From: Bacillota bacterium
GTDB lineage: Bacteria > Bacillota > Clostridia > Lachnospirales > Lachnospiraceae
Reading direction: 5' to 3'
Length of the DNA stretch: 64,000 nucleotides
NCBI GenBank assembly: GCA_023386315.1
Contig: JAEWJZ010000017.1
Span: 1 to 64,000 of the forward strand
A program made the translations under genes and the position numbers. This document shows positions 1 to 64,000 of the stretch, piece by piece; the first letter of the stretch is position 1, and each line of letters opens with the position of its first letter. The notes beneath the pieces were generated by a model that saw only the letters and a list, made by a program, of their open reading frames with translations, made no database searches and had not been told where the DNA came from.

Positions 1-1
1 C

Positions 2-94
2 TACATAGATTATTACAACAACAAAAGAATTAAGGGCAAACTAAAAGGAATGAGTCCTGTTCAGTATAGAACTCATTCCTTGAATGTCGCCTAG
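2..94 (+). pseudogene. IS3-family transposase OrfB, C-terminal end (cut by window edge)
   Basis: Reading from base 2, the frame gives about 30 residues ending at a TAG at 92-94. They include [20 protein letters not shown], the characteristic C-terminus of IS150/IS3-type OrfB integrases (DDE transposases). Only the tail is visible because the window starts inside the gene, so whether the element is intact cannot be judged. I call the family from this tail motif, which is very conserved. The reading direction is convergent with the aspartyl-tRNA synthetase gene next door. Confidence 0.85.
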
Positions 95-122
95 TAATTA
101 TTTGTCTAACTTTTTGGGGTCA
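95..122 (+). mobile_element. Probable right terminal inverted repeat of the IS3-family element
   Basis: Immediately after the transposase stop comes TAATTATTTGTCTAAC followed by TTTTTGGGGTCA. This is the usual form of an IS3/IS150-group right end, which finishes in TCA or CA. The outer boundary (about 122) is an estimate: the left end and target duplication are outside the window. The insertion lies only about 50 bp beyond the aspS-type stop codon and may have replaced that gene's terminator, since no clear hairpin remains between them. Confidence 0.55.
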
Positions 123-171
123 GATCAGATTAAAGATCGGGGCTTATAAAACAGTGATTCCACGGACTGAC

Positions 172-1497
172 TTACGGCGTCACCCGGTTTAAATCTCTTG
201 GGAAAAGTGAAGACAGGCGCACATTGTCCTGATCAAGCAGTCTTCCTGTAAAACGCTCCAACCCCAGGCCCAGACCGCCATGAGGCGGCATACCGTATTT
301 ATGCATCATAAGATAGCTTTCAAATAAATCTGTATTCATTCCCCGGCTTCTCATTTTATTTAACTGCTCCTGATAAGAATGAATCCGCTGACCTCCGGTC
401 GTAATTTCCAGACCTTTAAACAGTAAGTCAAAGCTTTCCGTTACTTCCTGATTCTCTTCACTGTCCATGGCATAAAATGGCCTTTTCCTGCTGGGATAAT
501 GAGTGACAAATACAAAGTCACTTCCTGTTTCTTCTTTTATGAGCTGAGAAAGTAATTTCTCCTCTTCCGGCTCAAAGTCATCATAGTCCGCAACTGGTCT
601 GTTGAATTTTTTAGAAATCAGCTCTTTCGCCTCCATAAATTTAATTGCCGGAATTTCCTTTATATAAGGTAGTTTTACGTTTAAAATCCTCCGTTCCTCT
701 TCATAACCGGCTTCCAGCACTTCCATCACATGACGAAGCATTCCTGTTTCCATTTCCATAATATCTTCAAAGCTTCTGATATATCCCATTTCAAAATCTA
801 CACTGGTATATTCATTAAGATGTCTGGATGTATCATGCTTTTCGGCCCGGAATACCGGTGCAATCTCAAAAACCCGTTCATAAACCCCCACCATCATCTG
901 CTTATAAAACTGGGGACTTTGAGCCAGATATGCCTCCTTGCCAAAATAATCGAAGCGGAAGATATTGGCTCCTCCTTCGGCACCTGCATGAACAATTTTC
1001 GGAGAATGGATCTCTGTAAAATTCTCCTGTTTCAGAAATTCACGGATTCCCAGAGTGATTCCCTCCTGTAATAAAAATATAGCCCGTTCTCTTTCATTAC
1101 GCAGAGTCACTGGTCTGAAATTCAGGAGATTTTCCAGGGAAGTATCCACCCGTTTATTATTAATAACAATGGGAATCTGCTGAACCGGCTTTGATAAGAT
1201 TTCCATATCCAGCAGCTGTAGCTCAAAACCTGTTTTAGACCGCTCTTCCGGGATGACCTGTGCTGTTACAGTAACGCAGCACTCTTCGGCCAGATCTTCC
1301 AGCTCAAACACGGAATATTCTCTGCTGTAAATACATTGGACCACTTTTCTTTTTGTTCTTAACAGGATAAATGCAAACCCGCTCATTTTTCTTATTTTAT
1401 AGATGCTTCCATGAATTTTTATCTTTTTACCAAGATGACTGCTCAGATTCTCAGCTTCTACAGTTTCATTCTCTATATTTCCAACAATATTCTTCAA
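172..1497 (-). CDS. aspS: Aspartyl-tRNA synthetase, archaeal-type (likely non-discriminating AspRS2)
   Basis: Charges tRNA-Asp, and probably tRNA-Asn, with aspartate in the cytoplasm. At 441 aa it matches the short archaeal/AspS2 class, not the ~590-aa bacterial AspRS, because the bacterial insertion domain is absent. An OB-fold anticodon-binding domain covers residues ~20-105. The class II catalytic core follows: motif 2 at FRAEKHDTSRHLNEYTS (~218-234) and motif 3 at GGLGLGLERFTGRLL near the C-terminus. The start is TTG at 1497, set by GGAGG 8 nt upstream; no ATG fits. The gene is preceded by its own promoter and an Asp-codon leader (1622-1785). Non-discriminating specificity is inferred from the family; an amidotransferase (gatCAB) would be needed elsewhere in the genome. 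Confidence 0.93.
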   Translation of the reverse strand: MKNIVGNIENETVEAENLSSHLGKKIKIHGSIYKIRKMSGFAFILLRTKRKVVQCIYSREYSVFELEDLAEECCVTVTAQVIPEERSKTGFELQLLDMEILSKPVQQIPIVINNKRVDTSLENLLNFRPVTLRNERERAIFLLQEGITLGIREFLKQENFTEIHSPKIVHAGAEGGANIFRFDYFGKEAYLAQSPQFYKQMMVGVYERVFEIAPVFRAEKHDTSRHLNEYTSVDFEMGYIRSFEDIMEMETGMLRHVMEVLEAGYEEERRILNVKLPYIKEIPAIKFMEAKELISKKFNRPVADYDDFEPEEEKLLSQLIKEETGSDFVFVTHYPSRKRPFYAMDSEENQEVTESFDLLFKGLEITTGGQRIHSYQEQLNKMRSRGMNTDLFESYLMMHKYGMPPHGGLGLGLERFTGRLLDQDNVRLSSLFPRDLNRVTP

Positions 1498-1611
1498 AAT
1501 TTTTTCCTCCAGGATTTATGGGATACAATATTAAAACTATCCCTTTCCATCCATAAGGACATCATCCATATGCCCCACACGATCACCACCTCTCAAGATT
1601 GCCCGTATGGG

Positions 1612-1658
1612 TAAAAAAATAGAACCACACGGATCAATACCATCCACCAATGCGGTTC
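1612..1658 (-). terminator. Attenuator terminator in the aspS leader
   Basis: On the minus strand GAACCGCA (1658-1651) pairs with TGTGGTTC (1629-1622), with one G-U pair, and is followed by a run of seven T (1619-1613). It sits between the leader peptide and aspS, about 115 nt before the aspS start, so it would stop transcription before the gene. Its 5' arm overlaps CCGCATTGG (1655-1647), which can pair instead with CCTATGTGG (1683-1675) to form an antiterminator. Confidence 0.8.
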
Positions 1659-1674
1659 AGAATTATAATTCTTT

Positions 1675-1733
1675 CCACATAGGCACAGCAACGAAAGCGC
1701 CTGCACCTATGATTACTCAAAGATACAAGCGCT
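1675..1733 (-). promoter_or_regulatory. Alternative-hairpin region of the aspS attenuator
   Basis: Three pairings compete on the minus strand. Hairpin A is AGCGCTTG (1733-1726) with CAGGCGCT (1703-1696). Hairpin B is CATAGGTGCAG (1711-1701) with CTGTGCCTATG (1688-1678), 11 bp with two wobbles. Helix C is CCTATGTGG (1683-1675) with CCGCATTGG (1655-1647), one mismatch. B and C exclude each other, and C excludes the terminator. A and B share only 3 nt, so they may be linked by a pseudoknot. The arm 1733-1726 begins one base after the leader-peptide stop, so a terminating ribosome would cover it while one stalled on the first Asp codon would not. Confidence 0.65.
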
Positions 1734-1734
1734 A

Positions 1735-1782
1735 TCAATCGTCGTCCCTGTTCAACATGGAAAATTGTTGATTACGATTCAT
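1735..1782 (-). CDS. aspS leader peptide ending in three Asp codons
   Basis: A 15-codon frame, MNRNQQFSMLNRDDD, ends with GAC GAC GAT TGA. An AGAGGTGG ribosome binding site (1795-1788) lies 5 nt before this ATG. The in-frame ATG at 1785 is closer to the site and less likely. It begins within about 30 nt of the predicted transcript start and is followed at once by the competing hairpins and the terminator before aspS. The Asp run just before the stop is what a trp/his-style leader for an aspartyl-tRNA synthetase would need. No homologue is known to me; the regulatory role is inferred. Confidence 0.7.
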   Translation of the reverse strand: MNRNQQFSMLNRDDD

Positions 1783-1815
1783 CATAGCCACCTCTGCTTT
1801 ATATTAATAGTAAAC

Positions 1816-1844
1816 AGATTATCACAGATAATAAAACATGTCAA
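1816..1844 (-). promoter_or_regulatory. SigA promoter of the aspS leader
   Basis: TTGACA (1844-1839), a 17-bp spacer and TAATCT (1821-1816) on the minus strand give a near-consensus housekeeping promoter. It lies just past the Nudix stop codon, so aspS has its own transcript starting near 1809. Confidence 0.8.
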
Positions 1845-1854
1845 ATGCAATTTC

Positions 1855-2295
1855 TTATACAATGAATCCCAGTTCTTTGGCCTTTTCCATCAGTACTGGC
1901 TGAATGTGGGGATATGTCCAGTGTTCAGGCAGCTGCTCCGTCATGATTATTTCTGCAATTTCATGATGGAGCTCTCCTTCAAAGGAATAAATTTCTGCAT
2001 AATAAAGCATTCCAAAGGTTTCTTCCTCTAAACAATCTCCATCTCTGGTCTCACCGCAGACGGAATATACGCATAACGGAGTCAGATCATATTCCACTGC
2101 ACCAGTTTCTTCCTTAAGCTCTCTCCCTGCTGTCTCTGTTATATTCTCAAGAGCCTCTCTGTGTCCTCCAGGAACTTCGTATGTGTCCCTGTCTTTATGC
2201 CTGCAAAAAACCCATTTTCCCTGATTTTGGGAAATAATTACTGCAAATTTCAGCTTTTCATCCTCTGCCTCATTATAAAATTTCACCTTAGTCAT
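1855..2295 (-). CDS. Nudix hydrolase
   Basis: A 146-aa Nudix-fold pyrophosphohydrolase, expected to cleave a nucleoside diphosphate linked to another moiety; the substrate cannot be read from sequence. The Nudix box is complete: GGHREALENITETAGREL followed by KEETGA, residues ~43-66, with the REL-EE metal-binding core. The open frame extends upstream to 2397 but that part is hydrophobic and unlike the family. ATG at 2295, with CAGGAA 7 nt upstream, is the likely start. It lies upstream of the aspS promoter on the same strand, and nothing links the two functionally. Confidence 0.85.
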   Translation of the reverse strand: MTKVKFYNEAEDEKLKFAVIISQNQGKWVFCRHKDRDTYEVPGGHREALENITETAGRELKEETGAVEYDLTPLCVYSVCGETRDGDCLEEETFGMLYYAEIYSFEGELHHEIAEIIMTEQLPEHWTYPHIQPVLMEKAKELGFIV

Positions 2296-2554
2296 ACCGT
2301 ATTCCTGTTTCCTTCCAGCTTCCTTTAAACTGCTTTCATCATACCATGAAATAAATAATGGCAAAAGTAAAAAAAAGGTAAAATTTAGATATAGCAAAAT
2401 TCCAAAAAATCGTTATAATGATATCTGATTATATTATTGATCCAGTTGAAATCTATCTTTTATGTATTGATAATGAATATCATTTGAGTATACTAAAACC
2501 TAGTAATCAGATGTGTTAATTTTAAAATTATAAAGTTTTTTATATTAAAACAGG

Positions 2555-2571
2555 CGCAGTTTAACCAAAAC
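2555..2571 (+). repeat. Left 17-bp inverted repeat flanking the recombinase gene
   Basis: CGCAGTTTAACCAAAAC. Its exact reverse complement is at 3964-3980, so the two copies bracket the whole recombinase gene and its upstream region. Confidence 0.9.
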
Positions 2572-2626
2572 CACGCCACCATTTTCAGACTAATTTCGAC
2601 AAGAACCATTATATAATATCACATTA

Positions 2627-2646
2627 TTGTTTGTCAATACAAACAA
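2627..2646. promoter_or_regulatory. Palindromic operator-like site
   Basis: TTGTTTGT-caat-ACAAACAA is a perfect 8-bp dyad with a 4-bp centre, 10 bp downstream of a TATAAT and about 117 bp before the recombinase start. It could bind a repressor or the recombinase itself. Confidence 0.45.
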
Positions 2647-2762
2647 AATTAACACTGAAAATTGAATTTACATAACCTTTAACGAAGAAATCAAAGCATT
2701 TTGGTCGAATAATGAACTATTCGCCGTCAAAAAACACGTCACCGAAAAGGAGTAATATCAGT

Positions 2763-3950
2763 ATGCCTCGCAGAGGAGAAAACATTTATAAACGCAAAGA
2801 TGGCCGTTGGGAAGGCAGACAATTAAAAACCGACGGCAAATATCAGTATTTTTATGGAAAAAGCTATCGTGAAGTAAAGGAAAGAATGAAATCTTATCAG
2901 GAGAACGGAAAAAGCATTATGAAAAAAGAAGTTAAAGCTCTTGTCAATGCTTCTTATCTTTTTGAATCATGGTTGGACAGCGATCTTTCAAAAAGGGTAA
3001 AACCTTCAACGTTCGAAAGCTATTACCATTGCATAAAAAAATATATCATCCCTTTTTATATAAGCAGGGATTATTATCAGATAACAGAAAATTCAGTTTT
3101 AGAATTCGTAAAATTCATGCATGATGACAACTCTATTTCCCAATCTTATAAAAGAAAAATACTGGCAGTTTATAAAACTGCCCTCAGAGAGATATTAAAC
3201 AACTCGCCTGATTCGCTTATAATACTAACTCAAGTAAAATTCCCAAGAGCAGAGCAAAATGAAGTACAGGTGTTCACAATGAAAGAACAATGTCTGATTG
3301 AAAAAGCAGTTTTAAGCTGCCCTGACAAACGAACGCTTGGTATTGTCCTGTGCTTTTATTCAGGAATACGTCTGGGAGAACTTTGTGCTTTAAAATGGTG
3401 CGATTTTGATTTTGAAAACGGAACATTGTTTATAAACCGTACTGTTTCCCGTACAAAGAATTTTTCTGATGATGATAATAAAACCATTCTGCTGATTGGT
3501 ACTCCAAAAAGCCGTACCTCCTCAAGAAAGATCCCCCTGCCATCATTTCTGATTATTATTTTGAAAGATTATTATGAACTTTCAGGAAAAGAATATAGCT
3601 ATTTTATGACCGGCAATGAAATTCCCATTGATCCCAGAGCCTTTCAGAAGCTATATAAAAAAATACTTGATAAGGCAGGAGTACCGGATCGTAAATTTCA
3701 TGCGATTCGTCATACGTTCGCTACACGGGCTTTGGAACTAAGTGTAGATATCAAAACAATCAGTGATATACTGGGGCACTCTAATGTCTCCATTACCATG
3801 AATATCTATGCCCATTCTTTGATGGAACAAAAAAAGATTGCAATTGACCGCTTTAACAATATGCATATGGCCAGCATGGAACCCGGACAATTCGCCGTCA
3901 TAAATGCCGTCAGAGAGAATCAAATCCCCAGTAAAACTGAGGATTTCTAA
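2763..3950 (+). CDS. Tyrosine recombinase / site-specific integrase (Tn916-Int-like)
   Basis: A 395-aa phage/transposon-type integrase that cuts and rejoins DNA at specific sites. The N-terminal MPRRGENIYKRKDGRWEGR segment is the arm-type DNA-binding domain common to Tn916-like and clostridial integrases. A SAM-like core-binding domain spans ~70-160 and the catalytic domain ~180-375. Catalytic residues are visible: Arg in SGIRLGEL, HAIRHTF, LGHSNVS and the nucleophile Tyr in MNIYAHS. ATG 2763 is chosen because AGGAG lies 10 nt upstream and the family starts there. The frame also opens at 2712. No excisionase, cargo or phage gene accompanies it, but a perfect 17-bp inverted repeat flanks it (2555-2571, 3964-3980), which suggests an invertible unit and not a normal integrated element. 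Confidence 0.92.
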   Translation: MPRRGENIYKRKDGRWEGRQLKTDGKYQYFYGKSYREVKERMKSYQENGKSIMKKEVKALVNASYLFESWLDSDLSKRVKPSTFESYYHCIKKYIIPFYISRDYYQITENSVLEFVKFMHDDNSISQSYKRKILAVYKTALREILNNSPDSLIILTQVKFPRAEQNEVQVFTMKEQCLIEKAVLSCPDKRTLGIVLCFYSGIRLGELCALKWCDFDFENGTLFINRTVSRTKNFSDDDNKTILLIGTPKSRTSSRKIPLPSFLIIILKDYYELSGKEYSYFMTGNEIPIDPRAFQKLYKKILDKAGVPDRKFHAIRHTFATRALELSVDIKTISDILGHSNVSITMNIYAHSLMEQKKIAIDRFNNMHMASMEPGQFAVINAVRENQIPSKTEDF

Positions 3951-3963
3951 GGTGTAAGACACA

Positions 3964-3980
3964 GTTTTGGTTAAACTGCG
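3964..3980 (-). repeat. Right 17-bp inverted repeat flanking the recombinase gene
   Basis: GTTTTGGTTAAACTGCG on the plus strand is the exact reverse complement of 2555-2571. It begins 13 bp after the recombinase stop codon. Confidence 0.9.
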
Positions 3981-4124
3981 AAACTCTATGTTCACAAATC
4001 AACCTAAGAGTGTATGAAAAAAATACATTATAAGTTCATAGTACATTGTAAGAATCCTTTGGGAGCATAACAGACAGGATCAAGTATTTTACTTAACAAC
4101 AGATAAAATCAGGAGGAATTCAGT

Positions 4125-5876
4125 ATGAAGAAATTCAAGGACTTCAGCATTACAAAAAAGCTTCTTACAGCTTTTATAAGTATGATTGTCATCATACTTT
4201 TTGTGGGAGCTGTGGGGATTTTCGGCATGGTCCGAATCAATCAGATGGATACATATTTATACGAAAATCGGACGGCTCCCATAAGGGAACTGTTTAACGC
4301 ATCTAACAGTATCAATCAGATTCGTTCAGACTCACGTGGGGTGATCGTCTATGCCGGTGATGCCAAAGAATTAGAAAAACTGGAACAAAGTTACACTTCC
4401 AACAAGGAATCATTTCTAAAAAATCTTGATCTTTATAGGGCAAGCATGAAAAACGCTGATATGATACTTGTCATGGACGAAATAAGTCAGCTGTTCAAAG
4501 AATCCTATGCACCAGCCATAGAAAAATCAATTGCTGAAGTAAAGCAGGGTAATTCAAAGGAAGCATTGTCCGTATTAGCAAGTCAGGAAGATAATATCAA
4601 TAAAATATTTGAAGATTTTAATAAACTGATTGAGAGGCGTATGGAATCCGCTCATGAAACCAGCCAGGATAACGATAAGACTGCAGCAATTCTGACCCTC
4701 TTTCTTATTATTATCGTATTAGCCGGAGCCGGCGCTGCTCTTTACTTAAGCTTTAAGATTTCCGCTATGATCAGCAAACCTATCACTCAGGTAGTTGAGG
4801 CCGCTAAAAAGATCGCTTTGGGGCATGTGGATGTAGACCTGAATGAAATTGACACCAAAGACGAAACAGGACAGCTTGCAAATGCCTTTAATGAAATGCT
4901 TGACGGAATCCGCAAACAGGTATTAATTGCGGAAGAAATCAGCAACGGTGATTTTACTCAGGAGGTTCCCCTCCGTTCCAATGAAGATATCCTGGGACTT
5001 GCACTTCGCAAGATTGAAAATGATTTAAACAAAACTCTTCTCCTGATCAGCACAGCTGCAGAGCAGGTCAACACCGGCGCAGAGCAGGTATCCTCCGCAG
5101 CACAGGCTCTTGCTTCCGGTTCCACCGAACAGGCTGCAACGGTAGAAGAACTGAATGCATCCATTGCCACCGTAACAAGACAGGCCGACCAGAACGCAAC
5201 CAATGTCCGTCTTGCAGCCGGATATGTACACCAGACCGGAGCAGGGGTGGAAGAAAGCAACAGCCACATGCAGAACTTAAATGGTGCCATGGAAAAAATC
5301 AGCACTGCTTCTGAGAAGATTTCCAATATTACAAAAGTTATTGAAGATATTGCATTCCAGACAAACATTCTCGCTTTAAACGCAGCAATCGAAGCTGCCC
5401 GTGCAGGCAACGCAGGAAAAGGATTTGCAGTGGTAGCTGACGAAGTACGGAATCTGGCTACAAAATCTGCAGAGGCCGCCCAGGAAACTGCCTCTCTTAT
5501 CGTGAGCTCTGTGGAAGCCGTATCAGAAGGCGGACATATGGCCAGCGAGGCCGCAAGAATTCTCCGTGAGGTTTCTGAAAAATCCAGACTGGTAGAACAG
5601 GCCATTCAGGAAATCGAGAACGCTTCTGCACAGCAGGTGGTTGCAATTGAAGAGATTAACCAGGGGCTCTCCCAGGTATCTTCCGTTGTTCAGACCAATG
5701 CGGCAACAGCAGAAGAAAGCTCTGCTTCCAGTGAAGAGCTGGCAGCTCAGTCCGTGACTTTACAGCAGGAGGTTGGCAAGTTCAGATTAAAAGGTGACCA
5801 GACATTTTCCTCTTATGAATTTAAAGAGACTTCATATCCGGTTAACTTAGACTTCACCAGCTCCGACAAATATTAG
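4125..5876 (+). CDS. Methyl-accepting chemotaxis protein
   Basis: A 583-aa membrane chemoreceptor that relays an extracellular signal to CheA/CheW. Order: TM1 ~12-34, extracytoplasmic four-helix-bundle (4HB_MCP) sensor ~35-188, TM2 ~190-212, HAMP ~213-265, then the signalling domain ~290-545. The conserved hairpin tip is visible at [18 protein letters not shown] and [15 protein letters not shown]. There is no CheR-binding pentapeptide at the C-terminus. AGGAGG lies just before ATG 4125. It is a single transcription unit ended by the hairpin at 5888-5932. The ligand is unknown and no chemotaxis genes are nearby. Confidence 0.95.
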
Positions 5877-5887
5877 ATTCAAATGAC

Positions 5888-5932
5888 AAAGGCAGGCGGG
5901 AATCCATTGCGATTCCTGACCTGCCTCTTTTT
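5888..5932 (+). terminator. Intrinsic terminator after the chemoreceptor gene
   Basis: GGCAGG..GGAATC pairs with GATTCC..CCTGCC around a 6-nt loop, then CTTTTT. It overlaps the last codons of the convergent ABC-F gene and could serve both strands, more strongly the plus strand. Confidence 0.85.
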
Positions 5933-7811
5933 ATATCAGCACATCCAAAGCTTCTTCAAACCATTCCATACAAAGACCCGTCCATGTCTCCCAGGCTTCT
6001 TCCCGCTGCCAGCTCAGGCTTTCGTAGCGCGCAGCATCACTCCAGCTGTCACCTTCCCAGAATTCCCTGGATTCCTGCCAGTCCTTAAGCAGTTCTTCAC
6101 AGGCACAGTCTAACTCTTTTACCCTGTCCTCTGCCTGTAAAAGACGCTCAGTTACAAGCCGTATTTTCCAGTCTGTATAGGCTTCCTCGCTGGATATTTC
6201 CTTCAGGCGGTGCCTTTCTGCTTTTGGAACCGCTCTGATCCCCGCAATTAACGCCTGCTCTTCCGCTTTGATCTGTGCAGCGATCTCCTCTCCATATACT
6301 CTCCTGCTGCGTTCCAGATAATGAGCATATGGAAAAGGATAATAAAAAACGGACTGATCTTCAAATATTAATATGGATTCCGCTACCCGGTCAAGAAAAT
6401 ACCGGTCATGGGATACGAACAAAATTGTTCCTGTAAAAGCCATAAATGCGGACTCCAGCGTTTCCTTCGCCTGAATATCCATATGATTGGTGGGTTCATC
6501 CAGAATAAGAAAATTGGGTCTGCTCTGTAAAAGCTCTGCCAGTACAAGCCTCGCCTTTTCACCTCCTGAAAGAACGCTCACACGTTTTCCTGCTTCCTTT
6601 CCTCCGAATAAATAGGATCCAAGAATGCTTCGAACCTCTTTTTCTGTCAGTACCGGAAACAGATCATGAAAATGATCTGCAACGGTTTTATCCGATTGAA
6701 TCTCGGAAGACTGCTGGTCAAAATAGCCGATGGTGATCTGATTCCCCAGTGAATAATCCCCGGATAACCCTTCAATCAGACCGGCAGCAGTCTTTAAAAA
6801 GGTACTCTTTCCAGCTCCGTTTGGTCCAAGAATACCGATCTTCTGCCCTCTTCGAATCCGGAACGTAAGCTCGGCAAGGGGCTTATCATACCCGATTTTT
6901 AAATGTTCTGATTCAAATACCCATTTGCTTCCTAACACAGCGGGCTCAAGGGGCCGGGCAAACAGAGGAATCTCATCTTCCTCCGGCTTTTCCACTGGAA
7001 CCAGCCTCTCTGCTGCCTTTCTTTTGGCCCGGGCAAATGCAGCCTTATTGGGCTTGTGCTTAAAACGCTCCACCAGGTCATTTAATCTTTTTATCTCTTC
7101 CTGCTGCTTTTCATAAGCCTTTTTCTGCAGCCGGATCCGTTTCTTCTTCTCTTCCCTGTACTGCGTATAAGTGCCTGGATAACGGGTCAGTGTTTTTCCT
7201 GACAATTCATATACCACAGAAACTGTCTGATCCAGAAAGAAGCGGTCATGGGATACCATCACCACAGCTTTCCCATATCCGTTTAAATACTGTTCCAGCC
7301 ACTGTATCGTCTGAATATCCAGATGATTGGTGGGCTCGTCTAACAGGAGAATATCCGGTTTCAAAAGAAGATGGCGGATCAGCGCAATTTTAGTCTGCTC
7401 TCCCCCTGAAAATTCTGACAATTTTTTCTTCTTATCTGATTTTAAAAAACCGAATCCGGTAAAAAGCATGTCGTATTCCTGCTCGTATTCAAACCTTTCC
7501 TGTGAAAACTCATTAGAAAAAGGACAGGAAGAAAATATCTCTTCCTCCACTGTCCGCTCTTTCTCCGTAAATGCCTGCTGCTTTAAATATCCAATGGTTA
7601 ATTTCCTTGCAGCTGTGATGCCGCAGTTTGGACGTTTATCGTCCCGGTCCAGCTCAAGCTCTCCCGCTATCAGCCTTAAAAGGGTGGTCTTCCCGGCTCC
7701 GTTGCTTCCGACAACCGCAATCTTTTCATTACCGCGTATTTCAAAATTTATATGGGACAGAATTACGTTTCCTCCGGCAGAAACCGTTCCTTCTGTAATC
7801 TGGTACAGCAT
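5931..7811 (-). CDS. ABC-F family ATP-binding protein
   Basis: A 626-aa cytoplasmic protein with two fused ABC ATPase domains and no membrane segment, so an ABC-F ribosome-associated ATPase, not a transporter. Domain 1 has Walker A GSNGAGKTTLL, signature SGGEQTKIAL and Walker B ILLLDEPTNHLD. Domain 2 has GPNGAGKSTFL, SGGEKARLVL and FLILDEPTNHMD. The charged linker at ~225-280 is the P-site tRNA-interacting arm. A C-terminal extension (~510-626) is helical and acidic. ABC-F proteins act as translation factors or antibiotic-resistance (ribosome-protection) factors; sequence alone does not say which. Start ATG 7811 has GAGGAA 7 nt upstream. Confidence 0.93.
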   Translation of the reverse strand: MLYQITEGTVSAGGNVILSHINFEIRGNEKIAVVGSNGAGKTTLLRLIAGELELDRDDKRPNCGITAARKLTIGYLKQQAFTEKERTVEEEIFSSCPFSNEFSQERFEYEQEYDMLFTGFGFLKSDKKKKLSEFSGGEQTKIALIRHLLLKPDILLLDEPTNHLDIQTIQWLEQYLNGYGKAVVMVSHDRFFLDQTVSVVYELSGKTLTRYPGTYTQYREEKKKRIRLQKKAYEKQQEEIKRLNDLVERFKHKPNKAAFARAKRKAAERLVPVEKPEEDEIPLFARPLEPAVLGSKWVFESEHLKIGYDKPLAELTFRIRRGQKIGILGPNGAGKSTFLKTAAGLIEGLSGDYSLGNQITIGYFDQQSSEIQSDKTVADHFHDLFPVLTEKEVRSILGSYLFGGKEAGKRVSVLSGGEKARLVLAELLQSRPNFLILDEPTNHMDIQAKETLESAFMAFTGTILFVSHDRYFLDRVAESILIFEDQSVFYYPFPYAHYLERSRRVYGEEIAAQIKAEEQALIAGIRAVPKAERHRLKEISSEEAYTDWKIRLVTERLLQAEDRVKELDCACEELLKDWQESREFWEGDSWSDAARYESLSWQREEAWETWTGLCMEWFEEALDVLI

Positions 7812-7905
7812 ACTTAAATTCCTCTGTTTTTCTTTTTGTCTTATTCTATCACAAAACCGGAATTATACAAGCATCCGGAGAATCAATCTGCACCGCAGCC
7901 TGTCC

Positions 7906-9207
7906 TTAAAGAGAAACATGGGTTTTCGCATGAGCTTTTCTATCCCGGATGGATTTTAACACCGGTACCAGAAAGGTAGCAATAAGACCTCCTGCAAAAC
8001 CATTGTTGTAAAGATTCAGCCCCCCGTAAACGATACCCACATTTAGAGCTGCAGAAGAGTGTAAAAATCCGGCAAGAATTCCGGCACCCACTCCGAATTC
8101 TCCTGCAATGGGCGCCAGTGTGGTGGAAAGGAGAAGCGCCAGCTGAGCGCTTGGATCGGTAATGCTCCATTTTTTTGTGTAACCGCCGATAATGACGCCG
8201 ATCATAACGGGCAGTATATTACGGGTGTGCTTTCCAGTTGCGCTGAAGCCAACAATGGTAAAAATCCCGCCGATGGTGGGACCATTCAAATCTCCGCCCA
8301 CAAAAAGGATAATCAGGGTTGATACAATTCCATTAATTCCCATGTTAAGCAGCGTAGGCGCAAACCCCTCGGTCTTTACATAGTCCGTTCCGCTGATTCC
8401 ATAGGACTTAAATATTTCCACATACCTTTTCCATACCTGATCCGACAGAAAGAAGGAAAATACTATCATTCCGAAAAATAATGCTATTAACAGCCTGGAA
8501 AATAATAAATTCTGCCCGGTTGACCAGAAAAGCCGTTCCTCTATTCTGATCCCATAAGACTTCATAATAGAAACAATAATGGTAGCAATAATTCCCGAGG
8601 CAAAACCTACATTATAAAGAGAATATCCCATATGAGCATAATGGGTATGGGTGGAAAGAGGCGGAAGCACAAACCCAATGCTCATGCCAACAATAATACT
8701 TAAAACCAGCCGGACCCCTATGGGCAGATTTCCAATCTGCATAATCTGGGTAATAACCGGAGACAGACAGGTTCCGTAGAACCCCACATAGATATAACGT
8801 GTTATGGAAGTTTTGTGATAATAAGAATATAAACAGATTCCCATCATGATAGCCCAGATGTTTAAGATGTTCTTCCCAAACAGCGAAAAGCCAAACATGA
8901 GAAAGCTTGAGGTTATGGTATGACCGCTCATATCCATCCCAAGAAAATAAACGATTGCAATGCTTAATAATGTTAATACACCTGCGTTAATAAACGCAGC
9001 TCCTATGCCTCCTATGGCAATGTAATCCGTAATCAGGAAATCCGGCTCCTGTACGATGGTGATGATTCCCCTCCAGATTTCATCAAACGGCTGCAGGCAA
9101 AATCCTGCAACAATAAAATAAATCGGCACCAGGGCAAGAATCTGGAATTTGGTCCGCCTGGAAAGCGGTCTGTAATTTCTGAATCTCAATGAAGATTGTC
9201 CTGTCAT
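7906..9207 (-). CDS. DUF1576 polytopic membrane protein
   Basis: A 433-aa integral membrane protein with about 10-12 hydrophobic segments and two internally similar halves. Each half has a Gly-rich membrane loop (SGHTITSSFLMFGFSLFGKN and GPTIGGIFTIVGFSATGKH). This matches the DUF1576 family of Firmicutes. The two-half architecture and re-entrant-like loops suggest a transporter or channel, but no substrate is known. RBS GGAGAGGG precedes ATG 9207. Single gene, separated from the P-type ATPase by the terminator at 9268-9310. Confidence 0.8.
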   Translation of the reverse strand: MTGQSSLRFRNYRPLSRRTKFQILALVPIYFIVAGFCLQPFDEIWRGIITIVQEPDFLITDYIAIGGIGAAFINAGVLTLLSIAIVYFLGMDMSGHTITSSFLMFGFSLFGKNILNIWAIMMGICLYSYYHKTSITRYIYVGFYGTCLSPVITQIMQIGNLPIGVRLVLSIIVGMSIGFVLPPLSTHTHYAHMGYSLYNVGFASGIIATIIVSIMKSYGIRIEERLFWSTGQNLLFSRLLIALFFGMIVFSFFLSDQVWKRYVEIFKSYGISGTDYVKTEGFAPTLLNMGINGIVSTLIILFVGGDLNGPTIGGIFTIVGFSATGKHTRNILPVMIGVIIGGYTKKWSITDPSAQLALLLSTTLAPIAGEFGVGAGILAGFLHSSAALNVGIVYGGLNLYNNGFAGGLIATFLVPVLKSIRDRKAHAKTHVSL

Positions 9208-9267
9208 GTCGTTTTGTTTCCCTCTCCTATATTAAGTTTTCGTTACAAAATCATTTTATCATTAATA

Positions 9268-9310
9268 AAAAAGAGGTTCAACTCTTTTTTTAATGTCTGA
9301 ACCTCTTTTT
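9268..9310 (-). terminator. Terminator of the P-type ATPase gene
   Basis: A 13-bp stem, AAAAAGAGGTTCA paired with TGAACCTCTTTTT, followed on the minus strand by a T run. It lies 8 bp beyond the ATPase stop codon. Confidence 0.85.
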
Positions 9311-9317
9311 ACTGAAA

Positions 9318-11921
9318 CTATTTTCCAATCTCTCTTACTACTTTTGTCAGCTGTATTATTACAGTCGGAATAATGGCCAGCCCATATACAATTCCGATCT
9401 GTGAGCCGGTTAAAGGTGTTACAGAAAACAGCTTTTCCATAACAGGAACAAACAAAACCAGACTCAGTAAAGCAAATCCAAGTACAAATGCTCCCAGACT
9501 ATACCAGTTTCCTTTAAATCCCAGTCTGAAGATTGACTGGCTGCTTCTGCAGTTAAACCCATGGAAGAGCCGTGAAAGAGTTAAAGTGGCAAATGCCATT
9601 GTGCTGGCAGCCGCCGCACCTGACTGTCTTAAGCCAAGATGGAATGCGGTCATGGTGCATACTGAAATGAGCGCTCCCTGAATCATGACCTTTGTCATAA
9701 ATTCTTTCGTCAGGATACCTTCCTTCGGATCTCTGGGTTTCTGGCTCAGCAGTCCGTGCTCCGCCGGTTCCATGCCGATTGCAATTGCCGGGAGGGAATC
9801 GGTAAGCAGGTTAATAAACAACAAATGAACCGGTGCAAACGGAATCGGCAAAGCCATGATGGAAGTATAAAGAACTGAAAAAATTCCCGCCATATTGCCC
9901 GATAACAAAAACTGAATGGCATTTTTAATATTCCGGTATACATTTCTTCCATTTGCCACTGCTTTTATAATAGTAGCAAAATTATCATCTGACAAAATCA
10001 TGGAAGCAGCATCCTTTGATACTTCCGTACCCGTAATTCCCATGGCAACTCCAATATCGGCCTTCTTAAGCGCAGGAGCATCATTCACCCCATCTCCAGT
10101 CATGGAAACGATATTGCCTCTCCTCTGCCATGCATCCACAATACGGATCTTGTTCTCCGGAGAAACCCTCGCATAGACTGAGATATTAACAATCTTCCCA
10201 TCTAACTCCTGATCCGTCATGGCATCCAGCTCAGCACCGGTAACCGCTAAATCTCCCTCTTCAAAAATTCCAATCTGTTTTGCAATGGCAGTTGCCGTAA
10301 TTTTATGATCTCCGGTAATCATAACCGGGCGGATTCCTGCTGTTTTAGCATCTGCCACAGCTGCTTTTGACTCTTCCCTTGGAGGGTCCACCATGGAAAC
10401 AAGACCAAGAAAAATGAAATTGTTTTCGGAATGAAGGGAAAGTACATGAGATTCTTCCACTTCCTTATAACCAAAAGCCAGAACACGAAGTCCATTTTCG
10501 GAAAACATCATATTCTGTTTTAATATGTCTTCCTTATCTGCTTCTGTCAATTCTCTGATGCCCTGTGAGGTGCGTATACTCACCGTCCGTTCTAACAGAA
10601 CATCAACCGCTCCTTTGGTCAGAATGGTTGGAACACCGTGCAGTTTGTATTTGGTACTCATCAGCTTACGGTCAGAATCAAAGGGAATCTCTTCCAGTCT
10701 GTGCATCAGATCCCTGATGGTACTATGGCTGACAGATATCTTACCTGCCATTTCAAGAAGTGCGTATTCCGTAGGATCACCAATTCCTTTTCCATCGGCA
10801 ATGGTGGAATCATTGGTCAGCACTGCATCATAAAGCAGATAGCGGTGAAGCTGATTGGTCAGCTCCAGCTCCTCAGGTTTCAATATCTGATTATCTAAGT
10901 AAATTTCCTGAACCGTCATCTTATTCTGGGTAAGTGTTCCGGTTTTATCCGAGCAGATTACGGAAACACAGCCAAGGCTTTCCACTGCCTTCAGTTCCTT
11001 AATGATGGCGTTTTCTTTCGCCATCCGCTGGGTTCCCATGGCCTGGACTATGGTAACAATGGAGCTTAAGGCTTCGGGAATTGCAGCAACTGCAAGTGCG
11101 ACTGCAAACATCATGGAATCAAGAAGCGGCATTTTACGATACAGGCTTAATAAAAATACCACTCCGCATATAGCCATGATTACCGTAGCAAGGCGGCTGG
11201 AAAACTGATCCAGGCTGACTTGAAGAGGCGTCTTTTTTTCTTTTGTGGCATTCATCAGACTGGCTATCTTACCGATTTCTGTTTTCATGCCGGTGTCCGT
11301 AACCACAACAACTGCTCTTCCGTAGGTGACCAGGCTTCCGGAATATACCATATTGGTTCTGTCTGCCAGCGCAGCGGAAATCTCCAGGGTTCCATCTTCT
11401 TTATCCACATTGGTGGATTCTCCTGTGAGAGAGCTTTCATTAACCTGAAGAGAATAATTATTTAAGATTCTTCCGTCTGCCACCACCATATCGCCGGCTT
11501 CCAGCATGAGAATATCTCCCGGTACGACTTCCCTGGAAGCCACTTCCGTCTTGTTTCCATCCCTCATGACTCTCGCATTTGGTGAGGATAAGGATTTTAA
11601 GCTTGCCAGAGATTTTTGGGCCTTTTCATGCTGAACCGTTCCCAATACAGCGTTGAGTATAATAACTGCCATAATAACGATTGTGCTCTCCACATTTCCT
11701 GACAGCATGGAAATCACAGCAGCTGCGACCAGGATTACCACCAGAAGGTCTTTAAACTGCTCTGCAAATACTTCAATCGTACTTTTTTTCTTTCCCTCCT
11801 CCAGGACATTCTCACCTTTTTCCTTAAGAAGTGCGGACGCCTTTTCTGAACTCAATCCTTCTTTTTGTGTGTGAAGCTCTTTTAATATCTCAGCTTCGCT
11901 CTTCTGATACCATTCGTTCAA
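9318..11921 (-). CDS. P-type cation-transporting ATPase (Ca2+/Mn2+ type)
   Basis: An 867-aa P2-type ATPase that exports or moves a divalent cation at the cost of ATP. An N-terminal cation ATPase domain (WYQKSEAEILKEL...) is followed by the actuator domain with TGES, the phosphorylation motif DKTGTLT, the hinge GDGVNDAPALKKADIG and a C-terminal block of helices. The membrane motif VAAIPEAL resembles Ca2+/Mn2+ pumps, not heavy-metal CPx pumps. The start is TTG at 11921 with GGAGG 6 nt upstream. The open frame to 12047 is untranslated leader. A yybP-ykoY-like riboswitch and terminator precede it, which favours Mn2+ efflux or Mn2+-controlled Ca2+ transport. Confidence 0.92.
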   Translation of the reverse strand: MNEWYQKSEAEILKELHTQKEGLSSEKASALLKEKGENVLEEGKKKSTIEVFAEQFKDLLVVILVAAAVISMLSGNVESTIVIMAVIILNAVLGTVQHEKAQKSLASLKSLSSPNARVMRDGNKTEVASREVVPGDILMLEAGDMVVADGRILNNYSLQVNESSLTGESTNVDKEDGTLEISAALADRTNMVYSGSLVTYGRAVVVVTDTGMKTEIGKIASLMNATKEKKTPLQVSLDQFSSRLATVIMAICGVVFLLSLYRKMPLLDSMMFAVALAVAAIPEALSSIVTIVQAMGTQRMAKENAIIKELKAVESLGCVSVICSDKTGTLTQNKMTVQEIYLDNQILKPEELELTNQLHRYLLYDAVLTNDSTIADGKGIGDPTEYALLEMAGKISVSHSTIRDLMHRLEEIPFDSDRKLMSTKYKLHGVPTILTKGAVDVLLERTVSIRTSQGIRELTEADKEDILKQNMMFSENGLRVLAFGYKEVEESHVLSLHSENNFIFLGLVSMVDPPREESKAAVADAKTAGIRPVMITGDHKITATAIAKQIGIFEEGDLAVTGAELDAMTDQELDGKIVNISVYARVSPENKIRIVDAWQRRGNIVSMTGDGVNDAPALKKADIGVAMGITGTEVSKDAASMILSDDNFATIIKAVANGRNVYRNIKNAIQFLLSGNMAGIFSVLYTSIMALPIPFAPVHLLFINLLTDSLPAIAIGMEPAEHGLLSQKPRDPKEGILTKEFMTKVMIQGALISVCTMTAFHLGLRQSGAAAASTMAFATLTLSRLFHGFNCRSSQSIFRLGFKGNWYSLGAFVLGFALLSLVLFVPVMEKLFSVTPLTGSQIGIVYGLAIIPTVIIQLTKVVREIGK

Positions 11922-12007
11922 ACCAATCCTCCATTCTGACACCCGTTTGGGATGCCCCGCATCAAAAATGTGTACCTCAGCTTCGATAATGATTGTTTCA
12001 AAAAAGG

Positions 12008-12075
12008 AAATAAAAAAGACTTTTAACGTACTTTTCTGAAAAAACAAATGTTCAGAACAAGTACATTAAAAGTCT
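12008..12075 (-). terminator. Riboswitch terminator before the P-type ATPase
   Basis: On the minus strand AGACTTTTAATGTACTT (12075-12059) pairs with AAGTACGTTAAAAGTCT (12033-12017), extended by TTCTGAA/TTCAGAA, and runs into TCTTTTTTATTT. The 5' arm starts with AGACTTTT, which is also the 3' strand of aptamer helix P1, so the two are exclusive. Confidence 0.9.
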
Positions 12076-12160
12076 GGTAACCACTATCTGGTACGCACCG
12101 CCAGACTGTACAATTACAGCCAGGATGTTGACGGTACATTTAAACTACTCCCTTTTAATT
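12068..12160 (-). promoter_or_regulatory. yybP-ykoY-type (manganese) riboswitch aptamer
   Basis: On the minus strand the leader contains AAAAGGGAGTAG (12156-12145), then GTCAACATCCTGGC, ending with CCAGACTTTT. These match the yybP-ykoY hallmarks GGGAGUAG, the GUCAACAU loop and the 3' AGAC strand. P1 forms from AAAAG with CTTTT. When P1 is stabilised by ligand, the terminator arm AGACTTTT is sequestered, so this is built as an ON switch, as known for Mn2+ control of P-type ATPase and MntP genes. A covariance-model search would settle it. Confidence 0.8.
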
Positions 12161-12204
12161 AACTATTCAATTATAATCAGATACCGAAAGCTTCATGAGT
12201 ACTG

Positions 12205-12233
12205 ATTATACCCGGGGCCATGTTATCTGTCAA
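12205..12233 (-). promoter_or_regulatory. SigA promoter of the riboswitch-ATPase transcript
   Basis: Consensus TTGACA (12233-12228), a 17-bp spacer and consensus TATAAT (12210-12205). The transcript would begin near 12198, leaving a leader of about 275 nt. Confidence 0.88.
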
Positions 12234-12239
12234 GTGATT

Positions 12240-12577
12240 TTCACTTCCTATAAGGTATTTCTCTGCTTATTGTCTCACTTAGAACATCTTTCCATATATG
12301 AAAAAGTAACTGTAATTGTTTCTTTATCACCTGGAGTACGGTTATAATATTAGTTAAATTAACTAAAATTTCCATTTTTTGTATAATATAATTTACAAAT
12401 GTTTCTTTTTCTGATATCATATTTATTATAAAATTATTTTACTATTATAGAAGAAATATCAGACTATTCTATTACATTCATTATTCTCCAGGGCTGACTC
12501 TCAACCACAGACTAAATCCACCATAACAACAATGATACTACTAAAATCGTGCAAAAAAGAAAAGGAGGGGTTCCGGT
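12240..12577. other. AT-rich gap upstream of the xylanase
   Basis: I see no gene here. A TATAAT at 12343-12348 is followed directly by a perfect 17-bp palindrome TTAGTTAA-a-TTAACTAA (12350-12366). Together they may be an operator and a distal plus-strand promoter for the xylanase, but the best -35 match gives a 21-bp spacer, so this is weak. Confidence 0.4.
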
Positions 12578-12608
12578 AATATTTATATCGTATGTAGGTA
12601 AGTGTATG
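12578..12608 (+). repeat. 31-bp imperfect inverted repeat, left copy (upstream of xylanase)
   Basis: Matches the reverse complement of 13310-13340 at 28 of 31 positions, with a perfect core GTATGTAGGTAAGT. It ends about 30 bp before the xylanase start and overlaps where a -35 would lie for the TATTAT at 12615-12620. Confidence 0.75.
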
Positions 12609-12639
12609 AATCTGTATTATAAAACAGGAGGGGTTTAAA

Positions 12640-13278
12640 ATGAATGAATTAAGCAGAAAGGTCTTATCATTAGTTTTCGCAATCGCTATGTGTTTTTCAG
12701 GAATATTTTCCAGTACAGCCTTTGCAGCAACCGATTACTGGCAAAACTATACAGACGGGGGCGGAACCGTTAATATGGTTAATGGCTCCGGAGGTAATTT
12801 CAGTGTGAATTGGACAAACTGTGGAAACTTCGTGGTTGGAAAAGGCTGGGGTGCCGGAAGTCCTTCCAGAATCGTCAACTATAACGCCGGCGTTTTCTCT
12901 CCATCCGGCAACAGCTACTTAACGTTTTATGGCTGGACAAGGAATTCCCTGATTGAATATTATGTAGTTGACAGCTGGGGAACCTACAGACCTACGGGAA
13001 CCTATAAAGGAACCGTTAACAGCGATGGAGCCAACTATGACATATATACAACCATGCGTTATAATGCTCCCTCTATTGACGGTTATCAGACATTTCCACA
13101 GTACTGGAGTGTCAGACAGTCAAAGAGGCCTACGGGCGGCAATGCCCAGATTAACTTCGGGAACCATGTAAATGCCTGGAGAAATAAGGGCATGAACTTA
13201 GGAAATTCCTGGTCCTATCAGGCATTTTGTGTAGAAGGATATCAAAGCAGCGGTAATGCAAATGTAACCGTCTGGTAA
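12640..13278 (+). CDS. xynA: Endo-1,4-beta-xylanase, glycoside hydrolase family 11, secreted
   Basis: A 212-aa secreted enzyme that cuts internal beta-1,4 bonds of xylan. A signal peptide spans ~1-30 (Lys-rich start, hydrophobic core, cleavage after AFA-A). The rest is one GH11 beta-jelly roll with the usual family length. Both catalytic glutamates are visible: the nucleophile in [15 protein letters not shown] and the acid/base in [15 protein letters not shown]. There is no carbohydrate-binding module or dockerin. RBS AGGAGGGG precedes ATG 12640. The gene is bracketed by a 31-bp imperfect inverted repeat (12578-12608, 13310-13340) and followed by a lipoprotein gene on the same strand. No xylose-use genes lie nearby. 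Confidence 0.96.
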
Positions 13279-13309
13279 TCTAACCTGCATTTTGGCAGCC
13301 GTTAATTAA

Positions 13310-13340
13310 CATATACTTACCTACATACTATTTAAATATT
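13310..13340 (-). repeat. 31-bp imperfect inverted repeat, right copy (downstream of xylanase)
   Basis: Reverse complement of 12578-12608 with three mismatches. It lies 32 bp after the xylanase stop and about 45 bp before the lipoprotein start, so it could equally be a shared regulator-binding site for that gene. Confidence 0.75.
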
Positions 13341-13383
13341 ATGGAATCAGATTGGAAGAAAGACTTAAGAAAGGGACTTGTCT

Positions 13384-14214
13384 ATGAGGAAAAAGCTGGT
13401 CTTGCTTTTGATTGCTGTGACTGTCATTTCCTGGGGATGTTCCAATAAGGAACCGGATGATCTTGTGCTGGTGGAAGGAAGATCTGCGATTGCTGTCTCA
13501 GCCGGAACGAATCAGGATGAGCCTGCTATCCGGGATTTCTACATAGGGAAGCACGAGGTTACTCAGGAAGAATGGACGGAAGTAATGGGAAGTAATCCTT
13601 CCGCTTTTAAAGGTAGCCATCTGCCGGTTGAATCTGTAAGCTGGTATGACAGCATCGAATATTGCAATAAGAGAAGTGAAAAGGAAGGTCTTGCTCCTTA
13701 TTATAAAATTGATAAAAAAGGCCAGGATCCGGATAATATCTGCGAATATGACGATATCAGGTGGACTGTCACAGTGAATGAAGGGGCCAATGGGTACCGC
13801 CTTCCTACCGAAGCTGAGTGGACCTATGCCGCAGGGGGAGGATCAAAAAGCAAGAATTATACTTACAGCGGAAGTTCTGATGAGGAAGAAACTGTGTGGT
13901 ATTGGAGAAATGCTGGAAAAGAGTATTTAAAGGGCGACTGGAACTGGCCCGACATCGAGACCAATCAGAACAAAACGCACCCTGTTGGAAGTAAGAAAGC
14001 CAATGAACTGGGAATTTCCGATATGTCCGGGAATGTCAGAGAATGGTGTTATGAATGGTATCAGGATACCAGGATTCCAAAAGGTTTTTACAGGGTGTGG
14101 AAAGGAGGCGGCTGGGTAGGCGATATAACCAGCTGCAAAATATCCTACCGGGGTAAATTTGAGCCTAACGGCAAGGGTGCTGATATGGGGATTCGTGTAT
14201 GCAGGGACAGATAA
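13384..14214 (+). CDS. SUMF1/EgtB-type domain lipoprotein
   Basis: A 276-aa lipoprotein: n-region MRKKLVLLL, lipobox ISWGC with acylation at Cys ~19, then one formylglycine-generating-enzyme-like (SUMF1, C-type-lectin fold) domain. Family signatures are present: GKHEVTQEEW, YRLPTEAEWTYAA, GNVREWCYEWY and GIRVCRD. Of the two active-site cysteines of true FGE, the first appears replaced (GGWVGDITSC), leaving only the second, so sulfatase-activating chemistry is unlikely. A surface ligand-binding role is possible. ATG 13384 is preferred, with AAAGGG 9 nt upstream; a TTG at 13378 is too close to it. It probably shares regulation with the xylanase. Confidence 0.82.
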   Translation: MRKKLVLLLIAVTVISWGCSNKEPDDLVLVEGRSAIAVSAGTNQDEPAIRDFYIGKHEVTQEEWTEVMGSNPSAFKGSHLPVESVSWYDSIEYCNKRSEKEGLAPYYKIDKKGQDPDNICEYDDIRWTVTVNEGANGYRLPTEAEWTYAAGGGSKSKNYTYSGSSDEEETVWYWRNAGKEYLKGDWNWPDIETNQNKTHPVGSKKANELGISDMSGNVREWCYEWYQDTRIPKGFYRVWKGGGWVGDITSCKISYRGKFEPNGKGADMGIRVCRDR

Positions 14215-14228
14215 CCTTTAATAATATG

Positions 14229-14264
14229 ATTGGTATGAGGCCGGTCTTTTGTCCGGCCTCATAT
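14229..14264 (+). terminator. Hairpin after the SUMF1 lipoprotein gene
   Basis: ATGAGGCCGG pairs with CCGGCCTCAT around an 8-nt loop (14235-14262). The trailing sequence is AT-rich with few Ts, so termination on the plus strand may be partial. Confidence 0.6.
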
Positions 14265-14288
14265 TCACATTTTAAGAATCCACCGAAT

Positions 14289-14756
14289 TTACTCCTTTTT
14301 TTTTCTGTGAAAGGGCAGTTGGATTTCCGTCAAAAATCCACTTTGTACGCTGGAATCAGGCAGATATGTCTCTCTTGGATACCCGCATATGCTGTAATTT
14401 TTACTCTTAACAAAGGCAAATAATTCATCATAGGCTGGTTTCAGGTTATCATACGTTTCTGATACTATGACATAGGCAGCCTCACTTTCGGGAACAATCT
14501 GATACTGTATCGATTCTGTATTTTCCATTAATTCCTCTACTTCCAGCCATAATTCCATATCATAATCGTACTCTCTATATTCATTTACATGGAATACGGT
14601 ATAAAAATTTTCAGGCTTTTTTGCTGCCGCTCCTGCCTCAGCAAGCTTTATCTCAAAATCCCGGCTGAACTTCTCTATTAAGTCATCGGTAACAGAAGCA
14701 ACATGATGATGGGCACTTGCAACGATCATTTGGGGAATCACTTTTTCTTTCGTCAC
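14289..14756 (-). CDS. GyrI-like small-molecule (effector) binding domain protein
   Basis: A 155-aa cytoplasmic protein resembling stand-alone GyrI-like/AraC effector-binding domains: an N-terminal strand with ASAHHHVASV, a central FYTVFHV segment and a late strand AAYVIVSETYDNLKPAYDELFAFV. There is no DNA-binding domain, so it is not itself a regulator. The GTG start at 14756 overlaps the racemase stop by 4 nt (GTGA), so the two are translationally coupled. Assignment to the effector-binding superfamily is by pattern and moderately sure; the ligand is unknown. Confidence 0.6.
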   Translation of the reverse strand: MTKEKVIPQMIVASAHHHVASVTDDLIEKFSRDFEIKLAEAGAAAKKPENFYTVFHVNEYREYDYDMELWLEVEELMENTESIQYQIVPESEAAYVIVSETYDNLKPAYDELFAFVKSKNYSICGYPRETYLPDSSVQSGFLTEIQLPFHRKKKE

Positions 14757-15451
14757 AGCTGCACCTCTAAGGAAAGCCTTGCTGCCTTAACCGCATGAAT
14801 TTTCGTTGTGTCAAATACGGGCAGATCCACATCTTTCTGCTGAATTAAAAGTCCAATTTCCGTACAGCCAAGAATAACTCCCTGTGCTCCGCGGTTCTTT
14901 AAGCGTTCAATTATATGAAGGTACGTTTCCTTCGATGTTTCCAGAACGGAGCCAAGACATAATTCGTCATAAATAATCCTGTTTACTGCTTCAATGTCCT
15001 GCCCTTCGGGAATCAGAACCGTAATGCCCGCATCTTCCAGCTTTTCTTTATAAAACTCCTGAGTCATGGTATATTTCGTCCCCAGCAATGCTACTGTTGT
15101 AATACGATTCTGTTTTAATTCCTCTGCCGTCACTTCAGCAATGTGTATAATCGGAATATTAATTCTCTTCTGAATCTGTGGCACCACTTTATGCATGGTA
15201 TTTGTCCCTATTACGAGAAAGTCCGCTCCGGCTTTTTCAAGAGCTTCTGCCGCCGCAGATAAAATATCCCCGCTTTTCTCCCAGTCACCTTCCGCCTGAC
15301 AGCGCTCTATTTCAGAAAAATCCACGCTGTATAAAAGAATCTTCGCTGAATGAAGTCCCCCCAGCTCCTGCTTTATCGTCTCATTCATAATCTGATAATA
15401 GGTAACTGTACTTTCCCAGCTCATACCTCCAATTAACCCGATTGTTTTCAT
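14753..15451 (-). CDS. Aspartate/glutamate racemase family protein (YgeA/RacX-like)
   Basis: A 232-aa two-domain cofactor-independent amino-acid racemase. N-terminal MKTIGLIGGMSWEST is typical. The first catalytic position is Thr (residue 83, in GTNTMHK) and the second is Cys (residue ~196, in LGCTEIG). The same Thr/Cys asymmetry is known in E. coli YgeA (L-Asp/Glu-specific racemase), so this is a variant, not a dead enzyme. It is first gene of a pair with the GyrI-like protein. D-amino-acid production for the cell wall or signalling is a plausible role; substrate uncertain. Confidence 0.88.
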   Translation of the reverse strand: MKTIGLIGGMSWESTVTYYQIMNETIKQELGGLHSAKILLYSVDFSEIERCQAEGDWEKSGDILSAAAEALEKAGADFLVIGTNTMHKVVPQIQKRINIPIIHIAEVTAEELKQNRITTVALLGTKYTMTQEFYKEKLEDAGITVLIPEGQDIEAVNRIIYDELCLGSVLETSKETYLHIIERLKNRGAQGVILGCTEIGLLIQQKDVDLPVFDTTKIHAVKAARLSLEVQL

Positions 15452-15493
15452 AAAATATCTCCTGCTTCTTCTATCATATAATATATAATTAAT

Positions 15494-16435
15494 TTAAAAG
15501 TATCTGCTGTACTCCCCTGTGGGAACAGGGTTTTCCAACCCTATTACTCTGGGCCATAAACCGGTATCTGCTGTAATAAAACCCATTACCATCCCCATGT
15601 GAGTATGTAAATGCCGAAACTGCGCTAATATCAGTGTAAACCTGCTATATTCACAGTCCCTGGGCATATACATTAATTCATCATCAGTCAGTTTCAGGAG
15701 ATAATACGTAATCTTACGGCTGATTCCGTCAAAATAGTCATTGATCTCATCTCTTGTCAGCTGTTTAACGGATACCGCATCCAGATTGTTTAAATTCTTT
15801 TCATGAATCTTCGGTTCCCCATATTCTTTGTCTCTGGGATTGATAAACCACAGATCCAGGGAATGAAGCATGTGGTAAATATGTTTCCAGCAGGGCATTT
15901 TACAGTATTCCTTATTCCAAAGTTCATCGGGAACACAATCAATTACATTTTTCACTTCCCATAAAGCCCGGTTTGTCTGATCTGATATTATTTCAGTCAA
16001 TGCAGTTTCTTTTTTAACCACCCTGTCTGCCATAGGGTGTCCTTCACGAAACTGAACCAGATCCCAGAGATTTCCATACAGATCTTCAAACACAGCCACA
16101 ATGCCATACTCCTGAACCTTGGGTTCCCGGATAAATGTAATTCCCAGCTCCTTCATCTCTTCATAGTCTCTGTAAAAATCATCCGTTCCCAAAAACAGGA
16201 ATACCCTTCCTCCCGCCTGATTGCCGATAAAAGGTTCCTGTTCCGGCTTAGAGGCTTTTGCCAGCAAGACCGTGGTCCCACAGGCACCCGGCGGAGAAAC
16301 CACAACCCAGCGCTTATCCTGCTCCGGCTGATACGTATCCTCTGTCAATATAAAATGAAGTTTTTTTGTATAAAAATCAATGGCCTCATCATAATCCTTC
16401 ACAACCAGCGCGATATGTACCAGTGCCTGTGTCAT
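15494..16435 (-). CDS. VOC (glyoxalase) and DinB-like fusion protein
   Basis: A 313-aa fusion. Residues 1-130 form a VOC/glyoxalase domain (MTQALVHIALVVKDYDEAIDFY, then FEDLYGNLWDLVQF). Residues ~150-310 look like a DinB/YfiT metal-binding four-helix bundle, with histidines in HMLHSLDLW and FRHLHTHMGMVMG. Both halves occur separately as thiol- or metal-dependent detoxification proteins (for example fosfomycin or bacillithiol transferases), so resistance to an electrophile is a reasonable guess but unproven. GGAG lies 9 nt before ATG 16435. Confidence 0.75.
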   Translation of the reverse strand: MTQALVHIALVVKDYDEAIDFYTKKLHFILTEDTYQPEQDKRWVVVSPPGACGTTVLLAKASKPEQEPFIGNQAGGRVFLFLGTDDFYRDYEEMKELGITFIREPKVQEYGIVAVFEDLYGNLWDLVQFREGHPMADRVVKKETALTEIISDQTNRALWEVKNVIDCVPDELWNKEYCKMPCWKHIYHMLHSLDLWFINPRDKEYGEPKIHEKNLNNLDAVSVKQLTRDEINDYFDGISRKITYYLLKLTDDELMYMPRDCEYSRFTLILAQFRHLHTHMGMVMGFITADTGLWPRVIGLENPVPTGEYSRYF

Positions 16436-16455
16436 AGCAATGTTCTCCTTTGTTT

Positions 16456-16839
16456 TTAAATCTGTATACGATTTCCGTCTTTATCAAAATTCTTCCTTAA
16501 TGCGATTTCAGTCGGGATAATGGAAGCAACCAGTATAGCCGTCTGTACACCTATAACCACCGAGCTGAAAATTCCAACTGTTTCTGTATCTTTTCCAATA
16601 ACAAAAAGCATTAATAAAAAGGACGGAACCAGCATGCAGGCACCCACGATCTGCCACATTTTTCCACAATGGTGATGAGCAAACACCCATGTATCTTCAT
16701 TTTTCATGGACATTGAAGTTCTGTATCCTACAAAATGGTTTATTTCTTTTGGCGGCCTTTTGCTAAAAATATGGCCTATTACAATCATGATAAACGGCAG
16801 CAGCAGATTTGTTGCTGTCATAAAAGCCCAAAAACCCAT
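16456..16839 (-). CDS. SdpI-family membrane protein
   Basis: A 127-aa protein with about three membrane helices and the SdpI signature: PPKEINHFVGYRTSMSMKNEDTWVFAH, read in parts, with the GYRT and W-x-FAH elements. SdpI in Bacillus is an immunity and signal-transducing protein for the toxin SDP; most family members are of unknown role. ATG 16839 has AGGAG 8 nt upstream; an in-frame GTG at 16848 lies nearer the site. No toxin gene is visible next to it. Confidence 0.75.
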   Translation of the reverse strand: MGFWAFMTATNLLLPFIMIVIGHIFSKRPPKEINHFVGYRTSMSMKNEDTWVFAHHHCGKMWQIVGACMLVPSFLLMLFVIGKDTETVGIFSSVVIGVQTAILVASIIPTEIALRKNFDKDGNRIQI

Positions 16840-16869
16840 ATTTCTCACTCCTATCCGAAATTTATACTG

Positions 16870-17622
16870 CTATTTTAACAGGGACTCCAACTGGCTGTAA
16901 AGCACCTCCGTTTTTTCCTGGGTCTGATCATTTATAATATGCAGACCTTCTTCTGTTTCAATCAGGATAAATGGTGGTCTGGAAGCATCTATATATACGT
17001 GGGCAGTTTTCCCGTCCGCATCATACCTGCCTTTTAAGATAGAACCCAAATCAGAACCATTTTCTTTTTTTAATTTAAAAGGCATGGTTTCTTCCAGCTT
17101 AATATTTTTTATTGTGTCAAGCGGAACGGTCTCACCATAAAAGGATGATATCTTCAGGGTATCACCGCTTATTGTATAAACAGGGGGTAATGATGCCCGG
17201 TACATAGTGATACTAACCAAAAGGAGAACCGGAAACATTACAATGCAGAGACCTGCGATAATAAATAACGTTTCCTTTTTGCTTTTGCCAATGTCTTTTT
17301 TATTCTCATACCCTTCTTTATAACACCGTGTATTGGAAAAATATGTGGTAATTCCAATATCTGCGATAATAAAGATAAAATAAAAAATAAAATAGGGAGT
17401 ACGATAAATACTGTCTAAAGGTATCATAAACAGTCCCGCCGTCACCAAAAGTATAAGTAACATAGAAACCCCTGCCGTCCGGCACAGCTTTTGTGCATTA
17501 TACTTTTCCTTTTCCTCCTGGCTTGACGTATTATATCCGGCAATGAGAAATGAACCATGTCCTGTCAGTAAAACAGCTGACAAAACAAATAACAGTATAA
17601 AAATAATCCATACAGCAAACAT
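16870..17622 (-). CDS. DUF3784/PH-like domain membrane protein
   Basis: A 250-aa membrane protein. The N-terminus resembles DUF3784: a first helix, then LLTGHGSFLIAGYNT and a short cytoplasmic loop. Three further helices (~58-160) are followed by a C-terminal soluble domain (~170-250) with the beta-rich pattern of bacterial PH domains (YTISGDTLKISSFYGETVPL). ATG 17622 is chosen because AGGAGG is 7 nt upstream; the frame opens earlier at 17685. Function unknown. Divergent from the XRE regulator and same strand as the SdpI gene, so possibly a regulated unit. Confidence 0.7.
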   Translation of the reverse strand: MFAVWIIFILLFVLSAVLLTGHGSFLIAGYNTSSQEEKEKYNAQKLCRTAGVSMLLILLVTAGLFMIPLDSIYRTPYFIFYFIFIIADIGITTYFSNTRCYKEGYENKKDIGKSKKETLFIIAGLCIVMFPVLLLVSITMYRASLPPVYTISGDTLKISSFYGETVPLDTIKNIKLEETMPFKLKKENGSDLGSILKGRYDADGKTAHVYIDASRPPFILIETEEGLHIINDQTQEKTEVLYSQLESLLK

Positions 17623-17697
17623 TGCATCAACCTCCTGTACCCTGTGATAACATGTACCTGAAATTTTAATTGAGACGTTTATCATCTCTTAATTATC

Positions 17698-17726
17698 AGA
17701 ATATTACAAATAAGTAATAAGATCAA
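17698..17726 (-). promoter_or_regulatory. Promoter of the DUF3784-SdpI unit
   Basis: TTGATC (17726-17721), a 17-bp spacer and TATTCT (17703-17698) on the minus strand. Confidence 0.6.
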
Positions 17727-17779
17727 GTGATTTGACATCTTTATTTTTCAGAATACTAATTTGTGCCGTATACAAAGAC

Positions 17780-17794
17780 TTAACCTGCGGTTAA
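17780..17794. promoter_or_regulatory. Dyad operator between the divergent genes
   Basis: TTAACC-tgc-GGTTAA, a perfect 6-bp dyad midway between the two divergent promoters. The neighbouring XRE-type regulator is the obvious candidate to bind it. Confidence 0.4.
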
Positions 17795-17825
17795 TTTTCT
17801 CATCTGCAGATTAATCAATACTCCA

Positions 17826-17854
17826 TTGAAGTATTAAAGCAGATCTGATACGAT
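17826..17854 (+). promoter_or_regulatory. Promoter of the XRE regulator gene
   Basis: TTGAAG (17826-17831), a 17-bp spacer and TACGAT (17849-17854). Confidence 0.55.
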
Positions 17855-17894
17855 TACATCATCATACAGATTTATAAAACCGGAGGACAATCCA

Positions 17895-18959
17895 ATGCCA
17901 TTAAACATCGTTATTCGTGAAAAAAGAAAAGAAGCCGGACTTACCCAGGAAGAAATAGCGGACTATTTAGGCGTATCTGCCCCCGCCGTCAGCAAATGGG
18001 AAAAGGGAAGCACATCGCCTGATATAACCCTGCTGCCTGCCCTGGCGCGCCTTTTGAAGATTGATATCAATACTCTTCTCTGTTTTCATGAAGAACTATC
18101 CAGGGAAGAAGTCAGCCAGCTCTGCAAAGAAATTATGGATGTGATTCAAAGCAAGGGGTTTGAGACCGGCTTTCTTCTGACCATGGAAAAAATCCGTGAA
18201 TATCCAACCTGCGGCCACTTTATTCACACGGCCGCTTTGCTGTTAGAGGGAGCCATGCTGATGAGTGGTATGAGTACCGGGGAAAAGAAAAAATACAGCA
18301 GTCAGATTACCGCCTTTTATGAACAGGCTGCCAGATACGGGGATGAACAAACCCGCAGCCAGGCGAATTTTATGCTGGCTTCCAACTACACAAGAACCGG
18401 GGAATATGACAAAGCACAGAAGCTGTTAGATTTGCTGCCGGAACGTAGCGCCATCGACAAACGGCCTCTTTTGGCAGAGCTTTTGATTACTCAGGGAAAA
18501 ACAGATAAAGCCGGAGAACTTTTAGAACGAAGACTTCTAATGACAGTTCAGGAAACCCAGGTGATATTAATGAAACTGTCGGATATCGCTCTAAAAGAAG
18601 AACAGCCGCAGAATGCAGCAGAAATATCAGAACGTTCTTCCAAACTGGCAGAACTGTTTGGAATCCAGGAATATGATACCTATATAGCCCCCCTTCAGTC
18701 TGCCATTGACCAGGAAAATGTTTCAGAAAGCATATCTCTCTTAAAATCCATGCTGTCCTCCCTTCTTCACCCCGGGGATTTGGGTAACTCTATGTTGTAC
18801 CGGCACATTCCAATGCCCAACTATACGGGAGACATCCGGAGTAAAATGATTAAAGTCATTCTCAGGGAACTTGAAGATGACGATAAGTATTCTTACCTGC
18901 ATTCCAATGAAGAGTTTGAACAATTAATGAAGAAGTTCCGGTCTGTGCAGGTGAAGTGA
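17895..18959 (+). CDS. XRE-family transcriptional regulator with TPR-like C-terminus
   Basis: A 354-aa protein. Residues ~5-62 form a Cro/C1-type helix-turn-helix (REKRKEAGLTQEEIADYLGV, SAPAVSKWEKGSTSPDITLL). The remainder is all-helical with tetratricopeptide-like pairs (for example EQTRSQANFMLASNYTRTGE and YDKAQKLLDLLPE), typical of regulators that sense a peptide or partner protein. RBS GGAGG is 8 nt before the ATG. It is divergent from the DUF3784/SdpI genes and probably controls them; the ligand is unknown. Confidence 0.85.
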   Translation: MPLNIVIREKRKEAGLTQEEIADYLGVSAPAVSKWEKGSTSPDITLLPALARLLKIDINTLLCFHEELSREEVSQLCKEIMDVIQSKGFETGFLLTMEKIREYPTCGHFIHTAALLLEGAMLMSGMSTGEKKKYSSQITAFYEQAARYGDEQTRSQANFMLASNYTRTGEYDKAQKLLDLLPERSAIDKRPLLAELLITQGKTDKAGELLERRLLMTVQETQVILMKLSDIALKEEQPQNAAEISERSSKLAELFGIQEYDTYIAPLQSAIDQENVSESISLLKSMLSSLLHPGDLGNSMLYRHIPMPNYTGDIRSKMIKVILRELEDDDKYSYLHSNEEFEQLMKKFRSVQVK

Positions 18960-18960
18960 G

Positions 18961-19011
18961 TCAGATTTAAGCCGAGCCGCGGGAAACTTCCCCGGCTCGG
19001 CTTAAATCTGA
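18961..19011. terminator. Long palindromic hairpin between convergent genes
   Basis: An 18-bp perfect stem (arms 18961-18978 and 18994-19011, containing CAGATTTAAGCCGAGCC) closes a GC-rich inner loop. It separates the convergent XRE-regulator and DUF2628 genes, where a bidirectional terminator is expected, but neither side has a clear T run. It could also be a REP/MITE-like palindrome. Confidence 0.6.
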
Positions 19012-19023
19012 TCTCAATATGGC

Positions 19024-19968
19024 TTAAATATCGTTCATCAATTGAATATGTTGGCACGAACCAACAATATCCTCATACGTGGATTTATATTTCTCAAACC
19101 GACTTGGCGTAATACTCTGTACAACAATTGCAAATTTCTCAAAATCTTCAAACTCTGCTAAAGAGAATATATAATAATATTTATAACTATCCAGTTCACA
19201 GGAATACCGGACAGTTTTTATCCTCTTTTCCCCAACTTTTTCATCTTTCATTACCTCAATAAATTCGGGATTATCACATTTTGACAGCACTTCATCAATG
19301 TATAAAGATAAAGCATTTTCAGGGCTGACGTAATCCGCAAAATCTGCTTTATCATACTCTAAAACTCCTGTATATAGATCTTCATCATATGTCAGGCATT
19401 TCAAATCTAAAGTAGTATTCTCTTTCTCTTGTCTCCAATCATTCGGGAATGTAAATGAAAAATTGTCTGTTTTGAAAGTTTTGGACTGCACCGCCTGTGA
19501 ATGAATTTCGTTTTCTCCAGTGGGGAATAATGCAATACCTGTTATAACAGCAGCAGCGAGAGAAACCACTATCAATAAAGTAACGAAGATACTCAAAACA
19601 TTTGTACCTCCATGTCTTTTTATGTACTGTACCGCCTCCCATTGTGTCATCTGGGAGGTTTGTGCTATGGTCTTTTTTGCTTTGTTTCGATAATAAGAGT
19701 TTGCATAGATTCCAACTATTATATGAAGAACCAGTCCGCCTCCCGGAATAATCATGGAAAAAAAAGAGAGCAGCCCAAATAAAAAAGCCTCTAAATACAT
19801 TTTTCTGTATGCCAGCCAGTAAATCGGAAAAAAGAACGCCGGCCAGTTCCAGCTTGTAAAGTTTTGTTGTACCATTTTACCACGCCATTGATTTTTGTAA
19901 TATTGATAATTATCCCCTACGAATAATTCCTCATTTCTGTCATCAAATATCTGTTGTTCTTCTGTCAT
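19024..19968 (-). CDS. DUF2628 membrane protein
   Basis: A 314-aa protein. The N-terminus (~1-100) matches DUF2628: a Tyr/Trp-rich segment (SWNWPAFFFPIYWLAYRKMY) followed by two membrane helices. A third helix lies at ~124-147, and a soluble beta-rich domain (~160-314), with the look of a PsbP/DUF1795-type fold (FKTDNFSFTFPNDWRQE), would lie outside the membrane. Function unknown. AGGAGG-type RBS before ATG 19968. It lies 21 bp downstream of the next gene, so the two are probably one operon. Confidence 0.7.
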   Translation of the reverse strand: MTEEQQIFDDRNEELFVGDNYQYYKNQWRGKMVQQNFTSWNWPAFFFPIYWLAYRKMYLEAFLFGLLSFFSMIIPGGGLVLHIIVGIYANSYYRNKAKKTIAQTSQMTQWEAVQYIKRHGGTNVLSIFVTLLIVVSLAAAVITGIALFPTGENEIHSQAVQSKTFKTDNFSFTFPNDWRQEKENTTLDLKCLTYDEDLYTGVLEYDKADFADYVSPENALSLYIDEVLSKCDNPEFIEVMKDEKVGEKRIKTVRYSCELDSYKYYYIFSLAEFEDFEKFAIVVQSITPSRFEKYKSTYEDIVGSCQHIQLMNDI

Positions 19969-19989
19969 GTCTGTTCCTCCCTCGATCCT

Positions 19990-20550
19990 TTATAATCTAC
20001 TGTGATTTTCATGCAACAGCGCTTCCAATAACAGTCCCCAGGTTCTTTTATCACTTTTTAAACAATTATAGTTTCCCATAATCTTCCGCTCATATTTATG
20101 CATTCTGAATGTTATATTATATGTCCAGATGTTTAGATCGCTCACCTCGTAGCAGATATAATCCATATATTTAAGTTTTTCCATGCGGAAATTTTCAGTC
20201 CTCTTTCCGATCTTTTTTAAATCGCTTACAATCGTATCTTTCCATTCATTCAGAGGAGGATTCCCAATATCTTGCGACAGATGGATCAGCATCTGAATTG
20301 TAGTTGATTGAGGATTAATCTGTATTATTGCATCTTCTCTTTTTTCACTTAGCGTATCTCCATTTTCTATTTTTATGAATGGCATTTTTTCATCAAAGCA
20401 ATTCTCAGTGGAAAATCTAATCACATTCCCATCCGATAATTCTAACCGTTCTTTCCTTATTCCCTCCTTTAAGACTTCCATATCCCACCCATCAGCTAAG
20501 GTGTTTTTACCGCGTTCCCACTCCTTAATCTGCTCGTCTGTTTGTACCAT
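19990..20550 (-). CDS. Hypothetical protein
   Basis: A 186-aa soluble protein with no signal peptide or membrane segment and no family I recognise. It is charged, with alternating strands (VIRFSTENCF, AIIQINPQSTTIQMLIHL) and late aromatic residues (YICYEVSDLNIWTYNITFRMHKY). GGAGG lies 5 nt before ATG 20550. It precedes the DUF2628 gene on the same strand; the partner's C-terminal domain has a similar style, so the two may be functionally linked. Confidence 0.6.
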   Translation of the reverse strand: MVQTDEQIKEWERGKNTLADGWDMEVLKEGIRKERLELSDGNVIRFSTENCFDEKMPFIKIENGDTLSEKREDAIIQINPQSTTIQMLIHLSQDIGNPPLNEWKDTIVSDLKKIGKRTENFRMEKLKYMDYICYEVSDLNIWTYNITFRMHKYERKIMGNYNCLKSDKRTWGLLLEALLHENHSRL

Positions 20551-20751
20551 AACTTCCTCCCTCTATTAAGGTTAATTACAAAAATAATTGCTTTTAATCT
20601 ATTATAAAATAAATTGTTACAAAAATGGCGTTCATGTAATAAATAGCACCGGGCATGTAATTTTTGGTAAATTTTTGTCGCATTTCCTACCTCCGCATTC
20701 CATTACAATATCCAGGTATTATCCCATTATTTATGTGCAATACTATAAATT

Positions 20752-20766
20752 GATACAAATTGTATC
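20752..20766. promoter_or_regulatory. Palindrome upstream of the ATPase-TOPRIM pair
   Basis: GATACAA-a-TTGTATC, a perfect 7-1-7 palindrome 18 bp upstream of the candidate -35 (TTGAGT 20784-20789; TATAAT 20809-20814, spacer 19 bp). It looks like a repressor or activator site, but no regulator gene is adjacent. Confidence 0.45.
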
Positions 20767-20844
20767 GAAATACATTTTTTACATTGAGTTTTCATTTTTT
20801 TGTGTTACTATAATATCAGTATAAGATTTTTATAGGAGGAACAT

Positions 20845-22248
20845 ATGCCAGAAGCAATTGTCCGCATCAGCGAAATCCAGTTAAAAGATTTAAAAAATAC
20901 ACAATATGGAAAAATAGAAATGCCGGCCTATGCAGAAAAGGATTATTTTTCGGATAAAGCAGATCTTCTCGGTATTTATGGACAGAACGGTTCCGGAAAA
21001 ACTGCCGTAATTGAAGCCATGGATATCATTCAGATGCTTTTAGCAGGAAAACCTCTGCCTGAGGATACGGTTCACTATATATCCGAAGAATCAGGAAGCT
21101 GCAGCATCGCTGTAAAATTTCTGATCCGTTTTCCTGAGAAGTCCATCCTGGCAGAATATACTGCCCAATTAAAACGGGGGACCGGCCTCCCCCTGGAAAT
21201 TTCTGGAGAAACGTTAAGTACTGCCATCTGGAACGGAACCCGGTTTGAAAACAGGAGAACTCTGATTGATTATTCCTCCTCACCGGACGGACCGGTCTTC
21301 ACACCAAAATACCGTTTTGAATCTCTGGCCAAAAGCGGGGAAGATATCCGCGTCAATTTAAGCGTGGCCAAAAAGCTTGCCCAGAAAAATACCGCTTCCT
21401 TTCTATTCAGCCAGGAAAGCAGGAGCATTTTTCTGTCAGCACCGGAAGAGATCACACAGGATTATGTACCTGTCATAGAAGCTCTGTATCAGTATGCCTC
21501 CTTAAACCTGTTCGTTATCTCAAGCGCTCATTCCGGTTCCATTACCACCAGTTCCAGGCTTCCTTTCGCCTTCCGCCTAAACCTGGGCAACCGAATCGCA
21601 AAAGGTGATTTAATGATCCGCCTTGATGACCCGTCAGTGATCAGCAAGGATCAGTTTCAGCTTGTTTCCCAGATTATCGAAGAAATGAATGCTGTTTTAT
21701 CTTCATTGATTCCAGGCCTGACCATCGGAATCCACAACTTCGGAGAACAGCTGCGGGAAAATGGCACACCCGGCTACCGGATTCAGCTGATATCAAAACG
21801 GGGAGAGGTTGTGATCCCTCTTAAATATGAGTCGGAAGGGATCATTAAAATCATCTCTGTGCTGAACGTAATGATGTGTGTGTATAACCATCCTTCCATG
21901 TGCCTGATCATAGATGAACTGGATGCCGGAATCTATGAATATCTGCTTGGAGAGATTTTATCTGTTTTTGAAAAAGGGGCGAAGGGACAGCTTATTTTTA
22001 CATCCCATAATTTAAGAGCGCTGGAGATGATCCACAAAAGAAGCATTCTTTTTTCTACCGCCAATCCGGCCAACCGATATATCCGGCTTCAGAATGTAAA
22101 AAGCAATAACAACCTGCGGGATATGTATTTACGCAGCATTACACTGGGAGGACAGCCTGAGGAAATTTATGAAGAGACAGACAGTGTAGAGATCGGACGC
22201 GCATTCCGGCGTGCCGGAAAGGCGGTTCCTTATGATCAACAGGACTAA
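20845..22248 (+). CDS. AAA ATPase of a two-gene ATPase/TOPRIM module (candidate defence)
   Basis: A 467-aa SMC/RecF-like AAA ATPase (COG1106-type). Walker A is GIYGQNGSGKTAVIEA (~45-60), Walker B CLIIDELDAGIYEYLL (~353-368), and a conserved TSHNLRALE sensor/H-loop follows. The region between Walker A and B holds an insertion instead of a long coiled coil, as in AbiL, OLD and PARIS ATPases. Its end overlaps the next gene by 17 nt, so they are co-translated. ATPases of this class paired with a TOPRIM protein form several phage-defence systems. Which one, if any, is not decided here. Confidence 0.8.
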   Translation: MPEAIVRISEIQLKDLKNTQYGKIEMPAYAEKDYFSDKADLLGIYGQNGSGKTAVIEAMDIIQMLLAGKPLPEDTVHYISEESGSCSIAVKFLIRFPEKSILAEYTAQLKRGTGLPLEISGETLSTAIWNGTRFENRRTLIDYSSSPDGPVFTPKYRFESLAKSGEDIRVNLSVAKKLAQKNTASFLFSQESRSIFLSAPEEITQDYVPVIEALYQYASLNLFVISSAHSGSITTSSRLPFAFRLNLGNRIAKGDLMIRLDDPSVISKDQFQLVSQIIEEMNAVLSSLIPGLTIGIHNFGEQLRENGTPGYRIQLISKRGEVVIPLKYESEGIIKIISVLNVMMCVYNHPSMCLIIDELDAGIYEYLLGEILSVFEKGAKGQLIFTSHNLRALEMIHKRSILFSTANPANRYIRLQNVKSNNNLRDMYLRSITLGGQPEEIYEETDSVEIGRAFRRAGKAVPYDQQD

Positions 22249-22930
22249 AAAAGTAATACTCTTTATTGCAGAAGGACCTACTGACGAAGAAACGTTAAGC
22301 CCCATTTTAAAGAAGATCTTTCAGAAAGAAGATGTCAGATTTCATATTGTACATGGGGATCTGACCAGCAACTGGTCGGTTACTGCCCAAAATGCAGTGA
22401 AAACAGTGAACCAGCACATTGATATAGAACGAAAACGTTATGGATTCGAGAAAAAAGATATATTAAAAGTAATACATCTGGTGGATATGGATGGCGCCTT
22501 TATCCTGGAGGATAAAGTGGTTTATGGAAAGCATGAGGAAATTCTGTATTTTGGTGATCACATAGAAACCCGTTCTCCTGAAACCGTGATTAACCGCAAC
22601 AAACGAAAATCACAGATATTATCCCGGCTTTCACTCACTGGAAAAATCGGTACCATTCCCTACTCCATCTACTACTTCTCCAGGAATCTGGAACATGTGT
22701 TTCATAACAGCAGAAAAAATCTAACTGATGAAGAAAAGGTGATTTATGCAGATACCTTTGCAGACCGGTACTCCGTTAATCCTGCTGCCTTCATCTCTTA
22801 CCTTTCCGGCAACGATTTTACCGTTCCCGGCGATTACAGAGATACCTGGGAATTTATCAGTAAGGGGACGAATTCTTTAAACCGCCACAGTAACTTTCAT
22901 CTTCTTTTCTCTTCTCCCCCCGGAAACTGA
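22232..22930 (+). CDS. TOPRIM-like putative nuclease (partner of the AAA ATPase)
   Basis: A 232-aa soluble protein. The N-terminal KVILFIAEGPTDEETLSPIL carries the TOPRIM glutamate in an EGxTD motif, and KVIHLVDMDGAF carries the DxD acidic pair, so a metal-dependent nuclease or phosphotransferase fold like OLD, RloB and AriB effectors is likely. The C-terminal half (HNSRKNLTDEEK...) is unassigned. ATG 22232 is used; the frame opens at 22211. It overlaps the ATPase stop. The ATPase probably senses infection and licenses this effector, by analogy with AbiL/PARIS. Confidence 0.7.
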   Translation: MINRTKKVILFIAEGPTDEETLSPILKKIFQKEDVRFHIVHGDLTSNWSVTAQNAVKTVNQHIDIERKRYGFEKKDILKVIHLVDMDGAFILEDKVVYGKHEEILYFGDHIETRSPETVINRNKRKSQILSRLSLTGKIGTIPYSIYYFSRNLEHVFHNSRKNLTDEEKVIYADTFADRYSVNPAAFISYLSGNDFTVPGDYRDTWEFISKGTNSLNRHSNFHLLFSSPPGN

Positions 22931-22968
22931 AAACAGGCATCAGACAGATTGCTTCTGTCTGATGCCTG
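22931..22968 (-). terminator. Terminator of the rpsO-pnp transcript
   Basis: A perfect 14-bp stem, CAGGCATCAGACAG with its complement, around a 7-nt loop, with TTTT on the minus-strand exit. It is between convergent genes and may also slow the plus-strand transcript. Confidence 0.85.
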
Positions 22969-22984
22969 ATCTATATCACAGCTT

Positions 22985-25123
22985 TTATTCTGCTGCAGTT
23001 TCTTCTTTCGCTTCCTTTGGCTCTTCTGTTTTCGCAGTTAAATCGCCTGGCTTCATGCTTAAGTTGATTCTGCCCATCTTGTCTACTTCCATAACCTTTA
23101 CGGTAACCATATCTCCGATGTTTACCACATCTTCAACCTTAGCCACTCTCTTGTCGGAAAGCTTCGAAATATGAATCATACCGTCTTTGTTTGGAGCAAG
23201 CTCTACAAAGGCTCCGAAATTCATAATTCTTACCACCTTACCGGTAAAGATCTGTCCTGCTTCAATTTCAGTCACAATGCTCTTGATGATCTGAATTGCA
23301 CGGTCGATCATGGCCTGATCGGTGCCGCATACAGAAACACTTCCGTCGTCAGAGATGTCGATCTTCACGCCGGTTTCTTCGATAATCTTGTTGATTACCT
23401 TGCCCTGCTTGCCCACTACATCACCGATCTTCTGAGGATCAATGGAAATCTGGTCAATCTTAGGAGCATATTTTCCAACTTCCTTGCGGGGCTCTGCAAT
23501 GGCTTTTGCCATAATCTCATCAAGAATGTAAAGTCTTGCTTCTCTTGTGGTGCGGATCGCTTCTTCAATAATCGGTCGTGTTAAACCGTGAATCTTAATA
23601 TCCATCTGAATGGCTGTGATACCCTTATGGGTACCGCCTACCTTAAAGTCCATATCTCCGAAGAAATCTTCCAGACCCTGAATATCAGTTAAGACGATAT
23701 AATCATCATCTGTATCTCCGGTTACCAGACCACAGGAAATTCCTGCTACTGCTGACTTAATCGGCACACCTGCTGCCATTAAGGACATGGAGGAAGAACA
23801 GATGCTGGCCTGAGAAGTGGAACCATTGGATTCCATGGTCTCGGATACGGTACGGATTGCATACGGGAATTCCTCTTCTGACGGAAGAACCGGAACAAGG
23901 GCTCTTTCTGCCAGCGCACCATGACCGATCTCACGGCGTCCCGGTCCTCTGGAAGGTCTTGTCTCTCCTACAGAGAAGGACGGGAAATTATAGTGGTGCA
24001 TATATCTCTTGGAAGTTTCCATATCATCAATGCCGTCCAGTCTCTGGCTTTCCGATAATGGTGCCAGAGTACAGATATTTAAAATCTGTGTCTGTCCGCG
24101 GGTGAACATGGCAGAGCCGTGAACTCTTGGGAGCAGATCGATCTCTGCTGCCAGATGACGGATCTGGTTCATGGCACGGCCGTCAGGACGCTTATGATCT
24201 TTTAAAATCATCTTACGGACAGTCTTTTTCTGATACTGGTAAATGGCTTCTCCAAGTACAGCCAGCCACTCTTCTTTACCAGCAAAAGCCTCTTCCAGCT
24301 TCTGGGTGATATTGCGGATGTTTTCTTCTCTGATCTGCTTTTCATCAGTAAAGACGGCAACTTCCATCTCCTCCGGAGTTACAATCTCTTTGATGGCTGC
24401 AAATAATTCTTCCGGTACTGCACAGCTGGTATATTCATGCTTTGTTTTTCCGCACTCTGCAACGATGGTATCGATAAACTTAATAATCTCCTGGTTTACC
24501 TCATGTGCTTTAAAAATCGCCTGAATCATAACATCTTCAGGAACCTCGTTGGCTCCGGCTTCGATCATGATTACTTTCTCTCTGGTGGAAGCAACGGTCA
24601 GAGCCATGTCGGAAACCTGCTTCTGTGCCTGAGTTGGATTGATCACTAATTCTCCGTCAACAAGCCCCACCTGAGTGGAAGAACATGGTCCGTCAAAGGG
24701 TATATCAGAGATGCTGGTTGCAATGGCGGAACCTATCATGGCGGTTAATTCAGGGCTGCAGTCCTGGTCAACTGACATAACGATATTATCCAGAGTTACA
24801 TCATTGCGGTAATCCTTTGGAAACAGCGGTCTCATCGGACGGTCAATGACACGTGAGGTCAGGATTGCATTCTCAGATGCTTTTCCTTCTCTCTTGTTAA
24901 AACCTCCCGGAATCTTTCCTACTGCGTATAATTTTTCTTCGTATTCTACACTCAGAGGGAAGAAATCGATTCCGTCTCTGGGTTTATCGGATGCAGTTGC
25001 AGTTGCTAATACAACGGTATCTCCATAGTGCATCAGTGCTGCACCGTTTGCCTGCTTAGCCACTCTGCCCACTTCAACGGTCAGGGTTCTGCCTGCAAGC
25101 TCCATACTGAAACTCTTGTACAT
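22985..25123 (-). CDS. pnp: Polyribonucleotide nucleotidyltransferase (PNPase)
   Basis: A 712-aa 3'-to-5' phosphorolytic RNase acting in mRNA decay and quality control as a trimer. Order: RNase PH domain 1 (~1-210), helical linker, RNase PH domain 2 (~310-540) with GPGRREIGHGALAERAL and the SNGSTSQASICSSS loop, KH domain (~555-615, VGKQGKVINKIIEETG) and S1 domain (~620-695, VVRIMNFGAFVEL), then an acidic tail. Length is the family norm. AAGGAG before ATG 25123. It follows rpsO, as in most bacteria, with a large hairpin in the spacer that is a likely RNase III processing site. Confidence 0.98.
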   Translation of the reverse strand: MYKSFSMELAGRTLTVEVGRVAKQANGAALMHYGDTVVLATATASDKPRDGIDFFPLSVEYEEKLYAVGKIPGGFNKREGKASENAILTSRVIDRPMRPLFPKDYRNDVTLDNIVMSVDQDCSPELTAMIGSAIATSISDIPFDGPCSSTQVGLVDGELVINPTQAQKQVSDMALTVASTREKVIMIEAGANEVPEDVMIQAIFKAHEVNQEIIKFIDTIVAECGKTKHEYTSCAVPEELFAAIKEIVTPEEMEVAVFTDEKQIREENIRNITQKLEEAFAGKEEWLAVLGEAIYQYQKKTVRKMILKDHKRPDGRAMNQIRHLAAEIDLLPRVHGSAMFTRGQTQILNICTLAPLSESQRLDGIDDMETSKRYMHHYNFPSFSVGETRPSRGPGRREIGHGALAERALVPVLPSEEEFPYAIRTVSETMESNGSTSQASICSSSMSLMAAGVPIKSAVAGISCGLVTGDTDDDYIVLTDIQGLEDFFGDMDFKVGGTHKGITAIQMDIKIHGLTRPIIEEAIRTTREARLYILDEIMAKAIAEPRKEVGKYAPKIDQISIDPQKIGDVVGKQGKVINKIIEETGVKIDISDDGSVSVCGTDQAMIDRAIQIIKSIVTEIEAGQIFTGKVVRIMNFGAFVELAPNKDGMIHISKLSDKRVAKVEDVVNIGDMVTVKVMEVDKMGRINLSMKPGDLTAKTEEPKEAKEETAAE

Positions 25124-25157
25124 ACTGGTATCTCCTTAAAAATAAATTTATATTAAC

Positions 25158-25245
25158 AGTAGAAGATGCCGAAACTACTGATCTGCGCGTAAAAAAACTC
25201 CTTATTTTTACGCGTACATCAGCGGTCTCGGGGAATACTTCTACT
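25158..25245 (-). promoter_or_regulatory. rpsO-pnp intergenic stem-loop (likely RNase processing site)
   Basis: Outer arms AGTAGAAG (25158-25165) and CTTCTACT (25238-25245) and inner arms CGCGTAAAAA (25186-25195) and TTTTTACGCG (25205-25214) form a long interrupted hairpin just before pnp. In E. coli the equivalent stem is cut by RNase III and lets PNPase control its own mRNA; the same role here is inferred. Confidence 0.65.
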
Positions 25246-25272
25246 TTTAACATCCATTTCTTAATAGACAGA

Positions 25273-25297
25273 TAGGGTGGAGAAGTTCTCCACCCTA
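25273..25297 (-). terminator. Hairpin after rpsO
   Basis: TAGGGTGGAGA pairs with TCTCCACCCTA 9 bp past the rpsO stop on the minus strand. No strong T run follows, so it is probably a leaky terminator or 3'-end protector that allows readthrough to pnp. Confidence 0.55.
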
Positions 25298-25305
25298 AAT
25301 GGTTA

Positions 25306-25572
25306 TTATTTTCTGATTCCTAACTTCTCAATTAAAGTACGATATCCTTCAAGATCGGTTTTCTTTAAGTAATCAAGAAGACCTCTTCTCTGTCCAACCA
25401 TCATCAGAAGACCTCTTCTGGAATGATGATCCTTTGGATTCTGCTGAAGATGATCTGTTAATTCTGTGATTCTCTCTGTCAGAATTGCGATCTGAACTTC
25501 CGGTGAACCTGTATCGCCAGGCTTTCTGCCGTATTCAGAAATAATAGCTGCTTTTTTTTCCTTTGAAATCAT
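25306..25572 (-). CDS. rpsO: 30S ribosomal protein S15
   Basis: An 88-aa primary 16S rRNA-binding protein of the small subunit. The whole sequence is canonical: [20 protein letters not shown], the [15 protein letters not shown] core and DHHSRRGLL, ending ...KLGIRK. ATG 25572 has AGGAGG 7 nt upstream; the frame upstream to 25614 is leader. Its own promoter is at 25669-25697, giving a leader of about 90 nt that could fold for S15 autoregulation. Confidence 0.98.
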
Positions 25573-25668
25573 GTTGATTTCCTCCTTAAATTTAAGATTC
25601 TCACCTTGTACCAAGCAATGGCTGGAGTGTCCGAAATACCGGGTACCGGCGCGTATTCATACTGATAT

Positions 25669-25697
25669 AGTTTACCACAGGGGAAAATGGTTGTCAA
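25669..25697 (-). promoter_or_regulatory. SigA promoter of rpsO-pnp
   Basis: TTGACA (25697-25692), a 17-bp spacer and TAAACT (25674-25669) on the minus strand. Confidence 0.75.
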
Positions 25698-25780
25698 ATA
25701 CTTCCGAATATACCTCTCTGAATTTATATCTCATTTATATTGTTTCCGGATCCTGTAATCTGATACCAGAAACTTCATTA

Positions 25781-27130
25781 TTACAGATCCAAATCCAGGT
25801 TATGTTCCAAATATTTTCCAAAATCCGTTTGTTTCATTTTCTTAAAAAGGGATTTTCTTATCTCATCCATATTGTTTTTTTTCAATCGCTTCCCTTCTAC
25901 CAGACATTCTCCGGCTACATAAACCGTCTCTACATTGGACGGACCGGCACTGTATACAAGTGCGGAATAAGGGTCGTAAACAGGAAACATATTGGCGGAA
26001 TCCGTCTCTATTAAAACCAGATCTGCCTGCTTTCCCGGTTCCAGAGAGCCGGTTATACCATCAAGGCCCAGGGCTTTTGCTCCCTGTATGGTCGCCATCT
26101 CCACAATCTTTTTAGCAGGAAATGCACTTCTGTCTTTCGTTTCATTTTTATGAAAATCTGCACACAGTTTCATCTGGGTCAGTATATCTAAGGTGTTGCC
26201 GCTTGCAGGACCATCTGTGCCAAGCCCCACCGCAATCCCCCTCTTATTCATACCGCTCACGGGAGCCACTCCCTTGGCAGCTTTGGTGTTGGATCCGATA
26301 CAATGGGCAACGGATGCCTTATGCTCTTTTAAAAGATCTAAATCTTCTTCTGTCAGATGAATACAATGTGCAGCCAATGTTTCTTTTCCCAGAACTCCGA
26401 TGCTGTTTAAATAACCCACAGGAGTCGTATTTTTCTCTTTTTCGAAATACTCCATTTCATAGTCCATTTCCGCAGTATGAAGGGTGAATGGAACTTTATA
26501 AATAGAATCAATCCTGTATGCCTCTTTTAACACCCCGGGAGAGCAGGTGGTCGTACCGTGGGGCGCGATACAGGCGGTTATTCTGGGGTGGTTTTTATAT
26601 TTCTTTATGAGGTCTTCCCCGTAAACAATCGCCTCACGGGGATCCTTAAAATCACAGGCTCCCTCATCCATAACAGTCTGCCCGGCAATTGCCCGCAGTC
26701 CCATTTCATCCATGGCTTTTGCAGCCTCTGCTTCATAATAATACATATCCATGACCGTAGTCACTCCGGCAAGGAGCATTTCCCCTGCTGCATAGCGGGT
26801 TGAGAGATATACCAGTTCTTCATCCATGGATTTTTGCTCCATGGGAATAAGAAAAACCCGCAGGCGGTCCCTGCAGTCATCTCCAAGGCCCCGAAACGGA
26901 ATCATTCCCATGTGGGTATGAAGATTTATCATACCTGGCATTAAAATTCCGTTTCTGGCATCAACAAACTTCACATCCGAAGAACCAGCCGCCTCATTTA
27001 AATCCTTCATCTTACCTGACATTATGATCACATCATCTTCAAACATCACAAAGCCGGGATTATAGATTTCCCCTTTTGGGTTCATGGTTACTACTATAGC
27101 ATTCACAATTACCGTTCTCACACTGATCAA
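25781..27130 (-). CDS. Amidohydrolase (MtaD/SsnA-type deaminase)
   Basis: A 449-aa metal-dependent hydrolase of the cytosine-deaminase-like branch of the amidohydrolase superfamily. Metal ligands are visible: HTHMGM (~71-76), a His in LHTAEMDYE, the AHCIHL His and Asp in LGTDGPAS. The C-terminal GSLEPGKQADLVLIE is typical. S-adenosylhomocysteine/5'-methylthioadenosine deaminase and related purine deaminases share this architecture; the exact substrate is open. TTG 27130 overlaps the adenine deaminase stop by 4 nt; a GTG at 27121 is an alternative. Last gene of the transporter-deaminase operon. Confidence 0.85.
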   Translation of the reverse strand: MISVRTVIVNAIVVTMNPKGEIYNPGFVMFEDDVIIMSGKMKDLNEAAGSSDVKFVDARNGILMPGMINLHTHMGMIPFRGLGDDCRDRLRVFLIPMEQKSMDEELVYLSTRYAAGEMLLAGVTTVMDMYYYEAEAAKAMDEMGLRAIAGQTVMDEGACDFKDPREAIVYGEDLIKKYKNHPRITACIAPHGTTTCSPGVLKEAYRIDSIYKVPFTLHTAEMDYEMEYFEKEKNTTPVGYLNSIGVLGKETLAAHCIHLTEEDLDLLKEHKASVAHCIGSNTKAAKGVAPVSGMNKRGIAVGLGTDGPASGNTLDILTQMKLCADFHKNETKDRSAFPAKKIVEMATIQGAKALGLDGITGSLEPGKQADLVLIETDSANMFPVYDPYSALVYSAGPSNVETVYVAGECLVEGKRLKKNNMDEIRKSLFKKMKQTDFGKYLEHNLDLDL

Positions 27131-28839
27131 CCTTTTCCTTTTTCACACTCGTATTTATCCACCAGGGCAATTCCCTGCCTGTCTTTCGTATCAAACAATC
27201 CCTTGTCACTGAGCTTCAGCTCCGGAGAAACCAAAAGAGTCAGGGTTGAAATGGACATGATCACATTGCTGTTTTTATAGCCCATGTCTTCAATCTCCCG
27301 GCGAACCTCACCCAGGCTTTCAGAAAGCTTATAAAGTCCCTCGTCGGATAGAATTCCGCCTACCGGAAGACTTACAAAAGCGGTTACGGCTCCCTCTCTG
27401 GCTGTTACATAACCTCCCTGCATGTGAACCACACGGTTCTGTGCAAGAAGCATATCCTTTGGCGAATTCCCAAGAACCAGAAGGTTGTGACTGTCATGAC
27501 TCCATGTGGTTGCTGCTGCACCGGGCAGTTTCAATCCATTTTCCACCAGACCGTAGGAAACATTGCCGTTTTTCCCATATCTTTCGTATACCACAGCAAG
27601 ACATAACCCTGCTTCCTGCCAGCAAAGACAATGATCCTTAACGGCTATCCGGCGTTTTACATGCCGGATTCTGGTGCCAGACTCCTGTACCTGCATCACG
27701 GAAACAACTGCCTCACCGTCTTTCACCTTACAACGGTTAAGTTTAAAGTCAGATTCCAGCGCAAGGCGGCATTTGACAGACTGGTAAAACTCATCGGGAT
27801 ATTTTGTTTTTTCTTCCTTAGATGTTGTCTCATACAGAACACCGCTTTTATAAACTGCCAGGGGATTAAAATGAACCAGATCCTCTAAAATGACAAAATC
27901 AGCCTGCTTTCCAGGTGCTATCATCCCTCTGTCATGTAATCCCATTCTCCTGGCTGGTGTAAGAGTACCGCAATAAACAGCCTTTTCTGCAGGCATTCCC
28001 TGTTCCACTGCCAGGCGTAGAATCCGGTTTAAGTGTCCGGTCACCAGATGATCCGGCATGACATCGTCAGTCACAAGTGCCACATTTTCGTAAAGCTTAT
28101 GAGATACAACAGTCGCCACAATATCATGAGTCAGGGATTTCTCCTGAAGTTCCAGAAACATCCCCAGATCCGTTTTTTCCAGAACAGATTCCGGTGTCTG
28201 CTGTGTATGATCCGCGTCCACTCCTGCTCTGATGAAAGCTGCCAGATCACTTCCCGTAAGGGATGGGCAATGTCCCTCGATCTTTATATCCCGGCTGGCT
28301 GTCTGGCAAAGTTCAATCATCCGCTTTATTTTTGTATCTTCCGTGGAAATTAAATCCCGGTGATTCATCACTTCTCCCAGGCAGATGACCCTGCCGTCTT
28401 CCAGCAGCTTAAGGACCTCTTTCTCTCCCATCACACCGCCGGACGTCTCATAATCCGGACCGGCTGCCGGTACACTGGATGGAATGGCATAATAAATATC
28501 AAGATCTGTTTTTTCTTCCATGAACCGGTTTATTCCTGCAATCCCAAATACATTGGCAATCTCATGGGGATCTGCAACAACCGTAGTGACACCCCAGGGA
28601 AGAACTGCCCTGGAAAATTCCGTCGGTCCGATCATGGAACTTTCCATATGCATATGAATATCAATCAGTCCCGGTATGATATATTTATCCTTTGCATCTA
28701 CCACCAGGTCCGCCTCATAACAGGAAGCAGGGGAAACGTCGTAAAACTTTTCCCCCACTACTGCAATGTCCGCCTTTTCAAAACACTGCCTGTATGTCCG
28801 GTAGACCCATCCATTCTGAACAAGTAAGTCAACCTTCAT
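27127..28839 (-). CDS. ade: Adenine deaminase
   Basis: A 570-aa enzyme converting adenine to hypoxanthine and ammonia. Key segments: IPGLIDIHMHMESSMI (metal His pair), ADPHEIANV, GHCPSLTGSDLAAFIRAGVDADH, and the LTPARRMGLHDRGMIAPG segment. The C-terminal domain has LPVGGILSDEG, a hallmark of the family. Length is the family norm (~570-600). It lies 11 bp downstream of the transporter substrate-binding gene and overlaps the next amidohydrolase, so uptake and deamination of a purine or purine-like compound are probably coupled. Confidence 0.95.
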   Translation of the reverse strand: MKVDLLVQNGWVYRTYRQCFEKADIAVVGEKFYDVSPASCYEADLVVDAKDKYIIPGLIDIHMHMESSMIGPTEFSRAVLPWGVTTVVADPHEIANVFGIAGINRFMEEKTDLDIYYAIPSSVPAAGPDYETSGGVMGEKEVLKLLEDGRVICLGEVMNHRDLISTEDTKIKRMIELCQTASRDIKIEGHCPSLTGSDLAAFIRAGVDADHTQQTPESVLEKTDLGMFLELQEKSLTHDIVATVVSHKLYENVALVTDDVMPDHLVTGHLNRILRLAVEQGMPAEKAVYCGTLTPARRMGLHDRGMIAPGKQADFVILEDLVHFNPLAVYKSGVLYETTSKEEKTKYPDEFYQSVKCRLALESDFKLNRCKVKDGEAVVSVMQVQESGTRIRHVKRRIAVKDHCLCWQEAGLCLAVVYERYGKNGNVSYGLVENGLKLPGAAATTWSHDSHNLLVLGNSPKDMLLAQNRVVHMQGGYVTAREGAVTAFVSLPVGGILSDEGLYKLSESLGEVRREIEDMGYKNSNVIMSISTLTLLVSPELKLSDKGLFDTKDRQGIALVDKYECEKGKG

Positions 28840-28850
28840 ATTTTCTTTCC

Positions 28851-29957
28851 TTAGCTGTTAATAATACGGTTCCACTGGTCAATCCAGTCACTTAAAAGCG
28901 GATTCACAAAGGAATAATCAAGAACCTTTGCATTTTCTGCAGTTTTTCCGTATGTCATATTTTTTGCATTTTCTTCTGCAACTTCTACCTGATTGTTGGT
29001 TGGAGCTTCATTTAATGCCTTGCTTGTCTTATCCTGAAGCTCCTTGCTTAAGCGGTAATTGATATAGGCATAAGCAAGTTCTTTGTCCTTGCAGTTTTTG
29101 GTAATGCTGATGGTGTTAAAGTTTGCATAAGTTACATCAGGAGTTACATACACCAGATCTGGATTCGCCTGTTTGATGGTCGGAACACCGAAATCTCCTA
29201 CAATCGCTGCTTTGATCTCACCAGAGGTAAACATATTGATTAAATCAGAAGATTTTGCATAGGTCTTAACCAGATTTGGTTTTAATTCTTCCAGCGCTTT
29301 AAAAGCAGCCTCTCCCTTGTCTGTGGTTATATCAACGCCTGCATGATTGCTTGCCATGTAAACCATAGCCGGGCCAAAGGTCGTTGTGATATCCGGTATT
29401 GCCACACTTCCTTCTAATTCTGCTTTCCAGAGATCATCAAAGCTGTTGATTTCAAATCCAACTGCTTTTGGATCATACATAATGCCAATGCTGTTAATGG
29501 TGTAGGCAACACCCTGTCCGGCATCTGCCATGGTTTTTGCTGTTTCGATTAAGTTCTTGCTGTTTTCAATCTTAGATAAATCCAAAGTTTCAAACAGCCC
29601 CTCTTCGATTCCCTTTGCAGTCATGGCCTGGGATAATTCAATTACGTCGATGGTGCTCTGGGAATCTGCAGACAGCTTTGTGTAGCGCTCGTTGGTGCTT
29701 CCTGTCTCTGTTACAATTTTACAGCCAAACTGGTCTTCAAATGGTTTGTATACTTCTTCTTCAGAAATATCTTCGCTTAATCCATAAGTGGACAATACCA
29801 GTTTCTTTTCTCCACCAGCTGCGGTTTTTTCTGCGGTAGTGCTGGTTTCTGTAGTAGAACTCTTTTCTGCAGTAGTGCTGTCTCCTGCACTCTTAGCTGT
29901 ACCGCAGCCTGACAGCGCAATGGCTGCACATAAAGATAATGCCAATACTTTTTTCAT
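28851..29957 (-). CDS. ABC transporter substrate-binding lipoprotein (spermidine/putrescine-type family)
   Basis: A 368-aa lipoprotein: signal MKKVLALSLCAAIALSGCG with lipobox LSGC, a Ser/Thr/Ala linker (~25-52) and a type 2 periplasmic-binding fold (LSTYGLSEDISEEEVYKPFEDQFGCKI..., IGIMYDPKAVG, SGEIKAAIVGDFGVP). It belongs to the PotD/FbpA-like cluster. The substrate is not readable. Its operon context with adenine deaminase and a second deaminase points to a purine or other amino-heterocycle rather than a polyamine, which is an inference. Confidence 0.88.
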   Translation of the reverse strand: MKKVLALSLCAAIALSGCGTAKSAGDSTTAEKSSTTETSTTAEKTAAGGEKKLVLSTYGLSEDISEEEVYKPFEDQFGCKIVTETGSTNERYTKLSADSQSTIDVIELSQAMTAKGIEEGLFETLDLSKIENSKNLIETAKTMADAGQGVAYTINSIGIMYDPKAVGFEINSFDDLWKAELEGSVAIPDITTTFGPAMVYMASNHAGVDITTDKGEAAFKALEELKPNLVKTYAKSSDLINMFTSGEIKAAIVGDFGVPTIKQANPDLVYVTPDVTYANFNTISITKNCKDKELAYAYINYRLSKELQDKTSKALNEAPTNNQVEVAEENAKNMTYGKTAENAKVLDYSFVNPLLSDWIDQWNRIINS

Positions 29958-30003
29958 AATTATAGTCCTCTCTTTTTATCATTTGCCGGCTTTTAAGCCG
30001 TTG

Positions 30004-31041
30004 TTACCTATTAACAAGAATGAGCTTTGATTCAGGAAGATACAGACGGATCGTACTGCCCTCTTCATAAATCTCTTCTGCAGGTCTGCTTACCAGGAAT
30101 TTGCCTTCTTCTGTCAGCACTTCATACTGATAGCTTTTCCCTAAGAATGTCCGTACACCTACGGTTCCGGAAAGAACATTATGCTCTTGCGTCTCTCCTG
30201 CAATCCGGATATCCTCTGGTCGGATAGTTCCTGCCAGTGAATCACCACTTTTTACAGACTCTACTGTAAATACTGTACCAGCCTGGGTTTTATATACATT
30301 TCCTTCTTTATTTAATGTGAGGAAATTTTCAAAACCGATAAATCTGGCGACAAATTCCGTTTCGGGTCTATGATAAATGTTTTCCGGCGTATCAAACTGC
30401 TCAATCACTCCCTGATTCATAACCGCCACCTTATCAGAAATGGAAAAACATTCTTCCTGGTCATGGGTGACAAACAGCGTGGTAATTCCAAGCTTTTTCT
30501 GAATACGCTTGATTTCCATACGCATGTTAATCCGAAGCTTGGCATCTAAATTGCTAAGGGGCTCATCAAGCAGCAGAAGCTTTGGTTCAATTACAAGTGC
30601 TCTGGCAAGAGCGACTCTCTGCCGCTGCCCGCCTGACATCTGCTGGGGGAAACGTTTTTCAAACTCCAAAAGGCCGCAGACCTCTAAAATATTTTTAACT
30701 TTAAGGTCAATCTGGTCCTTATCAAGCTTTCTCATTTTTAAGCCAAAGGCAACATTATCATAAACATTCAAATGAGGAAACAATGCATAGCTCTGGAACA
30801 CAATGCCAAAATTTCTTTTATGAACCGGAACCTTTGTCAAGTCTTCTCCGTCAAGGGAAAATACTCCGCTCTCAGGTTCTATAAATCCGGCCACTACCCG
30901 GAGAGTGGTGGTTTTTCCGCACCCGCTTGGTCCTAAAAGAGACACCAGCTCCCCTTCCTTTACTTCCAGATTCAATCCTTTTAGCACCTGTTTCTTCTTA
31001 TCATAACGGACATCAATATCCTTCAGTGTCATATATGCCAT
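30004..31041 (-). CDS. ABC transporter ATP-binding protein (PotA-like)
   Basis: A 345-aa ATPase subunit of the importer. Walker A GPSGCGKTTTL (~38-48), signature MSGGQRQRVALARAL, Walker B LLLLDEPLSNLDAKLR and switch His in FVTHDQEE. The C-terminal TOBE domain (~270-345) is typical of the PotA/FbpC/CysA group. It lies between the substrate-binding gene and the permeases in a compact operon with spacings of 12-46 bp. Confidence 0.95.
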   Translation of the reverse strand: MAYMTLKDIDVRYDKKKQVLKGLNLEVKEGELVSLLGPSGCGKTTTLRVVAGFIEPESGVFSLDGEDLTKVPVHKRNFGIVFQSYALFPHLNVYDNVAFGLKMRKLDKDQIDLKVKNILEVCGLLEFEKRFPQQMSGGQRQRVALARALVIEPKLLLLDEPLSNLDAKLRINMRMEIKRIQKKLGITTLFVTHDQEECFSISDKVAVMNQGVIEQFDTPENIYHRPETEFVARFIGFENFLTLNKEGNVYKTQAGTVFTVESVKSGDSLAGTIRPEDIRIAGETQEHNVLSGTVGVRTFLGKSYQYEVLTEEGKFLVSRPAEEIYEEGSTIRLYLPESKLILVNR

Positions 31042-31053
31042 ATCACATTCCTC

Positions 31054-31836
31054 CTATTTCGCCAGAGCGGCTATTCCCAGTGTTTTATCAACAATTACCA
31101 TCATAAGAACTGTAACCGCCATCAATAATACGGATACTGCCGACACCGTAGGGTCATAATTATACTCAATATAGTTCATCAAAGTTGCCGGAAAGGTGGA
31201 TACTCCCGGCCCGGAAAGAAACATGGATACCGGTATGTTATTAAAGGAATTGATAAAAGCCAGCATAAATGCAGCAGAGATTCCTGATGTAATATTGGGA
31301 AGCACAACCCGGAAAAATGCACGGACCTTTCCGCACCCAAGACTCCACGCAGCTTCCTCTGTGGAAAAGTCAAACTGCTCCAGGCTGGAACCCACCACCC
31401 GGATCACATAGGGCAGGGTTACCATAAAATGCCCGGCTAATAATCCCATAAAAACAGGAACTCTCAATGACAGAACCAGAAACTGATAAAGTACAAAACC
31501 GATTACAATCCCCGGCACAATCGTGGGCGAAAGAAATACGGATTTGATCAGACCTTTGCCTTTTAATCCGGATCTGGCCAGAGCATAGGCAGCCGGTATA
31601 CCCACCAAAAGGGCGATGACCGTAGCGAGCATGGCAATCTCAAGACTGGTTAAAAATGAGATCCGGAAGGATTTTATGGTAAATACATTCACAAACCACT
31701 GGACAGAAAAGGAATCAATGGGAAAGGTTATGGCACTGCCCCTGCCAAAAGCGGTAACCGTAATGATAATCAGCGGCAAGATTAAAAAGCCAAATACCAG
31801 AACGGCAAAAACAGTCAGCATTTTATTTTTACGCAT
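31054..31836 (-). CDS. ABC transporter permease (PotC-like)
   Basis: A 260-aa inner-membrane permease with six predicted helices. The EAA motif is EEAAWSLGCGKVRAFFRVVLP (split here as EEAAWSLGCGKVRAFF then RVVLP), which docks the ATPase. It overlaps the stop of the upstream permease by 8 nt, a common PotB-PotC arrangement. Confidence 0.93.
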   Translation of the reverse strand: MRKNKMLTVFAVLVFGFLILPLIIITVTAFGRGSAITFPIDSFSVQWFVNVFTIKSFRISFLTSLEIAMLATVIALLVGIPAAYALARSGLKGKGLIKSVFLSPTIVPGIVIGFVLYQFLVLSLRVPVFMGLLAGHFMVTLPYVIRVVGSSLEQFDFSTEEAAWSLGCGKVRAFFRVVLPNITSGISAAFMLAFINSFNNIPVSMFLSGPGVSTFPATLMNYIEYNYDPTVSAVSVLLMAVTVLMMVIVDKTLGIAALAK

Positions 31837-32662
31837 GGTCTCCTCCTCTCTTGTCCAGTCTCGCTGCCAGAGAATTAAATCCTTTGATTACAGCAAGTGT
31901 TACAATAATCATGATCAGGGAAATAACGGCTGCTCCATCCCAGTCCCCCACACTCATGGCTCTCTGATAAATAAAGGTGGAAAGAACCATGTTTTTATTT
32001 CCGCCTAATAACTGGGGAGTAGTATAAGCAGTGAGGGTTCCGGTAAATACTAAAATCCCTCCCACAATGATTCCCGGCAGACTCATGGGGAAAATCACCT
32101 TCATAAAAGCGCGGATCCGGTCTGCTCCAAGGCTTAAGGCTGCCTCCATCATATCATCACCGATATTTTCCATGACACCTGCCACAGTCACGATCATCAG
32201 AGGAAGAAATAAATAAACCGAACCGATAATAATGGCAAAGTCTGTATAAAGCAGCTTAAGCGGTTTTTCAGCAATCCCTGCTGTTATAAGCAGACGGTTG
32301 ATCAGCCCGTTGCTCCCTAAAATATTAATCCAGGCAAAGCTTCGGATTACAGAATTGGTCATCATGGGAAAAATGGAAACAGACAGCAGTATTCCTCTCC
32401 ATTTTTTACTGCACCGGCTGATAAAATATGCGGTAGGAACTCCAAGCACCATGCAAAACACGGTGGTTAAACATGCAACCTTTACAGTTCTTACAAAGAT
32501 CTTCCGGTAATATTCATCCTGGAAAAATGTTACATATGCGCTTAAGGGATATTCTCCTGTATGAAGGGAGGGAATTAATACTCTCAAAAGCGGAAGGAAC
32601 AGACATACTGCCAGAATCACCAGCCCGGGAATTATCATTACAAATGCACTGCGTTTCTTCAT
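31829..32662 (-). CDS. ABC transporter permease (PotB-like)
   Basis: A 277-aa six-helix permease. It has a short cytoplasmic N-terminus (MKKRSAFVMIIPGLV) and an EAA loop (MMEAALSLGADRIRAFMKVIF). First gene of the operon, which runs permease, permease, ATPase, binding protein, ade, amidohydrolase. It is divergent from a LysR gene, the likely regulator. Confidence 0.93.
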   Translation of the reverse strand: MKKRSAFVMIIPGLVILAVCLFLPLLRVLIPSLHTGEYPLSAYVTFFQDEYYRKIFVRTVKVACLTTVFCMVLGVPTAYFISRCSKKWRGILLSVSIFPMMTNSVIRSFAWINILGSNGLINRLLITAGIAEKPLKLLYTDFAIIIGSVYLFLPLMIVTVAGVMENIGDDMMEAALSLGADRIRAFMKVIFPMSLPGIIVGGILVFTGTLTAYTTPQLLGGNKNMVLSTFIYQRAMSVGDWDGAAVISLIMIIVTLAVIKGFNSLAARLDKRGGDHA

Positions 32663-32843
32663 TTTAACCTCTCCATGCTTTCTTCAATTCAATAGTCACT
32701 GTACCTTATAACTATTTATAAGTAAAATTAATTTATATCTATACATTTATTATAATTTATGATATACTGTACGTCAAATACATATAATCTATATTTTCTA
32801 TGCAGTAAAGCTATATTTACCGGATAAAAAGGAGAGATCAGCC

Positions 32844-33791
32844 ATGGATTTAAAAGAAGCCCGATACATTCTGGCCATTTCCAGAAATAAAAGCATCAGC
32901 AAAGCTGCAGAAACACTTTTTATTTCTCAGCCGTCCTTAAGCAAATATTTAAAGAATTTAGAGCAGCAGCTTGGAACCCGTTTATTTGACCGGGTGGGAA
33001 GCGGCTATTTCCCCACTTATATCGGAGAGCGTTACATTCATTATGCAGAAAAGATTGTGGAATACGGTATGGAATGGAATATTGAATTCGATGATATTAT
33101 GCACCATAACCACGGCCGTCTAAACATCGCCCTTCCCATCATGCTTGGTAACAGCCTGATCGGACCCACTCTGATGAAATTCCACAGGCTCTACCCTCAC
33201 GTCACTGTCAATATGATGGAGGAAGTGAATTTTGTGGCTGAGCATACTTTAACAGATCACACGGTTGACTTAACCTTTTATAATGTGCATGAATTTCCAA
33301 CTGGCTTAGATTATCAGATTATCGGAAAAGAGGAAATGGTTCTTGTGTTATCCGCAGACAATCCTCTGTCAGAAAAAGCAGTTAAAAAAGAAGGCTTTCA
33401 ATATCCGTGGATTGATTTAAGCCTTCTGTCTGAGGAATCCTTTATTCTTCTTTATCCCGATCAGAACACGGGGGGAATCGCGTTAAGGCTCTTTGAAGAA
33501 TATGAGATGGAACCAAGAATCCTTCTTCATACCCGCAACAGTGAGATGTCTATCCGCCTGGCCATGGAGGGCCTGGGCGTGGCATTCGCTCCGGAAAGTT
33601 ATTATCACTATTTGAGAAACAGAGAGCCTTCCTCCTCTGTCTGCCTTTCCGTGGGGAAAACGCGAAACGATAATACACTGATCGCTGCGTATCAGAAAAA
33701 CCGGTATTTGCCCAAGTATGCCAAAGCTTTTTTGGATATTCTCACAGAATATTATGAAACAGAGCACGCCGCCTGTTTTGTAATCGAATAA
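32844..33791 (+). CDS. LysR-type transcriptional regulator (divergent from the transporter-deaminase operon)
   Basis: A 315-aa LTTR: winged helix-turn-helix at ~1-60 (RYILAISRNKSISKAAETLF, ISQPSLSKYLKNLEQQLGTR) and a periplasmic-binding-like effector domain at ~90-300. GGAGAG lies 8 nt before ATG 32844. The 180-bp AT-rich spacer to the permease gene is where LysR boxes are expected. By the usual rule for divergent LTTRs it senses a substrate or product of the operon. Confidence 0.92.
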   Translation: MDLKEARYILAISRNKSISKAAETLFISQPSLSKYLKNLEQQLGTRLFDRVGSGYFPTYIGERYIHYAEKIVEYGMEWNIEFDDIMHHNHGRLNIALPIMLGNSLIGPTLMKFHRLYPHVTVNMMEEVNFVAEHTLTDHTVDLTFYNVHEFPTGLDYQIIGKEEMVLVLSADNPLSEKAVKKEGFQYPWIDLSLLSEESFILLYPDQNTGGIALRLFEEYEMEPRILLHTRNSEMSIRLAMEGLGVAFAPESYYHYLRNREPSSSVCLSVGKTRNDNTLIAAYQKNRYLPKYAKAFLDILTEYYETEHAACFVIE

Positions 33792-33796
33792 AAAAG

Positions 33797-33824
33797 CGCG
33801 TCCGGAGACCCGGACGCGTATTTT
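33797..33824 (+). terminator. Terminator after the LysR gene
   Basis: CGCGTCCGG pairs with CCGGACGCG around a 4-nt loop, then TATTTTAT. A-rich on the other side, so bidirectional between convergent genes. Confidence 0.85.
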
Positions 33825-34305
33825 ATACGGTCATTAAAATAACACCAAATGTAATTAGTAAATCTAAAATTATGCATACAGCAGTAACACCTATGGTAAA
33901 AGGAACCAGATTCTTTCTTTGTGGTGTAACAGATCTGCTGATAATAAGAGTGCTTGACAGCAGTCCAAGAAGCATTCCGATTAAACCGCATGATGCCCAG
34001 CCGCCTACAATCAGAATTGCAGATAACAGGTAAGCCCACTTAGGTATACTTTCAAAAGGAACATAAGGTTTCTTTGAGTTTACATAGACTCCATCCACAG
34101 CCAGGTCAATTTTATTGCCAATTGCTGTCAGGTGGACTGTAGTTCCATCCAGATTGATCGGAAAATCAAAAAGCCGGATAAACATACTGTTGTTCTTCAC
34201 TGGGGTTGAAACACCGTCAACTACTGCCTTTCCCTTAAACACTCCTGTCTTAAACGAAATCTCATGATTCATTCCGTTTACCGTAACATTCCATTTGTTT
34301 CTCAT
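33823..34305 (-). CDS. Hypothetical membrane protein
   Basis: A 160-aa protein. The N-terminal ~85 residues form a beta-rich soluble region (WNVTVNGMNHEISFKTG, KIDLAVDGVYVNSKKPY) and three hydrophobic helices follow (~92-160). I do not recognise the family. ATG 34305 is chosen because GGAG is 9 nt upstream; the frame opens at 34377 inside the neighbouring gene. It lies at the far downstream end of the polysaccharide operon, but membership is uncertain. Confidence 0.6.
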   Translation of the reverse strand: MRNKWNVTVNGMNHEISFKTGVFKGKAVVDGVSTPVKNNSMFIRLFDFPINLDGTTVHLTAIGNKIDLAVDGVYVNSKKPYVPFESIPKWAYLLSAILIVGGWASCGLIGMLLGLLSSTLIISRSVTPQRKNLVPFTIGVTAVCIILDLLITFGVILMTV

Positions 34306-34357
34306 ACGTATTTTCTCCATCTGTTTATTGATTATATCAAAACAGCAGAAAGCTCTG

Positions 34358-35203
34358 CTACTTAATACCTGCCGCAATCAGCTGCAATTTTCCAGCCGTC
34401 TGAGGATCTAAATCTCCTGAATACTCAAGTCCCTCCGGAGATTGATCATAAAGAACCTTATATAAGACACATGCAGAAAGATAGGTACCTGCAGGAGACG
34501 GATGATTTTCATCTTCATCCCATAATTCAATCTCCGGAAACTGTGATGCGCACCGCATGAAAGCAATTCCTGCAGGAGCCAGCATGGCATCCAGTTCCTT
34601 TGCGATGTTCATATAATGACCTGCAATTTTTGTCTGCATCTCAGCTCTTGATTCCTTATATTTAAGTCCCGGCAGAAAATCAACTGAAATACCTTCTTTA
34701 TAAGCCCAGGTCATGAGAAATACCGACTCTCCCTGTGCCTGACGGATCATAGTGTCAAGGGTCCTTGCTGCAGGATACATCACATCTTCCCCCATTGTGG
34801 CAATTCCGCTTTGCTCCTGCAAAATCACATAATCCCAGGTATAGTTTTCCAGCGCATCATACACCTGGCTCCCCACCTCATCCTCACGGTCTGCAAAATA
34901 CTCCAGACGATAGGAACCTTCTGTCAGTTCATAAACCTCCGGCATATATCCGCCGCTTTGACTGAGTTGCGTAAACACAGAGGGAAGGTCATTATAATAA
35001 GTCATACTGTTTCCCAAAAACAGGACGGACGGCTGTTCCTTTACCAGATCTGGTTTCTTTAAATTCAGATCCTGTGTAAAATCCATAGGCTGGACTCTAT
35101 TTTTCTTAATCGCACCGGATATCAGCAGATATCCCGCCAAAAGAATTGCTGCCAATACTGCTAAAATAACAATGACTATCTTTTTTAATGTAGATGATTT
35201 CAT
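34358..35203 (-). CDS. SGNH/GDSL-type esterase, membrane-anchored
   Basis: A 281-aa protein with an N-terminal signal anchor (~8-32, IVIVILAVLAAILLAGYLL) and an extracellular SGNH hydrolase domain. Block I Ser is in FLGNSMTYYND and the block V Asp-His pair is in DENHPSPAG; the block III region contains YVILQEQSG. A role in removing or adding acyl groups on the exported polysaccharide fits its position downstream of the EPS genes, but this is inferred. Confidence 0.8.
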   Translation of the reverse strand: MKSSTLKKIVIVILAVLAAILLAGYLLISGAIKKNRVQPMDFTQDLNLKKPDLVKEQPSVLFLGNSMTYYNDLPSVFTQLSQSGGYMPEVYELTEGSYRLEYFADREDEVGSQVYDALENYTWDYVILQEQSGIATMGEDVMYPAARTLDTMIRQAQGESVFLMTWAYKEGISVDFLPGLKYKESRAEMQTKIAGHYMNIAKELDAMLAPAGIAFMRCASQFPEIELWDEDENHPSPAGTYLSACVLYKVLYDQSPEGLEYSGDLDPQTAGKLQLIAAGIK

Positions 35204-35343
35204 ACTCCTGCTCCTCTATTTTTGTCTCTTACTTTTATCGGCATAAATGAGAAATAGTATAGCAATATTTGCATTTTTGTTACTTTTTAGTACATTTAGA
35301 CAAATTAAAAGGTATTTTCGTAACCCTAAATTCCAGTAATTTA

Positions 35344-35859
35344 CTATATTTTACTATTTTTTAAACCAGTATAAACCACCCAGCCCACTAACGTCCCTAA
35401 AGTATTCATAATAACATCATCTAATTCGCAGTTCCCTCTCTGGGTCATGTATTGAACTGTTTCAATAAAAACACTCAACAAACAGCCCAATAAGATGCAA
35501 ATCAGGCTTTTTCGGGCTTTGGGAAAGCATAAGGGTAATAATATACCAAAAGGTATGAATAACATAAGATTTTCAATGACATAGACATGTGAACGCAGTG
35601 ATGTCCCCCATGTCCCCATCACTGCCATATTTACTTTATTCCTCGATAAGGAAGGTCTGCAAAAATAAACTGTTCTTGCAAGTACCACTAAGTATGCAAC
35701 CCAGAGAAACAGGCTGATGCCGTCCTTTTCTCTCTTCCGTTTTTTCCCCACGCAGCACCTGATCCATTTCAAAAAGAAGTATGCCGCAATGGCTGCTCCG
35801 ATTCCGGATATTAAGTAGGAAACCGGTTGTTTCATATCTTCTAAAATATACGTAATCAA
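35344..35859 (-). CDS. VanZ-like membrane protein
   Basis: A 171-aa protein with four to five helices. It has the VanZ signature NLMLFIPFGILLPLCFP, then FIETVQYMTQRGNCELDDVIMNTLG in two parts (Glu, Gln and the DD-x3-N motif). VanZ proteins accompany polysaccharide and teicoplanin-resistance loci; the molecular role is unresolved. It follows the FrhB-like gene by 27 bp and is probably the last typical EPS-operon gene. Confidence 0.85.
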   Translation of the reverse strand: MITYILEDMKQPVSYLISGIGAAIAAYFFLKWIRCCVGKKRKREKDGISLFLWVAYLVVLARTVYFCRPSLSRNKVNMAVMGTWGTSLRSHVYVIENLMLFIPFGILLPLCFPKARKSLICILLGCLLSVFIETVQYMTQRGNCELDDVIMNTLGTLVGWVVYTGLKNSKI

Positions 35860-35886
35860 TTATACTGGTCCTCTTTCTATGACATT

Positions 35887-37074
35887 TTATAGTTTGTTCT
35901 TAGCAATTCTTTCAATGGTGCCCTTAAACCGGCTGATTTTATGCTTTAATCCAACTCGTTTCCCATAGGATTTCAAAAGTTCAGCACTATATTTGGGATA
36001 TCTCCTCCCCATTGCTTTTAAAGCCAGTATGGTTGTTCCCATTGTTGTACGTCTCTCATACTGATACGACTGATACAAAGGCAGTTCCTTTTCAAATTCA
36101 GGGTAATCCGATTTCGTCAGACAGCCTGCTTCCGATGCCATGAGAAACAACTCTTTTCCACACTGGGTCCTGCAAAAGACAACATTTCTTCCCGCAGCTT
36201 CCGTAAACAACGGCTTGTTATCTTCTCCCAGATACCAGGCATCTCCGCAGCTGATATCCGCCATTTCTCCGATCCCATCCAGACAGAACCGGCACATTTT
36301 GCGTATATCCCGGCCCAGCGTATCCCTCCACGCACTCCTGTAATCCAATTGAAACGTCGCACCGTGCCGGTCAATGGCCGTTGCATAGCCAGGCCACCCA
36401 TCGCCCCGGTACCTTAAATAAACGCACCCTTCTTTCCCGCACCCCATCTTATTCAAAAGCTGGATATTGGCTTGTTCACTTGGTGCACCCGCACAAAAAA
36501 ATGAAAACATGTATTTTATATGATCACTGACTCTTTCATCTATTTTCGCAAAATTGCGCAGGGCAGTCACATCGCAGGGCTTTCCTACAAATGCATATGT
36601 TTCATCCCCATTTAAATAATCATTTATATCCCATAACGGAGCAGAAGCCGAGTATCTTGAACCACAGCAATCCAGTAATTCTTCCCGTGTTCTGCTTAAG
36701 GAGGTCTTTGTACCGATTGGATTGTCCGGATCCATTTTCGTCTGTATAATTCCATCCACCATTTTATTATCCAGCAAAAATAAGCATAATGACGTCAGAA
36801 CACCTCCGCTGGAGGCCTCAAACCAGATAGACTCATCTGTCGAATGTGACAGATAGACACCGGTATTCCGTCCCCATACAGTTCCCTTTTCCAGTTCCCG
36901 GCACTGCATTCCACTGGCCGGGCAAACGTTATCACAAAATGAATGAAAGCCCTTATCATTGCTGACAGCGTTTAAAAATCCTTTCTTATCTTTTTCCCAT
37001 TGTGCTTTCTTTTGCGATATGCACAAACCGCAGCCTGAACAGAATTCCGTATAAACTGTATTTTCCTGTCTCAT
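35887..37074 (-). CDS. FrhB-like (coenzyme F420 hydrogenase/dehydrogenase beta-subunit) protein, copy 1
   Basis: A 395-aa protein with an N-terminal Cys cluster (CSGCGLCIS, then CDNVCPASGMQC) and the FrhB/FdhB N- and C-terminal domains (SSGGVLTSL, FVGKPCDVTALRNF, DISCGDAWYL). Proteins of this family in Firmicutes polysaccharide loci almost always neighbour a pyruvyltransferase; the flavin/Fe-S redox role is unproven. ATG 37074 overlaps the pyruvyltransferase stop (TGATG), with GGAGGG 6 nt upstream. First of three such pairs here. Confidence 0.85.
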   Translation of the reverse strand: MRQENTVYTEFCSGCGLCISQKKAQWEKDKKGFLNAVSNDKGFHSFCDNVCPASGMQCRELEKGTVWGRNTGVYLSHSTDESIWFEASSGGVLTSLCLFLLDNKMVDGIIQTKMDPDNPIGTKTSLSRTREELLDCCGSRYSASAPLWDINDYLNGDETYAFVGKPCDVTALRNFAKIDERVSDHIKYMFSFFCAGAPSEQANIQLLNKMGCGKEGCVYLRYRGDGWPGYATAIDRHGATFQLDYRSAWRDTLGRDIRKMCRFCLDGIGEMADISCGDAWYLGEDNKPLFTEAAGRNVVFCRTQCGKELFLMASEAGCLTKSDYPEFEKELPLYQSYQYERRTTMGTTILALKAMGRRYPKYSAELLKSYGKRVGLKHKISRFKGTIERIAKNKL

Positions 37075-38270
37075 CAATTTCCCTCCCCTCCATATAGCAG
37101 CGTCTCAAGGTTATCTTTTAATTGATTGGTTTTTTCACCTGCCAGCCTGTTGCACGCAATGACTTCTTTTTTAAGTTCCGTATGCTTCTCGATCCAGTCC
37201 AGAGTTTTTTCTATTGCTGATTCAGTGGTATCCGAGCATCCGTGTATGACCCTGCCATACCCCAGGCTGTCAAATAATCCTTCAAACTTCCGGCTGTAAG
37301 AAAATGGGACGCAGGCTACGTTTGCAGAAAATGCCCCGATTGCCGCATGCATGCGTGCCGCAATAAACCCATCCATGCGTGCAATATGAGACTTTACTTC
37401 CATAGGTGTGGTAAAATCATCAATCACGACTAAAGCCGGAAATTCCTTTTTTAATGCATATACTGCAATCAGATCATTATCCACATTCTGGGTTTGATAA
37501 GACAGAACATGGGGAATTAAAAAAACCTTATATTTTTTCAGGAGACTCCGTATAACCTCCCTGCAATATCTTTGATAATCCACGGTGAGTCTGAATTGAT
37601 TATTTCCGGTGTAACCTCCATTCCAGAGCAAGCCGGAAGGATTGAATCCAATGCTTACGATCTTATTTTTATGTTCACTTTTTGTATAGGGCAGAGCAAA
37701 TGCCACATCTGTAGTCAGGACCGGTTTTCTTCCGCTTATTTTAAACGTATAGTCTGCTGATAACTGGTCCCGGGCATAAACCTCTTTGCAGCCACTTATG
37801 ACCTTTACAGCCATATCCCTGACATCTTTATCCTGAAACGGCCCGATTGTCTGGCTTCCAAGCACCAGTGGAATTCCCATATCAATGATTTTCTGTTTTA
37901 AAGCAGTGCGTACAAAAAAACGCCTGCGTCCATAGATATCTGTAAAACTATCTCCTGCAGTAAAATCAAAAACAACATCGCATTTCTTTATTTCAGATGA
38001 AATCATATATTTACCGCAAACCATTTTATAAAAGCAAAATCCAATGTTTAAATTTTTATAGGTATACTTTGGCAGAAATTCCCTCATACACGTTGTGTAA
38101 TTTCCTTTTGCTTTTAAAAATTTCTTTGCCGGAAACGTTGTTATTATGGATATTTCTATTTTATCTTTCTGCCTTTTTGCGATCTCATCAATGAGATTTA
38201 AAAAAGCATAGGAAAGAGCTTCACAGCCCTTATTGCCTGCATGAAACAACAAACCTGATATTCCAATTTT
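37074..38270 (-). CDS. Polysaccharide pyruvyl transferase family protein, copy 1
   Basis: A 398-aa CsaB/WcaK-type enzyme expected to transfer pyruvate from phosphoenolpyruvate to sugar hydroxyls, making an acidic ketal. N-terminal MKIGISGLLFHAGNKGCEAL is typical. Later motifs are GSQTIGPFQD (~130) and FIAARMHAAIGAFSANVACVP (~315, split by one residue in the family pattern). ATG 38270 is preferred, with GGGGAG 8 nt upstream. It couples translationally to the FrhB-like gene. Confidence 0.88.
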   Translation of the reverse strand, partial: KIGISGLLFHAGNKGCEALSYAFLNLIDEIAKRQKDKIEISIITTFPAKKFLKAKGNYTTCMREFLPKYTYKNLNIGFCFYKMVCGKYMISSEIKKCDVVFDFTAGDSFTDIYGRRRFFVRTALKQKIIDMGIPLVLGSQTIGPFQDKDVRDMAVKVISGCKEVYARDQLSADYTFKISGRKPVLTTDVAFALPYTKSEHKNKIVSIGFNPSGLLWNGGYTGNNQFRLTVDYQRYCREVIRSLLKKYKVFLIPHVLSYQTQNVDNDLIAVYALKKEFPALVVIDDFTTPMEVKSHIARMDGFIAARMHAAIGAFSANVACVPFSYSRKFEGLFDSLGYGRVIHGCSDTTESAIEKTLDWIEKHTELKKEVIACNRLAGEKTNQLKDNLETLLYGGEGN

Positions 38271-38297
38271 CATATGTACTACTCCCCGGCCTTTCAC

Positions 38298-39728
38298 TTA
38301 TTTTTTCATCATCTTAACAATTTCTTTTCTTTTTATTACCATTACCAATCCAAGTACTGCGATCAAACTGTAACGGATCATCATGTAGGTGTAAATTTCT
38401 GAAATAATTACCGTAATCAAAACCACAAAACAGGACAAACCAAAAATTCGTTTATTATCATAGACATGACTAAAACCTAAATGCTTCACACAGCAATAAT
38501 GAAAAAATGCCAGCAGCCCGTAGCAGACCAGTGTTGTATATCCTGCTGCAACAAATCCGAATTCAGGAATAAATATATAATTTAGAACTAAATTTAAAAC
38601 TGCAACCGAGCATGTGGCTGCCATTACTGTTTTTGTTTTTTTCAAATACAGCTCCAGCCTCATGTATAAAGAATAACAGGCTGTAAAAAATACTCCTGCT
38701 GCCACCGATGGAATTACATAAATTCCGCTGTGATAACTTTCAGGCGCTAAAATACAGATAATTTCAGGTGCAAATAAAGTACATAAAATCGTAAGTCCGG
38801 CAAAAAACAAAAGTACCTGATTCCCTCTGACTTTTATTGACTGATAATTTTTCCGTTCCATCTGCTGATAGATCCAGGGAGCATACGATGCATCTACCGC
38901 ATTCCAGAAAATCAGCATGATACCTGCCACTGTATAAGCGACATTGTAAACAGCGGTTGCACTTGTATTAATCAATTTGCTGATCATGATCCGGTCCGAG
39001 CTTGAAAGAACATACATGGACAAATAATGGGGGATCAGCGGAAGATTAAATTCCAATGCATATTTCCAATAAGCGAATTTTATTTTCCCCTTTGCTTTTA
39101 CTATTATGTAAATAAAAAAGAAAACACCGATGCCTATGGAAACAGACTCAGCTGCCATTACTTTTGTTACGGCCTTATACTGATCAGATACCATCAGCAC
39201 GCAGACGACCGATAACACGAATGAAAGCAGGGATGTCACTATGGTAACAGCAGTAATCCCTTTATATTTATACTCAAACCGCTGCTTTCCCATCCAGTAA
39301 TTATAAGCCGGGGTAAAAATAAAGTATAAAAGCATAACCGCCATAAGGCTGACAGGCATATCAAACAGAGGGTTTAACCACCTGTAAAACAAAAAATATA
39401 CACCCATACATAGAAACGTACATAGATTAGCCAGGCACATGATAGAATAGGTAAACGATTCCCTGTCTTTTTTAAAATCTATCATTCCATTATTAAAAAC
39501 GCCGCTTGCCATATTTAACGTTGCAATAATATAGAGCACGCTTTGCCAGGAAGTAAACGTTGAGATGATACCATATTCCGATGATGACATGATTCTGGTA
39601 AAAACAGGCCCGCTGATCATGCTCAGACCTTTTTGAAAAAATTTCGCAAATATCATCGCCATGGAAGATTTCGCAACCGGTGACATAGCATTCCATTTTT
39701 TTTTATATTTCACTAGATCATTCATCAT
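38298..39728 (-). CDS. Polysaccharide flippase (Wzx-like)
   Basis: A 476-aa membrane protein with about 14 predicted helices, of the MOP/Wzx exporter superfamily. The start AKFFQKGLSMISGPVFTRIM and SSEYGIISTFTSWQSVL are characteristic. It should move lipid-linked repeat units across the membrane for polymerisation by the neighbouring Wzy-like protein. AGGAG is 9 nt before ATG 39728. It overlaps the stop of the polymerase gene by 11 nt. Confidence 0.88.
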   Translation of the reverse strand: MMNDLVKYKKKWNAMSPVAKSSMAMIFAKFFQKGLSMISGPVFTRIMSSSEYGIISTFTSWQSVLYIIATLNMASGVFNNGMIDFKKDRESFTYSIMCLANLCTFLCMGVYFLFYRWLNPLFDMPVSLMAVMLLYFIFTPAYNYWMGKQRFEYKYKGITAVTIVTSLLSFVLSVVCVLMVSDQYKAVTKVMAAESVSIGIGVFFFIYIIVKAKGKIKFAYWKYALEFNLPLIPHYLSMYVLSSSDRIMISKLINTSATAVYNVAYTVAGIMLIFWNAVDASYAPWIYQQMERKNYQSIKVRGNQVLLFFAGLTILCTLFAPEIICILAPESYHSGIYVIPSVAAGVFFTACYSLYMRLELYLKKTKTVMAATCSVAVLNLVLNYIFIPEFGFVAAGYTTLVCYGLLAFFHYCCVKHLGFSHVYDNKRIFGLSCFVVLITVIISEIYTYMMIRYSLIAVLGLVMVIKRKEIVKMMKK

Positions 39729-41016
39729 TCGCAGGTTCTCCTCGTTTTACAAGCTGACAATGGGTAAAAAATAATGATAATATAAGAAACAACATCCTAA
39801 AATCATCTGATGCAGCAAAAGACAGACCGCTTATAAAGTAAATAAAGGCTGTTGTCAAAATCATAAAACCAAATGTACATTTCCCGCCTTTCCCGGTAAG
39901 ATCACTTTCCATGTTTTTCCACAATCTGGAGATAATGCTGATTAACATAACCAAATAACTGATTAAACCTGCCATACCATACCGGTATAGATGTACTAAA
40001 TACTGGTTTTCAATTGAAGTCTTAATCATTCGTTTACCGGTTAAAGTCGTAAAGGCATATTCGAACGGGCAATTCGGACCTAATCCGAATAAAATTTTGT
40101 CTTTCACTGCTTCGAATATCCAGGTATATAATAAAAATCTCTGCCCGATCCCGTTTGCATTGGAACCAAAGGAATCTGAAATTTCATTCGCAGTTTCATA
40201 ATCATACAAAGCAACAAACATGGAAATAAACTGGTTTAAAAAATTATTTACAACCGGAATACTAACCAGCAGAACCACAGCCGCTGCCGCTGCCATAACC
40301 TGAACAAAATGTTTTTTTATAAATTGGATCATTCCCGATTTTAATAACCAGATGAATTGCAGTAAGATTGTACATAAAATGATTGATCTGGTCAGCGTTG
40401 CAAGTATATTAAGGAGTACTAACCCGTAAATAACCGCATATCTTTTTTTCTGAACCTCTTCCTGCTGCATTTTCCATACAACAATTGGTAAGCACATCAT
40501 CAGAAATGCACCATTATTCGTAAAATTTGTACTTGAACCATAGCTTCTGTATAAACCAAATCTGTATCGTTGATAACCGGCAGAACACACCAGATCCCAT
40601 ATATTAAATCCTGTTAAACACTCAAGAATTCCCAGAACTGCATATATTGATAAAAAAAGCAGAAACATATTGATAAACTTATTTATATCCTGTTCTTTCT
40701 GCAATAAATTATATATAATAATCAAAACCAGACACGTATCAATGAAATAACCAATGCCTGTAGAAAATTGTAAATGTATAAAAGAAATAATCCCGGCAAT
40801 TACGAAATATAGTATCATGGGAATATCAATGATCTTATTGGATATGGATAGTTTGCCTTTTCTAAGTATGAGACAGAGAACAAATACAAATAAAATTACG
40901 ATCCGATAACTAAATGCACCGAAAAAATATAATCGCCTCGGCAGAAACATAACTAGAAATGCAAAAACATCGATGGTGAAATTTTTTAATAAAAATTTAT
41001 TGCCCATAATAGCCAT
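39718..41016 (-). CDS. O-antigen ligase/polymerase-like protein (Wzy-like)
   Basis: A 432-aa protein with about 11-12 helices and a large outer loop between late helices (~265-330), as in Wzy polymerases and O-antigen ligases. The segment FGLGPNCPFEYAF matches the Wzy_C/ligase region. Such proteins are variable in sequence, so assignment also relies on topology and on its place beside the flippase. ATG 41016 has AAGGA 8 nt upstream; the frame opens at 41037. Confidence 0.78.
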   Translation of the reverse strand: MAIMGNKFLLKNFTIDVFAFLVMFLPRRLYFFGAFSYRIVILFVFVLCLILRKGKLSISNKIIDIPMILYFVIAGIISFIHLQFSTGIGYFIDTCLVLIIIYNLLQKEQDINKFINMFLLFLSIYAVLGILECLTGFNIWDLVCSAGYQRYRFGLYRSYGSSTNFTNNGAFLMMCLPIVVWKMQQEEVQKKRYAVIYGLVLLNILATLTRSIILCTILLQFIWLLKSGMIQFIKKHFVQVMAAAAAVVLLVSIPVVNNFLNQFISMFVALYDYETANEISDSFGSNANGIGQRFLLYTWIFEAVKDKILFGLGPNCPFEYAFTTLTGKRMIKTSIENQYLVHLYRYGMAGLISYLVMLISIISRLWKNMESDLTGKGGKCTFGFMILTTAFIYFISGLSFAASDDFRMLFLILSLFFTHCQLVKRGEPANDE

Positions 41017-41893
41017 TACATTTTTCCTTTTCTTCATATGTAGTTAAAATCTTCAAATAGCTTTTCAGGGAATTGATACAATTTCTATACACAAACCCAT
41101 TCTTTTTATGGCTGCTTTTTAATACAGAATCCGTGGAAGCATCTTCTTTATGATAAATAGTGATATCAGGACAATATATGGATTTCATTTCATTTTTCAT
41201 TAAATGCAGGAAAAGAATATCTTCTTCCATATATAGAAACGTACTGGGATCCAGCCCCTCAAATCTGGAACTATAATTCTCAGAAAAAACCATAAAGCAA
41301 CCATGAATTCCCACATTTTCATGGGAAACCAGCCGTTCTTCCACTGAAAATTGCGGTATATGCTCATGAAATTTTGACATCACCCACCGGTAGTACTTAT
41401 CAAGACCGAAGAAGTTTAATCTTAATAAACGGTAATATCTCCGGATCGCCCGCCTGGCCCCCTTCGCAGTAAGCAGTTCCTTACGCAGAGGTGAGGAACA
41501 GATGCTGCCTTCACCGGTAATAATCATGGGTCCCAGAACAGCATAATCCGTCTCCTCATATTTCTGCTTTAATTTTTTATAAATCCAGTTCTCAATTAAA
41601 TGGACATCATTATTCATTAAAACAAGAAATTCCGGATGAAACTTTTCTTTTGCGTAAGAAAATCCTATATTATTGCCCCTTGCAAATCCAGCATTAACAT
41701 CACTGTGAAGCAAAATAATATCAGCATCCTGCCCCAGAATCACATTTAGTTCTCTCCATGAATCATCCGGGGAACAATTATCAACAATAATTATTTTATA
41801 GCTGCCCGTATCAATATATCTGCGTATGGATGCCACACAGCTGATTGTCATATCGATTGCAGTATAGTGAAGAATCACAAAAACAATATCCAT
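40997..41893 (-). CDS. Glycosyltransferase family 2
   Basis: A 298-aa GT-A-fold enzyme. N-terminal VFVILHYTAIDMTISCVASI, then IIIVDNCSPDDSW, NNIGFSYAKE and the metal-binding LMNNDVHL. It looks like rhamnosyltransferase-type GT2 proteins. It would add one sugar to the lipid-linked repeat unit at the inner membrane face; sugar unknown. It lies 8 bp after the GT4 gene. Confidence 0.9.
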   Translation of the reverse strand: MDIVFVILHYTAIDMTISCVASIRRYIDTGSYKIIIVDNCSPDDSWRELNVILGQDADIILLHSDVNAGFARGNNIGFSYAKEKFHPEFLVLMNNDVHLIENWIYKKLKQKYEETDYAVLGPMIITGEGSICSSPLRKELLTAKGARRAIRRYYRLLRLNFFGLDKYYRWVMSKFHEHIPQFSVEERLVSHENVGIHGCFMVFSENYSSRFEGLDPSTFLYMEEDILFLHLMKNEMKSIYCPDITIYHKEDASTDSVLKSSHKKNGFVYRNCINSLKSYLKILTTYEEKEKCNGYYGQ

Positions 41894-41901
41894 AAATTAT
41901 C

Positions 41902-43107
41902 TCACCGCCTCAAAATCTCATGATATACTTGTTCAAATTTATCTATCTGCCTGTCTATATTATAAATATCAATGGTTTGCAGTATGGAATTAAAATACTT
42001 TTTATAACGTTTACGTTCTGCCAGATTATCCATTAATTCAGCTAATTGACCGCCATTTCCGGCTTCATAAGTTTCCCCGCCCTGTGTATTTTCTATAATC
42101 TCAGGCATTCCGCCGCAGCGTCCGGCAATCACCGGCAGACCATATTTATTTCCCTCTATCAGTACCCGTCCAAACGGCTCCGGCCATACAGAAGGAACGA
42201 TAAGGACATCGCTTTCTTTATATTTTTCCGCCAGCCTTTCATTGTCAAGCTTTCCACAGAATACAATGCGGGGATTTTGTGCAGCACATTTTTTCACATA
42301 TTCCTCCATTTCCCCATTTCCGCAGATAAAAAGCTCACAATCTTTGTACTGCATGCGTTCAAAAGCCTGGATCATATGTTCAATGCCTTTAAAATATACA
42401 AGACGTCCTGCATACATAAACTTAATGTGGGGTGATGTACGATCCTGCTTTTCTTTCATAATCGCTTCTGTCTCACCGTGATTTATTGCAACACTGTTAA
42501 AAATGCATTTTTTTACTCCGGCACGTTTAAAGCACCCGGCTGCAAGGGAGGTTTCAAGGGTATACCTGGAAGGAGCGGTAACACAGGAAACATATTCTGA
42601 AAAGGAACGCATATAGAGCCTGTGTATCATCCGTATTGCAAAATTGGCTTTATGGCCATACTGAACCGGAGATACAACGGAGATGTCCCTGATGGTATGT
42701 ACAATGGGAATATTATATTTATATGCAGCTTTCCAGATCAGGTACGACATCCCATAAATGGTATTGGTATGAACGATATCCGGTTTAAACTCTTTGCAGA
42801 CAAACTCAAAATCTTTCCTGCATTTTACATTGCAATAGCAGAGTAACTTTTGCTGGATTTTTTCAAATTTACCCACGTTTTTTTTATCATAGCTAAACCG
42901 GTACAAATTAAAATCATTGGTTGTGAACCGGTATATCTTAACACCATTATGTATAGCTGTTTCACAATTTCCATCTCTGGAATCCACGCTGTAAATCCCA
43001 ACCTCATGCCCTTTTTTTACAAGCCCCTCTGCCAGTAATTTAACGCTTTGTTCTGCCCCGCCCTGCATATTAGGATAATAAAATGTATTTACAATCAGAA
43101 TCCTCAT
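41902..43107 (-). CDS. Glycosyltransferase family 4
   Basis: A 401-aa GT-B enzyme. N-terminal FYYPNMQGGAEQSVKLLAEG is the usual nucleotide-free lobe start. C-terminal KFMYAGRLVYFKGIEHMIQA, FCGKLDNERLAEKYKESDVL and PEPFGRVLIEG (E-x7-E region) are donor-binding motifs. It adds one sugar to the growing repeat unit; donor and acceptor are unknown. Confidence 0.92.
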   Translation of the reverse strand: MRILIVNTFYYPNMQGGAEQSVKLLAEGLVKKGHEVGIYSVDSRDGNCETAIHNGVKIYRFTTNDFNLYRFSYDKKNVGKFEKIQQKLLCYCNVKCRKDFEFVCKEFKPDIVHTNTIYGMSYLIWKAAYKYNIPIVHTIRDISVVSPVQYGHKANFAIRMIHRLYMRSFSEYVSCVTAPSRYTLETSLAAGCFKRAGVKKCIFNSVAINHGETEAIMKEKQDRTSPHIKFMYAGRLVYFKGIEHMIQAFERMQYKDCELFICGNGEMEEYVKKCAAQNPRIVFCGKLDNERLAEKYKESDVLIVPSVWPEPFGRVLIEGNKYGLPVIAGRCGGMPEIIENTQGGETYEAGNGGQLAELMDNLAERKRYKKYFNSILQTIDIYNIDRQIDKFEQVYHEILRR

Positions 43108-43143
43108 AGTATGTTCCTGTCCCTTTCATGCAATTTTATTGTA

Positions 43144-44178
43144 TTACCGTATTTTTTCCTGCCGTTTCTTTCGATACAAATGTATGAAAGGAGTTTTTCT
43201 TGCAACCTTTTTGATAAGAAACACCACTTTATATTTCAAGCCATAGTTTATATACTTCTTTATGATGGCTTCAAAACCGGTCTGATCATAATCTTTCCAG
43301 AATTCATCATAAAGCGCGGGTTTTTCTGTCTGCCTGCTGAGATTATGCTGGTATTTCCTGTATTCCTGGCTTTTCACCTCCTCCAAAAACATTTCCTGGT
43401 TCTTTTGTACCATATCTGACAAGCTCTTTACTAATTCCATTCCTTTTTCTGTATTGACCAGCATGAGCGACACACCGTATTTCCATGGTATTGCAGTATT
43501 CATTTTTTCAATTCCCCAAAAATCTCCCAAAGTAATATCACCTGGTCTGTCCATGTTAGAAAACGGACAGGAAAAGCAGGCTTTGGCCGTGATATATCCG
43601 GTCATATGCAGACGGGAAAATACAGACAGTAACGCCGTATTCTTTAATACCACTCCATTATCAAAACATGCACGGGCCGGGTATGCCTTCCAGCCTTCCG
43701 GCTTATAACGGAACGAGTATTCTTTTAATCCTGCATGAACCTTTTTTTCCAGCCACTCTTTATAATCATTCCATACCTGTGTTTTTGGTGTTCCATGACA
43801 AATCAGATCAACCGTAAAAAGCTGGTCTCCGGTTATTCCTTCCCTGTCAATATAATTTTTAAGCGCTGCAACCTGGCACGGAGTGCCGGAAAATAATACA
43901 AAACAGCCATTTTTCAATTGACTGGCGATCTCTAAGTAACAATCTTTACAATCACTTTTCACATATTTAGAGCCCTGAAAAATACTGCATTCTTTTGCGG
44001 ATGCAACACCCGTGTGCCTCACTTTAAGATTACTTGTCAGTTCAGCGCCGTAAATATATTTTTTACGGTTCTTATGTAAGAGCTCAAACGCATTGCACAG
44101 CCCTATAAATGCACCGCCGGAAGTACTTCTCATCACTTCCGCATCCGTATTTTTAAAAGCATATACCTGTTTATTCAT
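43144..44178 (-). CDS. FrhB-like protein lacking the ferredoxin domain, copy 2
   Basis: A 344-aa member of the same family as the copies at 35887 and 46445. It starts directly at YAFKNTDAEVMRSTSGGAFI, so the N-terminal 4Fe-4S segment of the other copies is missing. The rest is intact: LFSGTPCQVAALKNYI, DLICHGTP, FRYKPEGWKAYPAR and ITLGDFWGIEK. ATG 44178 has GGTGG-type RBS. The shorter form may be a natural subfamily. It is paired with the pyruvyltransferase upstream. Confidence 0.82.
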   Translation of the reverse strand: MNKQVYAFKNTDAEVMRSTSGGAFIGLCNAFELLHKNRKKYIYGAELTSNLKVRHTGVASAKECSIFQGSKYVKSDCKDCYLEIASQLKNGCFVLFSGTPCQVAALKNYIDREGITGDQLFTVDLICHGTPKTQVWNDYKEWLEKKVHAGLKEYSFRYKPEGWKAYPARACFDNGVVLKNTALLSVFSRLHMTGYITAKACFSCPFSNMDRPGDITLGDFWGIEKMNTAIPWKYGVSLMLVNTEKGMELVKSLSDMVQKNQEMFLEEVKSQEYRKYQHNLSRQTEKPALYDEFWKDYDQTGFEAIIKKYINYGLKYKVVFLIKKVARKTPFIHLYRKKRQEKIR

Positions 44179-44194
44179 CAGACACCACCAACAA

Positions 44195-45325
44195 TCATGC
44201 GATTCCCAAAGCCTTTTTCAAATAAGACTTTGATTTCATTCTTTTTTCCTTTATTATGTTGTCGACCATGTCCCATTCTATGGCCTTCATGCTTAATATG
44301 TCTCTCACTGTCGCATTATCTCCAAGCATTCTTGCCGATATATGGAGCATATTCTGCAAATCGGTTAACCGGTTCATCTGGTGTGCACCGATTTTGGGAA
44401 ACAAATAAAAATTCCTGTGATACAGGCAGCTGAAAATCATACAGTGGAATGAATCTGTAAACACAGCCTCCGCATTCCGAATGACACTGATAAAGTCAGA
44501 AGGAGATGCATCCCAGTATTTTATATCACCAAATTTTCTATCATATTTATTGATGTGTTCATGATCCAGAAAGGGCATTGTTACTATTTTTAAATTGATA
44601 AAATGAGCATACATTTCTATAAGTTTTCGCTGCTGCTCTGTCCCTCGTAATAAATAGACAAAGATATATTTTTCATTAAAACGCCTGGAGGGGCAAATAT
44701 TATCCCAAACAGTACGATCCGCCAGAAGTGTGGGATCTAAAACGGTTTCACAGTCTTCTGTTCCCAGAATGGAAGAAATCAGATTGCGTCCGCTTTCTTC
44801 CCGGCACGAAACCGCATGAAACGTATTAAGATTTTCTCTGATACTTTCTTTCTGATCTTTCGTTACCTGGTCAATGCCTATACTTGGTGCGTATGCAATT
44901 TTCAGTTTACCCGGGTTCACAAAACCCAGCCAGTAAATGCTGTCCAAAGTGGTCAGTTCCGGATTCCAGATCTGATCACTGCCGCATAGAAATCCATCGT
45001 AAATTTCATTGGCCGTATCAATAGATTTTTCTTTATAATGTTTTTCTGATGTCTTAAGGTTCTCATCAACAAATTTCTGCAGCGCCAGATTACGGTTCCT
45101 CAGCTTCTTCGTGCCAAATTTCCACACAATCCTGTGAATGGTTTTCCTGATACCAAATGTTTTAATTTTATGGTAGAAATTATCCACGGAGGCTACTTTC
45201 CCGCTATACTGATTCAGTATTTCATAATCAATATTTTCAAATTCATTCATTACACGTTGCAGAGCATATGCCTGCAGTACAGAACCATAGTTGTTTCTCC
45301 ACCAAGTTAATCCTGCTATTTTCAC
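44195..45325 (-). CDS. Polysaccharide pyruvyl transferase family protein, copy 2
   Basis: A 376-aa protein: KIAGLTWWRNNYGSVLQAYALQ at the N-terminus (read in parts), GSDQIWNPELT, IAYAPSIGIDQ and the C-terminal TDSFHCMIFSCLYHRNFYLF. This is the GSDQxWN branch of the family, also found with FrhB-like partners. The GTG start at 45325 is set by AAGGAGG 5 nt upstream; no ATG fits. The sequence differs from copy 1, so a different acceptor is likely. Confidence 0.88.
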   Translation of the reverse strand: MKIAGLTWWRNNYGSVLQAYALQRVMNEFENIDYEILNQYSGKVASVDNFYHKIKTFGIRKTIHRIVWKFGTKKLRNRNLALQKFVDENLKTSEKHYKEKSIDTANEIYDGFLCGSDQIWNPELTTLDSIYWLGFVNPGKLKIAYAPSIGIDQVTKDQKESIRENLNTFHAVSCREESGRNLISSILGTEDCETVLDPTLLADRTVWDNICPSRRFNEKYIFVYLLRGTEQQRKLIEMYAHFINLKIVTMPFLDHEHINKYDRKFGDIKYWDASPSDFISVIRNAEAVFTDSFHCMIFSCLYHRNFYLFPKIGAHQMNRLTDLQNMLHISARMLGDNATVRDILSMKAIEWDMVDNIIKEKRMKSKSYLKKALGIA

Positions 45326-45335
45326 GGCAACCTCC

Positions 45336-46430
45336 TTACGTTCCTGCATGTGAAACATCTAGATAGATATTGACTAATTGTTTTATATTTTCATTCAAAT
45401 CGTATGATTTTTGTTTTAATGTCGTTCTACATTGCTCACTGGTTTTGTACCTGTTTTGTTCTCCGTTTTTTATGTCCTCAATTGCCCGGCACCAGGAGGC
45501 TGTGTCCCCTAATGGCAGATACCTGGTGAGTCCCATATCCGCTTCATTCGGTACCGCATCGGAAGCAATGCATGGCAGTCCCCCAGCCTGAGCCTCTAAA
45601 AGCACCATTCCCAGCCCTTCCCACTTAGAAGGAAAAACAAAGCAGTCCATGGCATTTAACAGATTTTCCACATTCTTATGTTCGCCCAGCAGCATGACAT
45701 GCTCCTCCAGTTTCAGATCTGAAATTAATTGTTCCACTTCTGGCCACAATGCCCCTTCGCCTATACAAATCAGCTTACTATCCGGCACATGGTCATGAAA
45801 TTCTTTAAAAACCCGCAGCAGATACTCATGATTTTTCTGTTCATTAATCCGGCCTATATGACCGATTACAAATTGATTTTCCAATCCCAGTTTTTTTCTG
45901 TTTAAACTTCTTTTTAATTCATCGAAGCGAAACACTTCCGTATCAATGGCATTATTTAAAACAGTATAAGATCTGTTTTTGTACAGCCAGTTCCCTGCTT
46001 CTTCACTGCAGGCAAGTCTGATTGTGCTTAATCTGTAAAACAATGGAAGCAGCATACTGTTTAAAAGAGGATTGTTACAGGTTGTGTTATGACAATGCAC
46101 AATCCGTTTTTCAATCCCGCAGTTCTTTGCTAATACAAGTTCAGGCAGCATCATTGCACTGTTCCCATGAATATGGACACAATCAAAATGTCCATTTTTT
46201 AAAAGCAGCTTTAATTGTTTAAAATATATCCTGGAATCAGTCCTTCTGCTGGCCAGCCTGTAATAAACAAGACCGGATTGTTTCAATTCTTTCTCCAGTT
46301 CCGGATGAAGATCAAATACCGCATATTCTATTTGAAGCCCCGGACTTTTTATCCGAAAGCAATAGTTTCGAATAACACAGGCAATTCCCTGATAGGTAAA
46401 TGGCGTTGTATTAATTACTAAAATCCGCAA
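45336..46430 (-). CDS. Glycosyltransferase family 4 (EpsF-like)
   Basis: A 364-aa GT-B enzyme: LRILVINTTPFTYQGIACVI at the start, HIHGNSAMMLPELVLA, then QFVIGHIGRINEQKNHEYLL, LLGEHKNVENLLNAMDCFVF and PSKWEGLGMVLLEAQAGGLP. It is typical of capsule GT4 proteins. The start is a TTG at 46430 with GGAGG 7 nt upstream. The open frame to 46514 overlaps the upstream FrhB-like gene and is not needed. Confidence 0.9.
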   Translation of the reverse strand: MRILVINTTPFTYQGIACVIRNYCFRIKSPGLQIEYAVFDLHPELEKELKQSGLVYYRLASRRTDSRIYFKQLKLLLKNGHFDCVHIHGNSAMMLPELVLAKNCGIEKRIVHCHNTTCNNPLLNSMLLPLFYRLSTIRLACSEEAGNWLYKNRSYTVLNNAIDTEVFRFDELKRSLNRKKLGLENQFVIGHIGRINEQKNHEYLLRVFKEFHDHVPDSKLICIGEGALWPEVEQLISDLKLEEHVMLLGEHKNVENLLNAMDCFVFPSKWEGLGMVLLEAQAGGLPCIASDAVPNEADMGLTRYLPLGDTASWCRAIEDIKNGEQNRYKTSEQCRTTLKQKSYDLNENIKQLVNIYLDVSHAGT

Positions 46431-46444
46431 ACAGAGTCCTCCTT

Positions 46445-47602
46445 CTAATTCACACTTTTCAGTATTTGAACAAGCTTTCCCGGCAGAAATGCTTTCAGTC
46501 TTTCCTTCATACACACTCCCACCTTTAGATTTTCAATAAATTTTTCGTCCTGGATTCTCTCATAAAAACCATCCCTTCCTGCGGGTCTGTCAGTCGGATG
46601 CTGCAAATTCCCCTGTTTCGGAAGAATTGCCTCCAAATTGGTTTCTATTACACTGGCCTGTCCTTTCACCCTCTCAAATAATTTATTTCCCTGTAAAGAA
46701 TTGATCAAAACGGCCGATACTCCTGCTGCCGATGTAAATCCGGGATTACTTTTTTCCACCCCCCAGAAATCTCCCACAGTAATATCACCGACCCGGTCAG
46801 TATTTGCATATCTGCATTCATAGCAGCACTCCCGGTAACAATCCCCATTTATAAAGTGCTTTCCGTATTTATCAAGAGAAAGGAGGTTCGTCTCTGTTTT
46901 GGTCTTTGTCTTTAACAGATACTGGGTTCCCCACCCCCGTTTTTCTTTTGAACGGAAATTAAAATACTCCAGCTTCTCTCCAAGCTTTTTTTCCTGATAC
47001 TCAAAATACTTTCTTAAAAATTCCGGGGAGGGGACTCCATGGCAGATCAGATCCAGAGTAAACAAATTATCATAGGATCTGCCTCCCAGATATTGATACA
47101 GTCCGGCAATCTGACAGGGCGTACCTGTAAACAGAACCAGCCTTCCTTGATCCAATTCATGCTTGGCTGATTTATAACAATCATTTACATCTGACTGAAC
47201 ATATTTTGATGACTGTAAACGATATAAATCCACTGCCTTATCCACCTTTATGTGCTTTACTTCCAGTTGTTTTGTGTAAGCACATCCATAGACACTGCCC
47301 CCCGCCCGAATGACAAAACGGGCAAACAGGTCTGAAGCACCCCCGGAAGCGGATTGTAAAATACGCCTTTTATCATTATTTTTCAATCCGAATACCCTAA
47401 CCGGTCTGCGACCCTGGGGCTTAAAATCAAAAGCCGGACATTTCTTTAAGCATAATCCGCATTCAGTGCATAGCGTCTCATCTACGGCGGGATATAAAAA
47501 GCCTTCCTGATCCGGCTGTAAACGTATGCATGTCTGGGGACAGGACTGCTCACAGCTTCTGCAGCCAACACACGCTTTTCCGATTTTCATTATATTATCC
47601 AT
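46445..47602 (-). CDS. FrhB-like protein with 2[4Fe-4S] ferredoxin domain, copy 3
   Basis: A 385-aa protein. The N-terminus has two complete Cys clusters, CVGCRSCEQSCPQTC and CTECGLCLKKCPAFD, for two 4Fe-4S centres. The family core follows: SASGGASDLFARFV, LFTGTPCQIAGLYQYL, LDLICHGVPSPEFL and ITVGDFWGVEKSNPG. ATG 47602 has GAGG 6 nt upstream and overlaps the pyruvyltransferase stop by 8 nt. It is the most complete of the three copies. Confidence 0.88.
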   Translation of the reverse strand: MDNIMKIGKACVGCRSCEQSCPQTCIRLQPDQEGFLYPAVDETLCTECGLCLKKCPAFDFKPQGRRPVRVFGLKNNDKRRILQSASGGASDLFARFVIRAGGSVYGCAYTKQLEVKHIKVDKAVDLYRLQSSKYVQSDVNDCYKSAKHELDQGRLVLFTGTPCQIAGLYQYLGGRSYDNLFTLDLICHGVPSPEFLRKYFEYQEKKLGEKLEYFNFRSKEKRGWGTQYLLKTKTKTETNLLSLDKYGKHFINGDCYRECCYECRYANTDRVGDITVGDFWGVEKSNPGFTSAAGVSAVLINSLQGNKLFERVKGQASVIETNLEAILPKQGNLQHPTDRPAGRDGFYERIQDEKFIENLKVGVCMKERLKAFLPGKLVQILKSVN

Positions 47603-48740
47603 GCTTGTCCTCACCGTAACAACCAATCTGTTTTTTCAGATAATCCAGCGTTTTCACCCGCTCCGCATTAATAATCCTGTCAACCGCTGTGTAATCAATT
47701 GCTCTTTCCAAAACTGATTCAATCTCATTGACACTTGCGGCGACCCGTTTGGAAAGTCCGGTCCTCTTTAGCAGATCACTCAGTTTTTCCTCATTTCCGT
47801 AGGAATTACCTGTGCTCTTACAGATAATCGTTACAAATTTCCGCTTTGTTATTATAGAGAATATGGTTCCATGAAAGGTATCTGTAATAACAGCTTCCGC
47901 ATTCTGAAAAAATGCCAGCACATCAAACGGAGAACAATCGATGAAATGGTCCGCACATCTGTGGATTCCGCCAAAGGAATAAACCTTCATTCCTTTCTTT
48001 TTTGCGTAAGCGAAAATCCAGTCATTTATTTCTCTGGAGATTCTTCCGGAATATGCATAAAGAATCAGATACCGCTCCTTTGTCTTTATTTGGGGAATCA
48101 GCCTGCACTCCCCTATGTAGTCATACGCCAAAACAGGATCCAGGTGATATTCCGGTATCACACCCGATAATTCACTTACAATATGGCCTGAATTTCTGTC
48201 ACGAACCGATATCGCATCAAATCTTTTTAAATACCAGCCGATCTCCCTGTCCTTGTGATACTGTCTTAATTTTTCCATTGTTGTATTTCCAAAAGAAGCT
48301 GCATAGGTCAATAATTTTTTTGCCCTCTGATTTTTTCCAAACAATTCCAAAGAATAACCAACATTGGGATTGGACTGAATACAATTAAAAACCTCATCAC
48401 TGCCGATCACCAATGCATCTAATTCCGGCAGGTAATTCATTTCCGGTGTAATCCCAAGGATAGGCAGATACTTTCCGGCAAACTGCTTTTTATATAAAAC
48501 AAACTGAATCCGATGCTTCCATGGAGCATCATACTGAAATGCTTTCAACACCTTGCGGACTTTCAAAAATGATCCCGGCTTTTGAAATCGTGATTGGGAA
48601 ATTAATGGTTTTTCTGTGTGATAATCCACAAACTCCACGTTATGCCCTAATTTTTCAAGAAGCATCTTAAGCCCATAAGCCTGTAAAAAAGAGCCGTAAT
48701 TTACAATTCTCTGCATGGATAAAATTCCTACTTTTGCCAT
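47595..48740 (-). CDS. Polysaccharide pyruvyl transferase family protein, copy 3
   Basis: A 381-aa protein: VGILSMQRIVNYGSFLQAYG, ALVIGSDEVFNC, LTYAASFGNT and AVITDTFHGTIFSIITKRKF. It is closer to copy 2 in style than to copy 1. It overlaps both neighbours by 8-13 nt, so it is inside a tightly coupled block: Alg13-like, this gene, FrhB-like. Confidence 0.87.
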   Translation of the reverse strand: MAKVGILSMQRIVNYGSFLQAYGLKMLLEKLGHNVEFVDYHTEKPLISQSRFQKPGSFLKVRKVLKAFQYDAPWKHRIQFVLYKKQFAGKYLPILGITPEMNYLPELDALVIGSDEVFNCIQSNPNVGYSLELFGKNQRAKKLLTYAASFGNTTMEKLRQYHKDREIGWYLKRFDAISVRDRNSGHIVSELSGVIPEYHLDPVLAYDYIGECRLIPQIKTKERYLILYAYSGRISREINDWIFAYAKKKGMKVYSFGGIHRCADHFIDCSPFDVLAFFQNAEAVITDTFHGTIFSIITKRKFVTIICKSTGNSYGNEEKLSDLLKRTGLSKRVAASVNEIESVLERAIDYTAVDRIINAERVKTLDYLKKQIGCYGEDKHG

Positions 48741-49255
48741 CGGTCAGTCTCCTGGTCGTTTCTAAACAATCCCTTAACAAGCAGTTCCATTTGTTTATTG
48801 AATGCTCCGTTATTACTCATAATTCCTGCAGGTATACTGGAAATAATACTGTCGTATCTTACAATCACATCTGCAAGCTCTGAGATATGGTAAACAGGAA
48901 TGATGTTTCCGTATCTCTCCTTAACTGCTTTTGTAAACTCAACCTGATGATTGTTTACATGCTCATGAAACTCATATTGTCTCGGCACCACCACCGGAAT
49001 TTTTCCGATCTGAAGCGGCATAATAAAACTGGCCGGGCCGCCGTGGGTAATCACGATTCGTGCATGTTCAACATTTTTCACCATGTCGTCATAAGGAAGC
49101 AGCTTATGCCACTCACAATACCGGGGTTCATAGGTGCTGTAACCGGTTTGAATGATTACATCTTCCAGGATGATCCCAGTTTTTTTTAATCTGTCAATTT
49201 CTTCAAGCAGCCTGTTAAATGGCTGTTCATGTGTCCCAACCGTCGCAAAAATCAT
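48728..49255 (-). CDS. Glycosyltransferase family 28, Alg13-like catalytic half (EpsF/CpsG-type)
   Basis: A 175-aa C-terminal GT28 domain: MIFATVGTHEQPFNRLLEEI, VIIQTGYS and ITHGGPASFIMPLQIGKIPV (donor-binding loop). In capsule loci this half works with an Alg14-like membrane partner, encoded just upstream here, to add the second sugar (for example galactose in pneumococcal Cps14F/14G). The donor is unknown. Confidence 0.9.
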   Translation of the reverse strand: MIFATVGTHEQPFNRLLEEIDRLKKTGIILEDVIIQTGYSTYEPRYCEWHKLLPYDDMVKNVEHARIVITHGGPASFIMPLQIGKIPVVVPRQYEFHEHVNNHQVEFTKAVKERYGNIIPVYHISELADVIVRYDSIISSIPAGIMSNNGAFNKQMELLVKGLFRNDQETDRWQK

Positions 49256-49276
49256 TCATCTGCCCCCTGTAAATAA

Positions 49277-49741
49277 TTAAAATATGCTCCCCAGGTTAAT
49301 TGCCTTTTTATATATTTTTTTCATCTCCTCCCACTGGACAATAAACTTATCCGTGATAGGATATACCATTTTACCGGTCATGGTAGACTTATCGATCCGG
49401 TCATAAACCTCGATATAAATCAGCCTTGCTCCGAACAGCTTTCCTATATAGAAGAACGGAACTGCCACAGCTGCCCCCGAAGAGATGATGATATCCGGCT
49501 TTTCTTTCCGGATGGTCTTCCAGGCAAGCCGCGTATTAATGAGCAATGCTTTTAAGCTGCGGTTTGTAGGATAATAACAGGATATTATTTTTTCATCCTT
49601 TAACAGACTTTTTGCATCGTCTTTATTAAAGGTTACCCAAAACCGCTCTTTGTCCTGCCAAAATGATTTCAGCATATATAAATGAGTCAGATGACCGCCT
49701 GATGATCCCACCAGGCAAATTTTCATAGTTTCGTTTCTCAT
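49277..49741 (-). CDS. Alg14-like glycosyltransferase partner (EpsE/CpsF-type)
   Basis: A 154-aa protein: ICLVGSSGGHLTHLYMLKSF, FNKDDAKSLL, PDIIISSGAAVAVPFFYIGK and LIYIEVYDRIDKSTMTGKMV. It matches the Alg14/Cps14F family, which recruits the Alg13-like subunit to the membrane. ATG 49741 has GGGAG 8 nt upstream; the frame opens at 49828 inside the dehydrogenase gene. Confidence 0.9.
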   Translation of the reverse strand: MRNETMKICLVGSSGGHLTHLYMLKSFWQDKERFWVTFNKDDAKSLLKDEKIISCYYPTNRSLKALLINTRLAWKTIRKEKPDIIISSGAAVAVPFFYIGKLFGARLIYIEVYDRIDKSTMTGKMVYPITDKFIVQWEEMKKIYKKAINLGSIF

Positions 49742-49763
49742 TTTCCCATCTCCCGAATTATCA

Positions 49764-50990
49764 TCAATCTCTTCTATATAAGTCTCTTGTATATACCTTC
49801 TCCTCCACATCATCCAATACGGAATCATAGCGGTTTGCTATCACTGCACTGCTCATTCTCTTAAATTTGGCCAGGTCATTTACAACCAGACTGCCAAAGA
49901 ACGTGCTGCCATCTTTGAGCGTTGGCTCGTAAATCACCACTACCGCACCTTTTGCCCGGATGCGCTTCATAACTCCCTGAATGCTGCTTTGCCGGAAATT
50001 ATCAGAATCAGCCTTCATCGTTAGCCGGAAAACTCCAATAACAACCCGTTCAGACCTGGTATTATCTGCGTATGTATCATACCCCGCCTTTTGAAGAACC
50101 CTGTCTGCAATAAAGTCTTTCCTCGTTTTGTTTGCTTCCACAATTGCACTCATGATATTCTGGGGTACGGCGTAATAATTAGCCAGAAGCTGTTTCGTAT
50201 CCTTGGGCAGGCAGTACCCGCCGTAACCAAAGGAGGGATTATTGTAGTAATTGCCGATTCTCGGATCCAATCCCACTCCCTCTATAATATCCCGCGTATT
50301 CAGCCCCCTCATCTCAGCATAGGTATCTAATTCATTGAAGTAGCTGACTCTGAGAGCCAGATATGTATTGGCAAACAGCTTCACGGCTTCCGCTTCCGTT
50401 AAATCGGTTAATAATATGGAAATATTGTCTTTGACTGCTCCCTCTGCAAGCAATCCGGCAAATGTCTCTGCTGCTTTCTTAAGTCTTTTGTCCTCCTTCG
50501 GCGCACCCACAATAATCCTTGAAGGATACAGATTGTCGTAGAGTGCCCGTCCTTCTCTTAAAAACTCAGGACTGAATATAATATTCTCACAATTATATTT
50601 TTCTCTTATAGATTTTGTATAACCTACAGGAACTGTGGATTTAATCACCATAATTGCATCCGGATTGGTCTTTATGACCAGTTCGATCACTGCCTCTACA
50701 GAACTGGTATCAAAGTAATTCTTTACCGGATCATAATTTGTCGGAGTGGAAACAATGACGAAATCAGCATCCCTGTATGCAGCAGCGCCGTCTGTTGTTG
50801 CTGTTAAATTTAAATTTCCTGCCGCCAGATATTCTTCAATCTCTTTATCTATAATCGGGGATTTCCTGTTATTGATGTCAGCAACCTTTTCTTCTAAAAT
50901 ATCTACTGCCTGTACCTCATTGTGCTGCGCCAGTAAAATTGCATTGGATAACCCCACATACCCTGTACCGGCAACTGCTATTTTATACAT
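49764..50990 (-). CDS. UDP-glucose/nucleotide-sugar dehydrogenase
   Basis: A 408-aa NAD-dependent four-electron dehydrogenase making a UDP-uronic acid. Rossmann motif [19 protein letters not shown] (~2-20), [26 protein letters not shown] and the catalytic Cys in [12 protein letters not shown] (~250). UDP-glucose 6-dehydrogenase is the best guess, so the polymer probably contains a uronic acid. ATG 50990 has GGAGG 8 nt upstream. Confidence 0.92.
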
Positions 50991-51025
50991 CTTCTGCACC
51001 TCCATTTATCTGGCATTATTTAACT

Positions 51026-51988
51026 CTATAGAGTTCCGCCAGCTCGATTATTCCAGAACCATCTGACTGTTTGATACAGATCCACACTGTATTTCCCTTC
51101 CTCTATCAGACGAGTTATCTGGTTTTTCACCTCTTCTTTATCTTCCTGATAGGTAACACCAAACCATTTGTCATTGGTTTTTAAAACCGCCACCTTTGCC
51201 TTTCCCCGTTTTATTAAGTCATCCATCAGTACCGGAAGTAAATACTCTTTCTTTTTTTCACCATCATTCATGCTTTTTAAGAAATCAACAAATCCGGCTT
51301 CCAGTTCTGTAAAAAATCCGGGACTCACCCCCCACATATTCATAGATACCAGATTATCATCAGATAAAATTATCTGCTTCCCGCTTTCATCCTCGCCTTT
51401 GACCGTTCCGTCTGCCTGTTTCTTAATATGAAATGTTTCAGTCACAGACGACAGATTTCCTGCTTTATCTATTGAGCAGATACCTCTCGTTACGTCACCA
51501 TTGGGACTTAACGTATTGCCCAGCATGAAACCTGCCATACAAAAACTTAAGGGAATTGACTCTTCATGGCTGACCAGATAATCGTGTATTTTAATAAAAG
51601 CCTCTTTACCGTAATAATCATCCGCATTAATTACTACAAACGGCTCCTTCAGGATTCCTTTGCATACCAATACTGCCTGTCCTGTCCCCCATGGTTTTTC
51701 CCTTCCTTCCGGCAGGAAAAATCCCTCGGGCAAATTGTCCAGTTCCTGAAAAACATATTCTACAAGAGCCAGTTTCTCAATTCTTTTGCCTATTACCTCC
51801 TTGAATTCTTTTTCAATATTTTTCCGGATAATAAAAACAATTTTGTTAAAACCGGCTTCCAGGGCATCAAAAATGGAATAATCCATAATGATTTCTCCAT
51901 TTGGTCCAACAGGCTCCAGCTGCTTGATTCCGTTTCCATACCTGCTTCCGATTCCTGCTGCCATAATTACAACTGCTGTATCTCTCAT
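51026..51988 (-). CDS. Nucleotidyltransferase (NTP-sugar type)
   Basis: A 320-aa protein with the sugar-nucleotidyltransferase start AVVIMAAGIGSRYGNGIKQL and PVGPNGEIIMDYSIFDA. Activated-sugar or phosphocholine-type cytidylyl/uridylyl transfer is possible; product unknown. A later segment, FVVINADDYYGKEAF, holds the metal-binding Asp. ATG 51988 has AGGAAGG upstream. It supplies a precursor for the polymer by context. Confidence 0.85.
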   Translation of the reverse strand: MRDTAVVIMAAGIGSRYGNGIKQLEPVGPNGEIIMDYSIFDALEAGFNKIVFIIRKNIEKEFKEVIGKRIEKLALVEYVFQELDNLPEGFFLPEGREKPWGTGQAVLVCKGILKEPFVVINADDYYGKEAFIKIHDYLVSHEESIPLSFCMAGFMLGNTLSPNGDVTRGICSIDKAGNLSSVTETFHIKKQADGTVKGEDESGKQIILSDDNLVSMNMWGVSPGFFTELEAGFVDFLKSMNDGEKKKEYLLPVLMDDLIKRGKAKVAVLKTNDKWFGVTYQEDKEEVKNQITRLIEEGKYSVDLYQTVRWFWNNRAGGTL

Positions 51989-52005
51989 TTTTCCCCTTCC
52001 TTTCA

Positions 52006-53442
52006 TTATTCAGCTCCCTTGTGAAGCATAACCACAATTACTGTCTGGCTCAGAATCCGTAAATCTGACCATATGGACCAGTTATCAATATAGTTTAAAT
52101 CCAGGCTTACTACATCTTCAAAATCCTGAATATTGCTTCTGCCAGTCACCTGCCACAAGCCGGTAATTCCCGGTTTCAGGCTAAGCCGGCGTTTATGGTG
52201 CTCTTCATACTTCACAAATTCATCCATGGTGGGCGGTCTTGTACCAACCAGGCTCATATCCCCTTTCAGAACATTAAAAAACTGGGGGAACTCATCAATG
52301 CTTGTTTTTCTGATAAACTTACCTACTTTTGTAATCCTTGGGTCATCTTTTAGTTTGAACATGAGGCCATTCATCTGGTTTTTGCTCATCAGTTCCTTTT
52401 TTCTTTCTTCTGCATCCATATACATGGACCGGAACTTATAAATTGAAAAAAGCCTTCCGTTTCTCCCGACCCGTGTCTGCTTAAATATGACCGGACCAGG
52501 CGATTCCATATAGATCGCCGGCACAACCAAAATCCCCAGAATTATTGTAAAAAGCACTCCGACTACCCCGCCCAGGATATCTAACAGACGTTTCAGAATT
52601 AATTCCGATGGTTCAAACACCCTTGTACAATAGGTAAGAACCCGTTCTCCTCCGAAATTATTAATCACCTTTTCTCTTTCACTTAAGCCAAATGTATTTA
52701 CAGTTACATGAGCTACAATTCCAAGTGTTTCAAGACGGCTGATTAAACTGTCTAAGTACAGCCTGCTGTTATCCGGTATACTAATCAAAGCTTCATCGAC
52801 TACCTGCTTTTTTAAATACTCTGCAACACTGTCCCGGCTCACAACCATATAATTACTTTTCTCATCCTTTTTCACCAGATAGAGCTCTGTCTTTGGATCT
52901 TCCCCTGATTTCTGATCCGCATCAACAATTGCTACAGCCACCACATCGCAGTCATATGGCATTGAATTTACATACTTATTCATCACATTTAATTCATTGC
53001 TTCTATTTGCATAAATCAGCAGCTTTTTCCGGTTTTCCGGCTTATGGTAATGGGAGATCAATAAATATTTGCAATACAGCCTTCCAAGAACCATGCAGAA
53101 ATAATTGAAAAAGAAAAACAACAGGTAAAAAGCTCTTGAAGACCGCCCCCCCAGTTTTGAAAGATATAAAATGAACGCCAGTACAAGGGCTATATACATA
53201 TTGATCAGAAATATATTTTTCAGTTCATTCCACAGGGAGCGTTCCATGAAAGGCTTACCGGACTGGTAAAACATGACCACAGTCAAATATGCAAAAATTA
53301 CGAGAACTGCGCCATACCAGCGCCCGATTATGAATTCTGCAGACTGCAGGGAAGCAAATTTTGCAAGCATCGCCAGAACATAGGAGCATACAATGGCTGC
53401 AAAATCTATGAATATGTAAAATATCCGGTTTTTACTCAGCAT
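52006..53442 (-). CDS. Initiating polyprenyl-phosphate sugar transferase (WbaP/CpsE-type)
   Basis: A 478-aa membrane enzyme that starts repeat-unit synthesis by moving a sugar-1-phosphate to undecaprenyl phosphate. Four helices (~8-125) are followed by a CoA-binding-like domain (~130-260), a helix at ~285-305 and the catalytic domain with FKQTRVGRNGRLFSIYKFRS, DEFPQFFNVLKGDMSLVGTR and KPGITGLWQVTGRSN. Its start overlaps the small membrane-protein gene by 11 nt. Confidence 0.95.
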   Translation of the reverse strand: MLSKNRIFYIFIDFAAIVCSYVLAMLAKFASLQSAEFIIGRWYGAVLVIFAYLTVVMFYQSGKPFMERSLWNELKNIFLINMYIALVLAFILYLSKLGGRSSRAFYLLFFFFNYFCMVLGRLYCKYLLISHYHKPENRKKLLIYANRSNELNVMNKYVNSMPYDCDVVAVAIVDADQKSGEDPKTELYLVKKDEKSNYMVVSRDSVAEYLKKQVVDEALISIPDNSRLYLDSLISRLETLGIVAHVTVNTFGLSEREKVINNFGGERVLTYCTRVFEPSELILKRLLDILGGVVGVLFTIILGILVVPAIYMESPGPVIFKQTRVGRNGRLFSIYKFRSMYMDAEERKKELMSKNQMNGLMFKLKDDPRITKVGKFIRKTSIDEFPQFFNVLKGDMSLVGTRPPTMDEFVKYEEHHKRRLSLKPGITGLWQVTGRSNIQDFEDVVSLDLNYIDNWSIWSDLRILSQTVIVVMLHKGAE

Positions 53443-53677
53443 GTGTCCACCTTCCCATCTTCCAGGTTCCGTTTACTGATTTTCCCTTTCCCCACAAAAG
53501 CAGCAGCGCATAACTGCTGATGATAAGAAGAACTTCACATGCAAGAATATCCCAGTGGTATTCAGACGAAACCAATGTCTGCTGAGGCTGGATTTTGCTG
53601 TAAATCTGAACTGCTGACCAGGCTATTACGCCTATAACCGCCGCTACCATGATCCAGTATCTGACCTTTCTGCCCAT
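53432..53677 (-). CDS. Small membrane protein of the EPS operon
   Basis: An 81-aa protein with two predicted helices (~5-25 and ~45-65) and short polar ends. No family recognised. ATG 53677 has GGAGGG upstream. It sits between the tyrosine kinase and the initiating transferase and overlaps the latter, so it is clearly part of the operon. Confidence 0.7.
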   Translation of the reverse strand: MGRKVRYWIMVAAVIGVIAWSAVQIYSKIQPQQTLVSSEYHWDILACEVLLIISSYALLLLWGKGKSVNGTWKMGRWTHAE

Positions 53678-53703
53678 AACCTCACCCTCCTTTATCAATT
53701 GTG

Positions 53704-54408
53704 TTATTGTTCACTCTCCTGAAGTTCACCCTCATATTTTCCGTATTTTTTGTATTTTCCATAGTATCTGCCGCTATCCAGATTGACATTATTCAAAATC
53801 ACTCCGAGAATACGGCAGCCGCTTTTTTCCAGCTGTTTTTTTATCTTCTGTTCCACACGGTAGCTTACCTTTCCGCTTTCAATAACAAGAACCGCTCCGT
53901 CACAGTGATTGGCAATAATGGCTCCGTCAATCAGATTCAGCATGGGAGGCGTGTCAATGATAATATAGTCATATTCTGCTCTTGCTGCCTGTATCAGCAA
54001 AGAAAATGCGGGTTCCTCCAGAAGCTCTGCAGGATTCGGAGAATAAGGACCGGAAAATACAATGTTTAAGTTATTTAAATTCGTTTCATATATAATCTCT
54101 TCTTTATTTTTCTGCCCGCTGAGAAATTGGGATAATCCATTCACTTCCTTATCAAGCTCATATCTTGAAACCATGACCGATTTTCTGATATCTGCATCAA
54201 TTAAGAGAACGTTCTTTCCAATTTGAGCCAGAGAGGTAGCCATGGAAAAAGACATACTGGATTTTCCTTCATTTGGAACTGCACTTTCTAACATAATGAC
54301 CTTTATATTACTGCCGCAAAATTGAATATTTGTTCTTAAAGTCTTAATTGCTTCCTCATAGCTATAATTTCCTTTCTTTAGATTTCCCAGGTTTACTGAA
54401 TTTCTCAT
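53704..54408 (-). CDS. Bacterial tyrosine kinase (CpsD/CapB-type)
   Basis: A 234-aa cytoplasmic BY-kinase that controls chain length and export with Wzz. Walker A ESAVPNEGKSSMSFSMA, Walker A' VLLIDADIRKS and Walker B DYIIIDTPPML. The Tyr-rich tail (SGRYYGKYKKYGKYEGEL) is the autophosphorylation cluster. It overlaps the Wzz gene by 47 nt. The Wzz protein is its membrane activator and the PHP phosphatase upstream would reverse it. Confidence 0.95.
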   Translation of the reverse strand: MRNSVNLGNLKKGNYSYEEAIKTLRTNIQFCGSNIKVIMLESAVPNEGKSSMSFSMATSLAQIGKNVLLIDADIRKSVMVSRYELDKEVNGLSQFLSGQKNKEEIIYETNLNNLNIVFSGPYSPNPAELLEEPAFSLLIQAARAEYDYIIIDTPPMLNLIDGAIIANHCDGAVLVIESGKVSYRVEQKIKKQLEKSGCRILGVILNNVNLDSGRYYGKYKKYGKYEGELQESEQ

Positions 54409-55168
54409 GTTTTATTATCCCCTCCTTCTTTTTGTCCGTTTTTTTCTTCCATAATTTATTTGTTATTTTGGCAGGAGAACCTTCCCGGTTGGGAACAACA
54501 GCAAGTACTGTCAGCCCCAGATAACGTTCGGCATCCTCTTCGGTGCGAATGGTATCATCTATGATTACACCGGCTGTCAGCACTGCTAAAATAAAGAACA
54601 TACCGGCTGCAGCCCCAATCATGGCATTTTTTTTGTTATCAGGTCCGGTCTTGACCGATGGTACTTCTCCTTCTTCAAAAATTTTAGGCTGCACCATTTC
54701 CATCATGTCACCAATATAATCAGATGCAGTCAGCGCGATCTCATCTACGATTTTTTTTGCCCGTTCCGGATCCGTATCCTGGACTGCCAATGAAAGTATG
54801 CGGGTATCTGTCGGATTGGTTACACTGATTCTTTTCTTTAAATCTTTATAAGACATGTTAAGCCCCAGTGATTTTACTACCTTCTCCATTACCGGCCGGC
54901 TGGTTATCAGGATTTTATAGTCCTTTGTCAGCTGACTGCCAACCTGCAAATCAGCCAGCGAAGTCATTGAAGTTTCCTTTGACAGGACATAGAGCATAGC
55001 CGTAGATGTATATTGAGGCGTTAAAACATAACTGCTGTAAACTCCTGCACCAACGCCGGATAACAGGGTTATAAGAATAATCAGCCACAGCTTCCTCTTC
55101 AATTTGTAAAACAATTCCAATAAGTCAATTTGAATCTCCTGGTTATCATCCATGTTATTTGTTCTCAT
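54362..55168 (-). CDS. Chain-length determinant / kinase activator (Wzz, CapA/CpsC-type)
   Basis: A 268-aa protein with two helices (~29-50 and ~180-203) around an extracellular loop, the Wzz domain (LLELFYKLKRKLWLIILITL, SSYVLTPQYTSTAMLYVLSK). A long basic C-terminal tail would contact the kinase. AGGAG lies 6 nt before ATG 55168. Confidence 0.93.
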   Translation of the reverse strand: MRTNNMDDNQEIQIDLLELFYKLKRKLWLIILITLLSGVGAGVYSSYVLTPQYTSTAMLYVLSKETSMTSLADLQVGSQLTKDYKILITSRPVMEKVVKSLGLNMSYKDLKKRISVTNPTDTRILSLAVQDTDPERAKKIVDEIALTASDYIGDMMEMVQPKIFEEGEVPSVKTGPDNKKNAMIGAAAGMFFILAVLTAGVIIDDTIRTEEDAERYLGLTVLAVVPNREGSPAKITNKLWKKKTDKKKEGIIKHEKFSKPGKSKERKL

Positions 55169-55183
55169 TTGTACTCCTGTTTT

Positions 55184-55894
55184 TTATTCTCTTTTTTTCA
55201 GTAAATTCAGGGCATAATTACCTGTCAGACTTTGATACATTTCCAGACTGCAGTTTTTTTTAATCCATAGCAATGCTTTCTCTATCTCAGGTGTCCTTTC
55301 ATTCAGGTGATGCATATCGGTTCCCAGCATATGTATATGCCCCTGCCGTATCTGAAGCCTGCACCAGTGTACCTGTCTGTTAAACCGGCTTCCCATAATA
55401 CTGCAGTAATTCATCTGCAGTATGCATCCGGAATTGATCAGTTCCTTTACTCTTCCTTTCTCACGCAGGCAGAGGTAACGTTCCATGTGGGCAAGTATGG
55501 GAACATAACGGGCCAATATTATTTTTCGAAGTCCCTGCAGCAATCTGGAGTAGGTAACCAAAGGCGGAAACTCGATCAGCACATACTGACTTTTGCACAT
55601 GGTAAGCGCCTTTTTTTCTTTCAGATCCTCCAATACATCTTCACAGTACAGAATTTCCTGTCCCAGATATATATTGAAATGTTTATGTATTTTACGGGCT
55701 TCCCGCTGCAGCTTTCTGCTTAATTCCATAATCTGTTTCGGATCTTGTCCCCTTTTAAAATGAGGAGTAACTATTATCTTTCGAATCCCCTGGCTATAAG
55801 CCATCTGCAGCATGGCCTTCGCTTCTTCCATATCGGCAGCCCCATCATCAATTCCGGGAAGGACATGCGCATGAATATCAATGATTTCCTGCAT
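55184..55894 (-). CDS. PHP-type tyrosine phosphatase (CpsB/CapC)
   Basis: A 236-aa Mn-dependent phosphotyrosine phosphatase: IDIHAHVLPGIDDGAADM, IVTPHF, YVLIEFPP, LAHMERY and LGTDMHHL give the PHP metal ligands. First gene of the operon. ATG 55894 has GGAG upstream; the frame opens at 55921. Only about 70 bp separate it from the left edge of the invertible segment, so its promoter must lie in or beyond that segment. Confidence 0.93.
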   Translation of the reverse strand: MQEIIDIHAHVLPGIDDGAADMEEAKAMLQMAYSQGIRKIIVTPHFKRGQDPKQIMELSRKLQREARKIHKHFNIYLGQEILYCEDVLEDLKEKKALTMCKSQYVLIEFPPLVTYSRLLQGLRKIILARYVPILAHMERYLCLREKGRVKELINSGCILQMNYCSIMGSRFNRQVHWCRLQIRQGHIHMLGTDMHHLNERTPEIEKALLWIKKNCSLEMYQSLTGNYALNLLKKRE

Positions 55895-55965
55895 CGCATC
55901 ACTCCTTTTTGTTACAGTCAATAATCAGCGCTGGTGTACTCTTTCATAAATACGAAAAGAGGTAA

Positions 55966-55983
55966 CATAATGTAAATTATGTT
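55966..55983 (+). repeat. Left site of the EPS invertible segment (18-bp inverted repeat)
   Basis: CATAATGTAAATTATGTT, the exact reverse complement of 56222-56239. This copy sits in a longer perfect dyad, AGGTAACATAAT-gtaa-ATTATGTTACCT (55960-55987). Both copies are dyads, so their relative orientation is set by the 4-bp centre (gtaa here, ttac at the other copy). Confidence 0.9.
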
Positions 55984-56038
55984 ACCTGAATAGGGTATAT
56001 TTTCTAATATTGGATAAATTTGGTATGTTTTTAGATAA

Positions 56039-56069
56039 ATAAAAAAGCATGAATTTAGATTTTCATGCC
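56039..56069 (-). terminator. Terminator inside the invertible segment, facing the EPS operon
   Basis: GCATGAA pairs with TTCATGC (56068-56062 with 56053-56047) and is followed by TTTTTT on the minus strand. It would stop readthrough from the recombinase gene into the EPS genes in this orientation. Confidence 0.75.
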
Positions 56070-56148
56070 TTGGCTAATACCATACCTGGTTTTTATTGAG
56101 ATTTATTACCATTTTTTACCAATTTATACAAAAATTTCTAATTTTCTA

Positions 56149-56177
56149 TTGTAAATCTTTAGAATATGTATTATATT
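56149..56177 (+). promoter_or_regulatory. Promoter-like site inside the invertible segment, facing away from the EPS operon
   Basis: TTGTAA (56149-56154), a 17-bp spacer and TATATT (56172-56177) on the plus strand. In this orientation it would transcribe antisense into the recombinase 3' end. Confidence 0.55.
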
Positions 56178-56209
56178 AAGAATGTAGTAAGAATTTATTT
56201 GCGGTATTT

Positions 56210-57100
56210 CTAACTATTGCAAACATAATTTACATTATGATTCTTAATTTTACTGTAATCATATACCAGACCCAGCTTTGATATGAGCTTTTGATGTTCC
56301 TCCCCTGTAGTTGCCGTATAAATCCGGGTGGTTTCAATGCTGGAATGACCAAGAACCTCCGCCAGGCGTAATAAATTCTTTTCCAGGCGATAAAAAATAA
56401 ACGCAAACAGATGACGTAAATTATGAGGAAACACTTTTTTCTCGTCAACATTTGCCTTATGGCAGAGGCCTTTCATCTTTTTCCAGATAATTGTCCGATT
56501 AATCGGAGAATTTGTCTTAGAAAGGAATATTGGACCTGCTTCTATTTTCTGTGAAACGCAGTAAGATCTTAAAATCTTAATAAGCTGCTTCGGTATAAAT
56601 ATAACCCTTACTTTTCCTTTATTATTGATCTGTGCATACCCTGCTTTCAGTGACTGCACAGTAATAAACTGCAGTTCACTGACTCTTATTCCAGTGCTGC
56701 ATATAGTCTGCATCAAAAGACTAAGCTGAATGTCCCCTTCTTCTTTTGCTGCCACGATCAGGTTTTCATATTCTTTTTTCGTCAAACATGTCTCTTTTTT
56801 ACAAAATAAAGTTCTTTGAATCTTAAACTGACGAACTTTACATTCAAACCATCCGGCATATTCCAAAAAACGATTTAAAGCAACTATCATAGAATTAGCA
56901 CTTGATACCTGGTAATTATTTTTTAAGTATTCCTTATATTCAATTACATTTCTTTTCTCAATCACTTTATCTCCTGATAAAAAATTATAGAACTTCTTTA
57001 TATCCCTTTTATATTTTTCTATTGTTAATTTTGCCTTTTCCTCTTCATATAAATAATCTTCATACTGTTTCATAAGTTCTATTGTCAATATTCTCTCCAT
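56210..57100 (-). CDS. Tyrosine recombinase (XerC/RecV-like), likely EPS-switch invertase
   Basis: A 296-aa recombinase: SAM-like domain ~1-90 and catalytic domain ~110-290 with Arg in STGIRVSELQF, HNLRHLFAF, LGHSSIETTRIY (nucleophile Tyr). RBS AAGGAG before ATG 57100. The 18-bp site 56222-56239 lies inside its last codons. After inversion the frame would end VT-stop instead of VCNS-stop, so the enzyme stays intact either way, as a self-compatible switch would need. Its upstream promoter (57272-57304) matches that of the secreted-protein gene and is probably read by the neighbouring ECF sigma factor. Confidence 0.9.
   Translation of the reverse strand: MERILTIELMKQYEDYLYEEEKAKLTIEKYKRDIKKFYNFLSGDKVIEKRNVIEYKEYLKNNYQVSSANSMIVALNRFLEYAGWFECKVRQFKIQRTLFCKKETCLTKKEYENLIVAAKEEGDIQLSLLMQTICSTGIRVSELQFITVQSLKAGYAQINNKGKVRVIFIPKQLIKILRSYCVSQKIEAGPIFLSKTNSPINRTIIWKKMKGLCHKANVDEKKVFPHNLRHLFAFIFYRLEKNLLRLAEVLGHSSIETTRIYTATTGEEHQKLISKLGLVYDYSKIKNHNVNYVCNS
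56222..56239 (-). repeat. Right site of the EPS invertible segment (18-bp inverted repeat)
   Basis: AACATAATTTACATTATG on the plus strand, inverse of 55966-55983; contains the dyad CATAAT-ttac-ATTATG and overlaps the recombinase 3' coding end. Confidence 0.9.
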
Positions 57101-57271
57101 GTCTTCTCCTTAGGTTGTATTAAAATATTTTCGACTTTATAGATAATAGATTCACATATAAAACATAATTGTTTTATTTAGCTGCTTCTTATTGTCAGCC
57201 CGATGGTTAAATTTTATTCCTTTTTGATCAACTCCTTTTAAATGTTGTAATTTTTAACATCTTATACTATA

Positions 57272-57304
57272 TAAACGAATTAGATGTAAAATGATAACAC
57301 TTTT
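57272..57304 (-). promoter_or_regulatory. ECF-like promoter of the recombinase gene
   Basis: AAAAGTGTTA (57304-57295), CATTTT, then CGTTTATATAGTA (-10 core CGTTTA 57277-57272). The same blocks at identical spacing occur at 58013-58045. The sequence lacks SigA elements. Confidence 0.7.
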
Positions 57305-57448
57305 CTATATAAATTTTTCATAAACTCTCCATTAGATAAAATATTAGTATTTTTTAAATATAACTTTTATAATATATTTTCGAAAACATTCTATTATTTT
57401 TGGGGGTAGCTGACTGTGATCACACTTGCATAGCAGGTGGTTTATTAA

Positions 57449-57496
57449 TACAAAAAGAATGTTGGAAGTGTGCTTTTTAAGCACACCCCAACATTC
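57449..57496 (-). terminator. Terminator of the secreted-protein gene
   Basis: AATGTTGG and TGTGCTT arms pair with AAGCACA and CCAACATT, leaving a short loop, with CTTTTTG on the minus-strand exit, about 26 bp past the stop. Confidence 0.82.
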
Positions 57497-57521
57497 AGTA
57501 TACAATGTTTATCAATACTAT

Positions 57522-57971
57522 TTATTTTGCATAATTTTCAAAATAACCGGATACTGTCTCACCAACTCCATTACGATATACCGTAGCAGTAATAGTCAGC
57601 CGATAAGTATAACCTCTTGTTACGTAATAACTATTATCAAAGATCAGCCTGTTACCTGCCACATTTAAGTTGTTCCACGTTTTTACAGTGGTATAGGTTC
57701 CGTTTGAATTTTTTCTGGATAATACGGCAGTGCCCGTTATATTCTTCACATCTGACCAGCCTTGTACACAAGCGCCGCAAATAGCCTTGCTCCCCTTAAA
57801 TGAAAGGTTGATATCAATAGAAGAAGTGCTGGCCCACCGGACTGCCGGAAGATCTAAAGTGTTAACCGGCACACAGGAATAATTGGTTGAGGCAAACGCC
57901 TTCCCTCCCATCAGGAAACAGGATATGACGAGACACATAATAAAGGTACATTTTTTCATTTTTATAAACAT
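57522..57971 (-). CDS. Small secreted protein (DUF6147-like)
   Basis: A 149-aa secreted protein with a signal peptide (~5-29, MKKCTFIMCLVISCFLMGG, cleavage near AFA-S). The mature part is beta-rich, has three Cys (SCVPVN, ICGACVQ) and a pattern of small exported clostridial proteins of the DUF6147 type, which is a low-confidence guess. AGGAGG is 7 nt before ATG 57971. Its promoter (58013-58045) is the twin of the recombinase promoter, so it probably belongs to the same ECF regulon. Confidence 0.65.
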   Translation of the reverse strand: MFIKMKKCTFIMCLVISCFLMGGKAFASTNYSCVPVNTLDLPAVRWASTSSIDINLSFKGSKAICGACVQGWSDVKNITGTAVLSRKNSNGTYTTVKTWNNLNVAGNRLIFDNSYYVTRGYTYRLTITATVYRNGVGETVSGYFENYAK

Positions 57972-58012
57972 ATTTTTCCTCCTTTTTTTATAAAATAATA
58001 CCCTCTACTATA

Positions 58013-58045
58013 TAAACGCCATAGTTAAAAAATGGTAACACTTTT
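58013..58045 (-). promoter_or_regulatory. ECF-like promoter of the secreted-protein gene
   Basis: AAAAGTGTTA (58045-58036), CATTTT, then CGTTTATATAGTA (-10 core CGTTTA 58018-58013). The spacing is the same as at 57272-57304. The transcript would begin about 34 nt before ATG 57971. Confidence 0.72.
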
Positions 58046-58061
58046 CCGAAAAATAATTAAA

Positions 58062-58766
58062 TTATTTTTCCAGACTATTACCTATGCGGATTAATTCATC
58101 GCTGTTTACTTTTGATGTCAATTCAAAAACAACATCGTGTGATTTCCAGAGAAGTACATTGTAATTATCATCCTTTACTGCTTTAAACAAATATGCTGTA
58201 TTACCAGAAATATCGACTTCTGTATAATTCGTGTTTTCATTGTCAATCAATGACGTTCCTTCTTCAGCCTTTCTCTGCTTTAATACAATCTCAGTATCTG
58301 ATTCATTGGAATATACCAGCAAAGCAGAATTTCCATAAATCTCCTCTGATATCTTTTTATATCCTTCCGGCAAATATGCTGGCCTGAAGATATCCATCTG
58401 CTGCCCGTCGGCTGAAGAATCTTGAAACTGGATTTGTGTATATTTTCCAAACTGATTAACAAAGGTGTTGAGTATTACGTTTCTGGTTGCCTCAACGCTG
58501 AGCAGTGTGGCAGACGACAGAACAATGATCACCATAAAGCATGCTGCTATTTTACGGTTACTTTTAACGAAGTGCCTTATTTTAGACTTGATCTTCTGTT
58601 CAGAAATCAACTTTTTTATTCGTTTGTCCAACTCCGCAGACGTTGGATATTTCTCATTTAATTCTTTATTGGAGGGCAATGCATCCATTTCATCTCTCAG
58701 TGCATCAGATATGGCTGCTTTCAGCAGCGAATCAAACAATTCTTTATTTCGATCTTCACTGGTCAC
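58062..58766 (-). CDS. DUF4367 anti-sigma factor-like membrane protein
   Basis: A 234-aa protein: cytoplasmic N-terminus (~1-70), one helix (~73-95, KIAACFMVIIVLSSATLLSV), then an extracellular domain of the DUF4367 type (DIFRPAYLPEGYKKISEEIY, NTAYLFKAVKDDNYNVLLW). The gene overlaps the sigma stop by 11 nt, the usual arrangement for a cognate anti-sigma factor. The N-terminus lacks a clear zinc HxxxCxxC motif, so binding would be by another mode. Confidence 0.82.
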   Translation of the reverse strand: MTSEDRNKELFDSLLKAAISDALRDEMDALPSNKELNEKYPTSAELDKRIKKLISEQKIKSKIRHFVKSNRKIAACFMVIIVLSSATLLSVEATRNVILNTFVNQFGKYTQIQFQDSSADGQQMDIFRPAYLPEGYKKISEEIYGNSALLVYSNESDTEIVLKQRKAEEGTSLIDNENTNYTEVDISGNTAYLFKAVKDDNYNVLLWKSHDVVFELTSKVNSDELIRIGNSLEK

Positions 58767-59310
58767 TGTAAACTCCCTCCTTTTTCAATTCCTTCTTCAA
58801 AGCTTTACGCGCCCTGCTAAGGCGCATTTTAGCATTCTCCGTACTGATACCCAGTATTTTACCTATTTCTTCAAATGAGCAATCAAATTCTACTTTCAGA
58901 TAAAGAATATCCGAATAACTTTTTTTAAGATTACCTATACAGCATTTTATTTTATCACAGGCTTCCTTAACTGAAAAATTATCAAAAGCCGGTTCTTCAT
59001 AACTTAAACCATAATCATCTTCTTCCAATGGTACTATTTGTTTCTTCTTCTGTTTTCGGAGCATATCAATCGCAACGTTTCTCACTATAATAACGACGAA
59101 CCCCCTCGTTTGGTAACAGTCTACTATATTAATTTTTTCAAGATTATCAATTATTTTTATAAATGCTTCTGATACCGCATCTTCTGCAAGATGTACTTCA
59201 TTTAAGATCGTGTTGGCTATGTAAAGCATTGTTCCGCTGTAAAGTTCATAAATCTCGGTTACTTTATCCCGATCTCTTTCATTTTCAAGCGTCATTATGA
59301 AAGCAAGCAA
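58756..59310 (-). CDS. ECF-type RNA polymerase sigma factor
   Basis: A 184-aa sigma-70 family factor. Region 2 (~15-85) includes LAEDAVSEAFIKIIDNLEKI and RGFVVIIVRNVAIDMLRKQK. Region 4 (~120-175) includes LKKSYSDILYLKVEFDCSFE and EIGKILGISTENAKMRLSRA. The start is TTG at 59310 with GGAGG 8 nt upstream. Paired with the DUF4367 gene. The shared promoter at 57272-57304 and 58013-58045 is the best candidate for its target. Confidence 0.9.
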   Translation of the reverse strand: MLAFIMTLENERDRDKVTEIYELYSGTMLYIANTILNEVHLAEDAVSEAFIKIIDNLEKINIVDCYQTRGFVVIIVRNVAIDMLRKQKKKQIVPLEEDDYGLSYEEPAFDNFSVKEACDKIKCCIGNLKKSYSDILYLKVEFDCSFEEIGKILGISTENAKMRLSRARKALKKELKKEGVYSDQ

Positions 59311-59397
59311 CGTATTTTCCTCCTTGGCATGTAACCATGTATAAAATCTGATATATGAAGTAAATTATACTATACTTTTTATTTTCCAACCATACCT

Positions 59398-59428
59398 AAA
59401 ATCAAGCCGGTCCGGAGGCTTGATTTTT
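59398..59428. terminator. Hairpin upstream of the sigma gene
   Basis: AAAATCAAGCC pairs with GGCTTGATTTT around an 8-nt loop, with TTTTT on the plus-strand side. There is no plus-strand gene upstream, so it probably backs up the neighbouring minus-strand terminator at 59453-59507. Confidence 0.6.
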
Positions 59429-59452
59429 GCATCTTAATGAAATAGTTGTTAT

Positions 59453-59507
59453 CAAAAAAAAGAGCCGATAACCCCGCATTTTACTTATGCGTGTTAACGT
59501 GCTCTTT
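59453..59507 (-). terminator. Terminator of the flavoprotein operon
   Basis: AGAGC, GTTA and GCAT arms pair in register with ATGC, TAAC and GCTCT, followed by TTTTTTTT on the minus strand, about 35 bp past the fumarate-reductase-like stop. Confidence 0.85.
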
Positions 59508-59539
59508 GAGTATGGGCATATTTATTTTAATCTCTGTAA

Positions 59540-61963
59540 CTATTTCATTTCATCAACAGCAGTTTTACCGGCAATCCGTCCAAAGGTAAAGATATCCGTT
59601 AATGCGTTACCGCCCAGACGGTTACCTGCATGGATACCTCCTGCTACTTCTCCTGCAGCATAGAGATGTTTGATTGGCTGGCCGCTTTCGTCCAGTACGC
59701 GGGCTTTTGTATCGATCTTAAGTCCGCCCATGGTATGATGAACGGCAGGCTTTCTTGGAGTCGCATAGAACGGAGCCTTCTCCACTTTCAGGCTGAATGT
59801 ATCCTTATGGAACTCAGGATCAAAACCATCATCTACATAGGAATTATATTTCTCTATGGTTTCCTTAAGAACCTTCGGATCCATACCGACTTTTACTGCC
59901 AGTTCTTCAATGGTATCGGCTTTAAATAATGTGCCTGCTTCTACCTGACGGTCTATCTTTTCCTGGCTTGTATTGGCTGCAGTTTTCTTTATCTCATCAT
60001 CTGCAATCAGGTAGAATAAACCACCCTGGTCAATGGCCGCTTTTGTTAAAACATCCCGCCCGGAGAATTCATTCACAAAACGTCTGCCTTCTTTATTAAC
60101 GATTACAAAGTTTTCCGGTGGTACCTGAAGTCCGCTGAACAGCTCACCGGTTTCAGGATCGGCAACTGGCATCATTTGAGTGAATCCCATACCGGTCAGT
60201 GCTGCACCTGCTGTTTTACCAAGCAAAATTCCGTCTCCGGTCATGGCGTAGGAATTCGTGGTTCTGATATTGTCATCAATATAACTCCAATAGGTGTTAT
60301 ACTCCTTTAACATCTTTGTATTTGCACCAAAACCTCCGCTTGCAAGTACAACTGCTTTGGCATGAACCGTAATTTTCTGGCCATTGACACCAGTTGCTAT
60401 TACTCCTGCTATCTGACCATCCTCGATGATAAATTCCTTTACAGGGCTGTCAGTAATAATCTTTCCTGAGTGCTCCTCCACATATTTTGTGAGGGAAAGG
60501 ATAAATGCGGTACCATAGCTTTTAACCGGCTTATGACCACGGCGCCAAAGGGCACCAACCGGGGCAAACACGATGCTTTTATCATATTCAACACCGATCT
60601 CTTCCAGCCATTTTACACTTTCTAAGGCTCTGTCAGTCAGGATTTTTACCAGGTCGTACTGTCCATAGATGGTGTTGCCGTTTAAGTCAGTTCGTTTTCC
60701 GCCAAAATAGGTCTGCATTCTGTGAAGAAGGGGAGAATCAAATAAATGACCTTTCCCAGTGCCAGTCTTTTTCTGGTATTCGGAAAACTCTTCTTTCAGA
60801 GCACGGAAATCATCTAAATATTCTGAATCGATCAGACTCTCATCGGTATCCAGCAATGATTCAATGGTATGTCTTTCTCCCGGATTTTCATCAAATTTGC
60901 TCTGCCACTCAGGATCTGCCGCATTAACAGGACCGCCGGATCGTATGGTATTTCCGCCTACTGCCGGATATTTTTCAAGAACAATTGCACTGCAGCCGTT
61001 CTGTAATGCAGTAGCAGCCGCACTGAGTCCGGCACCGCCTCCACCGACAACTACCACATCGCAGGTATACTCTTCGTCTTGTCTGTTTCGGCTGCTGGCA
61101 GGTTTGGGACGTCTCTTAAGTATATCAGGGTTGACTCCTGCAAGTTTCACTGCTTTTGCAACACCATCAATGACAGCATTGCTGGTTTCAGATGCACCTG
61201 AGAGCGCATCTACATTCAGGGTCTGTCCTTCCAGGATTTTATCTGGTATTCTTACAAATACAACATCGGCGATTCCTTCGGTTTCACCCCTGGTGTCTAT
61301 ATTTATGCTTTCGATCCGCTTTTCACTAAAGGATACCTTCATTGGAAGATTTCCGCTGTGTCCGATTGCATTTACTTCATATTCACCTGGTGTAAAGGAG
61401 AACTCCTCTTCCTCATTGAGCTGATTTGCAATTTTAGCAAAACGCATAAAGCGCAGGAAGCAGATATCCAGGAAGTCAATGGTTCCCTCATTCATGAGGT
61501 TCCCTGCATCATCAAATGCCTTACTTGCATTTCCCAGTAAAAACTCATATCCTGGCATGACATTTGCATCCACTCCCGGCGCATCCAGAATCTGGCGGAG
61601 ATGCAGCTGGGCACGGGAGGAACCCTGTGTTCCTAAAGATGCGCCAACGATCATCACTGGTTTGCCTGCGAGGGGATGAAGATCAAAGCTCAGCCATTCA
61701 ATCAGGCTTTTAAGACTGGATGGGATGGAATGATTGTATTCAGGAGTTGCCATAATAACACCGTCACTGGCTGTAATTTTATCATTGAACATCTGGATTA
61801 CATCACCATAGGACTGATTATCGGATTGGTTAAACATGGGAACATCTGTAATATCAAGTACTTCAATCTCTGCCTTTGACTCAAAATGTTTTTTCATAAA
61901 CTGAAGGAGTTTACGATTATATGATTTCTTTGCATTCGTTCCAACAATTGCTATAAATTTCAT
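59540..61963 (-). CDS. Fused FMN-reductase / FMN-binding / fumarate-reductase-like flavoprotein
   Basis: An 807-aa three-module protein. Residues 1-~185: NADPH-dependent FMN reductase flavodoxin fold ([34 protein letters not shown]), similar to the gene upstream. ~190-285: FMN-binding domain with the flavinylation motif [13 protein letters not shown] (Ser/Thr acceptor). ~305-807: FAD-binding fumarate reductase/flavocytochrome-c domain ([50 protein letters not shown]). No signal peptide, so cytosolic. It should pass NAD(P)H electrons to fumarate or another enoate. ATG 61963 has AGGAGG 10 nt upstream. Confidence 0.9.
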
Positions 61964-61977
61964 TGATATGAATCCTC

Positions 61978-62577
61978 CTACTCTTGCCAAGTAAATTTTT
62001 TTGCGCTTTTCTTCTGAACCTTTTCTGCCAAAAGTTTCGTTGTGATATCTGTAAACAGAACAAATTCCCTGAAAATTTCATCAAGCTCCGTTAACTTGTC
62101 CGAATAGATGAGATCTCCGGCATTATCAAATGCGCCTTGTGATTTTCCTAACAGGAACTCACTGCTTGGCATAATTCTGGCTGCCAGCTCAGGAGAATCA
62201 AGAATCTGTCTTAAGTGGGCCTGTGCACGGGAAGAACCAAGTGTACCATGGGATGCCCCTACAATTAAAACAGGCTTATCCGTAAGCGCCTGACTTGTAT
62301 AGCTGATCCATTCAAGAGCACTCTTTAAAACTGCAGGTATGGCATGATCATACTCCGGAGTTGCTATAATAACGCCGTCTGCATTTAAGATTTTATCGGA
62401 TAACTCCTCTACCTTTTCAGGAACTTCAGAATCCTCTTGTTCCATAAAGGCTGGTAAATCTTTTATTTCATATAATTCAATCTCCGCCTCACTGGAAAAA
62501 TGTTTTTGCATAAATTGAAGCAGCATGCGATTAGTTGACACATCTGAATTCGTGCCCACGATTGCTAAATATTTCAT
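61978..62577 (-). CDS. NADPH-dependent FMN reductase family protein
   Basis: A 199-aa flavodoxin-like oxidoreductase: [40 protein letters not shown] and [14 protein letters not shown]. It is very like the N-terminal domain of the next gene, so one arose by duplication. RBS GGAAGGAG precedes ATG 62577. It could supply reduced FMN or be an extra electron entry for the flavoprotein 14 bp downstream. Confidence 0.88.
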
Positions 62578-62683
62578 AGTAATCTCCTTCCTATCCATTA
62601 AGTTCTCACAGTTGTAATTATGTGTTTGATATAATTTTAACACATCGTGTTTATATAATCTAATAGTTATTTATTGAAGTTTG

Positions 62684-62699
62684 ATAACAAATTTGTTAT
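62684..62699. promoter_or_regulatory. LysR-type operator palindrome
   Basis: ATAACAAA-TTTGTTAT, a perfect 16-bp palindrome in the 173-bp spacer between the divergent FMN reductase and LysR genes. Its T-N11-A content fits a LysR box. Confidence 0.65.
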
Positions 62700-62750
62700 A
62701 ATCAAAAATAATCGAAAAAAAGCAAATTATTTCTCAAAGAAAGGAATAAA

Positions 62751-63689
62751 ATGTCGAAAATCTCTTCTCAGGAAATTCTGTATTATATTGATGCCATTTT
62801 AAAATACAGTAACTATGGCAAGGCTGCTAAATCCCTTTATATTTCTCAGCCATATCTGACGCAGGTGATTAAACGAGTGGAAAATGAATTAAACTGCGAA
62901 CTGATCACCCGGAACAAGCTGCCTTATCGGTTAACCGAACAGGGGAAGATCTATTATCAATATCTGACCTCATTAGAAAATAATTATGCAAAGCTGCTAA
63001 GGGAAATATCCGATGTATCAGATATTGACAAAACGGTTATAAAAATAGGGGTTCTTCCCAGTCTTGGCACCTACCTTCTACCTCTTTTTCTGCCCGATTT
63101 TCTAACCCTTCATCCAGACTGCAGAATAGAGCTGTTAGAAAGTCTGCCTGAAAAAAATGAGAAGCTGACCCAAAACAATGAACTGGATTTCTGGATTGGG
63201 CAAAATTCAAGAAATATTTCACCCAACTTAAACTCTGTCAGCTGGGGCAGACACAGATACCGGGCTGTGATTCCCCGCTGCAGTGATTTGTATCAGGAAG
63301 ATACAGCCGTCATTGCGGAAGGCAGCATCGACATAAGTAATATCTTATGCCAAAAGCTGGTTCTCACCTCCAAAGGCTCCGCCATCAGAAAACAGATTGA
63401 TCAATTGCTGAACCTTTATAAGGTTGAACCCAACATAATTATGGAGAGCACAGAGATCAATACCATTCTGAAGCTTGCCACAGGTAATTTAGGAATCACC
63501 TTTATTCCCGAAAGCGTCTATGTGAAGGAAAGTCCGTCGGAATACAATCTCTATCAGATACCCATTGATGAACTGAGCTTAGACTACTTCATAGCATACC
63601 ACAATGAAAGAAAACTATCCAACATTGATCATGACCTGATAAATGCCTTTTTGATTCATGGGCAGAACAATTCCGATCTGGGAGAATGA
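62751..63689 (+). CDS. LysR-type transcriptional regulator (flavoprotein module)
   Basis: A 312-aa LTTR: winged helix-turn-helix at ~5-65 (EILYYIDAILKYSNYGKAAK, SLYISQPYLTQVIKRVENEL) and effector domain ~90-300. AAAGGA precedes the ATG. It is divergent from the FMN-reductase/flavoprotein operon and 1 bp upstream of apbE, so it probably controls both directions; the inducer is unknown. Confidence 0.9.
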   Translation: MSKISSQEILYYIDAILKYSNYGKAAKSLYISQPYLTQVIKRVENELNCELITRNKLPYRLTEQGKIYYQYLTSLENNYAKLLREISDVSDIDKTVIKIGVLPSLGTYLLPLFLPDFLTLHPDCRIELLESLPEKNEKLTQNNELDFWIGQNSRNISPNLNSVSWGRHRYRAVIPRCSDLYQEDTAVIAEGSIDISNILCQKLVLTSKGSAIRKQIDQLLNLYKVEPNIIMESTEINTILKLATGNLGITFIPESVYVKESPSEYNLYQIPIDELSLDYFIAYHNERKLSNIDHDLINAFLIHGQNNSDLGE

Positions 63690-63690
63690 A

Positions 63691-64000
63691 ATGACAGAGT
63701 ATACAAAGATTATATATCTTATGGGAACAAAAATTTCCCTTTATATTAAGGGAGAAGAAACTGAAATACTGGCAAAAAAGGCGGAAGAAATGCTGATCCG
63801 TTATAATGAGATCTTTAGTGCCAACAGTGAACACTCCCAGCTTGCGAAGATTAAAAAAATGGCTGGAATCGCACCCCAAAAGGTGGATGAGGAGCTGTAT
63901 GAACTGATAAAAACGGGAAAAAAGCATAGTCTGAATGAGAATTCATTTTTAAACATTGCAATCGGTCCGTTAATAAAGCTATGGAGAATCGGCTTTACCG
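63691..64000 (+). CDS. apbE: FAD:protein FMN transferase ApbE (partial, runs off the window)
   Basis: The first ~103 residues are visible, from ATG 63691 (GGGAG upstream), and the frame is still open at the edge. IIYLMGTKISLYIKGEETEI, MLIRYNEIFSANSEHSQLAK and SFLNIAIGPLIKLWRIGF are the typical ApbE N-terminus. ApbE attaches FMN covalently to Ser/Thr in a DxxSGA-type motif, which is present in the flavoprotein at 59540-61963. It lies 1 bp after the LysR stop, so the two are co-transcribed. Confidence 0.9.
   Translation, partial: MTEYTKIIYLMGTKISLYIKGEETEILAKKAEEMLIRYNEIFSANSEHSQLAKIKKMAGIAPQKVDEELYELIKTGKKHSLNENSFLNIAIGPLIKLWRIGFT

Follow-up and report, generated by a model that had tools for sequence, protein, structure and literature searches.

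In the window, by which we mean the whole 64,000-nucleotide stretch of DNA that was analysed, the EPS operon of a Lacrimispora is preceded by what we consider, with good confidence, to be a self-contained phase-variation cassette, in which the adjoining tyrosine recombinase would flip a 238-bp segment and the assembled state would be EPS-OFF. A phase switch is by far the best reading of the comparative sequence data, and the locus is very probably a functional one that works by known principles. This core idea had been put forward in a preliminary description of the same DNA. It is well supported by the linkage of recombinase and repeats, by repeat arms that track recombinase clades, by a conserved promoter position and by two homologous segments found in opposite orientations, although all five EPS-type copies that were compared share one orientation. 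Related cassettes precede other, mostly cell-surface, genes in many related bacteria, and what is new is that the cassette is portable: within its family the arms go with the recombinase, the centres vary but match, and the genes downstream are of many kinds.

The operon under the putative control of the switch reads on the minus strand and consists of the following features:

55895 to 55965, minus strand: EPS leader, 71 bp, with a ribosome-binding site AAGGAG recognized by eye (consensus scan)
55184 to 55894, minus strand: CpsB/CapC phosphatase, the first EPS gene (PF19567, 5.7e-68)
54362 to 55168, minus strand: Wzz-like chain-length determinant (profile match)
53704 to 54408, minus strand: polysaccharide tyrosine autokinase (TIGR01007, 5.6e-65)
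52006 to 53442, minus strand: EPS polyprenyl glycosylphosphotransferase (TIGR03025, 2.1e-113)
35887 to 52006, minus strand: further co-directional EPS genes (profile scans)

The last of these stretches contains nucleotidyltransferase, UDP-sugar dehydrogenase, glycosyltransferase, pyruvyl transferase, Wzy-like and flippase-like genes, with 10 of the 13 ORFs of at least 170 aa between 35887 and 49828 scanned. The start of the phosphatase gene was picked by eye at the ATG at 55894; the ORF list begins at the TTG at 55921. A consensus scan of the 71-bp leader found no promoter directed toward EPS. On the other side of the locus, the next gene upstream of the recombinase (57522-57971) encodes a protein of 149 aa that looks secreted by eye and has no Pfam or NCBIfam match, and upstream of the recombinase on its own strand an ECF sigma factor gene and then a gene for a DUF4367 protein are found at 58062-59310. 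An Rfam scan returned a single sub-threshold match, 4 kb distant.

Between the operon leader and the recombinase gene, the elements of the proposed switch are arranged as follows:

56210 to 57100, minus strand: tyrosine recombinase, 296 aa (PF00589, 6e-25; R139, K161, H226, R229, H252 and Y261)
56222 to 56239, no strand: recombinase-side inverted repeat, a putative recombination site that also encodes the recombinase end (exact inverted match)
55984 to 56221, no strand: invertible segment, 238 bp (aligned to four relatives)
56149 to 56177, plus strand: promoter-like site TTGTAA-17-TATATT, facing the recombinase as assembled (conserved in the EPS-type alignment)
56041 to 56071, minus strand: central intrinsic-terminator-like hairpin with T-run, pointing toward the EPS operon (EPS-type alignment)
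55966 to 55983, no strand: EPS-side inverted repeat, a putative recombination site (exact inverted match to 56222-56239)
55960 to 55987, minus strand: junction hairpin spanning the EPS-side repeat, with a 12-bp stem (folding)

An 18-bp inverted repeat at 55966-55983 and 56222-56239, a spacing of 238 bp and a dyad with an asymmetric four-base centre had all been claimed before and are borne out: the pair is exact, and both copies read CATAAT-GTAA-ATTATG, followed by TT in the full 18 bp. With up to three mismatches allowed, this pattern has two matches in the window, which are the repeats themselves, against a chance expectation of 0.24. The recombinase reads toward the EPS operon, is full-length with a complete R-K-H-R-H-Y catalytic set, and shares 93-95% identity with recombinases of three other species. 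Its gene adjoins the segment as had been stated, but instead of ending inside the right-hand repeat the ORF crosses the whole repeat, with the stop codon (56210-56212) located 10-12 bp within the invertible segment. An in silico flip agrees with the earlier view that inversion leaves the reading frame closed, the protein ending in ...NYVCNS (296 aa) in one state and in ...NYVT (294 aa) in the other.

As first proposed, the segment contains a terminator-like hairpin directed toward EPS and a promoter-like site that points the other way. In the assembled orientation the central hairpin at 56041-56071 would also end the recombinase transcript. The junction hairpin folds with -12.8 kcal/mol as assembled and with -4.6 kcal/mol and 8 pairs when flipped in silico; by folding, the window has a junction terminator of the cwpV type solely in the predicted OFF orientation, and its stem holds three G-C pairs, below the four required in PMC2784873. 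In genome G011 the corresponding hairpin is a 21-bp stem of -26.3 kcal/mol (-5.9 when flipped) followed by TTTTTT. This stem pairs sequence from within the segment with sequence beyond it, the principle proposed for cwpV in the same source. Other EPS-type relatives have a weaker junction hairpin, and in G002 the best terminator is the central one. The promoter-like site is weak but conserved: by consensus score it does not exceed shuffled sequence (p about 0.64), and its support comes from conservation and from its position in relatives, not from its own score. Its -10 element (56172-56177) ends 62 nt from the segment end, a distance that is 45-85 nt in most relatives.

From these elements we infer that the recombinase flips the window copy and that the assembled state is OFF, with EPS expression following orientation. 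The recombinase would bind the CATAAT/ATTATG arms of both inverted sites, and strand exchange across the identical asymmetric centre GTAA would flip the 238-bp segment. In the assembled state, the promoter would point toward the recombinase and the central and junction hairpins toward EPS, keeping the operon OFF. Once inverted, the segment would direct its promoter at EPS from a point about 60 bp short of its end, the central terminator would be turned toward the recombinase, and the junction hairpin would be reduced from 12 to 8 base pairs, so that EPS would be ON. In this ON state the recombinase transcript would lack its terminator and continue toward EPS; in the OFF state it would meet an antisense promoter. 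Because of both effects, recombinase expression may itself depend on orientation, by analogy with fimE.

The polarity of promoters and terminators can be followed across relatives. Promoters with a score of 10 or more occur in 40 of 80 segments compared with 152 of 1600 shuffled ones, and the -10 of these strong promoters lies 45-85 nt from the end pointed to in 35 of the 40, against 29 of the 152; related copies are non-independent, and the calls for loci L049 and L108 are doubtful. Thirty strong promoters are directed toward the recombinase and 10 toward the operon, clear operon-facing cases being L138, L145, L137, L133 and L045 of G054. Terminator scores favour the operon direction in all 19 Lacrimispora segments and are mixed outside Lacrimispora. 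In 12 of the 19 the top-scoring promoter is directed at the recombinase, and in seven, all of the Tad or adhesin type, it faces the operon by small margins. The OFF assignment is therefore best grounded in the EPS type.

These promoters also bear on an alternative that we consider unlikely, and that is compatible with the main reading. Flipping would work, but EPS would be driven mainly by read-through from the recombinase or by a promoter farther upstream, the segment being a switchable terminator similar to that of cwpV and the promoter-like site incidental. Such an arrangement is consistent with a recombinase that reads toward EPS, with two hairpins that both face EPS as assembled, the junction hairpin being strong solely there, and with the weakness of the window promoter, whereas the strong promoters that relatives carry at a set position speak against it.

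For the phase switch with its own promoter, a comparison of sister assemblies had been suggested as a way to see both orientations. The EPS switch has a single orientation in five assemblies (window, G001, G011, G024 and G002), no flipped copy being found among them, and opposite orientations appear in the homologous loci L151 and L139. The Tad and adhesin switches of Lacrimispora are co-oriented within each type, as are 57 of the 59 alignable segment pairs; both inverted pairs include L151. For L151 (G409) and L139 (G095), homologous switches from two species of one genus, the inner segment gives an alignment score of 125.5 when inverted versus 57.5 in the same orientation and 84 for the best of 500 shuffles, and both flanks are in common orientation (76% and 81%). 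L151 is also inverted relative to L129 of its own genome. Since L129 and L139 are the closer pair (94% recombinase identity, compared with 79-81% between L151 and either of them), sequence comparison indicates that L151 is probably a paralogue of these two switches. The inversion between L151 and L139 is real, yet it does not represent a single strain's switch caught in both of its states. Searches within the genera of G338, G064 and G296 yielded no further inverted pair.

Contigs end within 450 nt downstream of the recombinase at 8 of 70 loci and upstream at 1 of 70, a clustering that is expected for a mixed culture, although draft assemblies also break for other reasons. In G001 an intact recombinase sits at a contig end (L038, end of G001:C35), and the EPS operon and switch begin another contig (L039, start of G001:C152). 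The latter opens with a recombinase remnant that is diverged and holds a stop, next to a repeat with a mismatch. Either the assembly broke at the switch, or the genome has a second copy.

A single orientation in all five EPS-type copies would also be seen if a former switch were now locked, with the recombinase or the promoter dead in the Lacrimispora EPS lineage and one orientation fixed. The stop-bearing remnant and mismatched repeat in G001 fit this explanation, which we nevertheless regard as quite improbable: the window recombinase is full-length, retains its catalytic residues and is closely matched in three other species, and in both repeat copies of G002 (80% identity) GTAA has been replaced by CTAA at the centre.

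That the phase switch belongs to a larger family is seen from 70 non-redundant recombinase homologues with their flanking DNA, taken as the top matches in each search. The 61 of them that have at least 600 nt downstream of the recombinase all show an inverted repeat of 12 nt or longer on that side, and in 59 it measures at least 14 nt. The controls gave 4 of 68 for the upstream side of the same genes and 1 of 13 for other tyrosine recombinases. In a second set that overlaps the first, a repeat pair is present at 54 of 60 family loci versus 1 of 59 after shuffling. Four of the six loci missing the pair are at contig ends, L095 has an 11-nt core with the same centre, and L128 has a recombinase with no repeat pair detected, the one clear miss among the 60. 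Of the genomes sampled, 83 of 397 in the window's family (E 1e-40) and 63 of 391 in its class (E 1e-45) contain homologues, the family and class being taken as Lachnospiraceae and Clostridia, and the highest number per genome is at least six. The nearest genome compared, G001, shares 22% of sampled 31-letter words with the window.

Across the recombinases, R139, K161, H226 and H252 are found in 80 of 80 rows, and R229 and Y261 in 79 of 80. The sole protein with a changed second catalytic Arg (R to W) is that of L133 (G296:C4:249846-255700); the segment beside it has predicted ON polarity, and this switch may be locked ON. The sole one with a changed catalytic Tyr, to Cys, is that of L106 (G302:C33:80900-86863), where the segment has no strong promoter in either direction.

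The repeats themselves combine a constant and a variable part. With sites defined by their arms alone, the two copies have the same centre, inverted, in 59 of 59 pairs versus 54 of 3422 between loci, a match that is partly by construction, as the loci had been pre-selected for having a pair. No palindromic centre occurs among these 59 pairs. The arms are of the CATAA type in 60 rows, of the GAAT type in 19 and of another type in one. Arm type changes three times on the recombinase tree, compared with a mean of 17 for shuffled labels, none of 500 shuffles being as low as three. That a DNA-binding regulator uses the repeats as operator dyads, and that they are not recombination sites, is hardly credible: each repeat is itself a dyad, but the asymmetric centre is the same, inverted, within every pair and varies between loci, as strand exchange predicts, recombinase linkage is near total, and homologous segments are found in opposite orientations.

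Taking the repeats as recombination sites of a phase switch, one could go further and propose, as a tentative possibility, a widespread plug-in cassette family in which the recombinase fixes the arms, the free four-base centre is an address separating paralogous switches, and inversion rewires the terminator and antisense promoter of the recombinase to create an OFF bias. Among recombinase pairs at least 60% identical, a common centre is found in 1 of 25 pairs from one genome and in 14 of 62 pairs from different genomes; the pairs are non-independent, and 9 of the 14 are near-orthologues with at least 88% identity. Two switches of G302, L087 and L096, have one common centre, which counts against the address idea. 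At L110 (G299:C2:183400-189350) the site is amplified, with three tandem direct copies at each segment end.

The layout had originally been likened to the RecV switches of Clostridioides difficile, a comparison that holds for the junction hairpin confined to the OFF orientation, as in cwpV (Cdi1; PMC2784873), and less so for the rest. According to PMC2784873 and PMC5903667, RecV acts on several switches, only one C. difficile site adjoins a recombinase, the cwpV segment is described without a promoter, and the RecV gene lies elsewhere. In contrast to RecV's targets, the window switch has its own recombinase adjacent, and unlike cwpV its segment contains a promoter-like site. Both the adjacent site pairs and the tracking of arms with recombinase clades speak against one recombinase acting in trans on several sites. 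A RecV-style master switch was rejected as the closest relative, recombinase and site being together in 61 of 61 and 54 of 60 loci. Cdi7, the one site with an adjacent recombinase in the C. difficile survey, is unaffected by RecV (PMC5903667). It resembles the window switch in adjoining a recombinase gene and differs from it in a segment that contains a small ORF.

The nearest layout is instead that of fimE-fimS in Escherichia coli, and by analogy the window switch would work most like this system, with a cwpV-like junction terminator in addition. As described in PMC9993118, fimS is a 314-bp invertible segment with the operon promoter and a terminator acting on fimE mRNA, and its inversion either links the neighbouring recombinase gene to this terminator or separates the two. 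Both systems have a recombinase gene next to the invertible segment. The window switch differs in having one recombinase in place of FimB plus FimE, intrinsic-type hairpins in place of a Rho-dependent terminator, a recombinase ORF that enters the segment, and the EPS operon of a Lacrimispora as its target. In the open PMC literature, searched under current genus names, we came across no article that deals with phase variation in Lacrimispora or with this family of cassettes. Among the invertons of hCom2, groups 139 and 125 are dominated by Firmicutes_A, and group 139 has an excess of tyrosine-type recombinases close by and includes a member whose orientation shifts over passages (PMC11892184). 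Judging by this description, both groups may be of the same family as the window cassette.

If the phase switch is true, EPS in this Lacrimispora would be bet-hedged instead of steadily expressed, and one portable cassette could account for cell-to-cell differences in polysaccharide, pili and further surface structures across many relatives. Such switches could be sought by a simple rule, namely constant arms around a centre that varies between loci and matches within a pair, and the family offers natural material for testing how the overlap sequence keeps recombinase sites distinct. The first downstream genes (69 in all) include CpsB/CapC, signal peptidase and prepilin peptidase with seven cases each, choline-binding repeats and DUF7601 with five each, three HTH regulators, an EAL protein and a chemoreceptor. 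Second downstream genes (50) include the Flp-pilus protein RcpC/CpaB seven times and Wzz five times. Labels given here to individual loci (Tad operon, adhesin, TasA-like matrix) come from reading the ORFs, aided by family matches. Downstream of L044 (G037:C6:127000-139217) are genes that resemble a matrix operon of the TasA/SipW type; at this locus a second hairpin with a T-run, recognized by eye, lies between promoter and repeat, like an attenuator in the ON transcript.
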